This document shows, one piece after another, positions 1-64,000 of a DNA stretch of 64,000 nt. The position numbers were made by a program, and so were the translations under genes. Location of the stretch: positions 186,001 through 250,000 of the forward strand of contig JAQGEQ010000142.1 of assembly GCA_034620365.1 (NCBI GenBank). The letters run 5' to 3'. The notes under the pieces were generated by a model. It had not been told where the DNA came from. It did not search any database and worked only from the letters and a program-made list of their open reading frames with translations. The number at the start of each line of letters is the position of its first letter. Position 1 is the first letter of the stretch. Origin of the DNA: Pegea sp. RAD2-039. Lineage: Eukaryota > Chordata > Thaliacea > Salpida > Salpidae.

Positions 1-640
1 TTTATATTGATTTTATTTTTATTTTGAAACATATTTATAATAGAAGATTATGGTTAAAAGTTTAAACAGGTGTCTCTTAGGAAATGTTTAACCTAAATAA
101 TATTCGTAGCTTTTAAATAATATAATAACAAATTAAATTTTTATATATTTCGTATAATAACAGCCTACTAAATTAATTAACTATCAAAATAAATTTTAAA
201 CACCAATAAATTAAGTGAAATAACCTATAAAAGATAATAGAAATACTTTGTAGGCTATATATCATGAAAGCTTAAAATTAACATTAGTAGCAAGTAGAAT
301 TATTATTTTTTCTTAAAAAATTAAATATTTTCAACGAATAAATAAAATTCATTCAAATCAATGATAATGAATAAAAAAAAGTTCAATAAACTGCCAAATG
401 ACATTATTAATGCCAGATCTAAAATAATAACAAACAATGGAATGAATAGTAATGGAAGAGAGGAGATATAATGGTCAGCAACAAATTATCCTTAGGGAAC
501 TGTTGATATAGTAAGCTCTACAGTTAGTCATTATATCAATTGGAAACTTAAAATTTTGTATTAATTTTAAATAAGGAAAAAAATAAAATTTAATGCTTTT
601 GTGATTAATTGTGATTATCGTTTCCCTGATTTCTATTTGA
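1..640. other. AT-rich non-coding stretch
   Basis: No supportable gene. All frames are broken by frequent stops and there is no splice-framed coding run. A short run near 395-430 reads like LNKLPND-type LINE tail sequence, but it is too short to call. Confidence 0.5.
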
Positions 641-1590
641 TTTTACTTAGACAACAATTATAATTTAGCATCGATTGATCTAGCATATTAATTAATTGCT
701 TGAAGTTTGTTTACAAGTAGTTAATTTAGATATCAGATATTCGTTTTGATTGACCAACAAAAAAAATCTTTCATGCTTTTGTATATATCTATTTAAATTT
801 AGAAGATCTGAGCAGTAGTAATGTTCATCAGTAGTGAAGTCTTTCGTGTCTTAACTATTTCACAATTAATCACAACCATTTAATTCAGAAATATCTTTAT
901 CAATTTGCTATTATTTTAACTGTCATCGATATTGCTTATATTTATTTTAAACTATTGATTTATAATTCATCTATTTTTTTACTGAAAAGCTTACAATCTA
1001 TCGCATTGTAAATTACAAAAAAGAAATGTTGATTAATAAAGTATTGATTCTTTTCCGTTTAACTTTTTAATTTATTAGCTTTTTTTTCCTAAATTGTTTC
1101 GCAGAATGAAACAAACCGTTGTTGATTTTTGAAAAAAATATTTTTTCTTCCATTTCTTAACCAGTCGAGTGAAGTAAGTCGACTTTAGTAACTAAACTAT
1201 ATCTTCAAAAATCATAAAACTACATTAAAATAAAACTATTAAAAGATAAAAATCGCTGGTATGTAGCTTATAACCATTTAGATCTTTAATATTTTAATAA
1301 AAAGTTTGCTTAAGTATACTTCTTTTTTTGCTTGTAAATTAAATGTCACTGTATTAAAAATGAAGTTAGATTAGATTAACGAGCAGTATCTACCAAAGTT
1401 TGTACAATTTTTAATTCAGAAATTGATTTCATAACAAGCTATTTAAAAAAGTTAATAAAAGTCATTTAGATGTAATCGCTAATTAGTTAAATCATTTAAA
1501 CTTTTAGACTTTAATTTTCCAACAATGCAACATTTACTATTAGCTAGGAAATTTCTAAATATTCCAAAACTGTTTTACAAACTTAACTTA
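640..1590 (+). repeat. Duplicated non-coding block (copy 1 of 3)
   Basis: Diverged copy of 8190-9175 and 43680-44660. Shared landmarks in the same order are the 'agtagtgaagtctttcgtg' segment, the 'accagtcgagtgaagta' segment and 'cttttagactttaattttcc'. No coding content is evident, and indels separate the copies. Confidence 0.65.
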
Positions 1591-2461
1591 GCGCTGAAAT
1601 TATTATTTTGAGAGTTATTTAATGGTTGTGTTTAACTACATCATAAAATGTTTTTTTATTAGGTTGAGTTTCCCGGCAAGCACAAGATTTTGTGAAATCA
1701 TAATAAAAAAATTTGAGTTTTCAGATTACTAAACGTGTTAAAAGTTCTGCTAAACTGAGACAGCAGTGGTTTTAACTAACAAATGTTTTCGACTTATTGA
1801 AGTAATATAAAAAACAAAGACGAGTTGGTGTAAATGTTATTTTGTTTTCAACCAAATAAAACTTTTACATTTTTTTTGCAATGATTTTGATGAAAAATAA
1901 CAATTATGTCACATTTATAGTACCAATTATGTACTTGATTTGCTTTTTAAATACTTTTAGTTACAAAATCTAATGGAATTCTGATAAGTAATAATTATTT
2001 CTTATTAACAACTGTCGTTTGCATTTGATTTGTCATACAATTTCTAAACCTTGGCTTAATCGGTTTTTTTAGAAAACAGAAAAAACTAACACTTAATAGA
2101 TTATAAACTGGAATAATTGGAAAAAATGGGTGCCAATTTGGTGACCAGGGAACTCAGGTTCTAAAAAACTAATGACATATTTACAAACAATAAACTAAAC
2201 TTGCAATTAACTAATGATGATTTTAGTAAAAAATTATATTTACAAATGCGTAATTATAATCATCTCAGTTTTAAATTCATTGAATAATATGTAAAAATAA
2301 AACATGCTAAACATTATTTATCCTTTATTGAAATTTTCAGAATATGTCCATTCAGAAATTGAACATAAAATAATTAATCACTAATCAAGAGTTGAATCTT
2401 ATAAGAAAAAGATCGTCTATTTACAATTTCAGAATAACCAGACATTTTTCTTGATTGTGTC
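1590..2461 (+). repeat. Duplicated block flanking a zinc-finger gene 3' end
   Basis: Close copy of 10960-11812, from 'ttgtgtttaactacatcataaa' through 'gtaataattatttcttattaac' to 'cagaataaccagac'. In the other copy this DNA is the 3' flank of the minus-strand C2H2 gene, so here it marks a second, largely lost copy of that gene. Confidence 0.8.
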
Positions 2462-2515
2462 TTATTTCATTGGAGGGTGACGAGGATGAATATTTGGATT
2501 ATTAAGATGTCTATC
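2462..2515 (-). pseudogene. 3' remnant of C2H2 zinc-finger gene
   Basis: The minus strand reads the last ~18 codons of the zinc-finger gene at 11813-13133 (…RHLN.PNIHPRHPPMK, stop at 2462-2464), nearly identical at DNA level. Homology stops at about 2515, and a LINE fragment in the opposite orientation begins a few bases later. The rest of this gene copy is absent, so this is a dead remnant. Confidence 0.75.
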
Positions 2516-2523
2516 AAAATTAA

Positions 2524-3160
2524 GATGTGATATCAAAAAAATGGCATCTGTCCAGGCCACATTTACGAGATTAGTATGTAGTAAACTTAATATTAAATAT
2601 TATAGTTATAAACAGCGTCTTAGTCTCTTCAATTTAGATACTTTGGAAATGCGACGGACTAAATATGATCTAATTTTTATTTTTAAAATTATCCACAATT
2701 TAATTGACATTCAGTTTGATGATTTCTTTTCTATTAGTCCCTCCTTAAAGTTATATCAGCTTAGACGACACCCATTACACATTAATAAGCCTATATCACC
2801 TAGTACATTGGTCAGAGCAAATTTTTTTATCATACCGTACAATTAATACATGGAATCAGCTGCCATCAGACATTGCCATGTCGAAGTCACTCGCATTGTT
2901 CAAGCAGAAGTTGAACCGTTATAGTATTGCCAACATTTTCATTTCTAAACCCTGATTTTTTGTCTTTTTTATATTATTAACATTCCATGTAATTGTTCAC
3001 TGTTATATACTCTGAGTTATATCGAAATACCATTTATTACATCTTTTAAATTTTTTATTTGGTTAGATAGATGTTATTTGTGAGAATGGGTGTTAGCGAG
3101 AGTTGTTCTTTTCAGGTACCCTTCTGCGCAATTATTGAAATAAATGAATAAATATATATT
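2524..3160 (+). mobile_element. 5'-truncated CR1/Jockey-like LINE, 3' end
   Basis: This is the extreme C-terminus of a LINE reverse-transcriptase ORF plus its 3' UTR. Frame 1 from 2541 reads SVQATFTRLVC.KLNIKY..YK, then a Leu-Arg-Arg-His block. It matches the larger minus-strand element at 5290-6860 and the fragment at 49360-49945. An indel near 2830 breaks the frame, and the ancestral ORF continues in another frame (WNQLPSD…LFKQKLNRY) to about 2950. The 3' UTR ends in an AATAAATA-type short tandem repeat near 3140-3165, as is usual for CR1-like elements. The 5' junction lies within the remnant zinc-finger gene. Confidence 0.85.
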
Positions 3161-3189
3161 TATATCATAAATAAGCACTTTTCCGTAAA

Positions 3190-4260
3190 AAAAAACTTTT
3201 ATCTTAAACAAAATTTAACAAACTTCCTTTTAGTCAAAGTAAGTAGGTAGTTTACATAAGTGGCAATTATAATAGTTTAAATGTTTTTGATTGTTGAAAG
3301 ATGTTAGAAAACTTAAAGATTTATTCATAATGTGATGATTATGACTGTTTATAGAAATCATTATCTAAATGATTAACTAGACTAACAACAACAGTAGATA
3401 CAATAACGATATGCAATTTCTACCACAAAGCCTTATACCGGATGACAACGGTCTCTGCAAAAATTACTTTCAACACATTTAAGTCAACAGCAAAATACTT
3501 GCTAACTATTGCTAAGAAAAGTTTAAATAAATATGGAATTTAAAATTGAATCTCTGTTCTAATTATTGGAAAAAAAATTATCTAACAACTTATAGTTGAA
3601 AAGATTTTTAAAAGAAACATGCTGAAATTTGGAAAGTTTTTGTTTAAAAATGAATATTTGCTAGACTTATTGGGAGAATAAAAGTTCACTTTTGAGATTA
3701 ACTTATGAAAACTATTATAAGTTATTCCTAAAGTTCATGAAAAGTGCGTTGCTTCTACTACTTTTCCAATTAACAAGAAAGGGAAACCTCGTTTTAAAAT
3801 GAAAAGATTTTGTCTAATACTATAATAATATAATTTGAATAATGTTTTAAATAAATTTAGAATTAGTTATTAAAAGTGATGCTAAAAGATTTGAGAAGTT
3901 ATTGAGCAAAATCTATTACTTATTTGAGTTTTAAAAGTAGTAAGCAAAAGAAAAACTTTTCACTGAAACAAACTCTGTAAGATATTATCTATTTACATAA
4001 AAAGATATGCGATATATAAGCAGAACACAATAGATAATTTCTCATTTTTGCAACTACCGATTCTATAACTCAATGTATCAACCCAGTCACTGAAAAGATT
4101 ACATTTTGGATTTATCATTTGGTAGCACATCATGATATTAGTACTTCTCTATATTTCATCTATTTCTAGATGTTTAAATTAATGTTGAATATAGTGGTGT
4201 TAATGTCATAGTTTAAAAGATATTTCATCAGTGAAATGTGACGTTAGTAACTAAAACAAA
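3190..4260 (+). repeat. Duplicated non-coding block (pairs with 38360-39300)
   Basis: Colinear with 38360-39300. Shared landmarks are 'tagtcaaagtaagtaggtagttta', the 'cgatatgca' plus 'accacaaagccttata' segment, 'aaaagatatgcgatatataagcagaacacaatagata' and 'actcaatgtatcaaccca'. No coding signal is visible. Divergence is moderate with many small indels. Confidence 0.75.
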
Positions 4261-5290
4261 TGTTTGTCTGATTCGATCTTTTTTTGGTTGATATTTAAAA
4301 CTAATTTATATCGATAAAAAATCAATGCTTGTTCGTTACTGTTCAAAATTTAGGAATAATTTTTTAATATTAATTAAAATGGTTAATTTAGATTCATATT
4401 GATTATTTTGAATCATTTTACAATTTTGAAATAATACTTTTTACATTGCTAAGATGACATTATCAGTGCTAAACTCAAACGTATTTTCGGAATATGTTTA
4501 TGTGAACATCAAGAACCAATACTTGATAATTTAAATGTTAGAAACGATTTGTTTAGAAATATCCTGCATTATTGATTGTAAAAACATTTTCAAACTTTTC
4601 ACTGAAATCATTCAGTATAGAAGAAAAATGTATTTTTTCTGTTTACAGATTTTCATTTATATGTAAACAAAACAGACATGACTGAAATACCGCTTTTTCT
4701 AAGAAATGGAAAATTCCGTTTATTTTTGAAAGTTTGACCCTTGTACAAAACTCTTAATTAACAGATTAATTAATATCAACCAATTTAACCAATAGTTTAA
4801 AATTCTAAATTAAAATATATCTTTATGTTACGATTAGCTAATCTTTGCCTTCATTCGTTCGTCATCGTCTATAGTATTGAAAATCTGCCAACTATTGTTT
4901 AATGAAATATAGATTTTTGAAACAATCGATTCTTCCTATTATGTTTCTAAAATTAAAAGAATTAAAAAAAATAGCTATACAACCAGGTACACCTTGATAA
5001 AATGAGCTGATATTTCTGCCTGACTTTTCAACTGAGTTGAAGTTATTTCGATTGTTATATAGGTAATAACTATATAAATAACTAATTTTATAAAACTCCT
5101 TAGATGCTGTTAAACTTACGGAACTTTACAGAATGGAATAATTTTTTATTTTATTTCTTTTCTGGTGTTAAAATTATGAAATTTTAAGAAATTTGAATTT
5201 TCTACGCAAATACACAACCTCTTGTTAATGGATAATAAATTTTATGTTTATTTGTTCTTTCTTTTAATTAATGTACTTAATTTTATAATT
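4260..5290. other. AT-rich non-coding stretch
   Basis: No gene seen. Part of 4560-4800 (around 'attgattgtaaaaacattttcaaacttttcactgaaatcatt') is repeated in diverged form at about 9790-9900 and 45390-45560. Confidence 0.5.
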
Positions 5291-6860
5291 GTTTTTAATT
5301 ATTTATTTATTTATTACAATAAATGTGAAGGAGGGTGCCTAAAGAGAGCACCTCTCCCTAACACACATTCTCACAAATTAGATCTATTTGACGTGTATAC
5401 GAAGAAGCATATGACAATGAAGAATTGCACAGAATCTAGTATTGTAAAAGCAAAAATTCACAGTTTAGAAATGGCAATGTTGGCGATATTATAACAATTT
5501 AGATTTTTTTTGAACAACACAAGTGATTTTGGCATGACAATCTCTGATGGCAGATTGTTCCATGTACTGATTGTGCGGTATGAGAAAAAACTTAATCTGG
5601 TTAACGTAGCTGGTGGAATGGGCTTATTAAGATGTAATTTATGTCTTCTAAGTTGATATATCTTGAGGGAGGGACTAATGGAGAAAAAGTCATCAAACTG
5701 AAAATCAATTAGGTTGTGAATAACTTTAAAAATCAGAATAAGGTCGTATTTAATTCTTCGGATTTCCTAAGTATCTAGATTGAAAAAGCTGAGACGATGC
5801 TTATAACTCTCGTATTTGATATTAAGTTTCCTGCAAACCAATCTCGTATATGTTGCCTGAACAGATTCGATTTTTCTGATATCACCAACTTGATATGGCA
5901 TCCATGCACTGACATTGTATTCAAGAATAGGGCGCATGTACAGTTTGAAAAGGTTGACGAAAAACCATGGATCTTTAGAATTAAAAGTCTTTATGATGAG
6001 GTGGACAAGCTTGATAGATTTTCCAAAGATTCTGGAAACATAACTGTGCCATTTGAAGTCAGATGTCAGAGTAATGCCGAGGTCTATGACTGAGGATACT
6101 CGTTCAAGAATGGATCCATTGATGTAGTATTGGTTGCTGAAGTTGGCAGCTGGCTTACGGGAGAATGTTATAACTTCAGACTTTGTTGGCTGGATTTTAA
6201 ATTGCCAATTCGCAGACCAGTTTTCCACAATGTTTAGTGCAGTTTGTAGTTTTGAGTGAGAACCAGATAACAGCTTGATGTCATCTGCATACACAAACAC
6301 ACTGACATTGTCTACTGTTATTAGTCTTCTGATGAGGTCTTCAATAAAAATCAAAAAGAGAATTGGACCCAGAACGGAACCCTGAGGAACGCCGCTGGTG
6401 ACTTTACTAGGAGTAGATAAAGATCTTTCTACACGGGTTTGTTGGGTTCTACCTGATAAGAAATCTTCAATCCATTTTAAGATAGAGTTGCTGATTTTTA
6501 TGTTTTTCAATACAGTAATGAGATTGTTGTGTGGAACAGAATCAAACGCTGTAGCAAAATCAAGGTATATGATGTCACATGGAGTATTACTTTCGTAATG
6601 AGCTGTAAACTCATTGAAAAAAAGTGAGATGTTGAGTCAAAGAAGATCTTTGCTTAACAAAGCCATGCTGGACATCAGATATTAGATGATGCTCCGTCAA
6701 ATGGCTAGTTATATGGTTGTGAATGATGTGTTCTTGAGTTCTTCAGATAACCGAAGTCAGCGAAACTGGTCTGTAGTTAAGTGTAGTGTTTCTGGAACCC
6801 TTCTTATAAATTGGAGTAATAATAGCAGATGACAGTGATTTCAAATCAGCTTACGTACTC
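5290..6860 (-). mobile_element. CR1/Jockey-like LINE with degenerate reverse transcriptase
   Basis: Non-LTR retrotransposon, 5'-truncated, read on the minus strand. From 6860 downward the pieces are ITPIYKKGS…NYRPVSLT, QHGF, the first RT metal-binding block YLDFATAFD, then SGVPQGSVLGPILFL and the catalytic YADD block (FVYADDIKL, about 6280), followed by the thumb and the C-terminal KLNIKYESYKHRLSFFNLD region. The longest uninterrupted run is 6510-5767. Upstream are a TGA in the RPVSLTSVI region (near 6740) and a frameshift near 6625. Downstream a TAG (about 5770) replaces the Leu codon found in the 2524 copy. The 3' UTR and terminal ATTTATTT repeat (plus strand) lie near 5290-5400. It encodes no endonuclease domain here and is not mobile as it stands. 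Confidence 0.92.
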
Positions 6861-6984
6861 AACAAATAATCACAATTAATATTAATTCACGAATATCTTT
6901 TTACTATTCTTTCACTCAATTGTAATTCAGCTTTGATGTATTTAAAATCTTCTATTCACGTTTGACTCGGTTTTCTGGTGAAAA

Positions 6985-7245
6985 GTAGAGATGTCCAACA
7001 AATCGATGTCCGACAAATAGAGATGTCCAATGAAATATGGACAATTAGTCGAATATAGGAGAAGCATTAGAATATGTGGACAGCTCATATAGATATTTGG
7101 ACATGTAGTAGGTAGTAGGACATGTTAGAGGTAGTAGGGACATGTTATAAGTAGTAGGATAACTATGTTTTCATAATAAAGTAGCTACATTGTAGCTTTA
7201 GTGACGTCATCACCTGCCAGCAGCCGTCTGATTCTGGTTGAATAA
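6985..7245 (+). repeat. CRE-bearing dispersed repeat, partial copy
   Basis: Matches 40900-41145 closely and 51640-52180 in inverse orientation. Signature segments are 'caaatagagatgtccaatgaa', 'agtagggacatgttataagtag' and 'gtgacgtcatcacctgccag'. It contains one TGACGTCA at 7202-7209 and is visibly less AT-rich than its surroundings. Confidence 0.75.
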
Positions 7246-7259
7246 AGCAAAGCAAAAGG

Positions 7260-9500
7260 AAACTATTTCATAGATACTGGTTTTTTTAAATTGGCTCTAA
7301 ATAACAAACTTAAATATCTTCATGTTTAAAGATAATGGTGATCAAGTACAACTGGTTCAGTTAGTAAAATATTTCATTAATATTTCAGAATAATAATAAT
7401 AATCATCTGTGTGAAGAAAAAGTTTATCTTAAAACTTGAAGTTCAAAAGATTTTTTAAGATTCATGTTCCAACTTGAAGAGTGTATGTTTGTTTGGAAGT
7501 TGCATGTAGAGCTTTTACTGATTTGTGGTTATTAGTGCTTTGGTTTTATGCAGTTTCATTATTATTTATGTTTAATTATTATTGTTGTTTAACTTTTTCA
7601 ATAAATTTATTCTGATTAAAATTGTTTTGATTTCTTTTTAATATTTTGATAGTTACTACTGACACAACTTGATGTTTGAATTAATTGGTCAAACTTTATC
7701 TGTTAAATGAAGCGTTGGTGTATAGAAATAGTGTTTATTTGTGAAAAATAACAAAATTTATCAAATCATCTTTTTATATTATTGTTGTATTATTTACAGG
7801 ATCTGAGACAATCTAACCCAATCCATCAAAACCAAGACTACCAATACAGTACCATTTCCTGCATTACGGTATTATTCAAAAGTAAAACTTGGACCTTGCA
7901 AAACAATAGCTTTGTTTTCGTTATAAAATTGCCTGCAAGTGCGATATGAAGCCACTCAACTTCAATACCACCGATCGAGAGGATACCGCAGCAGATCGCT
8001 TCAAATGGGGACTTCTTCCGCAAACAAACGAAGTATAGCGAAGAAAAACCAGCTTAAAAGAACAAAATAAACTCTTTATACTCTTTTTGTATCCTTCTAT
8101 TTTTTAATATCATTTTTATTTTGTTTTTATCTTTATGATTATTTGTACTATATTTTCGTTTGTCTCAAACTATTTGTTTTAAAGCAAGGACTATAATTTA
8201 GCATTGGTTGATCTAACGCTTTGGTTAATTGTTTGAAGTTTGTTTACAAACAGTTAACTCAAATGTCAGATTTCCATTTGCAATGACCTTCAAAAATGAT
8301 GTTATTTCCTTCTGTGTTTATTCATTTTTACTTGTAGTTTCTCAGCAGTAGTGAAGTTTTTGCGACTAAACTACTTGATATTTATTCATATGTTGATTCC
8401 AAATCGGCATTGAAAGATTTTGCATTTGGACTAACTGTTTGAAATTATTTATAAACGGTCAATTCAAATGCATGATTTTTATTTGCATTGATCTTCAAAA
8501 AAGAGGTTGTTTACTTCTGTGTTTATCCTTTTCTTACTTGTAATTTCCCTCCAGTAGTGAAGTCTTTCGTGCAATAAGTACTTGACAATTGATCACAAGG
8601 ATATAACGCAGGAGTATCTATATGTACTTGATAGTGTTTCAACCTATACTAATTGTGCTTATATTTATTTCAAACTATTTATTTCAAACTATTTATTCAT
8701 GTTTTATTTTTTGTTTAAAGATTAGCTTACAATACGTTGTAGTGTAAATAATAATAAAAAACAATTTACATAACAATTGTTAGTTGTTTAAGTTTTAATT
8801 CTTAGTTAATCCGTTTATTACTTTCTAATCATTAAATACTCTTTCTTTAAATTCTTGACCAGTCTAGTAAAGTACGACGACCATAGTAAATATATCGTTA
8901 AACATGGTAAAAGATAAAAATCTTATTATTAAAAGATAAAAATCACTGCTATGTAATATAAAACCATTTTAATCTTTAACAAACAATATCTTCCAAAGTT
9001 TTCACATTTTTAAATTTGAAAATCATTTTAAAACAAGTTAAAATAAATGTCATTTAGAGGTAATAGCTAATTATTCATATTATTTAAACTTTTGGATATT
9101 AATTTTCTTACAATGCAGATTTACTATTAGTTAGGAAAGTTCCAGAAATTCTAAAACTGTTATAAAAATAGTTTATTTTGTAGCTCACAAACATTTTTTT
9201 GGGATTAAATAAAGTTTTAATAAGTTTAATAAGAAGTTTTATTGTAAGGATTCTGATATTACTTATTCATTCAAGTATTTGATAATCTTATCACACTTCT
9301 TTATAAATTTTGAATCTTACATCTAATCTCTAATGATTTCAAGAACTTAACAACAACTATTTGCTTTATTATGTTTTAATCTATTTTTCTTACAATCCAT
9401 TGGCTGACAAGTGTTAAATAAGTAGGTTAAGTATGTTTTGTAAATTATTCGATGACAAGATGTTATCAACTCTTGTAAGACCAAGATTATTATTTTCATA
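7260..9500 (+). repeat. Duplicated block (pairs with 42760-44960) with internal ~200 bp tandem
   Basis: Colinear with 42760-44960, starting near 'aaatatcttcatgtttaaaga' and including the minus-strand terminal exon at 7813-8053. Inside, a unit of about 200 bp is present twice in tandem (about 8200-8390 and 8395-8600, each ending 'agtagtgaagt…'). The same doublet is present at about 43690-44090, so the tandem predates the larger duplication. Confidence 0.7.
7813..8053 (-). pseudogene. Broken copy of unnamed 3'-terminal coding exon
   Basis: The minus strand reads LRKKSPFEAIC…SIGGIEVEW, then LHIALAGNFITKT. Just after that a 1-nt deletion relative to the intact copy at 43309-43551 shifts the frame, and a CAA-to-TAA change follows in the FTFEQYRN block. 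The stop corresponding to the intact copy is at 7813-7815. I do not recognise the family. Its coding nature is inferred from long-range amino-acid conservation between copies. Confidence 0.5.
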
Positions 9501-10340
9501 ATAGCTTTTTAGCTACAAGAAATCTAAAAACTAAATTAGATTGCCTTATACTAGAAAATAAGACTTCAGTAAGCTCTTAGCTGCAATTATACTTTTAATT
9601 TAATCAGTATTGATTAGAATTTGAGATTAAAAACCTGGAAAACAGTAATGAAACAGTAAACTAACCAGAAGCAACCCATTTTAAAGCGATTAAAAGCTCT
9701 CTAGAACCTCAAGGCATATTTGAATAAATAGAAACAATTTTATAGGTAATTAAATGAAATATAAAAAAAGACGATTTATTTTAGATTTTTCCTAGCATAT
9801 TGATTGTAAAACATTTTTGAACTTTTTACTCAAATCATTTAAGTTAAAAGTATAAATTTTCATTTCTTAAAAAAAAATTTTTTAAATAAAATGAAATTTA
9901 TTAAATAAGTTTTTTTTCAAATTGTGAAAATTTGCTTTATTTTTTAATGATTCACAAATCTACAAAAATCTTAAGGATTTGTTAATTAAAACTAAATTAA
10001 TCAACACTTTTTAATTTTTAATTATATTTGACATTTTTATAAAATCAATATTATTATTAGCTGATTATAACTATGTAAGTAACAAAATTTATAGTTTTTC
10101 AACAAAAAAAATATTATTTACTAAATTAAAAACTTTAATTGAAATATATGAATCTGTTATCAATAGCTTTCTAATCTTTGTATTAGAGTCGAACAATTGT
10201 CAATATTTTGCTAAATACTAACTAAACTCGCGATGTATTGTTTTGTGTGTTATTATACAAAACTGAAACTTGTAATTTTCGAAAGCTAAAGATGATAAAA
10301 TGATTTCCATTTTGATATATTTCCGCAAATTTCAATCAAA
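9500..10340. other. AT-rich non-coding stretch
   Basis: No supportable gene. It contains a diverged copy of the 4560-4800 and 45390-45560 repeat. Confidence 0.45.
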
Positions 10341-10344
10341 CTGA

Positions 10345-10535
10345 CATAAACATTTCCCCGAAAAAGAAGTCTTTAAACGTACTTGTACACTGCAATTGGA
10401 TTAATTTCGAAGCATCATCCATATCTGTTTTCGCCAAAAAGTTGCTTGCAAGTGCAATATGAAACTATTTAACGTCAATCTCAGCAATCATCAAGATTTG
10501 CAGCATATCTCTCTAATTGGCTGAAAATTGTAACC
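10345..10535 (-). pseudogene. Decayed third copy of the unnamed terminal exon
   Basis: The minus strand reads an IDVK(stop)FHIALASNFLAKTD motif that aligns with IEVEWLHIALAGNFITKTE of the 43309-43551 exon. There is a stop in place of Trp, and the sequence diverges downstream. It shows that the exon family is old and was copied with the flanking DNA. Confidence 0.45.
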
Positions 10536-10959
10536 AACATGAAAATAAAAGTAAGATTTTACTCAGTTTATTATGTGTTAGAAAGTTTTAAGACACATTT
10601 TAAAAAGATTCACATTGTCAAATTTGTAAAAGAGTCTATTACAGTTGATTATGATGTAGTAGTTACAAAATTAAAACAACTTTGACTATTCAAAACTACA
10701 AATAATTGATCTTAAGCTCTTGCCGAAGCTATCAAATCTGATAATTCAAAAGATTTCTGAACATTCTGATAATTGCTTTTCATTACTCACCTTTTTTGAA
10801 ATGTGAAGACTATCTGTCACTGTAGAATCAAAAGTCATAAGATGATGTTGTTGTTATATAATCGGTTGATCTTATATAAGCAGTTCAAAAATGACAATCG
10901 ATTATTTGACATTAGTTTCCAAAACTATGTCTTTAGCATCATTTAGCGTTGAAATATTT

Positions 10960-11812
10960 AATTTTAGAGATATTTAATCGTTGTGTTTAGCTACATCATA
11001 AATTGTTTAATTTACCAGGTTGAGTTTCGCGGTAAGCACAAGATTTTGAGAAGTCATATTAAAAAACTTTGAGTTTCCAGATTACTAAAAGTGTTAAAAG
11101 TTCTGCTAAAATGAGACAGCAGTGGTAATAATTAATAAATGTTTTCGATTTATTTAAGGTTGAAGAAAAATAAAGAAGAGTTGGTGTAAATGTTATTTTG
11201 TTTTCAACCAAGTAAAAGTTTTACATTTTTTTTGGCAACGATTTTGATGAAAAATAACAATTATGTCACATTTATAGTAACAGATATGTATTTAATTTTC
11301 TGTTTTAATACTTTTAGTTAAAAAGTAAAATGGAATTCTAATAAGTAATAATTATTTCTTATTAACAACTGTCGTTTGCATTTGATTTGCCATACTATTT
11401 CTAAACCTTGGTTTAATCGGTTTTTTTTATAAAACAGAAAAAACTAACAGTTAATAGATTATAAACTGGAATAATGGGAAAAAAGCGTCCTAATTTGGAA
11501 AACAGGGAACTCAGGTTCTAAAATACTAATGACATATTTACAAACAATAAACTAAACTTGCAATTAACTATTGATGATATTTGTAAAAAATTATATTTAC
11601 AAATGCGTAATTATAATCACATTTAAATTTATTGAATACTATGCAAAAATAAAACATTCTAAAAAACATTTAACCTTTATTAAAAACTTCATACCTTTCC
11701 ATTTAGGAAATGAACAAAAAATAATTAATCACTAAACAAGATTAAAATCTTATAAGAAAAAGATCGTCTATTTATAATTTCAGAATAACCAGACTTTTTT
11801 CTTGATTGTGTC
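10960..11812 (+). repeat. 3' flank of zinc-finger gene, duplicated at 1590-2461
   Basis: This is the source or sister copy of 1590-2461, highly similar over its whole length. It holds the 3' flank of the minus-strand zinc-finger gene. No separate gene is seen. Confidence 0.75.
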
Positions 11813-13133
11813 TTATTTCATTGGAGGGTGACGAGGATGAATGTTTGGATTATTAAGATGTCTATCTCTCGAAAGTTTCATGCTGAATGTCTGGCCACAT
11901 ACTGGACAGCTGTAAACAAACCCCATATGGATTGACTTAATGTGAACCGAAGCAGAGGCTCTACAGGAGAACAGCTTGTTACAAGGGACACATTCAACTT
12001 TACCATCTTGTCTTGGAGGTCCTATGTAGCTTCTGACATCAAGAGATTGCTCGAAACCCTGCTGCTTATTGAAAGTTTCGTTTTTGTGCTGGTTTTTCAA
12101 AGTTTCGTTCATTACGTATTGATGAAGTTGAAGGCTATGATTTATAGTAGCACCTAGGAACTGTTTTTGATCATGCATAACTTCTACCATGCTCTCTATT
12201 TGATCACGACTTAATTTTCTAATAAACTCTTTTCTTGATCTATATATTGGATATGGACGAAATTGGTTAAGGTAATGTCTTGCTCGGAAATGGGTTTGAG
12301 CTGGATAACTGTAACTAGGAATTCCAGACAATTCAATTTGCCCATTATTCTGCTGAGGTGTTGAGCAGCTGGCGCAAGTTTTTGAAGACATCTTATTGTT
12401 ATGATTATTCTCAGATTGTTGATGGTACAGTGTAGATGTGCTATTAGTACCAGGTGTAACAGTTACTGTTTGGGAGTTGGAATCTTGATGCTGAAGAAAT
12501 TGATAAGGGGGTTTCAGTTGAGATTGTTTTACAACAGTTTTAGAATTGGTTTGATGATTATTCAGAACTTGATTGTGAAGATGATTGAGTCTAGTATCTT
12601 CAACTTGGCTAACCTGTGTTGAATTTTCTTTCATGTGTTTAAACATATTTGGTGTTTGGTGAGACTGTAAGCCCCTAAACTCTGTTTTTGACTGTACAAA
12701 TGATTTTGAGTAAAATGTTGATTGAGGTTACTGGTTTGGAAACTTGCATAATCTGGATATTGGAAGTCATAAAAAAAAGGTTGGATGTTTGAACAAGTAT
12801 TTGTTACGTGATAAGCACAAGAGTAACTTAGTAAACCATATAGATTTTTAAAGCTTCTCCTAGTTACTGAATGGTATTCATTAATTAAACTTGTTACAGC
12901 CTGTTGGTGGCTAAGTGTATTTGTTCTACTAGTTACATTTGCAAATGATAGAGGTTGATGAGTTGTACCACTGGTTTGAAAAAGTTGATTAGAATGATTA
13001 GCAACATTTGAGGAAAGATTATTCACCATTTCATTATTAATGCTTTCATCTTCAGGTTCTGCGATATCTAAATCATGAAACTCACCAAAAAAAACAGTCA
13101 AAGATTTAAAATAACTTTGAACGGCTCTTAAGT
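11813..13133 (-). CDS. C2H2 zinc-finger protein (one frameshift)
   Basis: Unrecognised two-finger C2H2 protein, probably nuclear and DNA- or RNA-binding. The exon begins after a clear acceptor (…ttattttcag) at 13133 and reads LRAVQSYFKSLTVFFGEF…EPEDESINNEM, then a Gln/Asn/Ser-rich region. The frame changes once between about 12735 and 12634, where two frames are open together. The second frame continues through a Gln/Asn-rich stretch and a conserved block PYPIYRS.KEFIRKLSRDQIE to two C-terminal fingers: CVPC-x12-H-x4-H, and CPVC-x12-H-x6-H with an unusually long His spacing. Stop at 11813. Upstream exons and the start codon were not found. The shift may be an assembly error, a very short intron or recent decay. 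Partial copies are at 2462, 22312 and 29286. Confidence 0.7.
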
Positions 13134-14345
13134 CTGAAAATAAAATAACAAATATTTAAAGTAGTTTTTATAAAAAATCAGAAGAATTTATGCGATTTAA
13201 TTTGTGGTAAAAGAAAAAACTTTTTAAAACAATTTATTTGTTTTTGAAAAATTAAAAAAAAAGAAGAATAAACTCGTAGTTTGTGCTTAGCGATTGTAAG
13301 CTAAAATAAATGTCTAAACATTTTAATTTATGTTATTTAGAAATAAAACATAAATTTGAATAATATTCCAAGTACTAAATGAATTTATTTAGATTTTAGA
13401 CGTTGAAACCCGAAGAGAATGTTTTCATAATAAGTTTTAAATAACAACAATAAACCCAAAAAATTTAACCAAAACTTTTTTATTAAAAGAAAAACTGTAG
13501 TCAATAAAAAATACAAAAAGTCATTTAAAAATGAAAAACCTAAATTATGATTCTAATTTTTAATTAATTTATAATATTAAAACTATTTCCACGTATATTC
13601 AGATACAATAAGTTATTTAGATGCCTTATTAATTCTTATGGCACATATTACAAATGTTTGCCTTATTACTATTTAGATTCCTTTATTTACACAAATAGAG
13701 GAAACCATTTGTGACTATCGGAAAGTTTTTTTGGGGAAATAATAAGGAAATTAAACTTTTCACACTATCAATATCTATACTATGTAAACTCATTTACATG
13801 GTATACTTTCTTACAAAACAAGTACTTAAAACAAAACTAAAACGTTTAACAACTTTGCTTTCCTTATTTTTGCCAGAGTGATTACCATAATAGTTTTTAA
13901 AACAAAACTATACGAATAAAGTCACCTTTTTTTTTTGATAGCAAAGTAGGAAAAAAACATATTAAGAAATACCAACAACTTTTAAAAAATCTTTTAAAAA
14001 ACAAGCAAATTTTTTTTTTGATAAAATAATTTGGTTTTGAACTAGTAAACTGATTGATAAAAAGAATAACAAAAGCTAAGAAGAAAGTCTTTTCATTAAA
14101 AAGTGTTATATTAAAAAAATTTAACTGTCAAAAGTTAATAACATTTTTTAACACTTCTCAAACAATTTTAGAACGTCAAAAGGTATTTTGTTATGTAATT
14201 GTTGTATTTTATACATGCAAGGGAGCAAATTACGAGAGAAATGAGAAAAAGAAGTATAAAAGCAAAATATTGACAAAATAAAGAAGCAAAAGTTAAAACT
14301 ACTAGAAGCATTTTAAAAAAGATTTGATACTAACAAAACTGAGTT
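13134..14345. repeat. Non-coding flank duplicated at 29605-30816
   Basis: Colinear with 29605-30816, sharing 'ataacaaatatttaaagtagtt', 'ctcgtagtttgtgcttagcga', 'agctaagaagaaagtcttttc' and 'acgagagaaatgagaaaaagaag'. It lies just upstream of the zinc-finger exon and may contain its upstream intron. No exon was recognised. Confidence 0.7.
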
Positions 14346-15248
14346 TACAAATAATTTGACTAAATTAAAATTTTAGTACAAATAAGTGTTTTCTAAAATT
14401 AAATTCCAAAACTTCTATCTTAAAATTTTATTACATAATCCTTTTTTTCTTGTTATTTTGTAGGTTGTAAAATCAATATAAAATTTTGAATATTTTCTAA
14501 GAATTCTTCAAAACTTAGTTTAAAAAAAAACAATGAACTATTAAAAATAATAAGGCATAAACAGTCACAGTTTCGACTTTTTAGAAAACTTATGCTTGTG
14601 CTAAGAACCTTATAAAATGTACAGACAAACGGATTAATAAAAGATTGTTTTTCAAAGTTTTATTAAATTAGAATAACATCATCATAAGAAATAAATCTTT
14701 TTCCTGAATAGACAATCAAAACCTTTAAACTTTTTTTTTAAGTTTGTTTTAATGTATGATTAATATTAAGTATCTTATGTTTTAATTATTTTAACAAATG
14801 TTGATATTTTTCAAAAGGTAAAAGCCAACTATCAAATCTAATAAACATTTTAATGATTTTCCTTATTTAGAAATATTTTTCTAGTCACTTAAAAAGAACT
14901 CGTTTTATTTTTAATAAAACAAATTTATTTATAGTGTAAATGTCGACAAATAGAATAACGAAATACCAGACAAGTTACTTAAATTTCTAAAAAATATAAA
15001 CAAACTGAAAACAGTTATATTTGACAAAATCAGATTTTTGTTAATAACAGATTTTGTGGACAATGATATTTTTCATCTTCCTCCAACTTCTTCATTAGAC
15101 ATTCCCAACAAGGACTTAAGAAAAAATCCAATAAAAGTACTTATTACCGTAGAGGTTTCTTTTTGAGTCGAAAAGCTCTAAATTGTTTCACTAAAGACAA
15201 TGGGTTTTAGAGGTTTTTTCGACAAGATTTTATTGTATTTTTTTCCAG
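14345..15248. other. Start of single-copy insert; possible exon at ~15050-15165
   Basis: 14345-16815 is absent from the second copy of this locus, whose junction is near 30816. Within it, 15050-15165 is unusually open on the plus strand in two overlapping frames. One reads DIFHLPPTSSLDIPNKD, the other an Arg/Lys-rich sequence containing YYRRGFFLSRKALNCF. At most one can be real, and neither matches a family I know. Confidence 0.25.
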
Positions 15249-15388
15249 ATTTTTCTACAAATCTTAACGTTAAACAAGTAATGGAAGTGAGTATAACAAA
15301 GATAAAGGCGTTCAATGTAAAAGGAAGCTTTACAGCAAAAATAATCGGATCTACGTCTAATGTTGATCAAGCAATAACAAAAATATGA
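15249..15388 (+). CDS. Possible terminal coding exon, unknown
   Basis: Unrecognised. A good acceptor (polypyrimidine tract then 'ttttttccag') ends at 15248. The following frame is open for 46 codons (FSTNLNVKQVMEVSITKIKA, then FNVKGSFTAKIIGS) to a TGA at 15386-15388, with a codon-like composition unlike the surrounding AT-rich DNA. It lies in the 2.5 kb segment present in only one copy of the duplicated locus. It could instead be a fossil exon. Confidence 0.3.
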
Positions 15389-16552
15389 AAGACAATAGTG
15401 AATGTAAATGTATAAAGTTAGCTTTAATAGTTTCTACTAGCTGGCTTTTGTTTTACAATTTTATATCAAATTGTAGGTAGAGTCCTTGGTCTGTGTATCT
15501 TCTAAATACTAAAGCTACCATCACCTACACAATTCAGTTTATACCGTTTCGACATCTTCTGTAGAAACAGTTAGAAACTATGCCCGAAACTTGAATTGTC
15601 ACCACTATCGTTAAAAAGTTTTTAAGAAACTCTGGATTTTAGAAACACTGTAATAGATTACATCTCAATTAAATGTTTATATCAACTTATAGATTAATGA
15701 AATTCTGTATAAAAAATTTGTGTTTGCAAAAATTATTTTTGATTTAAAAGATATTATATTAATCTTCGTGAGGCTCAAAATATCATCACTGAGAAAATGA
15801 TCAAACTATTATGCCCAACTGTCGACTAAGAACAGGATCAAGACATTTTTGCTTAGATAAATGTAGAAATTTTTTTTTAAGAATTTATTTGTTGAGTGTT
15901 TAGTGGCGGAAAATCTTCCTTCTTCCAAAATGGAAAAACGTTTGTTGGAAATATATATGGGTGAAGATTTTAACTGTATTTGCGTATACTCTTGAATTAA
16001 ATAAATATAATTTCGATTGTAGATGATTAAGTTATATATAAATCAGAATGAGTTGGTATTGAAGACTCGAAGCATCTTTAAGATTTTAGATTAATGACTA
16101 AACGGTGATAGTATTTGGTTTAATTTCCTGTAAATATTTAAAAGTTACACTTACTTTCAACTTTTGAAGTAAGTAATTCTAATCAGGTTTTTAAATAATG
16201 GTAATAATAACAAATTACATTTATGAGTATTCTAATGACAAAATAAACGCTATAGAATAAAGATCACACAACAAAATATTTACATACAAAATTAAAATTG
16301 TTTTTACTAATAATAACAATGTTTGCCATTTGTAAAACAAAATGAGCCATAACCAGCCATCTTCAACTCGTGTGCTTGTATTTGATCGTTTCTAAATAGA
16401 TGATACCTCAGTCATAAATCAACTGTAAATTATATTTTAATCTTCTAAGTTAAATCTTTAAAGGTTAAAAAAGTTTATATATTAAGCATCAAATTTATTC
16501 TTATTGACTTCTTATATTTGTACAACTATACTTACGTCACGGGCGGCAAAAA
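15389..16552. other. AT-rich non-coding stretch
   Basis: Nothing supportable. It continues the single-copy insert. Confidence 0.45.
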
Positions 16553-17104
16553 TTATCTTCCAGCCAAGCTGCTATCACTTCCAGCTGAATGTGTAATACC
16601 AATTCGAGAAACATTCAATTGATCAGCTAGTCTTTGTAATCCATACCCTTTACGCTAAGATTTAAACTAATTGTTAAAATCAGGATATATTTTGCAAACA
16701 TCAGAAACTTACATTATCATCTTGTAAAAGTATGTACATCAAATCAATAATCTTTACGAAAATGGAACGAATTAGGATTTGTGACTCTCCTCTACTACCC
16801 GGAAGTGATCTTGCAATGGCTTTCAACAGGAAAAAAAATGTCGTATTGCCTGGTAAAATTCGCAAATTTATTCTGTTAGCTAAGTTTAATTTGTATTTAT
16901 TAGGGGAATAAAGTAATTAGAAATTAATTAAACAAATTGAAATATAATACCAATGGAACACTAGAAATGTGTTACAATCGTTATGGAAAAGCTTTGCCTC
17001 AACAGCTAATCTACGGAAGTCTTCAACATTCACTCCAACAGCTGGAAGCAAAGCAAGATTAATTTTGCCATTTTATTGAAGAAACTCTATGGACTTTCGG
17101 TAGC
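16553..17104 (-). pseudogene. CNOT7/8 (CAF1/Pop2) deadenylase-like pseudogene
   Basis: CAF1 is the DEDD-type nuclease subunit of the CCR4-NOT mRNA deadenylase. Three minus-strand exons match its middle and C-terminal part. Exon 17104-16951 reads SIEFLQ(stop)NGK, then VGVNVEDFRRLAVEAKLFHN and F.VFHW. Exon 16849-16713 follows (QYD block, then LIRSIFVKIIDLMYILLQDDN). Exon 16654-16553 reads KGYGLQRLADQLNVSRIG…SAGSDSSLAG. The family's second and third catalytic Asp (in 'FH.xYD' and 'AGSD') are still present. Disruptions are a TAA replacing a Gln that is CAA-CAA in the 30817-31106 copy, one extra T in a T-run after QYD, and a premature end after AGSD. The N-terminal DxE half was not found. Splice sites fit GT-AG. 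Confidence 0.75.
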
Positions 17105-17189
17105 TTACATCTTCTTTGTATAGGCATTAAAAAATAAGGGTTTTGATTCTAGAACATAAAATTTAAAAATTATGTGAATCATTTCCTTA

Positions 17190-18004
17190 TCTCCTATATC
17201 CATCGTCAGTCGTGACTGGTCTGTCATTTCCTTTTATAGTTGCACTGCTTTGTCATTTAATTTAATTGATCATTAATTATACTACATACATTTTCAGTAG
17301 AGATATATCTTTATTTAGTGATAGCTTTTAAGGATGATTGACGTTACCCTTTCTATAAGTTTTTACTAATTTTTATTTATTGCTCGTTTAAAGAGCAAAT
17401 ATTATTCGAAACTTGTTATGGTAATTTATTTTTAGGAATGATTTACAATGCTGCAGAATTATCGAAAATTGTTTTGTTTACATAAATATCATATAACCCT
17501 TAACAAAACATTTAATGGACAGATGAAAAACTTATTTTTATTTTAAAAGCAGATACAGTGATAACACTTTTGACGTCATTTAAATTTAGTTGAAAGAACT
17601 TTTAAGAAGTATATTCAAAACCTTTATAGTTTCCAAAATTATTGAATTTTTGAAGAGGTTTAGTTTCCGAATGTTTGAATTTAAACTATATATTTCATCT
17701 TAAGTACAAGCAACAAATTCTTATAAAGGGTTTCTTTTTTAAGCAATCTAAAATTAAGTAAAGTTTTTGTATACTGCTGTTTTTTCAGAAAAGATTTGCA
17801 GGAGTTATTTTATAGTTTAAATTAAAATGGTTACAAGAAATTGATGCTTGTGTGTTTTTTGAGTTATTACTTTAATAATATTTTTTCGTAGAGTTAAAAT
17901 CAAAGTACACAGTTTTTTATTACTAAAAATTTTTAGGATATTAAGTTTTAATGCACTCATAATGTAACGTTTAAAAATACTTTTGTGGCCTAGTGCATTT
18001 TCAG
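17190..18004 (+). repeat. Leader block of degenerate receptor exon (copy 1 of 3)
   Basis: Shared with about 22600-23400 and 31190-32012. Landmarks are 'atgattgacgttaccct', 'aaaagcagatacagtgataac…ttttgacgtcattta' and 'taatgcactcataatgtaacgttt'. Each copy carries one TGACGTCA (17571-17578 here). It precedes the DBD exon and may be intron or promoter DNA. Confidence 0.75.
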
Positions 18005-18226
18005 AAAGAAACATAGTATGCTCTATTTGCAACATTGGCAAAAGCCGTTGGCATTATGGTTTCCGATGTTGTGAAGGCTGCAAAAGTTTTTTCTTTCGCT
18101 GGTGGAGTGAGAAGCGAACATTCAATTGTAAAAATGGAGGAAACTGTGACGTAACAACACTTGTGGGTAAACGCTGCCGGTACTACCAGCTAAAAAAATC
18201 TCTTAGTAATGGAATGATCTGGAAAG
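18005..18226 (+). pseudogene. Degenerate nuclear-receptor DBD exon (copy A)
   Basis: A 222-nt exon between an acceptor (cattttcag) and a GTTAGT donor. It encodes a nuclear-receptor DNA-binding domain of the type CSIC…HYGFRCCEGCKSFFFR…CKNGGNC…KRCRYYQLKKSL..GM. Entry phase 1 and the exit inside 'KG' are identical to the DBD exons of the HR4-like genes at 20948 and 34771, so they are paralogues. The first finger keeps all four Cys. The second lacks its last Cys (C-x2-C is C-RY-Y), and the usual 'KCL' is KSL. The next exons found in copy B are absent here, as the sequence diverges about 60 bp past the donor. It is probably not a complete gene and DNA binding is doubtful. Confidence 0.7.
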
Positions 18227-20376
18227 GTTAGTAGAAACAAAGAATTATTGCTTATAATCATTTTTGCATTTAACAGTTTTCCGAATGATGATAAATTAAA
18301 TTGCAACCAAAAATAAAACTAAAAATTTCTCGGTCCATCTGTTTTATCTATTAGCAATTTTATGGTATTTTTCTCTCATTACAAAAAAATAGTCTTTTTT
18401 GCCATTTATAGCTTATACAAACAAAAGATTTTGTGCATAGATAAATAATATTAGAATCAAGCAAGTATTTGACAAGAAAGAAAGCTAAAAAAGTTATTCC
18501 TGTGAAATTACAGATGATAGATAAATATTTGATCATATTTTTACTTTGGAGCCCTTTAAAAGAAATTTTCTAAAAGATTTGAAAACAATTTTACTATTTC
18601 TTTATGGTTAAACGTTGTAAAGAAATTAAATTTTCCAAACTTTTAATTCCCTTTTTTAAGTACTAAAATTTGTTTAATGTTTTAAAGTAAAGTTATATGC
18701 TTTGAATATTCACATTTATTTTGTTTCCAACTATGAATGGAGTTTTAAATACTAATAACTAAATAAAGTAGAACGTTTCACTGTCTATATGATGTCATAA
18801 GGAGTATTAATTTACATATGCGCACATTATGGTGTTAGCACATACCCCAGACAAGATATAATTATAACCGGAAACTTCAATCATGTGAGTCATCAAAACG
18901 TAACGCTAATTGCTTTTGAGTCATTTCATCTCAGTTAAAAATGCGCGAAATGCAATATTCAGAAGTAAATTGAATTTTTGTGAGGTTTGTTGTAATCAGA
19001 TATATATCTGAGATCGGATATCCTCTAAATTTTTTTTTAAGTTTTTTTTTTCGTATCGAAAAATATTAAGCTTTTTGGTTCAGTTCTATACAACGTTACA
19101 TAAGTAGCTGTTTAAATAACATAGACACAATCACACGTTCGCGCACACGCACAGCCTAATTGTATGTTGATAAAAAGCTACAAATTGAATAAAAGCAGAA
19201 TTTCATTAAATAATTCAAAACTATTTTAAGAAGTTTGTAGAAATTATTATCAGGAAAATTACTTGCTTTCGATAACGCTGTAAAAAAACTCCTTAAACGT
19301 TTTGAAAAACTCAACATCTTATTATATGAGGGTTCAAACAATGAAAATTTGTACCTTAAAGATATTAAATTATCATGGTGATTGTATTTTATATAAAACT
19401 AATTTTGCCTTGTGATGATGATTTCGTTTACTTTTTTCAATTTCTCTTTTTCAATATTTACATTTTATGTTTTATTTATATTTTCAATAACCTTTCAATT
19501 GATCTGAAATAAATTCAAATGAATAAAACAATTTTCTTAGATAAAAATTTATTTTTTTGTTACCATCTTAGCTCACAATAAATATGAAGAAAACAAATAA
19601 ATATCGCAATTAATTTTTCTGATTGTGAAATTATCATATTAATGATTTAATTAAAAGTGTGGGTAAAAGTATTTTATCTAATAAAGTTAATTGCCTTAAT
19701 TTCTTTTTTATAAGAGGCTTATCCAAATTGACTTAACCTTTTTGAGTTATTCAAAGTAAAAAAGAATATTATTTTTTACTATTTTGTGAAGATAACTTGA
19801 ATTATAGTTTAAAAGTCAGGGAGTAAAAAACATCGAGCGAAATATGTCAGTGACGTACTTCAAACGTAGTAACTCTCCTTTTTTTCACCCCAAATGATAT
19901 CTCTCGAAAAAAGCGAGTTCTAAAAACTTTTTCTTTTGAATCTCTCGTTTTTAATATATCTAGACGTACAGAACTCTAAAATCATTCATTGTAGTCTTGA
20001 GGTATTAACCAAAGAGAAGTTTTGATGATTGTAAAGAGAGTAATTGAGAAGTATGTTCACGAAATATTTGGCTGGTTTTGGTTAGATCATTCACAAGTCA
20101 GCCATTTTAATTGCATGAAAAATTACTTAATCAGTTTAAAACTTTTTTTTATCTGATTTTTTTGCAAGATATATGAATTTTGATTGTTATATTTTTTATC
20201 ATTCTAGTTTATTTGATGTGATGAATTTATTTTTTTATAACGTATGCGTATAAATTGCTAACTTTTACAATTTATTTGAGATTTTTTTTTGAGTTTTAAA
20301 TAATTGACTAAATAGCGTTTTTCAGGTTTTAGAAATTGTTTATTAAAATTAATTTTATCATATTGTTAAAATTACA
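18227..20376. repeat. Upstream DNA of HR4-like gene 1, duplicated at 32056-34199
   Basis: Long, high-similarity pair with 32056-34199. Shared features include 'tatgatgtca' with 'cacattatggtgtta', a CA-rich stretch near 19125-19155, 'tttcaccccaaatgatatctctcg', and an acceptor-like 'tttttcagg' (20320-20330) just before the coding region. Around 20025-20130 a frame reading IVKRVIEKYVHEIFG is conserved in both copies and could be an upstream exon, but it meets stops. It probably contains the promoter and 5' UTR of the receptor genes. Confidence 0.6.
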
Positions 20377-21905
20377 ATTTCATCTACTTCATCAAGAAAT
20401 CTAGAAGAACCAGAGTCGTTACAACCCAGCAGTTGTGCTTCTTACCAGGAGGCTTCACCTTATATACCAAGTATTTTTAATTCGTTTATTTACCCTTCTC
20501 AAGCTAGTTCAACACAGCCACTTTTCGGCAGTTTTATGAATTTAAATTACTTGCACAGTAATATCAGACTAAACAGCAACCCTGGTCAGACGTTGAGTGT
20601 AGCACCCGGTAACAGTAGATGGTTATATAGTGGTCAAGAGACGGATTTTCATCCACCACAACAAGGGCTAATGTTGCAGGGTTTGCAAAACTGTACATAT
20701 CCCATTAGTGCTCCTTATCTTAATAAGCCATACCAATTTTCAATTCGCTTTGAAAATGAGGGGATTTTTTCAGACTCCGGTCCTATGGTGAAGAATTCAA
20801 CCTTAAATCAGAGGGAACCTTCGTTTCAAACTTCGACATCTGACCAAATGACTAGTAAAAAAGATAAGAAAGATGTGAAAAAATCAAACGGTTAGTCAGA
20901 ATAATTGGTATTTCTTCAACTACTCACTTTTTTACTTTAATGTTTAGAGTCCGTAGACAAACAACACAAATGTCTTGTTTGTGGAGATAACTCTACTGGA
21001 TTTCATTACGGTATTCGGACTTGTGAAGGCTGTAAAGGTTTTTTCAGGCGTACGATTATAGAAAAAAACGTTTACTATTGTAAACAAAAAAAAGTTTGTC
21101 CCATAAATCAACATCAGCGTAACATGTGCCAGTATTGTCGTCTTAAAGCCTGCCTCAAGTGTGGAATGAATCGAAAAGGTATGTTAAAAGTTAATTTACT
21201 TTATGCTCTAAACTTCTAATGATTTCACAGGAGTGCGTGAAGATGGAAAGCCAGGTGGACGTATTATAATAGGTCCAGTTGAAGTATGTATATTTTATTA
21301 ATATTATCACTATACTGGTGTTACATCTCCTTTTATTTGTGAAGGACCCTTCTCTAGAGATGGACGACATTTTCTCTGGAAAAATTTGGGAAACTGATGA
21401 GCATAGCTTAGCAGTAAATCAAGATTCTGGTGATAATTCTACAAGCTCAAATTTGAACAGTGATACAAATCAGCGTCCTACAACTTCGAAGGAGCTTTCC
21501 CACGATCGTTGCTCAAGAAGCGGTGTAAAACGCAAGAACAGCAAAAAACAACCTGTAACTAGAAGAAACTTTTTTATAAAAAATATATTGAAGCACGAAA
21601 ATGTCAAACCAAGATCTTCCGATGAGCCTGGTTCTTCTGGCGCTTCACGTGGACTTACCTCAGGTATTTCTAGTACTGTACGAACGACTAGTTTTTCAAT
21701 TAAACAAATTAAAATTTCAGGCCTACCTGCAACTTTAGATATGCTTCATGCTTCAAACAACCCATTTCTATGCTTTAATTCTGCTACTCAACCAAAACGT
21801 CGTAGAGAACAGCCCCTGGATCTTCGAAGAAGTACATTAAACCGTACTGCTGCTGAAATGGATGCTGTAGAAGTGTTGGTGTCTAGATTCAATTATCACA
21901 CTTAG
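20377..21905 (+). CDS. NR6A/HR4-like nuclear receptor 1, chimeric, no LBD
   Basis: Predicted nuclear DNA-binding receptor of the GCNF/HR4 (NR6A) type. Exons: 20377-20890, 20948-21178, 21231-21283, 21345-21905, all GT-AG. The DBD has eight zinc Cys, P-box CEGCKG and CQYCRLKACL..GMNRKG. A 53-nt exon follows with REDG.PGGR..IGPVE, the C-terminal extension diagnostic of NR6A, then PSLEMDDIFSGK, resembling the hinge start of GCNF. The triplet at 20377 aligned with the ATG of the paralogue at 34200 is ATT, so translation must start elsewhere. The first in-frame ATG at 20536 gives about 399 aa. The last 23 codons, stop and 3' flank are shared with the degenerate receptor at 23588-24250 instead of the paralogue, so the gene is an in-frame chimera. 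No ligand-binding domain is present. QPLDLRRS resembles CtBP-binding motifs. Confidence 0.8.
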
Positions 21906-22300
21906 TCAAGGTCATTCGAACTTTCACTATACGGCTCTGAGTAACTATTTGTTAATCTCGTGCGGAAAATTGTAAACATTGAACCATTTGACGTTTGTCC
22001 TACTATTAAACTTTATTTAAAGCAAAAAAGTGAATTTGATTGTTAGTTTGATTTTATTATCACAGCAGTGTAGGATGCAACTTTTTTGTTAAAAAGTAAA
22101 GTATGGTATGAGGGGTTAGGTACCAGCAAAGATAAATTTTCAATTATATTTATGTTATTTTATAAAACTATATGCGATGGACGGTACATGTAAGAACTTA
22201 AGTAAACAAGTTAACAATTAAACAATCTGACGACGTAAATTATATTCCTAAATTTATTAAAAATCATGAAGTTAACGTTTGGAACACAATTTTCCAAAAA
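21906..22300 (+). repeat. 3' flank shared with receptor at 24250
   Basis: About 21834-22255 and 24178-24605 are close copies ('tcaaggtcattcgaactttcac', 'gaggggttaggtaccagcaaa', 'gatggacggtacatgtaaga'). They cover the common coding tail, stop and 3' flank, with ATTAAA near 22005. The homology ends close to the zinc-finger fragment here and near 24610 in the other copy. Confidence 0.75.
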
Positions 22301-22311
22301 AAAAACTCCTG

Positions 22312-22468
22312 CTCGCTCTATTTGATCACGACTTAAGTTTCTAATAAACTCTTTACTTGATCTATAAATTGGATATGGACGAAAATGGTGAGGGTAATGG
22401 CTTGCTTGGAAATGAGCTTTAGCTGGATAACTGTAACTAGGAATTCCAGACAATTCAATTTGCCCATT
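22312..22468 (-). pseudogene. Internal fragment of C2H2 zinc-finger gene
   Basis: The minus strand reads IELSGIPSYSYPAKAHF…RPYPIYRSSKEFIRNLSRDQIE, nearly identical to the middle of the 11813-13133 gene. It stops abruptly at both ends and has no finger motifs, so it is an orphan fragment moved by recombination. Unrelated AT-rich DNA flanks it on both sides. Confidence 0.8.
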
Positions 22469-22599
22469 GCTGTTTGCTCATTGCTTACTGACATGTAACG
22501 AAACGTAGTAAAGTGCCACATTTCAGTTTCCAAGATAGTTGAGTTATACACTTAAATTTCAAAGGTAGTTTAGGTTTGTATTATAGTTTCAATGGTAGA

Positions 22600-23587
22600 T
22601 ATACTATTACACATTTCTTATTACCCAAATCGTCAGCTGTGCCTAGTCTGTTATTTTCTTTTATAGTTGCACTGTTTTGTTAGTTAATTTGATTGATTAT
22701 CAATTCTACTAAATACTTTTTCACTAGAGATATAACTTAATTAAATGATAATCTTTTATGATGATTGACGTTACCCTCCTGAAAGCTATTATTACTTTTT
22801 AGTTATTCCTCGTTGAAAGAGCAAATGTCATTCAAATAGTGTATTTTATTTTTAGGAAATTCGTTACAGTATTAGAGAGTTAGAGAAAATTGTTTTCTCT
22901 ACATAACTATCAGATGACTAATCGACATATGATAAAATTATTTTTATTTTAAAAGCAGATATAGTGATAACGCTTCTGACGTCATTTAACTTTAGTTGAA
23001 AGAATTTTTAATAAAAATTTTCAAAATGTTTATAGTTTCCAAAATTATCGAATTTTTGGAGATGTTTAATTTCCTAATGTTTGAATTTAAACTACTTATT
23101 TCATCTTAAGTACAAGCAACAAATTCTTATAATGGGTTTCTTTTTTAAGCAATCTAAAAATTATGATAAGTAAAGTTTTTGTATACTGCTGTTTTTTCAC
23201 ACAAAACTTGCAGTAGTTATTTTATAGATTAAATTAAAGTATAACAGTTACAAATAATTGATGCTTGTTTGCTCTTGAAGTTATTTATTTAGAAAATATT
23301 TTTTGTAAAGTTAAAAATCAAACCACACAGTTTTTTGTTACAAATTTTTAGGATATTAGGTTTTAATGCACTCATAATGTAACGTTTGATATTTGATCAG
23401 TTTGTTTTTTAATCAAAAATTAACATTTTTAATAAACATTTTAATGAAAAGGTAAAATCATTTTTAGAGGCAAAAAAAATTAGTATCATTTTAACCTACG
23501 CGCAAGTTTTTTTTACTAAAGTAGATAATGGAACAAGGTAAATATGGTGAATAATTAAATTTCTTCAATAAGTTTCTTCATTTTCAG
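22600..23587 (+). repeat. Leader block of degenerate receptor exon (copy 2 of 3)
   Basis: Matches 17190-18004 up to about 23390, with TGACGTCA at 22977-22984. It then carries about 190 bp not present before exon copy A, ending in the acceptor 'cttcattttcag'. No coding start is recognisable, so the N-terminal exon of the receptor that follows is unknown. Confidence 0.7.
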
Positions 23588-24250
23588 AAAGAAACATAGT
23601 ATGTTCTATTTGCAACATTGGAAAAAGCCGTTGGCATTATGGTTTCCGATGTTGGGAAGGCTGCAAAAGTTGTTTCTTTCGCTGGTGGAGTGAGAAGCGA
23701 ACATTCAATTGTAAAAATGGAGGAAATTGTGACGTAACAAAACTTGTGGGTAAATGCTGCCGGTACTACCGGCTAAAAAAATCTCTTAGTAATGGAATGA
23801 TCTGGAAAGGTTAGTAGAAATAAAGAATTATTGCTTATAATCATTTTTGCATTTAACTGTTATCCGGATGAATAAAGCACAACGAGGAAGAAACAAAACA
23901 ATTTCCTCATTTCATGTAAGTTACCTTTTTGTTTGTTGAAATAAAATTGATACTTTATTTATCATGTTTAGAACTCGCCAGAAACAATAAAACTCTTGCT
24001 AAAAGGTGAACTTTTTATTAAAGATGAAGATGACACTGCTAATATGTTTTTATTAGCCCGTGCTTGTGCTAACAGTGATTATGCTTCCACTGCTTGCAGT
24101 AGTGAGAAAAATTCCATAACATTAGCCCGCACTCCTGCTGAAATGGCTGCACCTGAAAGTATTGACCAAAATACTATAACATTAAACCGTACTGCTGCTG
24201 AAAGGGATGCTGTAGAAGTGTTGGTGTCTAGATTCAATTATCACACTTAG
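23588..24250 (+). CDS. Degenerate NR6A-like receptor (copy B), likely decaying
   Basis: Three plus-strand exons with GT-AG borders: 23588-23809 (DBD), 23878-23915 and 23972-24250, joined in frame. The 38-nt middle exon reads QRGRNKTISSFH, matching the GGRNKS.GPV extension typical of GCNF. The next begins SPETIKLLLKGELF, matching the hinge start of the HR4-like genes. The DBD resembles copy A, but the third Cys of finger 1 is Trp (CWEGCKSC), the last Cys of finger 2 is missing (CRYYR), and another change gives GKCC. Zinc binding is therefore probably lost in both fingers. The tail has two similar LNRTAAE-like repeats and ends VEVLVSRFNYHT, shared with receptor 1. No upstream exon with ATG was found. 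It is either a pseudogene or a non-canonical family member. Confidence 0.6.
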
Positions 24251-24610
24251 TCAAGGTTATTCCAGCTTTGACTAAACGGCTCTGAGTAACTATTTGTTAA
24301 TCTTGTGCGGAAAGTTGTAAACATTTAACTACTTTAGGTTTGTCTTACTATTAAACTTTATTTAAAACAAAAACTTGAATTCGATTGTTAATTTGATTTT
24401 ATTATCAGAGCAGTGTAGGAAAGCAACTTTTCTGTTAAAAAGTATGGTATGAGGGGTCAGGTACCAGCAAAAATAAATTTTCAATTATATTTATGTTATT
24501 TTATAAAACTATATGCGATGGACGGTACATGTAAGAATTTAAGTAAACAAGTTAACAATTCAACGAACGGACGACGTAAATTATATTCCTAAATTTAATA
24601 AAATCATGAA
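24251..24610 (+). repeat. 3' flank of receptor copy B (pairs with 21906-22255)
   Basis: Copy of the receptor 1 3' flank, as described there. The pairing ends at about 24608. Confidence 0.7.
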
Positions 24611-24727
24611 TTCACTGATGGAAGTGCTGATGAAATCGAAGGAATTAATGATATTTTGTTTATACTATCTGCACGTGTATCTGATTTGGGTATATGTTTT
24701 GGTTTACCTAGCAATTTAGACCACTGA
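24611..24727 (+). pseudogene. Orphan coding-like fragment, unknown
   Basis: Open for 38 codons to a TGA at 24725: FTDGSADEIEGINDILFIL, then SARVSDLGICFGLPSNLD. Codon usage looks protein-coding. It begins exactly where the duplicated receptor 3' flank ends, so it is probably a fragment placed at a recombination breakpoint. The DLGI.FGLP stretch faintly recalls death-fold repeats. I do not assign it. Confidence 0.3.
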
Positions 24728-26649
24728 AATACAGAAATCTAAGTTACTTAAAAGATACACATTATCAAATAAACTTTATGGATAAAAAAGTTATACATAT
24801 TAAGTTGGAATTTTTTATTGATGAGCTTTTAAACGTATGGGATTGATAATTAAGGCTCTATGAGCTTTTAAACGATATAAGTAATCGTTTTCTTATTGCA
24901 CTTCTAATATATAGTTGATATAAACTGAACTGCAAAATTTGTTTCATCTCTTTTGTATTTTGTGTTAAAACAACTAATAATTTTCCTTAATAAAATTTTT
25001 AATTATAATAGTCAAGTCCATTGACCATAAATAGTTTGTTTATTCATCTGTTTTGCTTTGTGAAATCTTTTAAATATCATTCAACTTGTAAAGTATTAGT
25101 TAAAGTATTGGTAGAAGATCAGGGTTTAAGAACAAATTAATAAAAAAAATTTATGAAGCCTTTATAAAGTGCTTAATATATTTCAAAATGCTTTTATTTT
25201 CATAAAGGTCAAAGGGAATAATTATATAACTAAAATGCTATCCGCAGTATCTTTAACTTCTCACAAGTTTGGAAAAAACTAATCAGTTTCTAAAAAACTC
25301 CTTCTTTTAAGAAGATATTGAGCTCATTTAGAGATTATAGTTCAACTCATGGTATTTGGTTATTGCAAAACTTTGAAATTCATTAAACTAGCAAAGTTAA
25401 AATATTTCAGAATCTTTAGTTCATATTTATTAACTTACATTTTGTTAAACATTATTTTAGAAAATTATACACTCACTAAAAATATATGGTGTTATGTTTG
25501 TTATATTGATGTGATTACAGGATAAGGGTAATGATGTTCAATTTTTCAGTGTACTCTATCTCCATTGTCTTTTTCTTTGAAGTTCATAATTATCTTACAA
25601 ATGTCAAACAAGTTTAAAGATTCTAGTTCGGGTCACTTTTCATTTTTGTTGAGTTATAGAATTGTAATAATCTATTTGAATAAATACAAATCAAAATGTA
25701 AACATCTACAGAATTTCTATTAGAGAGTCTATTTGTATTACGAAGTCTGCTTTGGTGGGCAAAACAAACAAAAAACTCAAATTTTTTTATGCATAGATCT
25801 AAGCTGATATCTCATTTACGTTTAAGCTGTATGAATTAATATAATTGATATAAGTCAATTATAAGTCAAAAGCTTGTTTATTTTTAGTGAGTATTATTAA
25901 CAATTAAAACAGTTGATGAAAACATAATTGATCATCAATTCTAACTATATCCAACTTTTTCAAAAATTATAAAAAATTTTGTGGAAAAGATTTTATTATT
26001 CCTCAAAGTACAAAGAAAAAGACTGATAGGAAAGAGTTCCTGATTTTTTACAGATCTTACACAAATGATTTGATAGAAAATATTTTTAAATATTTCTAAA
26101 AGAAGCTTAGATTATTGTTTGAGGATTAAACAGATTAAGATTTTACTATAATATCTCGTTCCTAAACTATTTTAACAAATGTAAATGTTTTTTAGTGTTT
26201 TAAGTTTAGGTATAAACAATAAAACTATCGAAAAATACTAACATATTGCTTACCAAATGGTAAGTAATAAGCCAAGATTGTCATGATTTGATAGATTTAC
26301 TCGTTTAAAAACTCATTATAAATCAATTTGCTGAGGAAATTATTTAATATTCTTAAATCTAAGTTTTTAACTACCATCAAGTGCTCACTATAAAGAAACG
26401 ACTTCATTGAGTAGTAAAGTGAATTTAGAGACTGGAGATTCAATTGAAAATGAAAAAGAAATCTTTAAATTTATAATTTTGAAGGTCTAGCCAAATCTGG
26501 AGGTACAGTAATTAATGTCGCACGCAGTTTCTTTGTTCTCAAATCAATAACGAGGGTCTCGCTCATCAAGCTTCCTTAATGGATAGTGAGACAAAAGTAA
26601 AATAATGACGTTATAAACTCAATCTGATGACATCATAATTGTACAATAA
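24728..26649. other. AT-rich non-coding stretch
   Basis: No gene or clear repeat partner in this window. A short run near 26485-26530 (AKSGGTVINVARS) reads a little like an SDR segment but is not in the order expected for the SDR pseudogene that follows. Confidence 0.45.
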
Positions 26650-26988
26650 TGGAAAGAGATGTTATAAGGGAATGCGATAGGTTTGTGTATCTGCACGTAA
26701 GAAGCTTGTTAGTTGATGACGTCAAGTGGTCACTTGGTCTATTTAAACAGCTTGTCTGGACACCGGGCCAGTTTTCTATTTTATTTGGTAACCAAATTTG
26801 CAGTAACTGCGTTAAATGAAGGGCTTTCTCGAGAACTGAGGGTAAAACCTCGAAAATTGGACTTACATCGTTATTACCTTAGTGTAGTAAAAACAAAGTT
26901 TGCAAAAAGGTTACGTCATAATGCGTCAAATCATATGACAAGCTTTTATTTTAGGATGAATAGTGGAAATAATAAGCAAGTTTTATGA
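26650..26988 (+). pseudogene. SDR-family dehydrogenase pseudogene (DHRS11-like)
   Basis: Short-chain dehydrogenase/reductase fragment in one frame: WKEML(stop)GNAIGLCICT(stop)EAC(stop), then SSGHLVYLNSLSGHR, FYLVTKFAVTALNEGLSREL and KTKFAKRL. This follows the DHRS11/farnesol-dehydrogenase order, with the catalytic Ser block (NS.SGH) and YxxxK (YLVTK) preserved. Stops are at 26665, 26698 and 26710, a few residues between NSLSGHR and FY are lost, and the N-terminal Rossmann glycine motif is absent. No introns are seen, so it may be a retrocopy. A TGACGTCA at 26717-26724 falls inside this reading frame. Confidence 0.7.
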
Positions 26989-27262
26989 AAGTTATGAGTT
27001 TCTTCAAGCGGAATATATCAAAGATGCTGTTTGATTTGCGCCAAAACGTACCTCAGAGGATGGAAATATAAAAGTCCGTTTATGAGGTCTTGATACGCGT
27101 AAACATCCACAGCCATCATTTCATCTGTGAAAAATTTTTAATACAATTATATTCCAAAATAAATTTTAGTTTTAAAGGTTTTTCTCTCCTGATTAACACG
27201 AGAAAATCGAAAGTTATTCGGATGCAAACCAATTTGTTCGCTTAGATGGTGGATGCAAGAAT
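26989..27262. other. Intergenic
   Basis: Short spacer. Nothing recognised. Confidence 0.4.
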
Positions 27263-27640
27263 TTATTTGAAATTAATTTCTGGTAGCTCCGAAACTCTCT
27301 CTAACCCAGAATATTTTAACCGAAAACGAGTGAAATTGAATGAGAAAAAGATTAAAAGGCTCAAAAGACAAACCTCAGAAGAAAGTTCTTTTTCTATCAT
27401 GGATTGAACCTCCAGCAAGCCATTATACCTGGGATCATATTGGAAAACTGTGTAAACAGCCGTCTTTCCTATTGTGTCATACTTTATTTGATTTCCATTA
27501 ACAACCAAAAAGTCTTCGAAAACAGTGATTCCATGCCGATGGCTGTTAAATAAAACAGTTAGATTCAATAGTAGGATACATGAAAGAGACAAACCTAGAG
27601 CTTTATAAAAAGGCCAAATTAACCCATCGATTACTTTCAT
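27263..27640 (-). CDS. Small single-pass membrane protein, unknown
   Basis: Unrecognised. The ATG at 27640 opens a frame encoding a short N-terminus with one hydrophobic segment (ALGLSLSCILLLNLTVLF, about residues 15-33), which could be a signal anchor or signal peptide. A polar region follows (HGITVFEDFLVVNGNQIKYD, then TAVYTVFQYDPRYNGLLEVQ, SMIEKELSSE). After SSE there is a donor-like GAG|GTTTGT near 27372 and later an acceptor-like ttagag near 27299. Splicing would give ELSSE|RVSELPEINFK and about 100 aa. Unspliced the frame also stays open (125 aa). Its composition is coding-like and less AT-rich than its flanks. No copy was found in the window. Confidence 0.5.
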   Translation of the reverse strand: MKVIDGLIWPFYKALGLSLSCILLLNLTVLFNSHRHGITVFEDFLVVNGNQIKYDTIGKTAVYTVFQYDPRYNGLLEVQSMIEKELSSEVCLLSLLIFFSFNFTRFRLKYSGLERVSELPEINFK

Positions 27641-27748
27641 TATAGTAAACTTTTAAATCTTTTGAAACCTTTAAATATTTGAGACATAAGAGCTTCCAGA
27701 ACGATTATGAATAGTAGAAGAGCAAACAATAGGGATAGATTTTCGACC

Positions 27749-27911
27749 TCAATTTAACTTCCATCTTTTGCCTACAAGGAAACTTTCTTCTACATCAGTT
27801 CGTATATAAGTCTCTAATGATCCAAGGAACATAAACACAAGACTGCTGATTTGCTGAAACATGACACCTGGTGGAAAATCATCCACGCATCGACCATGAC
27901 GATCCACTGCT
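27749..27911 (-). pseudogene. Terminal coding fragment in CRE-bearing repeat, unknown family
   Basis: The minus strand is open for about 54 codons: RHGRCVDDFPPGVMFQQISS, LVFMFLGSLETYIRTDVEES, FLVGKRWKLN, then stop at 27749. A second copy at 40330-40480 keeps the same protein pattern (PPDVVFEQINSLVFMFLG; TYIRSNVEESYLLGKRWK) but with a frameshift. The family is not recognised. No start or splice partner is assigned. Confidence 0.4.
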
Positions 27912-28190
27912 TATTTGCTGATTGACAGGGGCAGCTTGTTGCATCACCTCCATATTTTTATCTGGTAGTTGGTTGTACAATGTATGATGAAGACGAACAA
28001 ACTCACAGTTGCTGCGACACAACTAGATGAATTCTGTGAGAAGAAAAAGTTTTTTGAGTGTGGAGAGATAGTAGGACAGATAGAGATGTCAACATAATAA
28101 TGGCAGTAGTTGGACATGTGCACAGGTCATAAGATAGGACAACTACGAGAATACTTGGACAACTTATAAGTAATAAGCTACCTAGAAAGT
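27780..28190 (+). repeat. CRE-bearing dispersed repeat, partial copy
   Basis: Matches 40340-40480 and 40765-40930 ('cgtatataagtctctaatgatcc', 'cagcttgttgcatcacctc', 'gtagttggttgtacaatgta'), then a diverged 'agtaggac…ttggac' segment. The internal 285 bp of the 40 kb copy are missing. Its distal end abuts the CCAAT minisatellite. Confidence 0.7.
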
Positions 28191-28194
28191 AGTA

Positions 28195-29125
28195 ACCAAC
28201 CAATTAGCAACTAACTAATCAGCAACCAACTAATCACAAACTGACCAATCAGTAAGCAACCTATCAGCAAGCAACCAATAAGCAACTAACCAATCAGAAA
28301 CAACCAAATAAAAAACCATATTACCAGAAACCAACTAATCAGCAACCAACAAATTAGAAACAAACCTACCAAAAAACCAATTAATCAGTAACTAACCATA
28401 TAGCAACTAACCAATCAGCCATCATATATTCAGCAACTAACCAATCAGCAACCAACAAAGTAGCAACCAACCAATCAGAAAGGAAATAACCAAAAAAAAA
28501 AAGAAATCACCAATTAACCAATCAGTAACCAATAAATCAGCAACAAACCTTACAGAAAAAAACAAATCATAAACGAACCAATCATAAACGAAATCGCCAA
28601 AAAAAAAACCAATCAGTAGCCAATAGAAAAGTATCAAACCTAACAGAAATAAAAAAATCAGAAACGAACCAATCATAATCGAAATTGCCAGAAAAAACCA
28701 ATTAGCAACCAACAAACCAGCAACCAACTATTTTGAAACAAACCAATCAACAACCAACAAATCAGAAACTAACAAATCAGAAACGTACCAACCATAAACC
28801 AACCAATCAGCAACAATATATTAAGCAACTAACCAATCATCAACCAACAAATTAGCAACTAGAAAATCAGAAACGAAATAACCAAAAAAAAACCACTACT
28901 AATTAACCAATCAGTAGCCAATAAATCAGCAACAAACCTAAAAAAAAAAAAATCAGAGACGAACCAATAATAATAGACATTGCCAGAAAAAAACTAATCA
29001 GCAATCAACAAACCAACAACCACCAAACAGAAACAAACCAATTTGAAACCAACTAATCAGTAACTAACAAAATAGCAACCAACCAATCGGCCCATACAAA
29101 GTACCACTTAACTAATCAGCAAACA
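28195..29125 (+). repeat. Minisatellite of CCAATCA-containing units (about 0.9 kb)
   Basis: Irregular tandem array of roughly 14-15 bp units of the form 'aaccaatcagcaacc', alternating with 'aacaaatcagaaac' variants. At least 12 exact CCAATCA occurrences can be counted, most as ACCAATCAG, which is the published core consensus of the CCAAT-binding factor NF-Y. All are in the same orientation. Hydrophobic open frames on the minus strand in this array are a by-product of the repeat. Confidence 0.9.
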
Positions 29126-29285
29126 CCCAATTAATTGGTTAAAATGAAAGTAATGTCACAATGAATCAAGTGATAAAAGTTGGTGAGAATTCTAGTTGAT
29201 TAGGATTTACAGGAGTTGGAACAAGGCCTGAAAATAATTTTTAATAATGCATTCGTTAAAGCTAAACATATTGGCTCATATTTAC

Positions 29286-29604
29286 CTTTTTGAATTCATC
29301 TTCAGATTCACTTGAGCTGGAAGAGCTACTCCAGTTACTAAATGGTACTCATTATCTAAACTTGTTACAGCCTGTTGGTGGCTAAGTGTATTTGTTCTAC
29401 TAGTACCATCCGCGAATGATAGAGGTTGATGAGTTGTACCACTGGTTTGAAAAGGTTGATTAGAATGATTAGCAACATTTGAGGAAAGATTGTTCACCAT
29501 TTCATTATTAATGCTTTCATCTTCAGGTTCTGCCATATCTAGAGCTTGAAGCTCACCAAAATAAACAGCCAAAGATTTAAAATAACTTTGAACTGCTCTT
29601 AAGT
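29286..29604 (-). pseudogene. 5' exon of second C2H2 zinc-finger gene copy
   Basis: Copy of the first 90 or so codons of the 11813-13133 gene: acceptor 'attttcag' at 29605, then LRAVQSYFKSLAVYFGELQA, MAEPEDESINNEM and the Asn/Gln/Ser-rich block. After NEY..VT it diverges from copy 1 and reaches a donor-like AAAAG|GTAAAT at 29286. In a neighbouring frame the end reads a Ser-run plus ESEDEFKK. The finger-encoding part is missing to the left, where the CCAAT array lies. It is either a truncated pseudogene or one exon of a differently spliced gene. Confidence 0.6.
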
Positions 29605-30816
29605 CTGAAAATAAAATAACAAATATTTAAAGTAGTTCTTATAAAAAATCAAAGGAATTTATGCGATTTATTTTGTGGTAAAAAAAAGGATTTTAAAATA
29701 ATTTATTTTTTTTGAAAAATCTTTTAAAAACAATAATAAACTCGTAGTTTGTGCTTAGCGAATGTAAGCAAAAGAAAATGGATAAACATTTTAATTTTTG
29801 TTATTTAGAAATAAAACATATATTTGAATAATTTTCCAAAGTTGTAAATGAATTTATTTTGGTTTTAGACGTTGACACCCGAAGTGAATGTTTTCATAAT
29901 AAGTAAAAATAACAACAACAACAATCCCCAAAAGTCTAACTAAAACTTTCTTACTGAAAGAAAAACTCTAGTCAATGAAAAATACAAAAAGTCATATAAA
30001 AATTGAAAACCTAAAATTTTATTCTGATTTTGAAACTTATTTTTTAATATAAAAACTATTTTTACATATATTCAGACACAATATGCCATTACGATGGCTT
30101 ATTAATTTTTTTGGCAGAAATTAGAATTATTTGCATTTTTGCCATTTAAATTGCTTTTTGTATACACAAATCAAAGAAATAATTTATGACTATTGGAAAG
30201 TTATTTGGCCAATTATGCAAGAAATTAAACTTTTCAAACTGTCAATATCTATACTAAGTAGATTTATTTATATGGTATACTTTCTTAGGGAACAAGTAAT
30301 TAGAACAAAACTATAAAATTTATCAACTTTGCTTTGCTTATTTTTGACTAAGTGATTAACAGAATATTTTTTAAAACAAAACTATACGAATAAAGTGAGC
30401 AAACATTTTTATGAAAATTAAATAGGAAAAAAATACATATAAAGAAATACCAACGCTTTTTAGAAAATCATCCAATAAACAAACAAATTTTTTTTGAAAA
30501 AATAATTTTGACTTGAGCAAGTTACCTGATTAATAAAAAAATAACCAAAGCTAAGAAGAAAGTCTTTTCATTAAAAAGTGTCATGTTAAAAAAAATATCT
30601 GTCAAAAGTTAATAACATTTCTTAACACTGCTCAAACAGCTTTAGATCGTTAAAACAATATTTTATTATATAATTGTTGTATTTTATACATACAAGGGAG
30701 CAAATTACGAGAGAAATGAGAAAAAGAAGTATAAAACAAAAATATTGACAAAATAACGAAACAAAAGTTAAAACTATTTAAAGGATGTTAAAAAAATCTA
30801 ACAAAACTAAGTTTAC
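29605..30816. repeat. Non-coding flank, copy of 13134-14345
   Basis: Second copy of the zinc-finger gene upstream flank. It joins directly to CAF1 pseudogene sequence at about 30816, so the 2.5 kb segment 14345-16815 of copy 1 is absent. Confidence 0.7.
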
Positions 30817-31106
30817 AATTGCTTTCAACAGGAAGAAAATGTCGTATTGCCTGGTAAAATACGCAAATTTATTCTGTTAGCTAAGTTTAATTTGTATTTA
30901 TTATGGAAATAAAGTAATTAAAAATTAATTAAACAAATTGAAATATACATACCCATAGAACACTAGAAATGTTACAATCGTTATGGAAAAGCTTTACCTC
31001 AACAGCTAATCTTCGGAAATCTTCAACATACACTCCAACAGCTGGAAGCAAAGCATGATTATTTTTGCCATTTTGTTGAAGAAACTCAATGGACTTTTGG
31101 TAGCTT
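30817..31106 (-). pseudogene. CNOT7/8 (CAF1)-like pseudogene, second copy
   Basis: Copy of two of the three exons at 16553-17104. It is better preserved in places: CAA-CAA where copy 1 has CAA-TAA, and ATTTTCTTCC without the extra T, giving QYDIFFLLKA. However, a 2-bp deletion (CACA to CA) breaks the frame in HNDCNTF, and the 3' exons are cut off at 30816. Both copies are therefore dead but by different lesions, so the shared ancestor may have been intact. Confidence 0.7.
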
Positions 31107-31189
31107 AGATAATATTTGCATATGCATAAAAAAATAAGGGTTCTGATTCTAGAACATATAATTTAAAAATTATGTGAATCATTTCCTTA

Positions 31190-32055
31190 TCTCCTATATT
31201 CATCCTCAGTCGTGACTGGTCTGTCATTTCCTTTTAGAGTTTCACTGTTTTGTCATTTAATTTGATTGATCATTAATTATACTACATACATTTTCAGTAG
31301 AGATATATCTTTGTTTAATGATAGCTTTTAAGGATGATTGACGTTACCCTTTCTATAAGTTTTTACTAATTTTTAGTTACTGCTCGAATAAAGAGCAAAT
31401 GTTATTCGAAAATTGGTAATTTACTTTTAGGAATGATTTACAGTGTTGCAGAATTATCGAAAATTGTTTTGTTACATAACTATCATAGGAACCTTAACAA
31501 ACCATTTAATGGACAGATGAAAAACTAATTTTTATTTTAAAAGCAGATACAGTGATAACGCTTTTGACGTCATTTAACTTTTGTTGAAAGAACTTTTAAG
31601 AAGTATATTCAAAACGTTTATAGTTTCCAAAATTATTAAATTTTTGAAGATGTTTGATGAATTGAACCGTTTACTTTTACTTTTTGTTTTTTGAAGAGAT
31701 TTAGTTTCCGGATGTTTTAATTTAAACTACTTATTTCATCTTAAGTACAAGGAACAAATTCTTATAAAGGGTTTCTTTTTTAAGCAATCTAAAAATTATG
31801 ATAAGTAAAATTTTGTATACTGCTGTTTTTTCATACAAGAATTGCAGGATTTTTTATATTTAAAATTGAAAAATAACAGTTACAAAAATTAATGCTTCTT
31901 GTAGTTATTTATTTAAGAATATTTTTTCGTAGAGTTAAAATCAAAGTACACAGTTTTTTATTACTAAAGATTTTTAGGATATTAAGTTTTAATGCACTCA
32001 TAATGTAACGTTTACCGACCAAAAAAATCTCCTAGTAATGGAATGAACTGGAAAG
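31190..32055 (+). pseudogene. Receptor leader block with DBD exon deleted (copy C)
   Basis: Third copy of 17190-18226 (TGACGTCA at 31565-31572). After 'taatgcactcataatgtaacgttta' about 210 bp are missing, removing the acceptor and nearly the whole DBD. Only the last dozen codons (KKSPSNGMNWKG) and the GTTAGT donor remain at 32013-32055. It is a clear internal-deletion pseudogene. Confidence 0.75.
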
Positions 32056-34199
32056 GTTAGTAGAAACAAAGAATTATTGCTTATAATCATTTTTGCATTT
32101 AACAGTTTTCCGAATGATGATAAATTAAATTGCAACCAAAAATAAAACTAAAAATTTATCGGTCCATCTATTTTATCTATTAGCAATTTTCCGGTATTTT
32201 TCTCTCATTACAAAAAAATACTCTTTTTTGCCATTTATAGCTTATACAAACAAAAGATTTTGTGCATAGATAAATAATATTAGAATCAAGCAAGCATTTG
32301 ACAAGAAAGAAAGCTAAACAATGTTATTCCTGTGAAATTACAGATGATAGATAAATCATGATAGATAAATAAAAGAGCCCTTTAAAAGAAATTTTCTACA
32401 AGATTTGAAAACAATTTTACTATTTCTTTATGGTTAAACGCTATAAAGAAATTAAATTTTCCAAACTTTTAATTCCCTTTTTTAAGTTCTAAAATTTGTT
32501 TAATGTTGTAAAGTAAAGTTATATGCTTTGAATATTCACATTTATTTTGTTTCCAACTATGAATGGAGTTTTAAATACTAATAACTAAATAAAGTAGAAC
32601 GTTTCACTGTCTATATGATGTCACAAGGAGTATTAATTTACATATGCGCACATTATGGTGTTAGTACATACCCCAAACATGATATGGTTATAATCGGAAA
32701 CTTCAATCATGCGAGTCATCAAAACGTAACGCTAATTGCTTTTGAGTCATTTCATCTCAGTTAAAAATGCATGAAATGCAATATTCAAAAGTAAATTTCA
32801 TTTTTGTGAGATTTGTTTTAATCAGATATACATCTGAGATCTGATATCTTCTAAATTTTTTTTAAACTTTTTTTTTCTGTATCGAAGAATATTAAGCTTT
32901 TTGGTTTAATTCTATAAAAGGTTACATCAGTAGCTGTTTACATAACATAGACACAATCACACGTTCGCACACACGCACAGCCTAATTGTATGTTGATAAA
33001 AGCTACAAATTGAATAAAAGCAGAATTTTATTAAATAATTCAAAACTATTTTAAGAAGTTTGTAGAAATTATTATCAGGAAAATTACTTGCTTTCGATAA
33101 CACTGTAAAAAAAACTCCTTAAACTTTTTGAAAAACTCAACATCTTAATATATGAGGGTTCAAACAATGAAAATTTGTACCCTAAAGATATTAAATTATC
33201 ATGGTGATTGTATTATATATAAAACTAATTTTGCCTTGTGATGATGATTTCGTTTACTTTTTTCAATATCTCTTTTTCAATATTTACTTTTTATGTTTTA
33301 TTTAAATTTTCAATAACCTTTAAATTGATCTGAAATAAATTCAAATGAATAAAACAATTTTCATAGATAAAAATTTATTTTTATGTGAACATCTTTGCTC
33401 ACAATAAATATGAAGCAAACAAATAAATATCGCAATTAATTTTTCTGATTGTGAAATTATCATATTAATGATTTAATTAAAAGTGTGGGTAAAAGTATTT
33501 TATTTAATAAAGTTAAGTGCCTTAATTTCTTTATTATAAGAGGCTTATCGAAATTGACTTAACCTTTTTGAGTTATTCAAAGTAAAAAAGAATATTATTT
33601 TTTACTATTTTGTGAAGATAACTTGAATTATAGTTTAAAAGTCAGGGAGTAAAAAACATCGAGCGAAATATGTCAGTGACGTACTTCAAACGTAGTAACT
33701 CTCCTTTTTTTCACCCCGAATGATATCTCTCGAAAAAAGCGAGTTCTAAAAACTTTTTCTTTTGAATCTCTTGTTTTTAATATAAATAGACGTACAGAAC
33801 TCTAAAATCATTCATTGTAGTCTTGAGGTATTAACCAAAGAGAAGTTTTGATGATTGTAAAGAGAGTAATTGAGAAGTATGTTCACGAAATATTTGGCTG
33901 TTTTTGGTTAGATCATTCACAAGTCAGCCATTTTAATTGCATGAAAAATTACTTAATTAGTTTAAACTTTTTTTTATCTGATTTTTTTGCAAGATATATG
34001 AATTTTGATTGTTATATTTTTTATCATTCTAGTTTATTTGATGTGATGAATTTTTTTTTATACCTTATGCTTATAAAGTGCTAATTTTAACAATTTATTT
34101 GAGATTTTTCTTGGAGTTTTAAATAATTTACCAAATACGGTTTTTTAGGTTTTATAAATTTTCTTATAAAATTATTTTTATCCTAATCTTAAATTTACA
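32056..34199. repeat. Upstream DNA of HR4-like gene 2 (copy of 18227-20376)
   Basis: See 18227-20376. High similarity throughout. It includes a possible upstream open frame at 33848-34084 (IVKRVIEKYVHEIFG…) and an acceptor-like 'ttttttagg' near 34142-34150. The promoter of the receptor gene is probably in this block. Confidence 0.6.
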
Positions 34200-36022
34200 A
34201 TGTCATCCACCTCATCGAGGAATCTAGAAGAACCAGAGTCGTCACAACCCAGCAGTTCTGCTTCTTACCAGGCGGCTTCATCTTATATACCATGTATTTT
34301 TAATCCGTTTATTTACCCTTCTCAAGCTAGATCAACACAGCCACATTTCGGCAGTTTGATGTACTTAAATTACTTGCACAGTAATATCAGATCAAACAGA
34401 AACCCTGGTCAGCCCTCAAATGTGGCACCCGGTAACAGTAGATGGTTATATAGTGGTCAAGAGACGGATTTTTATCCACCACAACAAGGGCTAATGTTGC
34501 AGGGTCTGCAAAACTGTACATATCCCATTAGTGCTCCTTATCTTAATAATCCATACCAATTCCCAATTCGCTTTGGATATGAGGGGATTTTTTCAGCCTC
34601 CGGTCCTATGGTAATGAATTCAGCCTTAAATCAAAGGGAACCTTCATTTGAAACATCAACATCTGACCAAATGACTAGAAAAAAAGAAAAGAAAGAAATG
34701 AAAAAATCAAATGGTTAGTCAGAACAAACGGTGTTTTTCCGACTAATCACTTTTTTACTTTAATGTTTAGAGTCCGTAGACAATCAAAACCAATGTCTTG
34801 TTTGTGGAGATGATTCTACTGGATTTCATTACGGTATTCGGACATGTGAAGGCTGTAAAAGCTTTTTCAGGCGTACGATTATAGAAAAAAAAGTTTACTA
34901 TTGTAAACAAAAAAAAGTTTGTCCCATAAATCAACATCAGCGTAACAAGTGCCAGTATTGTCGTCTTAAAACCTGCCTCAAGTGTGGAATGAATCGAAAA
35001 GGTCTGTTAAAAGTTAATTTACTTTATGCTCTAAACTTCTAATGATTTCACAGGACTGCGTGAAGATGGAATGCCAGGTGGACGTTTTATAATAGGTCCT
35101 GTTGAAGTATGTATATTTTATTAATATTATCACTATACTGGTGTTACATCTCATTTTATTTGTAAAGAACCCTTCTCTAGAGATGGACGACATTCTCTCT
35201 GGAAAAATTTGGGAAACTGATGAGCATAGCCTAGCAGTAAATCAATTTTCTGGTGATAATTCTACAAGCTCAAACTTGAACAGTGATACAAATCAGCGTC
35301 CTACAACTTCTAAGGAGCTCTCCCACAATCTTTGCTCAAGAAGCGGTATAAAACGCAAGAATAGCAAAAAACAACTTGTAACTGGAAGAAACTTTTTTAT
35401 AAAAAACATATTGAAGCACAAAAATGTCAAACCAAGATCTTCCGATGAGCCTGGTAATTCTGGCGCTTCACGTGGACTTACCTCAGGTATTTCTAGTACT
35501 TTACGAACGATCAGTATTTCAATTAAACAAATTCAAAATTCAGGCCTTCCTGCAACTTTACATATGTTTCCTGCTTCAAACAATTCATTTATATGCCCTA
35601 ATTCTGCTACTCAACCAAAACGTCGTAAAGAAAAGCCCCTGGTTCTTCAAAGAAATACATTAGTAAATAATACTCCAGTTACTGGTTCTGGTTACTCACC
35701 TACTAGCATTCCTACTCGGAATAGAGGCAGCAAGTATGTTTTTTATTTTTCTTCTTTTACAAACCTTACTAATTTTGATTTGTTAAATTACAGCAGCCCC
35801 TTTGTACTTACTGGATTAGGCACTCCGATTGAAAACAAGAACAGTTTGCGTCAATCGGATGAAATTAAAATAATGCAGAGTTATTACAACATCCCTTCTT
35901 CTTCATTAGCTTCCTCTGTCAGCTATTCTGCTGCTGCTTGTGCTGGTGATGCTACTGCTGATCAAATTGATTTTTCTAAGGAGCGACCCTTGGATCTTCG
36001 AACAAGAAAATCGAATTATTAA
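34200..36022 (+). CDS. NR6A/HR4-like nuclear receptor 2, no LBD
   Basis: The best-preserved receptor. Exons: 34200-34713, 34771-35001, 35054-35106, 35168-35733, 35794-36022 (530 aa). All introns are GT-AG and 52-61 nt. The last is 60 nt, so the frame also stays open if retained, and it has a TACTAAT branch-point-like motif. ATG at 34200 follows 'aatttaca'. A Ser/Pro/Tyr/Gln-rich N-terminus (about 170 aa, ending in a Lys-rich stretch) precedes a DBD with eight zinc Cys and P-box CEGCKS, CQYCRLKTCL..GMNRKG, then REDGMPGGR..IGPVE (NR6A-type extension) and PSLEMDDILSGK. The remaining ~270 residues are Ser/Asn-rich with basic patches, and no ligand-binding domain is recognisable. The C-terminus SKERPLDLRTRKSNY holds a PLDLR motif like CtBP-binding PxDLS sites, recalling the LBD-less Knirps group. 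AATAAA occurs at 36063 and 36118. Confidence 0.88.
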
Positions 36023-37150
36023 AGTTGTTACATATAAGAAGCAAGCTTGAATTGTGTGGGTTAATAAAGATGTTTGTAGAAATGCTGGAATATTTGTACT
36101 GACGTTGTAAATCATCGAATAAATACATTTGTAACAAGTAAAAATTGTTGTTGTAAAATCGTCAGGTCCTTTTTCATATAAGAAATATACTTTTATGAAA
36201 AATGTTTGTCACAAAAGTTTATTCATGTCTCAATATTTATTCAGTTTATTCAGCACTTCGTTACAGGTGACAGCTGTTATAGCGAACAAGCAAAATAGTA
36301 TGAATTCGATAGTAATATGACTTTTGGAGAATAGTAAAATGGTAAAAACGTAACATCTTTGGTGATGTAGAGAAAATAAGAACAACTGAATGGTCGTTGA
36401 AATTATCGAATTGTAATTTTATGTTTAATTATCAGAATTTTAAATAGCTCGAATAAAAATTGATGTATTTACTGCAAGTATATAGATACATATATAAGTT
36501 GCAGCAGTTTGAAGCATAAGAGAAAAATAAGATATTTTATATATAAATTAAAAAAGAGAAAAAAAGAAAAATAAATAGTGAGTTAATAATGAAGATAATC
36601 TCAAACTTTTGGAATATACCACCAAAGTATGTTCAGCTCCTCAAAGTATCTTTAAGGTCCCGAAATTAATGTTCAAAACTCAACAGAAAAAAGTTTTAGA
36701 ATTAATTTAGAATTACAGATTATTTTTAATGTTTCAGAAAGTTTTGAAAATTGTTTAGAGTGAAGAATACTTTAAAAGTCTTAAGAGTTTTCGGAAAATG
36801 TTTATTCTAGAAGGTTCGAACCTGTGGTAGGGCTCCCACAAATATACTAAGGTTTCGAGGATACATTTAGCAATTTAGAATAATCATCATCATTTACGCC
36901 ATAATCGTCATCAACGCGATGGAAGTTGAAATACCAAAATCATCATCAGAAAGATGTCTTTAACCTCCGGATTCAAGTTGAACAGATAACTTCCGCTTTT
37001 GATAAAGGTCGCTGCAAAACAATCACTAGATGACGTCATCGCTTCACATGAAGACCCGAAGATATGACTTTGAAGACGCAGCAGCGAAATATCGTGTATT
37101 ACTTGTGATAAATTATTCTATCTAGATAAGAAATTGATTCAATTTTTTTG
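36023..37150. other. 3' flank and intergenic DNA
   Basis: AATAAA at 36063-36068 and 36118-36123 are candidate poly(A) signals for receptor 2. Beyond is AT-rich DNA without a gene. One TGACGTCA at 37031-37038 lies in a short, less AT-rich patch (36880-37100) resembling the CRE repeat family. Confidence 0.5.
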
Positions 37151-37695
37151 AGGTTTGTTACACCAGAGTTCTTTGATGAAAGTAACATCTATTGTTGACC
37201 AAATTATAAGTGGCAAGCCTGCAATGGTGATTGCAAATTCTGCAACAAAATTTGCTCTGATGAGGATCCGCTTTTCATCCATAAGTAACAAATTTAAATC
37301 AACTGTTTTTATAGTAAATGTAACATCAATGACAAAACATCTATCTCATTCAATTCTAAGTCAAACCTGTTATGCGACATTACCAAATCGATATCTGCTG
37401 ATTATTGGCCAAATCTAAATATGAAATTGTCAACGAAAAAAATTCTAGTTTGTCCAAATCGATAGCTAAACACCCCTACCCAGAAATCGGTCACAAGGGT
37501 TCGTTAGTCGTTGTTTCCGATTAAAAAAAAAACTGCTAACGGGGAGCAACTTTGTGAAGGCCACAGACACGCACCAAAAATTTATTTTGTATCATGTAGA
37601 CAGAGAAAACAATGTAATCATCAGTTTTTGCGTGAAAACATCTGTATGATGGTTAAGGAGTTTAGCAAAAGTTTGAATATTTTGATTTTTTTCTA
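37151..37695 (+). pseudogene. Cys/His-rich coding-like remnants
   Basis: Two runs with protein-like composition. Near 37180-37290 one frame gives CNGDCKFCNKICSDED…FIHK, while an overlapping frame is open for 87 codons. At 37540-37660 a frame gives LCEGHRHAP…SCRQRKQCNHQFLRENICMM. The spacing C-x5-C-x9-C resembles a nuclear-receptor second finger, and the H-x-H followed by a new YF.SC unit resembles FLYWCH fingers. Neither is convincing, and stops separate the runs. Confidence 0.25.
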
Positions 37696-38360
37696 GTTTC
37701 AGCAAATTGGGTATTTAAAATTTTTGTATTAACTAATTTTTGTAATCAATAAAAAATGAATAAACTTTCTGTTTATAATTAGGGATACTGTTAACATTTT
37801 ATTTGTTTATTCAAATATTGATAAATAATTTACACAACTTTAATACAGCTTGTTTTTTACAAACAGAATAATATATTTTCTTGATAATTTCTAAAACTTA
37901 CCAACTCCTTTGCAAACTTGCATAACGTTTTTTGCTTATTTATACATAATTTACAAAAGTTTATAATTATTATTTGATCATACATCTATAAAAAAAAAGA
38001 TTTCATTTCGAACTGTTTTGTGTACCAAGATGTAGAAAAAATCTTTGTCAAAATGTTTTTAGTTTTCGGCATTTGCTGTAATTTCTAGGAATTAAAAACA
38101 AGCTTTTTATGCATTTGAAACTGGCAGAAAAACAGATTTAAGGATGAGCAAGTTCAATTGCAAAAGTCTATTTTTAATTATTTAAAGCAACGCTTGTAAT
38201 TCTTAAAAAATTATTTAATATTTTTAAACCATAAAACAGTTGGATTTTTATTAGTAATGCAAAATTTTGCGGCTAGACTAATAACTGAAACTTTCATTAA
38301 AGGCGATGATTTATTTTAATATAATATGTATATCAAAAGTTAAGACATTTCTTTTTAAAA
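37696..38360. other. AT-rich non-coding stretch
   Basis: No gene or repeat partner recognised. Confidence 0.45.
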
Positions 38361-39300
38361 ATAGTTTTTATATAACAAAATTTAACAAACTTTATTTTTA
38401 TCAAATTATGTAGGTAGTTTATTTAAGTGGTAGTTATAATAGTGTAAATGAAGCAATTATTTTAAATGTCTTTAATTGTTGCAAGATGTTAGAAAACTTA
38501 AAGTTGTGTTCATAATGTGATGATAATGAATGTCTATACATATCTTTATTTAAATGATTGAGGTGACTAATAACAACGAGTAGTATACTAACGATATGCA
38601 CTATCCACCACAAAGCCTTATACGGGTGACAACGGTCTACGCAAGAATGTCTTTCAACACATTTAGATCCACAGCAAAATACTTGATTATTCTTGCTAAG
38701 AAAAGTTTGAACAAATTTTAAGTTTAAAAATGAATCTTTGTTAGACTTATTGGAAGTACAAAAGTTTACATTTGAGATTGATTTATAAAAACTATTATAC
38801 GTTGTTCTTTAAGTTCATGAGATTAATTAACAAATTAATTAACAAGAAAGGGAAACCTCCTTTTAAAATCATATGTTTTTGTCTCATACTATCATATCAT
38901 GATTCGAATATTGTTTGAACTAAATTTAGAATTAGTTATTACAAGTGATGATAAAAGATTTGAATAATTATTAAACAAAATCTGATACTTTTTTGAATTT
39001 TATAATTAGTAAACAAAAAACATTTTACTATAACAAATTCTATAAGATAATATCTATTTACATAAGAAGATATGCGATATATGAGCAGAACACAATAGAT
39101 AATTTTTCATTTTTGCAACTACTAATTCTATAACTCAATGTATCAACCCACTCACTCAAAAGATTACATTTTCGGTTTATAATTTGGTAGCACATCATGA
39201 CCTTAGTACTTCCAAATAATCTATTTGTAGATGTTTAAATTAATGATGAATTTAATGATGTTATTGTCATAGTTTCATAAATATTTCATCATAAGTTATT
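38360..39300 (+). repeat. Duplicated non-coding block (pairs with 3190-4260)
   Basis: See 3190-4260. Same order of landmarks, with several deletions relative to it. Confidence 0.75.
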
Positions 39301-39897
39301 AGCCATAAATAATATTTAGTACTTTAAAATAAATGATTTAAGCTATGATAATTAATTTTGTCGATTATATTACTCTATTAGTCAGTAGTCAATATTTTAT
39401 CAACATTTGTAGATTACTTTTCGTAATACTACTGGTTCTGGGGTATTTAAAGTTTGAAAGAAAATTTGCCCTTAAATTTATCAAATATTTATCAAAATCA
39501 TTTTAGATTTGATTGAATTAATTAAGGCTACTGTTGTCGTTGTAACCGTAAACATATTTTTTTCTGTTTTTATAACACCTGGTAATTAACATCTTCGTAT
39601 CTTGGAAGATAAGTTAGAAACAGTTATCTATATTAACTCTTGTGAATTTTTGATTAAAGCAAATAACTACAAATTAGATTCTGTTTATCCTTTTTATTTC
39701 TAGCAAAATTTAATTTTGGTCTTCCAAACTAAACTTTTTAATAAATAATCAATTAAATTGAAACAAGGTTATATTTTTTTCACAAGTTACAAATAGTAAC
39801 ATCAAATAAATGAATTAAAAAAAACAAAACAAAAAGAAATCTTGAGAGAATTTTTAAATCAAAGAGAGAATAAAAAATTGATATTGTTTTTTTTTCC
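39301..39897. other. AT-rich non-coding stretch
   Basis: Nothing recognised. Confidence 0.45.
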
Positions 39898-40140
39898 TAT
39901 AAACATTTCGAAGATCACAAAAGGAATCCCAACCCAATCTTCAGAATTCGTCATGATTGCATCATTAGTGACATCACCATCGCAAGATGTAGCAAGCGAG
40001 TAAGGACACTTGTCGAAGTATTTGAGCAGATGACGATGACAAAAAACCCAAGAATTCAGCTAAAAAAGTTACTGCAACATAAAAGAGTTAATACTTTTCC
40101 AATAGAGATGATAACCTCATCTGTGACGTTAATCGATTAG
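39898..40140 (+). CDS. Possible coding exon, unknown
   Basis: Open for 80 codons to a TAG at 40138: YKHFEDHKRNPNPIFRIRHD, CIISDITIARCSKRVRTLVE, VFEQMTMTKNPRIQLKKLLQ, then HKRVNTFPIEMITSSVTLID. The DNA is markedly less AT-rich than upstream and uses mixed codons. It has no upstream ATG, so it would have to be an internal or terminal exon. It is preceded by a pyrimidine-rich run but no clean AG. The family is not recognised. It directly precedes the CRE-bearing repeat. Confidence 0.35.
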   Translation, partial: YKHFEDHKRNPNPIFRIRHDCIISDITIARCSKRVRTLVEVFEQMTMTKNPRIQLKKLLQHKRVNTFPIEMITSSVTLID

Positions 40141-40309
40141 GTCAATTCGCATATCTAGTAGTCACCATGGTAGCAAAAACGATAAATAGAAGATCGCTTT
40201 AAAAGATGTCATCGAATACAGATTACCCAAACTGAGTAGTTGCTGAATGCATTTCGACGATTTGGAGATCTTACAAAGATCACGATTAGATGAGGAACAA
40301 TAAAGTGAG

Positions 40310-41560
40310 ATAGATGTCGGATCTTTGATTCACTTCCATCTTTTGCCTAAAAGATAACTTTCTTCTACATTACTTCGTATATAAGTCCTTGCGCTGTTGG
40401 TCCAAGGAACATAAACACAAGACTGTTGATTTGCTCAAACACGACATCTGGTGGAAACTGGAAACTTATTCACGCAGCGACCATTACGTCACAATCAGAA
40501 GGATTAAACAAAGAAGAGCCAACTCCTGAAAAGACCAGTCCTCGACTGTCCTAGCTCCATACACATTTTGAGCTGGAAATAACCAACTTCATAATGACGT
40601 CATTGCTGATAACTCTAACAAAACAGAAGCGAAGTGTCAACTTCAAGCCAATGCCGACCAGGTGGCCTCGTAGCGTAAATAGATCTCAAATGATGAAATC
40701 TTCACCCACAGCTCGTCTCTGCACGATAATATGCAAATGGGTGGGCGAGAATGGATAAGGACATATGATAGGGACAGCTTGTTGCATCACCTCTACATCT
40801 TTATCTGGTAGTTAGTTGTGCAATGTATGATGAAGACGAAGAAGCTCAGAGTTGCTGCGACAAAACTAGATGAATTCTGTGAGAAGCAAAAGTTATACGT
40901 GAGGTGGACAGATAGTAGGACAAATAGAGTTGTCCAAAGAAATATGGACATACAGTCGAATATAGAAGAAGCATTATAATATGTGGACAGCTCATAAGAC
41001 ATTTGGACAGGTAATAGGACAAATTATAGGTAGTAGGGACATGTTATAAGTAGTAGGATAACTATATTTTCATAATAAAGTCGCTATAATATAGCTTTGG
41101 TGACGTCATCACCTGCCAGCAGCCGCCTGGTTCTGGTTGACAGTGATGAAACCAAATAAGGCGGTCCGAATCGACTACGAAATACTGGGAGCGACGATCT
41201 AAGGTGATCTTTGTAATGCTGATGCTGTATCGAATCAATCTTTCTGTCGTGATAATTGTTAAACGATGACGTCATCAGACAAATTAAGTTTTTTCTCTAT
41301 TCACCATCACGGCATCTAATTGATCTTCTGATATGTTTCAGTGATTTCGTCATTAACAATGCTCGTATAACGACCTTAAGATATCTCTTGTGAACGCGAT
41401 TTGAAGTTTCTATAAAGATTCATGTGAAGAAAGTTACATCCGGTAAGGTAATGAAGAAGCTTACAAATAGTTCTTCTTCTAATGCTGTGATGTCAACACG
41501 ATCAAGTTGCAATTACCAGCGCGGTGTTGCTTCAGTGACGTCACTATCGTAATGAAGATC
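40310..41560 (+). repeat. CRE-bearing dispersed repeat, longest copy
   Basis: A composite of about 1.25 kb whose parts recur at 6985-7245 and 27780-28190 (same strand) and at 51240-52190 and 57710-58660 (inverted). It contains four TGACGTCA palindromes (40595, 41101, 41267, 41536) and is visibly richer in G+C than its flanks. Degenerate coding traces include the LVFMFLG…VEESYLLGKRWK fragment (40480-40330, minus) and, on plus near 41405-41545, VSIKIHVKKVTSGKVMKKLT followed by NSSSSNAVMSTRSSC and GVASVTSL. It looks like a decayed gene family or mobile element. Confidence 0.65.
41101..41543. promoter_or_regulatory. Cluster of three TGACGTCA palindromes
   Basis: Exact TGACGTCA at 41101-41108, 41267-41274 and 41536-41543, with a fourth at 40595-40602 upstream, all in the CRE-bearing repeat. 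Function is unproven. Confidence 0.35.
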
Positions 41561-42760
41561 ACCGTCTTTCGTAAAAATCCATCCAAATCTATTGAAGATT
41601 GAAAGTAGATTTCTGGATTTATTTCAAACTCATTTAACTTCAGTTGAATATTTCATTTGCTAAGTCTTAGTAGCAGCAGAGCAAATTTTAGTTTATCTAC
41701 TTTTATCAAGAATCCACAAAAAATACTTAAAAATGAAATTAGTTACACAAAAAAGTGGTAGTTAGTTGATTAAAAACCTTCAAGTGAAGCAGCAAATTTC
41801 TTTTTCTTCTTATTTCAGCTAATTTTTAAAGCATCGGACACAAATAACTTTCCCTTTGTCTACTGTGTTACTACACCAAAGTCTCTAACCTCTTTAAAAT
41901 ATTTATTAACAAGTTATGAATTAAGTATTTTGTTTAACATATATTATTATTTATGCATACAACTGGCAGTTTTTTTTCATCCTATTTACTTATATAGTTT
42001 TATTAATTTTAAATTAACCGTTTATAATTTGCTTATACCTCTACAGATTTTATATTCTTTAATTTTTTTTCTCATCGTATTGTTTCGTTTTTTTCGTTAT
42101 AACAACTGATCATTTTACCACCTGTAACTATGATTGGTGTAAAATAGGTAAACTAATAATTAAGTGTAATGATTCAATAATAACCATTATCTAATGAAAA
42201 CAATGTCTTTATTTAGAGAGTTAACATTTTTACTATTTGTATTTATACGTTTTATTTCAAATAAAGTACTTTTAGTTAAAGATAAAACAATACTGCATAT
42301 ATACAAATGTTAAAACTTTCAAATGTTTTTTGTGCAAAACTAACATTAACAAAACCAAAACTACTTGTTCGATTTTTTAGTGGCGAATCACAGTTAAAAT
42401 AAGTTTCAGTTAATTTATTAATTGTAAAATTCACTAATAAAATATATTTTCTATTATGCTAGGAAAAGTTTGACAAAAAAAGTTTAGTAACTACGTTACT
42501 GGTAGTATGTAAAGAAAACAACTTATTTATGTCTTAATTTTTAAACTTCAAAACTAAACATAAGGATTTTAATTACTATCAATTTACTTTTTATTAAGTG
42601 TGTATGCTCAACTGATTTTTTTTATAATACCATAATAGTTAAGCAATCTAATGAAACTAGCTTGTTAAGTTTCATATTTCTTATATAAATTTTTACTAGT
42701 ATTGAAATAAAAGTATATATTTAGAACCTTATTAATTTTTGCTTGATATCTTCTAAGGGC
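41561..42760. other. AT-rich non-coding stretch
   Basis: No gene recognised. Confidence 0.45.
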
Positions 42761-44960
42761 TTCTAAAATATTTGTAATAGATAATAAATTTGCTCTTAAT
42801 AACAAACCTAAATATCTTCATGTTTAAAGACATATGTGATCAAGCACACCTGATTTAGTAAGTAAAATATTTCTTTAATATTTCAGAATAATAATAATCA
42901 TCAGTGTGAAGAAAACGTTTATCTTACAACTTATAGTTTAAAAGATTTTTTTAAGATTTATGTTCAAACTTGAAAAGTTTATGTTTATTTTGAAGTTGCT
43001 GGTAAAACTTTTACTAATTTGTGGTTACAAGTGCTTTGGTTTTATGCAATTGCATTAGTATCTATGTTTGATTATTTTTGTTGTTTAACCTTTTCATTAA
43101 ATATATTCTGATTAAAATTGTTTTACTTTCTTCTTAATATTTTGATAGTTAATACTGACACAATTTGATGTTTAATTAAATTGGTCAAACTTTATCTGTT
43201 AAATGAAGCGTTGGTGTATAGAAATAGTGTTTATTTGTGAAAAATAACAAAATTTATCAAATAACCTTTTTACATTATTGTTGTATTATCTACAGGATCT
43301 GAGACAATCTAACCCAATCCATCAAAACCAAGAATACCATATACAGTACCATTTCCTACATTACGGTATTGTTCAAAAGTAAAACTTGGACCTTGCAAAA
43401 CAGTATTCTCTGTTTTCGTTATAAAATTGCCTGCAAGTGCGATATGAAGCCACTCAACTTCAATACCACCGATCGAGAAGATACCGTCGCAGATAGCTTT
43501 AAAAGGGGACTTCTTTCCAAAACAATAGAAGGATAGTGAAGAATAACCATATTAAAGGAACAAAACGTTGCATCTAATTGTCTTACTTTGTTTTAATATC
43601 ATTGTTATCTTGTTTATATATTTATGATTATTTGTTCTATACTTTCCATTCTCTCTTTCTATTTGTTTTTAGGCAATGACTATAATTTAGCGTTGGTTTA
43701 TCTAACGTTTGGGTTAATTGTTTGAAGTTTGTATAACAACAGTTAACTCAAATGTTAGATTTCCATTTGCAATGATCTTCAAAAATGATGTTCTTTCCTT
43801 CTGTGTTTATCCTTTTTTTACTTGTAATTTTTCAGCAGTAGTGAAGTCTTTCATGACTTAGCTACGTGATATTTATTCATATGATGAATACAAGTCGGCA
43901 TTGAAAGATTTTGCATTTGAACTAACTGTTTGAAATTTGTTTATAAACGGTCAATTCAAATGCAAGATTTTTCTTTGCACTGATCTTCATAAAGGAGGTT
44001 GTTTGCTTCTGTATTTATCCTTTTTTTACTTGTAAATTCCTACCAGTATTGAAGTTTTTCGTGCCATAGCTGCTTGACAGCTGATCACAAGCATATAACG
44101 CAGGAGTTTCTATATCTATTTGCTAGTATTTCAAAGTATACTTATTGTTCTAATATTTATTTCAAACTATTTATTTATGAGTTGTTTATTTTTTTAAAGA
44201 AAAGCTTACGTTACGTTGTAGTGTAAATAATAATAATAATAATAAATTTACAAAAGAAGTATTGGTTATTTTCACTTTGCATTCTTAATTAATCAGTTTC
44301 CATTTTCTAATGATTAAATATTCTTTCTTCAAATTCTTAACCAGTCGAGTAAAGTACGACGACCATAGTAACTATAAAGTTAAACATCAAAAAATATCAA
44401 AATCTTATTATTAAAACATAAAAATCACTGCTATATAGTATAAAACTATTTAGATCTTTAACCAACAATATCTTCCAGAGTTTTTACAATTTTAAAAGTG
44501 AAAATCATTTTAAAACAAGTTACAATAAATGTCATTTAGAAGTATTCTCTAAATATTCATGTCATTTAAACTTTTGGATATTAATTTTCCAACAATGCAA
44601 CATTTACTATTAGTTAGGAAAGTTCCAGATATTCTAAAACTGTTATACAAATAGATTATTTTAAAGCTCACAGACATTTTTATCGGATAAAACAAAGTTT
44701 TAATAAGTTTAATAAAAAGTTTATTTGTAAGGATTCTGAATTTACTCATTCATTCAAGCATTTGATAATCTGATCACATTTTTTTTAATGTTGAATCTTA
44801 CATCTATTTTCGAATGATTTAAAGAACTTAACACCAAATATTTGCTTTATTATGTTTTAATCTATTTTTTTACAGTTCATTGGCAGACACGTGCTAAACA
44901 AATAATTTATGTATGTTTTGTAAAGTATTCGACAACAAGATGTTATCAGTTTTTGTAAGA
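42760..44960 (+). repeat. Duplicated block (pairs with 7260-9500)
   Basis: See 7260-9500. Includes the intact terminal exon at 43309-43551 and the ~200 bp doublet at about 43690-44090. The distal part (43680-44660) also pairs with 640-1590. Confidence 0.7.
43309..43551 (-). CDS. Unnamed 3'-terminal coding exon (best copy)
   Basis: Unrecognised protein end. The minus strand is open for 80 codons with a balanced codon mix: SSLSFYCFGKKSPFKAICDG, IFSIGGIEVEWLHIALAGNF, ITKTENTVLQGPSFTFEQYR, NVGNGTVYGILGFDGLG, stop TAG at 43309. Two broken copies exist (7813-8053 and 10345-10535). Conservation of the core IEV.WLHIALA.NF..KT through stops and indels elsewhere argues that it was once protein-coding. 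An in-frame TAA lies just upstream (43552-43554), so it would begin as an exon near 43550. No acceptor is obvious there and no upstream exon was identified. Confidence 0.45.
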   Translation of the reverse strand, partial: YGYSSLSFYCFGKKSPFKAICDGIFSIGGIEVEWLHIALAGNFITKTENTVLQGPSFTFEQYRNVGNGTVYGILGFDGLG

Positions 44961-46400
44961 CGAAAATCATTATTCTCATGAAATACCAAGGGATAAATCT
45001 TTTACTTTCTATATTTTTGGCTAAGGAATTTTTCAACTTTCCTCCTTTGCATTTATTAAAATGAATAAATGAAAAAACAATAATTTATAGTTATTTGGCT
45101 TCAAAACATCTAAAAATTAAATGAAATTGCCTTATACAAGAAAACAAAGCCTTAAGTAAGCTCTTAGCTGTAAGTATACTTTAATGTAATCAGTATTGAT
45201 TGGAATTTGAGGCTACTGTTGATTGATTGATTACGTGAAGACTAGATCAACCAATCATTCGAAACCACCAAACTTGTTTCGAAGGAGATTAGATGTTCTA
45301 TAACTGAAATACAAATTTGACTAAATTAAAATAGTTCTTAGAAGATGTAAAAATCAAATATACCAAAATTATTTTTTTAGATAATTCTTAGTTTTTCGAT
45401 AGTAAAGCATTTTTGATTTTTTCAATCAAATCATTTCACTTGGATGAAAAAAATGTGTATTTCTTTTAAGAATTTTCATTTGAAAAAATAAAACAAAAAT
45501 TGCTGAAATACCCTATTTTTCTAAATCAGTTAAGATGTTCTATATTTTTCAATGTTTCACGAGTCTAGTAAAAACTTAACGGATTAGTTAATATCAACTA
45601 ACTAAATCAAGACTTTATTTATTTTAACTAAAAATGGAAATTTTTCTAAATTCAATATTTTAACTAGCTGATTATAACTCCATGAAAAAGATCAGAGATA
45701 ATTACTTTTTCAACATCATAATTGTAATTTTTTAACAAATATAATTGTAATGAAAACTGATACTTTTAGGAAATTTGTTAAATACTGAGTTATTTAGTTT
45801 TTAAACAATAGGATACTTTTCTAGTATTCACAAGTATTTATTTCAAAACCTTTTTAATAACGAGTTGAATAAAAAATTATTTTTTTTTATACTTTTAAGT
45901 TACACAGATATTTTCTGCAATTAAATGCAATTTGTAGCTATTTGAAATTACAAAATAACCCTAAAGCTATTTAATTATGAAATTATGCAGTACTTGCAAA
46001 TTATAAAAAACTTACTTATTATAAATTCATATTTAAATAGTTTCACTAAAAAAGCAAACATGTACTAACTAAATTAAATAAATAAGTTAAATTAGCATTT
46101 GTAATTGGGATAGAATTCAAACTGGACAAATGACAAAGTTTTTACTTAAATTTTGTGTTTAAAATAATTATTAACCGACGAGTTTGTCAAACTGTTAATT
46201 TTACCATGTCATTTAATTGTCATTTTCCCCAATTTATCACATTTTCACATTTAAACGTTTCAAACAATTTTGAAAAAATATTTTTATTCTCAGGTATTTC
46301 AAATGTACTTAAAATGTTCAAATAAAACACAAAAAAACTTTTTTTTGACACACAAAAAAAATTATTTTATTATTTTAAACAAATATATTTCTTCTAATCA
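44960..46400. other. AT-rich non-coding stretch
   Basis: No gene recognised. Around 45390-45560 is a diverged copy of the repeat also at 4560-4800 and 9790-9900. Confidence 0.45.
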
Positions 46401-46817
46401 TTACAATTTATAAGTAATGTTTATTCTATTACGAGCTAAATAGGTTTTAAAACCCCATACATCTATCTGTTGTATTGGATTATCAAAATCTATCATCAAT
46501 TTGAGACGAGAAAAAGATGCTCTATGTACTTCTTCTGTTGTAAAATCTTCCTTGGATGGAAATTTCACAACAATTGCTGGTTCTTCATCTTCAGATGCCT
46601 CGTAAGAGATCTTCACCATACTCTTATCTAAATAATCATATTGGTGACGTTCACCTATGAACATTTCACTCATATTCACTTGTTTAACATTATCAGTTTC
46701 TTGAATAACGTTAAACATGATGTAAAAATAGTCTATCAACATATTTTTTCTAAGATGGACCAGGAAAGAATAAATACTGCTGAAAAAAAATGTAATAAAA
46801 TTTATTTTGTCTAACAT
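46401..46817 (-). CDS. Short protein of unknown function, terminal exon
   Basis: Not recognised. The minus-strand frame is strongly coding-like from about 46720 down to the TAA at 46401: MFNVIQETDNVKQVNMSEMF, IGERHQYDYLDKSMVKISYE, ASEDEEPAIVVKFPSKEDFT, TEEVHRASFSRLKLMIDFDN, PIQQIDVWGFKTYLARNRIN, ITYKL. This is an acidic middle followed by a more basic, β-rich-looking end, with no membrane segment or signal peptide in this part. The frame stays open to 46817, but that upstream part is AT-rich, hydrophobic and contains a T-run ending in CAG (near 46782), so it is probably intron. I favour the ATG near 46718 or an upstream exon. Its upstream DNA (46890-49340) is a copy of the E2F gene's upstream DNA. 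Confidence 0.55.
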   Translation of the reverse strand: MLDKINFITFFFSSIYSFLVHLRKNMLIDYFYIMFNVIQETDNVKQVNMSEMFIGERHQYDYLDKSMVKISYEASEDEEPAIVVKFPSKEDFTTEEVHRASFSRLKLMIDFDNPIQQIDVWGFKTYLARNRINITYKL

Positions 46818-46889
46818 AAATGACTATTTTTTAATCTTTATTTTTACTGAATAAATAAAATATCTGTGATGGTGGCGATAAAAATTGCA

Positions 46890-49340
46890 CAATAGCATAT
46901 ACCAAGTATGATTTTCTTGATAAGACAAAAATTTTGAATTCTTTACAAGTTTCATTTCCAGTTACATTTAATTATTTTTTAACCTGCCTAAGGCGCAAAT
47001 TGAGTTGTTGATAAGTTTACAATCTCAGGTAAAAACGCTAGTATACGGCATTTCAACTTTTAAGTCAAATATTTCACAAAATCCAAACGTTCAATAATAT
47101 AAAATACATTTAAAAAGCATAAACATGATAAACTTAATATAATTTTTTAAGAATAAATTTTAATATAAATAAAAGTTTGCAAACATTCTTTAGCTTTTAA
47201 AACAAATCATCAGTTTATATTAATTTGGCAATCAACTTTATCAAACAATTTTTTTCTGTTTATATAAAAAGAAATATAAAAACATTTATATATAAAAAAA
47301 ACTGTTTCTTACTGCAAAACTTGTTTACCTGATATTTTCAGATTTTAAAAATTTCTGTAATAACTGAATGTTTTTATAACTTATAAAAATCTGTAATATT
47401 TTTATCTCAGTTGTTGGCCAAAAGAACTGAAAACATACCTTTATATCTATGCTTTAATACCAGCCCTTCAACTTTATAAAAATAGCAAGAAAACATAGAT
47501 TAAATTTTATATCTGATTTTAGTTTATGAAGCAAAAGTTTTATGAAAAACATTAAAGATTGTTTAGAATATAAAAAAAAATATTTATAAAACTTCTTAAA
47601 AATTTTATTATCAAAGCATATCAATTAAAAGTAAACAATAATTAAAATAAATTTTATGAAAATGAAAACATGTATGACTAATTAAATTATAAAATTCTTA
47701 CTCTTAAAAAACTCTTAAAAAGATTTTACTGGTTTTTTGGTAATTAATTCATTATCTTTAAATGATTATTTTGACTTTTCTTTATAATGATATTGAAAAA
47801 ATAACAATTTCATTCTATAACTCTTAGAAAATATTTTAATAATAAATAAAAATAGTTTTAATTATCATGGAAATTTTAAGAAAGAATCATCTACTATCAC
47901 AGAAAACATAAATTGTGGAGACAGATCTATCATAACACTGTATAAAATGAGAACGTAATCTAATCTCAAACCATTTTTACAATGTGATTTGTGTTGCAAT
48001 AAGTTATGTAAAGTGCAGTTTTAAAATTCTCAAAAATTTAATACTTTCGTAACTTCTTAGTAGCTCTATAAAACCATTCGTATATGTTTCTATTCAAAAT
48101 TTTTAATCTTTTTATTAACAAAAAATCTTTATAAGTTACATTTTTAACTTATAAACTGTAAAACGTTTAACGTAAACACTAAAATCTGAAAAATAAAAGA
48201 CATTTCTACCTTTAGAATCAACTTGCTGGAAAGTTTTAAGTTAGAATAAAACTTTTAATTTACTTTAATTCTAATCACAAAATTTATAATACTTAATTGT
48301 CTTTATAACAAGCTTCCAATTACCGGCTCTGGTTTTTTCAATCATTTATAATTTAATTTTATAAATATTTGTTTATTACATCTAAATGATACTTTCTTTC
48401 TAGGGATATCCTACATTAACTTTGGATAGGTCGTTTGTTTAAAATATTAAATAAAACTAATAATTTTGTTTAATTTTACTAAAAGGAAAACTCAATTATC
48501 ATTTTTCCATGAAAAGGTTTTTAAGAAGTACAACTTAAGGTCCATAACATCACTGAAATATGTTTCGGTAGGTGTTTATTTAAATTTTAGAAGTTTCTTC
48601 TCATAAATCTTTGGTTGAATATTTTATTAATATATTATAATTTGTAAAAATAAGTAAATTGAATATATTTTCTGGTTTGCAGTTGATGTTAAATATCAAA
48701 TTTGATGCTCTTTATCATTTAGAAACCTTATAAACCTATTTCATTGTAATGTATTATGAAAAAAAATATATTCCTGGCCGTATACTGAACAACCATTTAG
48801 GCATGAACAATACAACAAGTTTTTATCAAATCTTTGTTGATAATTTTAAATTCTAGACTCAAAATATTTACTTATATCATAAATATATGGTTGTATTGTG
48901 TATCAGCAAAATAAGCTTTCTTTGTAGTGAAACTAGTAAAATAAATAAACAAAGAATACTAGTTTATTTTATAGAGTTGTTTGAAAACTTAGTTTTCATA
49001 ACAGATGAATTATTTATAATTTACAAAAATTAAAAAAAAAAAACACTGTACAAAAGTTTTACTAACTTACAATATAACTAAAATTGTTATTATTTTGAAT
49101 ATCTCTAAGCTATAAAAATGTAGAATTAAAACTATTTAAATAATTTGAATAAAGAAATAGGGCATGGTTAGGGCAAAAATATCCAAGTTGTAAACCAGGG
49201 TAGAAATAAAAAAGAATCAACTGTTGTCAGCAGCAGGATTCCACTCTCCACAATCAAATATGTAGTAGAAATGAAGGGATGACTAGGCAAAGCTGACAAT
49301 TAAGTAAGTTGCAGTTTTGAAATTTTGTAGCTCGAAACAG
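46890..49340 (-). repeat. Duplicated upstream region (pairs with 61440-63935)
   Basis: Colinear with 61440-63935 from 'taccaagtatgattttctt' to the 'aatcaactgttgtcagcagcaggatt' segment. In both copies it lies immediately upstream of a minus-strand gene, the unknown gene at 46401 here and E2F at 61297 there. It probably carries promoter or 5' intron sequence. No internal gene was found. Confidence 0.8.
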
Positions 49341-49359
49341 TTTAAACCATTTGTATTTT

Positions 49360-49945
49360 TTGTTATATAAGAGAAGCTTAATATTAAATATGATAGTTAT
49401 AAACATCAACTCAGCTTCTTCAATTAAGATACTTTGGAAATTCGACAGTATAAATACGACCTTTCTCCTATTTATAAGATTATCAACAATTTAATAGACT
49501 TTCAGTTTGATAATTACTTTTCCATTAGTCTTTCCCTCAAGTTATATCAGCTCAGACGACACAAATTACATCTTAATAAGCCGATATCACCTGGTACATT
49601 AATCAGAACAAATTTTTTCTCATACCGTACAATTAGTAAATGGAACCAGTGGCCATCAGACATTGTGAGTTCTTAATAACTTGCGTTGTTCAAAAAGAAG
49701 TTGAACCGTTATAACATTGCAAACATTTTCATTTCTAAACTGTTTTTTTTTTAAATATTAATATTCTATTAATGTTCTGTGTTATATGCTTTGATGGCTA
49801 TCGAAATGTCATGTGTTACATCTTTTGCTTTCTATATTTTTGACTAAATAGATGTTATTTTAGAGAATGTGTATTTGCGAGAGGTGCTCTCTTCAGGTAG
49901 CCTTCTTTGCATTTATTGTAATAAATTAATAAAGAAATAAACGAA
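49360..49945 (+). mobile_element. 5'-truncated CR1/Jockey-like LINE, 3' end
   Basis: Same family as 2524-3160 and 5290-6860. It starts at KLNIKYDSYKHQLSFFN, followed by a stop, then EIRQYKYDLSPIYKIINN, the LYQLRRHKLHLNKPISPG block and SYRTISKWNQWPSD (open frame 49434-49676). The 3' UTR ends in AATAAATTAATAAAG-type repeats near 49920-49975. It is dead. Confidence 0.85.
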
Positions 49946-51239
49946 TAAATAATTAAAAAATAATTAAATAAATAAAAGATAAAACTATAACTACTAAATT
50001 TGAAACAACTTCAATAACATTAAAAAAGATAATTTTATGTGTAAGGATCTCAAAACGTTTTTTTCATTAGCAGTACTGCAATGAAAATATAAATTAGAAA
50101 TATCAACATCGACTTTAAAATTCTATAAAGTTTATATATCGTTTCTTTAAAAGTATCAAAAAACTTTTTATAAAAAATTTGTTTTAAAACTTCAAACTTT
50201 AAAAACGTAAGATATTCTCATTTAAGATTTTGCTAAGTAAAACTACGATGAGTATGTTCTATCCAAAAAATGTGACTATGGATTAAAAAGATAAACTTAG
50301 AAATATTTTCAACATAGATTTATAAAAATGGATTGTGAGAGACTGAATGTATTCACTAATATTGGCTGGCTTGAACTTAGACTTTTAGAAAATATTTGTA
50401 TCAGTGTCTTTTGTTAATCTTTATTATATGCAAAATGTTATTTTCATGTTTGAACTTCATTCATCTTTCTTATCATCTTTAAATCACTATGATCCTTTTC
50501 CTACTTAAAACCTCTAAAATAAAACTCTAATAGACTAAATATTCAATATAAAATTTGATCTTTTATTTTTTGTGCTAATAAAATAATCATCACAAGTTTA
50601 TACTTTATACTCCAAATATTTGAAGTATTTTTGATAATATCAAACTCAAGCATGACTTTTAGTAGCTTGTTTTGAAATGATTTCCTAAATTGACGATTGT
50701 AAAACCTTTGGCAGATAATGTCGGTTTCAGTCGGACTTATTTTTTCTACAGCGACAATTACTTTTTATAAATAATAAACAAAACATGTAATACTTCCTAA
50801 TACGAATACTAAACATCTTATAGTAATTAGATATATAGCTGATTTTTTGGTTAATTATCTGTCTTGATACTATATTCTTCTGGTCTAGTTGCTCCTAAAT
50901 TTTCTTATTTGTCTACAAATGAAAACCTTTGGTCGCTGAGGTTGCAACATTCTCAAATTTGTAGTCAGTTAGTAGTAAGCTAGTTGATGGCTTTTCGATT
51001 TCAAAATTAAATAAAATTTAGAGCTTGCGAGCAGTTGATTTGTAGATATTTGTAGAACTATTAGTTGATTCTTGATGTAATAACAAAAGTAAAACTTGCT
51101 CGTCTGCCACCAAGTGAACTTTTTAACAAATAGAACTTCCAACAAAAGTTGAATGAGTTTGAAGTAAGTCCAGAGATATAGTTTCAACCAACCTACTTCT
51201 TTATGGTTTTGCATTGATTTTGATCATTGACGTGATCTT

Positions 51240-52190
51240 TATCGCGCTACTGACGTCACTGAAGCAACACCGAGTGGCTACTTGCAATTTAAGAGTGATG
51301 ACACCACAGTGTTTAAAGAAGTCTTAAGAGAACTATTTTTAATCTTCTTCAGTACCTTCCAAAATGTAATTTGATCTATAAAGATACTTTTACCTGCATT
51401 CCCAAGCGTTACTTTGTGCTTGTTTTTAGTCTGAAGCATGTCGAAAGTTTGTTTCGATGTCGTAAAGGTCAGTAGCGAAAATAGTAAATTGTATGATGAC
51501 GTCATTGCTTCACAGTTGTGATCCAGAAAATTTGATTGGAGTCATTACCAGCAACACAAAGATCACAAAAGATCTTTGCTCCACCATCTGTATCGTCAAC
51601 TATAAGCGCGTCATTTAGTTTCATTACTGTCAGCCATTATTAGTAGGCCTGTGGCAGGTGATGACGTCAGTAAAGCTATGACGCGTCCATTTTCACTATA
51701 ACAGGGTGTAGATCTCACTAGTTTTGAATCGATATAGTCAAAGCTCCGAAAGTGCTGTGTGTGTTGATGACGTCAACATTCGGTTAACGAATTTTTGTGG
51801 GGAATTTAGACCATTTAATAACGTCATCAAAATTGATGACATAGCTGTGAGTTAGAAGTCTATTTTTTATAGCTAGTGATGTAAAATGATGATGTATGAC
51901 ACAATCTAATATTAGCAACTAAACTCTAGTAACTATTGATTATAATTAGACACTTTTGACAGGTTCTAGTTGGTAAATTCTATAGAGTTGGTAGAATCCT
52001 CACATTAAAGTATTATTACACATATGACATTATTAGAGTCCTCATATTAAAGGTTTGTTAGTTTATTGTAGATGGCAACTCATAACGCCATCATCAATCT
52101 TTTTATCGTTTTAGTTGATATTGCTATATAGCTAGATAAGCTGTGATTAACATACACTACTACTCGACTATATGTCCTGATGACAGTGAT
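51240..52190 (-). repeat. CRE-bearing repeat, inverted copy
   Basis: Inverse of 40900-41560 and 6985-7245 ('ggcaggtgatgacgtcagtaaagc' is the reverse complement of the 7200 region). Contains TGACGTCA at 51251, 51497, 51662 and 51768. The minus strand carries a 42-codon open run (51627-51502: VMKLNDALIVDDTDGGAKIF, CDLCVAGNDSNQIFWITTVK) repeated with changes at 58122-57997. It then reads, after a frame change, VTLGNAGKSIFIDQITFWKV and LKKIKNSSLKT. Confidence 0.65.
51251..51775. promoter_or_regulatory. Cluster of four TGACGTCA palindromes
   Basis: Exact CRE/ATF consensus at 51251-51258, 51497-51504, 51662-51669 and 51768-51775. It is repeated in the tandem copy at 57721, 57992, 58157 and 58263. 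Presence is certain. Regulatory function is only an inference, because these sit in a repeat with coding traces. Confidence 0.35.
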
Positions 52191-52990
52191 GCTAAAATTT
52201 CTTAAACATAATCGGATATTTATAGAATTTAATAGAAGTTCCAACACAAAATTGAGTAAAGATTGTCTGATTAAAACAAGTCGTCATTTAATACATCAGA
52301 TAGAAAAGTGCTTCGGTGTTAAGAATAAGAAAAAAGTTCTCAAAAATGCAGTCCAGCCATGGAAGCATCTTGTAAATTGTAAAAGGTTTTTTATTCAGAT
52401 ATACACTTACTCATGTCGTCAAAAAACCAATTTTCAGTCTTACTAGTTTGATTTCCTAAACACATAAACACCTATGCAAAATTACAAATAAAAATTTTGA
52501 TAATGTTGAAAGAATCACTATCTAAGATCATAATATTATTGTCAGTGTAGTGAAAATTACTATTTTCTTGTTTCAACTTTATTCATCTTTCTAATCATCC
52601 TTAAATCACTATGATCCTTTTCCTAATAATAAACTTTAAAGCAAAAGTCTGATAAACTAAACATTGAATTAACTAATTAACTTTAATACGATACTTTAAT
52701 AAACTAAATATTCAATTTAGGATCTGATATCTGATTATTAGTGAAGATAAAATAATCATCATAAATCTATAATTTGAAAAAAAAATGACGATGGTTTAAT
52801 GTTTTTTAAATTTATTATTTTTGAAACAAAATAATTCTGATAAAAGAAGAAAGTCAAAAAAATTGAGATTTTATATATTTTATTTTTGATAATATCAAAC
52901 TTAAATACGATTTTCAGTAGTAGCATAAAGTTGGAAAAAAGTACTAACAAGTCGTCAGTTGGTATACAAGATAAAAAAGTGATTTATTGT

Positions 52991-53885
52991 TAAGATTTAG
53001 AAAAAAAGTTCATCATTGAGATCAGCGTGACAAAAACCGGGACGTTTTCAAAATAATCTTTTATCATTAGATCATCAAAATAAATTAAATTGAGCAAGCT
53101 AGCTGGAATCTTACTCATAATCATCACAAGTTCCTCCAAATATAAATTTTCCTTTCCTCACTCCTATTTATGATCTGAAAAAATGAGAAATTATCTTAAT
53201 GAAGATGATCAGTCAATTTCTCACTTTTATACTAAATGATGATCTGAAAATAAAGACTAACAGCTTTTCTGCTCAGCACGTATCATTGACAATCCTACCA
53301 ATCCAGGCATAAATAATTCCATTCAGATCGTCACTGTTAAAAGAAATCTGAAAGAAATTATGATTAAAATAGATATAATTCGATGTTTAATTACTTTTAA
53401 AAAGTAGCAGAACTCAGAGTTAATATGTTTTGGATTGTCATCGATTTAAATACATATAGATGTCAGGTAGCCTTCATTTGAACGAGTTTGATGAAATTGA
53501 GTTTTATTATCCTAATGGAGCTTTGTCAACAACTAAGATCATCAAAGCTGTCGATCACAACTTACATATTCATTCCCTAATCTTCTTTCTTTAGAACCGT
53601 TGAATTTACTTAACTTTTGTTTAAAGTGAGATAAAAACTTGAGATAATCCTGGAATAAAATTAGAAAATTTTTAAAATGCGATGTTCTTATTACAACAAT
53701 TTGAGTAAATATAGCAAACCAGTTGATGTTTTAATTGTATTACTTCTTACTTTCTGGAAAAGGCATTTTCAAAACAGGGTTGAAACTTGATAGTAGATGT
53801 CATCAAGCGCTTTTTAGTTTTGTCATCTGCTTCTCCGTCTTCAAAAGGAATCCAATATTTCAATATTCAAATTCTAGCAATCTTA
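52991..53885 (-). pseudogene. Flightless-I (gelsolin-repeat) pseudogene, copy 1
   Basis: Three eroded minus-strand pieces in the order of the C-terminal gelsolin repeats of Flightless-I. At 53885-53745 is EFEYLKYWIPFEDGEADD, matching the RYWVPVE..EE region. At 53340-53261 is NSDDLNGIIYAWIGRIVNDT, then a stop and AEKLL (family: GIVYAWVGR…AEDIL). At 53190-52991 is ENLYLEEL…CDDYE, then multiple stops and a HADL.DE end. More degraded than copy 2 at 59501-59970. Flightless-I is an actin-binding LRR-gelsolin coregulator. Only fragments of its last third are here. Confidence 0.65.
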
Positions 53886-54356
53886 CAGTAACAAACTTCA
53901 ACTCAATTATCTGCAAGGAAACGCATAGAAATTTTATATTTTAAGATTAAATCTAAAAGAATTATTTGACAAACATTTAAGAAGTGATTTTATTTTGAAA
54001 CCAGAAGCTAATGAATTAATAAGGGTCTTCAAATGCTTCTTATAATATGAAAAATCTATATAAAACTTTTGCACTAATACAAAACTTACAATTAATATCA
54101 AAACTAAACAATTTTATAAGTTTGTTGAGCATTGTACCACAAAACAAAAAAACATGGAAAACAATTTTTTAAAGTTATTTTGGTTTTATGCAGCAACAAA
54201 CAATTTATTAAAAGAAACTGAAGAACAGATAGTGAATGAACTTGTCTACTTATGATTAAACTAACTAAAAAGTGAATTATGAATATGTCAAAATCAGAAT
54301 TATTTAGATATAAGTAAAGCTTGTTATTTAAGCTGAACATTACTCCCAAATTATTA
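53886..54356. other. Spacer between pseudogene pieces
   Basis: AT-rich. Pairs loosely with 59970-60448 ('caattaatatcaaa', 'gttgagc…taccacaaaac', 'ctgaagaacagatagtga'). No coding signal was identified. Confidence 0.5.
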
Positions 54357-54828
54357 TTAGAAATCAAATATATTTATTGTTTGTTTGAAGTTGTAGGTTG
54401 ACATCAAAAAGGTCGTATCCTCCTTCGGTATTTTCAAGATTAAATCGATAGTCTTGGCGAGAAAAAAAGGAGAGAGATTTAACCAGGGTTCACTAGTACA
54501 AGGTGAATTAATCCATTCTTCAAACAACTTGGTTTCATCTTGAGGAAGATTACGATTCAACATAAGATCTTTAGCTGGCTTCTCAGCTTCTGACAACATG
54601 TTATCAGTTTGATTTGGAGGAGTAGATACTGAAACCGGAGAAGAAGCTACATCTTTGGTTAAGATAACTACAACAATAGGACCAGATTTCGACTTCAAAT
54701 GTGCTTGATAAGAGCCTTTCTTCGATAAGTCTGGAGTGGGAACTTGAAGTTCGATTCCAGAAGGAGCTTTAATTGCTAGTAATGCATCACCAGAGAAGAA
54801 ATGAAAAAGATCTTCATGAGTAACATAT
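54357..54828 (-). pseudogene. E2F4/5-like pseudogene, 5'-truncated
   Basis: Copy of the 3' half of the intact gene at 60449-61297. It begins inside the marked box (YVTHEDLFHFFSGDALLAIK, APSGIELQVPTP) immediately after an in-frame TGA at the breakpoint (about 54828), and runs through LPQDETKLFEEWINSPCTSE. One extra T in the NLSPFF T-run then shifts the frame. The DNA encoding the pocket-protein-binding end (DY.FNLE…GYDLFDV) is still present but read out of frame. It lacks the DNA-binding and dimerisation domains and is dead as an E2F. Confidence 0.85.
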
Positions 54829-56560
54829 CAAATAATACCCATTGGTTTCTTTTGTAAATTTCTGTTCACTTAATAGCAAGTTTTGTTGGAGTGAATATAA
54901 AAATCTGAAATCCCAAGATCAACTCTTTACTTCTTTAAAGTTTAAATCTCCTTTCTTAAACAATATGACAAAACTTTCACAAATAGTTTATTTTAAAACT
55001 TTAAACTTTAAGAATGTAGGATATTATCATTTAAGAATTTGCTAGCTACTACTATGATGAGTATGCTCTATACTATAAGATGTTAAAACTTCTCAGTAAA
55101 CAAAACAAGAGCATCTCTCTTTGGAAGCTTATTGTAGAGAAATTATGACAATAACTTTTATAGTTAGAATTAACTTACACACATTACCTTCTATGGACAA
55201 CATACTTTGATAACAAGTTTTAGTGTTAAAATCAATTTTGATACATTTTTGTCTATTAATTTTATTCTTACGTAATTACTAATTTTTAAAAAGTAAATCG
55301 TAAGGGTAATATTGTCTTTTATGAATTATATCTTTTCCTGCTTATTGAATGAAAAAGCTTTTACTTTAAAAAGATTTCCTTTTATACACTTTTTAAAACT
55401 AAATATATATTAAATTTTACATATCTCAGCTAATATTATGGATTTTAAAAGTTGCTCTTGACTTTTAGAAATTGTTACGTATACTAGTTTTTTGTAAGTT
55501 TGACCTTATTAATTTTTTTACTTTAAAGCGACAAATAGTTGGATTTGATCCGTAGACCTTTGCATTTCTATATCCTTCCAATCAATCCAAGAAATATTGT
55601 AAAAGAAACTAGCTTATGTGATCAGGAGGTATTTCTAAAATATTGTAAATTGAAAATTTGGTCAAAACGGAAAAAAGTGCATTATGACGAAGTATATCTA
55701 ATAACTTCTAAACTTGTTTGATGACTTTACAGAAAATACAGACATTCGGTCACTAATGTAAAATCATTGCTTTAAAAAAACAATTTAGTCAACTAAACAA
55801 GTTCTGTTTGTCTGAAATATTTTAAATTCTCTCTTCAATTTTGCTTTTTTTCTCCATCATTAAAGGTGATATCAAAAAGCGTTGCAAAATTTTGTCTGTT
55901 ACAAAATCAGCTTGTTAAGACAATGGTGATAACGCTAGAGGGCAGTAAAGTGTAACTTTTTTTGTTTAGAACTACCATGAAAAATTGGCATTATATTAGA
56001 AGTGCATCTGCACTTTAACTAAAATTTTTTTCAAAAAATTTGATAAGCTTCTAGATGTAATCTTTCGGTCCAGCTGTTCAACAGTTTGGTTCTTCAGTCT
56101 GTAAATATAGAAACTAAATGAAAAGTTAATTTAACATAACCTGCTTTAGGTTGTGTTAACAATTTATAATTATATTTGAGAAAAAAAAATATTTAAAAAG
56201 TTTGAAAAAAAAGATCTTATAATGTTTGAAACTGCTTGAAAATATTTATAATTCAGTTATAGTGTTTGCAACCATGAACTGTCACAATACAATAGAACTA
56301 GGTGATAATCAAGTCATGTGTTTAGTAAGATGATGTAAAAAATTACATTATAAAGATAAAGTGGTTGGTTACCAATATGATTGCAGCTGAAATGTCTTTG
56401 TTGATCTCTGTAAATGATCAAAGAATTTTTAGTTATGATACATTCTTGTATCCTGTAAAGAAGATTATAGATTGAAAAGTTCAAAGCAGAAACATTTTCA
56501 ACCTATATTGAAAGAAGTAGATCAGCTCTGAGAGTTTGATTGTATTCTTTAATATTGTCC
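54829..56560. other. Spacer between tandem blocks
   Basis: AT-rich. 54935-55070 pairs with 50140-50265 ('tttaagaatttgctag…gatgagtatgctctat'). A run at 55539-55721 (DLIRRPLHFYILPINPRNIV, KETSLCDQEVFLKYCKLKIW) is open for 60 codons with protein-like composition but has no recognised family, acceptor or copy. I keep it as a weak exon candidate. Confidence 0.35.
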
Positions 56561-59500
56561 GTTTTAAGTTAAGATTTTTAGAAAATATTTCTATCGGTGT
56601 ATTTTGTTGATCTTTATTATTAGCAAAATGCTATTTTAATGTTTCAACTTCATTCACCTTTCTTATCATCTTTAAATAACTATGATCATTCTCTTACTAA
56701 AGAATTTTAATACAAAATTCTAATAAACTTAACTTTTAATCTAAGATTTAATCTCTTATTTTTTGTGCTGATAAAATAGCCATCACAACCTTATACCTCA
56801 AAGAAATACACACGCTGAAAGTATATTCATTTTATATATAATAAAAAAGATTTTAATTTTGAAACAAAATGTTATCATCCAAAAAATAAACTCCAGATAT
56901 TTTAGGTATTTTTGATAATATCAAACTCAAGCATGATTTTCAGTAGCAGCATAAAGTCGAAAAAAGTACACATATCTAAACACTCCTTTTTAAAGATGAT
57001 TAAATTTTGGAGTATTGATAATTTAGATTAGATATAATTATCGTAACATAAATACGTTGACTATAATTCAAGATGAACTACAGCTATTGAAGTTAGAAAG
57101 ATATTAATAAATACTTCTAATAATTCGATTGTAACTTGTTTTGAGATAATTTCCTAAACTAAAAATTTGTCAAAATTTGGCAGATGTTGTCTGTATCAGT
57201 GTGACTTCATTTTTTCAACAGCGACAATTACTTTTATAAATAATAGCAATAAAACATATAATATTTCCTAATACAAATACTAAAGATCTTGTAGTAATTA
57301 GATATGTAGCTGATTTTTTAGTTAATTATCTGTCTTGATACTACTTTCTTCAGGTCTAATTGCTCCTAAATTTTCTTATTTGTCTACAGATGAAAATCTT
57401 TGGTCGTTGAGGTTGCAACGTTCTCAAATTTGTAGTCAGTTAGTAGTAAGTTAGTTGATGGCTTTTCAATTTCAAAATTAAATAAAATTTATAGCTTGCG
57501 AGCAGTTTATTTGTAGATATTTGTAGAACTATTAGTTGATTCTTGATGTAATAACAAAAGTAAACTTTGCTCGTCTACCACCAAGCGACCTATTTAACAA
57601 ATAGAAATTCCAACAAAAGTTGAGTGAGTTTGAAATAAGTCCAGAGATCTACTTTCAATCAACCTACTTCTTTATGAGTTTCAAGGATTTTGATCATTGA
57701 CGTGATCTTTATCGCGCTAGTGACGTCACTGAAGCAACACCGTGCGGCTACTTGCAATTTGAGAGTGTTGACACCACAGTGTTTGAAGAAGTCTTAACAA
57801 AACCAGTTTTAATCTTCTTCAGTACCTTCCAAAATGCAATTTAATCCTTAAACATACTTTCACTTGCATTCCCAAGCGTTATTTTGTGCTTGTTTTTAGT
57901 CAATGCAGTTATAATGACGAAATTACTGAAGCATGTCAAAAGTTTGATTCGATGTCGTGAAGGTCAGTAGCGAAAATAGTAAATTATATGATGACGTCAT
58001 CGCTTCACAGTTGCAAACCAGAAAATTTGATCAGAATCATTACCAGCAATACAAAAGTCACACAAGATCTTTGCTCCACGATCTGTATCGTCAACTATAA
58101 GCGCGTCATTTAGTTTCATCACTGTCAGCCAGTATCAGGTGGCTTGTGGCAGGTGATGACGTCACTAAAACTATAACGCGTTCATTTTCACTATTACAGG
58201 GTATTGATCTCACTAGTTTCGAATCAATTTAGTCAAAGTTCCAAAAGTGCTGTGCATGTTAATGACGTCAATTTTCGGTTAACGAATTTTCGTGGGGAAT
58301 TTATACCATTTAATAACGTCATCAAAATTGATGACATAGCTGTGGGTTAGAAGTCTGTTTTTATTATAGTTAGTGATGTAAAATGACAATGTATGACACA
58401 ATCTAATATTTGCAATTAAACTCTAGTAACTATTGATTATAATTAGACACTTTTAACTGGTTCAAGTTGGAATAGTCTAGTAATATCAAAGGTACGTTAG
58501 CTTATTTGGATGGCAACTCATCACGCCATCGTCAAGCTTTTTATCATTTTAGTTGATGTTGCTATATAGCTAGATAAGCTGTCATTCACATATCCTACTA
58601 TCTGTTTACTTATTCTTCTCCTGGTCAACATATTCTACTTTTTGACTACATGTCCCGATGACAGCGATGCTAAAATTTTACACTTATTCGGACATTTATA
58701 GAATTTAATAGAAGTTCCAGAACAAAATTGAGTAAATGAAAGTTTGATTAAAACAAGTCGTCAGTAAATATATCAGATAGAAAAGTGTTTCGGTGTTAAG
58801 AGTAAGAAAAAAGTTTACTAAAATGCAGTCCATCCATGGAAGCATATTGTGAATATGTGTGGTTTTTTTCCTTTTAAGACCAGTTTAAACATCTTGAAAA
58901 TCTTCAGACTTCATATGTTAAACAAAAGAATAATTAGCAAATTCTCTATTATTCAGTTATAGACTTACTCATGTTGTCAAAAAACAAATACTCAGTTTTA
59001 CACACATGAACACCTACAAAGTTTCAAATTACAGCTTTTAATGATGTTGTAAGAATCACTATCTATATTCATAAAATTATCATCAGTGATATTAAAACTG
59101 CTATTTTCATGTTTCAACTTCATTCATCTTTCTTATCATCTTTAAATCATTATGATCCTTTTCCAAATAAATAACTTTAAAACGACACCCTAATAAAATA
59201 AATATTCAATTTAATATCTGATCTCTGATTGTTACTGAAGATGAAGTATTCATCACAATTATATATCTTGAAAAAAACGACAATGGATTAAAGTATTTTC
59301 ATTTCATTTGTATTGGAAATTATTTTAATCTTGAAACAAAATATTGTCGATAAAAGAAGAAACTCTAAAAAATTGAGCTTTTTGATATTTTATTTTTGAT
59401 AATATCAAACTGAAGCACGATTTTCAAAAGTAGCAAAAAGTTGGAAAAAAGTACTAAAAATTGGTCAGTTAGTATACAAGATATAAAAGTGCTTCATTGT
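56560..59500 (-). repeat. Tandem block 2 (pairs with 50380-52980)
   Basis: Second copy of block 1, offset by about 6.1-6.5 kb. It includes the inverted CRE-bearing repeat at 57710-58660 and leads into the Flightless-I and E2F sequences. Confidence 0.75.
57710..58660 (-). repeat. CRE-bearing repeat, inverted copy 2
   Basis: Copy of 51240-52190. TGACGTCA at 57721, 57992, 58157 and 58263. It carries the second version of the 42-codon CDLC-containing run (58122-57997, CDFCIAGNDSDQIFWFATVK). Confidence 0.65.
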
Positions 59501-59970
59501 TAAGATTTAGAAAAAAGTTCATCAGCAAGATCAGCGTGACAATATTCAGGACATTTTCAAAAGAGTCCTTTATCATTAGAGCATCGAAATAAAGTGGATT
59601 GAGCAAGATAGCTGGAATCATACTCATAATCATCACAACGTCCACCAAGTTCCTCCAAAAAGAAATTTTCCTTCTCGTCACCCCTATTTTAGATCTGAAA
59701 AGATGAGAAATTATCTTAATTAAGATGCTCATTCAATTTATCACTTTTATACTAAATGATAAGCTGAAAATAGAGTCTAACAGCTTTTCTGCACAGTGGG
59801 TTTCATTGACAATCCTACCAATCCAGGAACAAACGATTCTGATCATATTTTAACTGTTAGAAGGACCTAAAAGATACGAACTAGTCGATTTTACGTCTTC
59901 ATAATCTGTATCTGGTTCTTGTCTTCAGAAGGAATCCAATGTCTTACAATTCAAACTCTAGCAATTTTAT
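59501..59970 (-). pseudogene. Flightless-I (gelsolin-repeat) pseudogene, copy 2
   Basis: Minus-strand pieces follow the C-terminal gelsolin repeats of Flightless-I. RHWIPSEDKN (about 59945) corresponds to RYWVPVE. WIGRIVNE…AEKLLDSIF then SIKVIN (59850-59715) corresponds to WVGR…AEDILNTMF then KQVIN. After an acceptor (cttttcag, about 59695) come DEKENFFLEELGGRCDDYEY, DSSYLAQSTLFRCSNDKGLF, stop, KCPEYCHADLADE. The last part matches ENFFWVGIG, DDDAEYM, LFRCSNEKGYF and DDLADD of the family. Stops and local replacements make it non-functional. A longer, hydrophobic frame over the same DNA (59732-59469) is a shadow. Confidence 0.75.
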
Positions 59971-60448
59971 ATTAAAAATCTGTGAATCAATCATCTGTAG
60001 AAATCACATAACATTCTCATTAATTAAAATTAAGTTTAAATGAATTATTAGAAATATGTTATAGATGAAGTGATGTTACACTAAAGCAGAAGCTAAAGAA
60101 TTATTTAAAGTATTCAGATGTGTTTTAAAAATAAAAAATTTATCTGAAACTTTTACAGAAATAAGAATATTACAATTAATATCAAATCTAAACACTTTTA
60201 AAGGTTTGTTGAGCCTTTTACCACAAAACAGAAAAATTATAAACAATTCTTTAAAGTATATTTAGCTTTGTCCAACAAACAAATTATTAAAATAAACTGA
60301 AGAACAGATAGTGACTCAACATGTTTACTTACGATTAAACTAACTAAAAACTGAACTATACGTATTCCAACATCAGAATTATTTACATGAAAGAAAAGTT
60401 TGTTGTTTCAGCCAAACAAGATTTCCAAAATATTAATAGACATCAACT

Positions 60449-61297
60449 TTATTGATGGTTTACTTGAGGTTGTGGGTTGACATCAAAAAGGTCGTATCCT
60501 CCTTCGGTATTCTCAAGATTAAACCGATAGTCTTGGTGAGAGAAAAAGGGGGAAAGATTTAACAAGGGTTCACTAGTACAAGGTGAATTAATCCATTCTT
60601 CAAACAACTTGGTTTCATCTTGAGGAAGATTACGATTCAACAAAAAATCTTTAGCTGGCTTCTCAACTTCTGACAACATTTTATCAGTTTGACTTGTAGG
60701 AGTAGATACTGAAACCGGAGAAGTAGCTACATCTTTGTTTAAGATAACAACATCAAAAGGACCAGAATTCGACTTCAAATTTGCTTGATAAGAGCCTTTT
60801 TTCGATGAGTCTGTAGTGGGAACTTCAATTTCTATTCCAGAAGGAGCTTTAATTGCTAGTAATGCATCACCAGAGAAGGAATGACTAAGATCTTCATGAG
60901 TAACATATGATAACTTTTTATTATCATCATCAACCATTACATTCCGCATGCTTTGTTTCATGTATTTAATAGCATCGTCCAGATCAGCTTCTTTTTCATC
61001 AAGACTTTGAAGATCTGACTTAAGATTTGAAATTATTGAAACATCACTTTCACGATCAGGACTTGCACCTATCCATTGGACACAATTTTGTGATGTTTTT
61101 TTGAGCAGTCCTATTCCTTCTAAGACATTTATTATGTCATAGATTCGTCGTTTTTGTTTGATTTGTAACTGCTTGGCTGCTATTCTAAGATCCACTTTAC
61201 CATCTGGAGCATTCCTTATGTAATTAACAAACTTAGTTGTTAAAACTCCCAAAGAATTTTCATGTCTGCTACTTGTTGGTACAACATCAGCCATCAC
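60449..61297 (-). CDS. E2F4/5-like transcription factor
   Basis: Complete, intronless, 282 aa cell-cycle transcription factor that would bind E2F sites as a dimer with DP and be restrained by pocket proteins. Residues about 13-78 form the winged-helix DNA-binding domain (SLGVLTTKFVNYI, then QKRRIYDIINVLEGIGLLKK with the RRIYD recognition signature). Residues about 85-120 form a leucine-zipper-like dimerisation helix. About 128-190 is the marked box (YVTHEDL…GDALLAIKAPSG.EIEVP, then KSNSGP). A short acidic linker leads to the C-terminal pocket-binding motif (NLSPFFSHQDYRFNLENTEG, GYDLFDV), the E2F4/5 form. There is no cyclin-A-binding N-terminus, which fits E2F4/5 and not E2F1-3. It is shorter than vertebrate E2F4/5 because the Ser/Pro linker is reduced. 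The stop codon overlaps an AATAAA. The start at 61297 is followed by a second Met. Confidence 0.93.
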   Translation of the reverse strand: MMADVVPTSSRHENSLGVLTTKFVNYIRNAPDGKVDLRIAAKQLQIKQKRRIYDIINVLEGIGLLKKTSQNCVQWIGASPDRESDVSIISNLKSDLQSLDEKEADLDDAIKYMKQSMRNVMVDDDNKKLSYVTHEDLSHSFSGDALLAIKAPSGIEIEVPTTDSSKKGSYQANLKSNSGPFDVVILNKDVATSPVSVSTPTSQTDKMLSEVEKPAKDFLLNRNLPQDETKLFEEWINSPCTSEPLLNLSPFFSHQDYRFNLENTEGGYDLFDVNPQPQVNHQ

Positions 61298-61439
61298 TTT
61301 AAATCTCAGTTAAAATTTATAACAAGAAATCCTATAAAAAGTATCATAATCGTTTATATTAAATACATTTAAATAAAAAAGATTTAAGATAAGTTCTCAA
61401 GTTAAAAAGACAATACAAACAATGTCATTAATTAAATCA
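61298..61439 (-). promoter_or_regulatory. Unique proximal upstream region of E2F gene
   Basis: About 140 bp between the E2F start codon and the duplicated upstream block. The AT-rich sequence gave no E2F, CCAAT or CRE consensus on reading. The 5' UTR probably lies here. Confidence 0.3.
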
Positions 61440-63935
61440 TAGCTTATACCAAGTATGATTTTCTTTACAAGACAAAAACTTTCAATTTCTTACAAGTTTG
61501 ATTTTCTAACTAGTAAGCTATTATATTTATCTAGATTAAAACCTGCCTAAGGAGCAGATTGAGTTGTTGATTTATTTACAATTGTTGGTAAATACTTTAG
61601 TATACGGCATTTAAACTTTTAAATCAATTATTTTAGAAATTCTAAGGAATCAACAACATAAGCTTCATAGAGAAAATTTAAACATAAAAAACATAATATA
61701 CATTTTTAAGATTAAATTTTAATATAGCTATAAGTCTGCAAACATTCTATAGCTTTTAAAACAAATCAACAGTCTATACTAATCTGGCAATCAACTTTAT
61801 CAATTAATTTTTTTCTGGTTATATAAATAGAAATATAAAAACAATTATATATCAAAAATATTGTTCCTTAGTGCAAAACTTGTTTACCTGATATTTTCAG
61901 ATTTTAAAAATAACCTTACTAAATAAATGTTTTTATAACCTATACAAATCTGTAATATTTTTAACTCAGCTGCTGGCCATGAGATCTCAAGACATAACTT
62001 TATATCTATAAATTATTACAAGCCCTTTAGCTTTCTAAAAATAGCAAGAAAAGATAAATTAAATTCTTTATCTGAGTTTAGTTCTTGAAGCAATACCTTT
62101 GTAGAAAACATTTAAGATTGTTTAGAATATAATAAAATAATGTTTATAAGCGTTCTTAAAAATAATATCATCAAAGCATATCAATTAAAAGAAAACAATA
62201 AAGAAATATATTTTATGACAATGAAAACTTTGTAAGATTAATTAAAGTTATAATATGAAAAATCATGCAAAACTATGAAAAAAATGAAATTGCTCTGTTG
62301 ATAATTAATTCATTTGCTTTAAAAATCTTTTTACTCTTGTAAATATTGAGATTAAAAGAATAAAAATTTCTTCTTCTTACTCGTAGATTAAGTTTTAATA
62401 AAAAATAAAATGAATTGTTATTCTCAAGTATATTTTAAGAAAATCTCATTTAGTATCAGTGAAAAAATAAACTTTAGAGACAGATTTATCATAACCTTGT
62501 TTAAAATAAGAACATAATCCAATCTCAGCCCCTTTTTACAATGTGATTTGTGTTGCAATAAGTTATGTAAAATGTAATAACTTATAGTACTAGTCTTAAA
62601 AATGTAATACTTTCGTAACTTCTTAGTAGCTCTTTAAAACCATTATAGTTTGTGTTTTTATTGAAAATTTTCAAACCCTGCTCTTTTCAAAAAAACTTTA
62701 TGAATTACCTTTTTAAACCTTTAAACTGTAATATATTTAAGTTAAACACAAAAATCTGAAAGATAAAAGACATTTTCACTTTTAGAATCAACTTGCTTGA
62801 ATCTTTAAAGTAAGAACAAAATTCTTAGTTGATTTTAATTCTACTAACCAATTTTATAATACTTAATTGTGTTTATAACAAACTTCCAATTTCAGGCTGT
62901 GGTTTGATCATTGAGGTGATTTATATTTTAATTGTATAAATATTTGTTTATTACATCTAAATAATACTTTCTTTCTAGGGATATCCTACATTAAGTTTGG
63001 ATATGTCGTTTATTGAAAATAAAAATTATAACTTTTTATTTTGTTTAATTTTACTAAAAGGAAAACTCAATTATCATTTTTCCATGAAAACGTTTTTAAG
63101 GAGTACAACTTAAGGTCCCTTATATATCATCTGTTGTGGATTAATTTTAAATCTTAAAATTTACTTCACATAATTCTTTGATTGAATAATTTGTTAATAT
63201 ATTGTAATTTGTAAAAATGACTAAATTAAATTTATTTTCTGGTTTGCAGTTGATGTTAAATAGCAAATTGTATGTTCTTTTTTAATTAGAAATTTTATAA
63301 ACTTGTTCCTTTGTGATGTAATATGAAGAAAAAAGATATTGCTGGCCTTAAACTGAACAACAATTTAGGCATGAACAATACAACATGTTTTTTTTCAATT
63401 ATTTTTTGACAATTTTACATACTAGATACAAAAAGTTTACATTTATTATAAATCTATAGTTGTATTGTGTATCAGCAAATCAAGCTTTATTAGTAGTAAA
63501 GCTAGTAAAATAAATAAACAAATAATAATAGTTTATTTTTTAGAGTATTTCAGATACACAGTTTTCATAATAGATGAATTATTTATAATTTACCTAAAAT
63601 TAAAAATAAAACGGTATGCAAAACTTACACCAACTTGCAATAGAATTAAACAACTTCTTATTGTAAATGACACTTTTTTAGCTTAAAAGATATAAAAATA
63701 AATATTTACAACTATATAAATAATTTGAATAAAGTACTATGGCATGCTTATGACAAAAATAGCCAAGTTGTAAACCAGGGTAGAAATTAAAAAGAATCAA
63801 CTGTTTTCAGCAGCAGGATTACACTCTCTACAACAAAAGATGCAGTAGAACTGAAAGAATGACTAGGAAAAGCTGAGATTGCAGTATGTTGCAGGTTTGA
63901 AATTTTGTAGCTTGAAATATTTTAAGCCAATTGTA
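61440..63935 (-). repeat. Duplicated upstream region of E2F gene (pairs with 46890-49340)
   Basis: See 46890-49340. Both copies retain 'aaaggaaaactcaattatcatttttccatgaaaa' and 'ttgttgtgtatcagcaaa'-like segments and end in the 'aatcaactgtttt…cagcagcaggatt' motif. No gene is seen inside. It probably contains regulatory DNA or an upstream intron. Confidence 0.75.
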
Positions 63936-64000
63936 TTTTTGGTAATGTTAACGATAATACATAAACTACTTTAGTTGAAACTACTTTAATAACTTTGAAA

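Follow-up and report, generated by a model that had tools for sequence, protein, structure and literature searches.

Receptors of the NR6A type (GCNF/NR6A1 and HR4/NR6A2) recognize AGGTCA half-sites or DR0 elements and bind the latter as homodimers. In the mouse, NCoR and SMRT interact with the ligand-binding domain (LBD) of GCNF, and removal of this LBD abolishes the early embryonic function of the receptor, mimicking loss of the DNA-binding domain (DBD) in the early embryo, as summarized in PMC3676325. On that account, a receptor without an LBD must repress in some other way, compete passively or be inactive, and an LBD-less form need not repress at all. Nuclear receptors that lack an LBD are few. 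They are classed as NR0A whatever their descent, and the cases named in PMC2774871 come from NR1, with which Knirps groups, and from NR4, with which ODR-7 groups best. The gene described here, which we call gene A, comes instead from NR6A, and we found no report of LBD-less NR6A paralogues in the titles and abstract beginnings of the open-licence papers that our searches listed. Gene A is a natural experiment on the share of NR6A function that sits outside the LBD, a question left open after the deletion of the mouse LBD.

Gene A lies on the forward strand at positions 34200..36022 of the window, by which we mean the whole 64,000-nucleotide stretch analysed (C79:186001-250000; mean GC about 28%), in an assembly of 105.7 Mb and 387 contigs that was searched throughout and whose nuclear receptors mark it as animal. 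The complete five-exon model proposed in the initial annotation held up: the coding sequence of 1593 nt is open over 530 residues, all 4 introns run from GT to AG, the TAA stop occupies 36020-36022, and both AATAAA hexamers lie no more than 101 bases past it (Table 1). The DBD (residues 179-247) gave the sole Pfam match (cut-off E 1) and is intact, keeping 9 of the 9 cysteines of the NR6A1 DBD chain 5krb. That chain is also its closest solved structure (E 6.8e-33, with COUP-TF1 behind at 3.6e-27), with 51 of 80 residues identical over the DBD and the C-terminal extension (CTE). The extension was likewise correctly recognized as NR6A in type. The label 'NR6A/HR4-type' is sound as to NR6A descent, but HR4 is less apt a name than GCNF, as the extension has the NR6A1/GCNF form GGR..IGPV, from which, we assume, that of arthropod HR4 differs.

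Table 1. Features of gene A, its duplicated surroundings and related fragments in the window (positions counted from the first base of the window).
Feature	Position	Strand	Evidence
Exon 1: start codon, then N-terminal region rich in Ser, Asn and Pro; 171 codons + 1 nt	34200..34713	+	Open frame; donor GTTAGT; phase 1, as in exon 1 of the C42 NR6A gene
Exon 2: C4 zinc-finger DBD, P-box CEGCKS	34771..35001	+	PF00105, E 3.1e-27; 5krb (NR6A1), E 6.8e-33; phase 1, as in the C42 gene
Exon 3: CTE REDGMPGGRFIIGPVE, NR6A type	35054..35106	+	Alignment to the C42 NR6A extension and following segment, score 96, 0/5000 shuffles
Exon 4: hinge, equal to C42 NR6A exons 4 and 5 fused (one intron lost)	35168..35733	+	BLASTP and exon borders
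Decayed ancestral corepressor-motif site PLVLQ	35636..35650	+	Matched in alignment by PMDLR (C42 NR6A) and PLDLR (paralogue B)
Exon 5: 76 unique C-terminal residues, then stop	35794..36022	+	Starts at the phase-2 junction shared with C42 exon 6
C-terminal PLDLR, candidate CtBP-binding site	35987..36001	+	Regular expression and shuffles, P ~0.001
AATAAA poly(A)-signal hexamers (two)	36063-36068, 36118-36123	+	Read in the sequence
Segmental duplication unit A (partner 16811-21839)	30813..35662	+	BLASTN of the window against itself; the two main pieces are 87% and 94% identical
Paralogue B (exons 1-4 at 20377-20890, 20948-21178, 21231-21283, 21345-21905)	20377..21905	+	Same exons 1-4 as gene A
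Small NR6A-derived DBD fragment, RWW type, second-finger cysteine lost	18016..18216	+	PF00105 and sequence
Another small gene of RWW type, decayed: a cysteine missing from the second finger, acceptor of the CTE exon TG in place of AG	23599..24250	+	PF00105 and sequence

The same genome holds a full-length NR6A gene, reached by the DBD search and BLASTN of the loci, on the minus strand of contig C42 (locus L018). It has nine exons and encodes 947 residues, and over the DBD and CTE it shares 62 of 80 residues with 5krb. Gene A and the C42 gene have the intron phases 1,1,0,2 in common, as read from the exon lengths, and residues 117-447 of gene A align to the C42 protein at 38% identity (BLASTP, E 1e-49); the P-box is CEGCKG in the C42 protein and CEGCKS in gene A. 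Exons 6-9 of the C42 gene make up the region where an LBD is expected. Pfam gave no match in this region up to E 10, and in a PDB search 10 of the 15 listed matches were ERR gamma LBD chains in one register, all of them weak (E 0.27-0.33), with an unrelated leucine-rich-repeat chimera on top (E 0.21). We assign the region as a divergent LBD on the strength of its position in the gene, of what we take to be a resemblance to GCNF and of these weak PDB matches. The last exon of gene A is the counterpart of C42 exon 6, the start of this region. Gene A is an old paralogue of the C42 gene that keeps the N-terminus, DBD, CTE and hinge of its parent and stops where the assigned LBD of the parent begins. 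As to the sequence of exon 5 itself, no significant similarity to the C42 protein emerged, whether to the tail (score 33, shuffle P 0.17; 0.085 when just the end of the exon is compared), to the hinge (score 35, P 0.10) or to the LBD (score 22, P 0.89).

No LBD was detected for gene A, in agreement with the first description of the locus. A search with an LBD profile, downstream and genome-wide, had been proposed as a check; PF00104 returned 23 matches at E<=10 across the assembly, none of them on C79, but the LBD region of C42 NR6A escapes this profile as well, which makes it weak proof of absence. With the C42 LBD region itself as the query, the whole assembly gave four matches at E<=10, all on C42. 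When the whole C42 protein was compared by tblastn with the window, its 10 kb flanks and a further copy of the paralogue B region on contig C148, the DBD, the CTE and the 30%-identical hinge of genes A and B were recovered, while LBD matches stayed at chance level (best E 5.9); a laxer tblastn of the same sequences with the C42 LBD and tail alone was also at chance level (best E 0.39). The hinge match sets the demonstrated sensitivity at about 30% identity, and an LBD exon more divergent than that could escape. It is nevertheless very improbable that the LBD of gene A lies in a missed exon or beyond the assembly. A divergent LBD could slip past a profile that is blind even to that of the parent, and on C148 the copy of the B region, which neighbours gene A in the window, does run to a contig end; against this stand the confinement of own-LBD matches to C42, the chance-level tblastn result beside a recovered hinge, and the fact that exon 5 is followed by a stop codon and poly(A) signals. 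The C-terminus does not hinge on splicing of the last intron either, since intron 4 (60 nt) is open and in frame and the C-terminus is identical whether it is spliced or retained. With a DBD present and no LBD detected, gene A has the make-up of an NR0A receptor and, though NR6A by descent, not that of a full NR6A receptor.

What exon 5 does carry, outside the folded DBD, is a PLDLR motif near the very end of the protein (residues 520-524, within ERPLDLRTRKSNY). The initial annotation had pointed out this motif and its presence elsewhere in a paralogue, both of which are correct: P[LM]DLR lies at residues 423-427 of paralogue B (21813-21827) and also at 448-452 of C42 NR6A (segment EEQPMDLRKST). 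These last two occupy one aligned hinge site, which reads QPMDLRKS in C42 NR6A and QPLDLRRS in paralogue B and has become KPLVLQRN in gene A. In shuffled protein, P[LMIV]DLR arises in about 0.1% of cases for gene A, 0.06% for B and 0.3% for C42 NR6A, and the looser P.DL[RST] in 2%, 2% and 6%, which makes a chance occurrence in gene A unlikely. The alignments suggest that this type of motif was inherited from the hinge of the parent, was lost at the old site in gene A and is found again at a new, C-terminal place. The convergent gain of the motif that had been proposed is therefore unsupported, as P[LM]DLR pre-exists in the parental hinge and in B and only its C-terminal position is new. Of the broader proposal, convergent evolution toward a constitutive repressor, one part does have parallels, since Knirps and ODR-7, of other subfamilies, are likewise without an LBD; constitutive repression is a predicted function.

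A gene at C6:488394, recognised by eye, is one that we take to be CtBP-like from its likeness to the human protein. In MITR and the class IIa HDACs, CtBP binding is ascribed to a motif of the form P-X-D-L-R (PMC7912504). We consider the best explanation of gene A to be that its product acts as a ligand-independent, CtBP-tethering repressor at NR6A sites, a reading that we hold with evenly balanced confidence. The product would be nuclear and would recognize NR6A-type sites (AGGTCA half-sites or DR0) independently of ligand, with target sites possibly shifted by the change of the P-box from CEGCKG to CEGCKS; having no LBD surface for NCoR or SMRT, it would rely on PLDLR to recruit CtBP for repression. 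The retention and renewal of a CtBP-type motif favour such tethering.

A five-residue motif such as PLDLR can be inert, and its presence may be incidental. In that case the product of gene A might merely occupy NR6A sites, or dimerise through its DBD, and so block the full-length receptor in a dominant-negative manner. We regard this as somewhat unlikely. GCNF itself is thought to compete with activating receptors for sites (PMC3676325), and the RWW-type relatives described below keep little besides DBD and CTE (one unit read so). Against this reading, the motif is present in three NR6A-derived contexts, and the P-box change from G to S relative to the parent means that the targets of the two proteins may differ.

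The pattern of selection bears on this alternative as well as on tethering. Between gene A and C42 NR6A, the DBD and CTE have a dN of 0.23 and a dS of 1.90, and 53 of 80 amino acids are identical where 3000 neutral simulations reached 46 at most. These domains have clearly diverged from the parent under constraint, part of which belongs to the parent's own branch. Toward paralogue B, in contrast to this constraint, the tail is near neutral, which favours passive competition or decay.

Paralogue B lies in the partner of the segmental duplication that includes most of gene A. It has ATT at the position of gene A's ATG, no LBD was found in it, and it is a chimera whose 3' end has been replaced by the end of a small-DBD gene of the RWW type: its last codons and 3' flank (window 21834-22270) match 24179-24610 of an RWW-type gene at 91.6%. 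The copy on C148 (C148:173461-183460) runs parallel to window 12105-22093 at 96.6% identity and also has ATT and not ATG; it probably represents an allele of the B region, or else one more copy. About 8% of positions differ between the gene bodies of A and B, and the distances among the three copies vary by region. Upstream of gene A (window 32013-34012) there are 79 differences between A and B, 64 between A and C148 and 80 between B and C148 over 1987 sites. Across 34013-35660 gene A stands apart, with 133 and 127 differences against 35 for B and C148 over 1648 sites, except around the DBD, where gene A and C148 are the closest pair (2/200). These region-wise distances suggest gene conversion among the copies.

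Such an unstable duplicated region might also hold a gene A that is a decaying copy without function, recently relaxed and perhaps unexpressed. The lack of the ATG in paralogue B and the C148 copy, the swapped 3' end of B and the lost cysteines of the RWW copies in the window, one of which has also lost a splice acceptor, would all fit, but gene A itself has an intact reading frame, start codon, set of splice sites and pair of poly(A) signals. Over 1290 coding bases, A and B differ by 99 substitutions and by no stop where 5.3 were expected (P 0.003; 4.5 expected when simulated from B, P 0.007), and A and C148 by none against 5.5 (P 0.002). The A-B gene body has no indels, whereas the 3387 bp upstream contain 17 events (P ~0.0007; 0.0015 for the exons alone), a deficit that extends over the introns and so may be partly regional. 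Codon changes between A and B point the other way: silent codons number 23 against 21.2 expected (P 0.36), which is neutral-like. Between A and C148 silent codons are slightly in excess, 28 against 21.0 (P 0.043), and the 25 substitutions between B and C148 carry no signal (5 silent against 5.5 expected, no stops, P 0.20). With dN/dS at 0.61 for A-B and 0.55 for A-C148, these near-neutral A-B changes indicate weak constraint, or diversification, over much of the protein. Against B, the reading frame appears to be protected while amino-acid change appears near neutral. The absence of stops and indels where several would be expected, together with the history of constraint on the DBD, makes decay an unlikely account, and CtBP tethering is still the reading we prefer.

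Other genes are multiplied or fragmentary on the same contig, which looks like an amplicon of transcription-factor copies. E2F4/5-like genes account for 4 of the 15 E2F_TDP matches of the genome, with frames of 286-307 aa, at window 60452-61309 (minus strand) and at C79:261032, 268528 and 278180; window 54360-54827 (minus strand) is a CC-MB fragment only. Window 11816-13155 (minus strand) contains Gln/Asn-rich frames with two C2H2-like matches under the Pfam cut-offs, partly duplicated at 29285-29626, and 5770-6636 (minus strand) is part of the reverse transcriptase of a retroelement, to which 2490-2843 is related. Elsewhere in the assembly, the 18S rDNA matches at C1:6131841, C125:283894 and C278:8943 differ from C27:5872 by two changes that all three have in a universal segment, and the C1 copy scores 856 bits in Rfam against 1567 for C27, as rDNA fragments outside the main locus. 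COX1 gave no match in the assembly at E<=0.001, and none of nine telomere-repeat motifs occurred in 18 contig-end stretches.

Gene A and its close copies are not the only LBD-less relatives of NR6A in this genome. One class, which we call RWW, comprises 22 DBD-search matches with a common frame of 81-87 aa, counted outside the window and its C148 copy; 13 of the 22 stand in tandem on six contigs, two or three on each and 4154-4167 bases apart. The copies that were read (C150, L025) have a separate CTE exon in 3 of 3 cases, and one of these CTEs, in a spliced reading GGRNKTILPVDKSPETVSRLLSGEFF, aligns to the C42 NR6A extension with a score of 80 (0/5000 shuffles). Both RWW copies in the window, at 18016 and 23599, look decayed. 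A second class is intronless and comprises 11 loci, nine of which were read (L026-L034; on C48, C183, C204, C212, C238, C341 and C223); the nine frames, of 401-641 aa, end in [IV]LNGKR, the post-CTE segment of the parent. The extensions of two intronless loci score 43 and 45 against that of C42 NR6A (0 and 1 of 5000 shuffles), compared with 10 and 18 for two other receptors of the genome, controls that are weak in that one has 13 residues and may be partly intron. PxDL-like motifs are repeated in all nine intronless copies and PLDLR occurs in five, with N-terminal repeats that carry EPLDLRT, EPSDLET and EPFNLST; Pfam found no LBD in the one protein scanned (L026). A DBD tree, with 7 of its 14 inner branches open and long-branch warnings, leaves the deep branches and both classes unplaced, so that their NR6A origin rests on the extension alignment.

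The LBD-less NR6A-derived matches number about 36 in all (A/B type 3, RWW 22, intronless 11), of which 15 were read and some are perhaps alleles. The parallel tandem-array and intronless types suggest that the LBD was shed repeatedly, or once before a wide radiation. We tentatively raise the possibility, more doubtful than the reading of gene A itself, that NR6A seeded an explosive expansion of LBD-less factors in three recombining, fast-evolving classes, perhaps an arsenal, germline or sex-linked, of repressors that would tether CtBP or compete at NR6A sites. If this were true, it would be a nuclear-receptor counterpart of the expanding zinc-finger repressor families.

An explosive, lineage-specific expansion is also known from the supplementary nuclear receptors of nematodes, which derive from HNF4 and mostly keep their LBD, whereas the source here is NR6A and no LBD was seen. 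MITR/HDAC9 and the class IIa HDACs share the P-X-D-L-R motif with gene A, as outlined in PMC7912504, but are not DNA-binding receptors. Gene A resembles NR6A receptors in its DBD, its CTE, its post-CTE segment and the exon phases of the C42 gene, and differs from them in having no detected LBD, a unique C-terminus with PLDLR and a P-box of CEGCKS, not CEGCKG. With Knirps, KNRL and EGON of arthropods and ODR-7 of C. elegans (NR0A), it has in common a DBD without an LBD, and with Knirps also a CtBP-type motif, Knirps recruiting CtBP through PMDLS according to PMC9890238. The Knirps family has a DBD of NR1 descent, whereas that of gene A is nearest to NR6A1 and is followed by an NR6A extension. 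Gene A differs from the NR0A receptors, finally, in coming from NR6A, whose full-length member in this genome already has the motif in its hinge, and with that parent at hand each step can be followed: the protein was cut short where the LBD region starts, one intron disappeared and the corepressor motif turned over.
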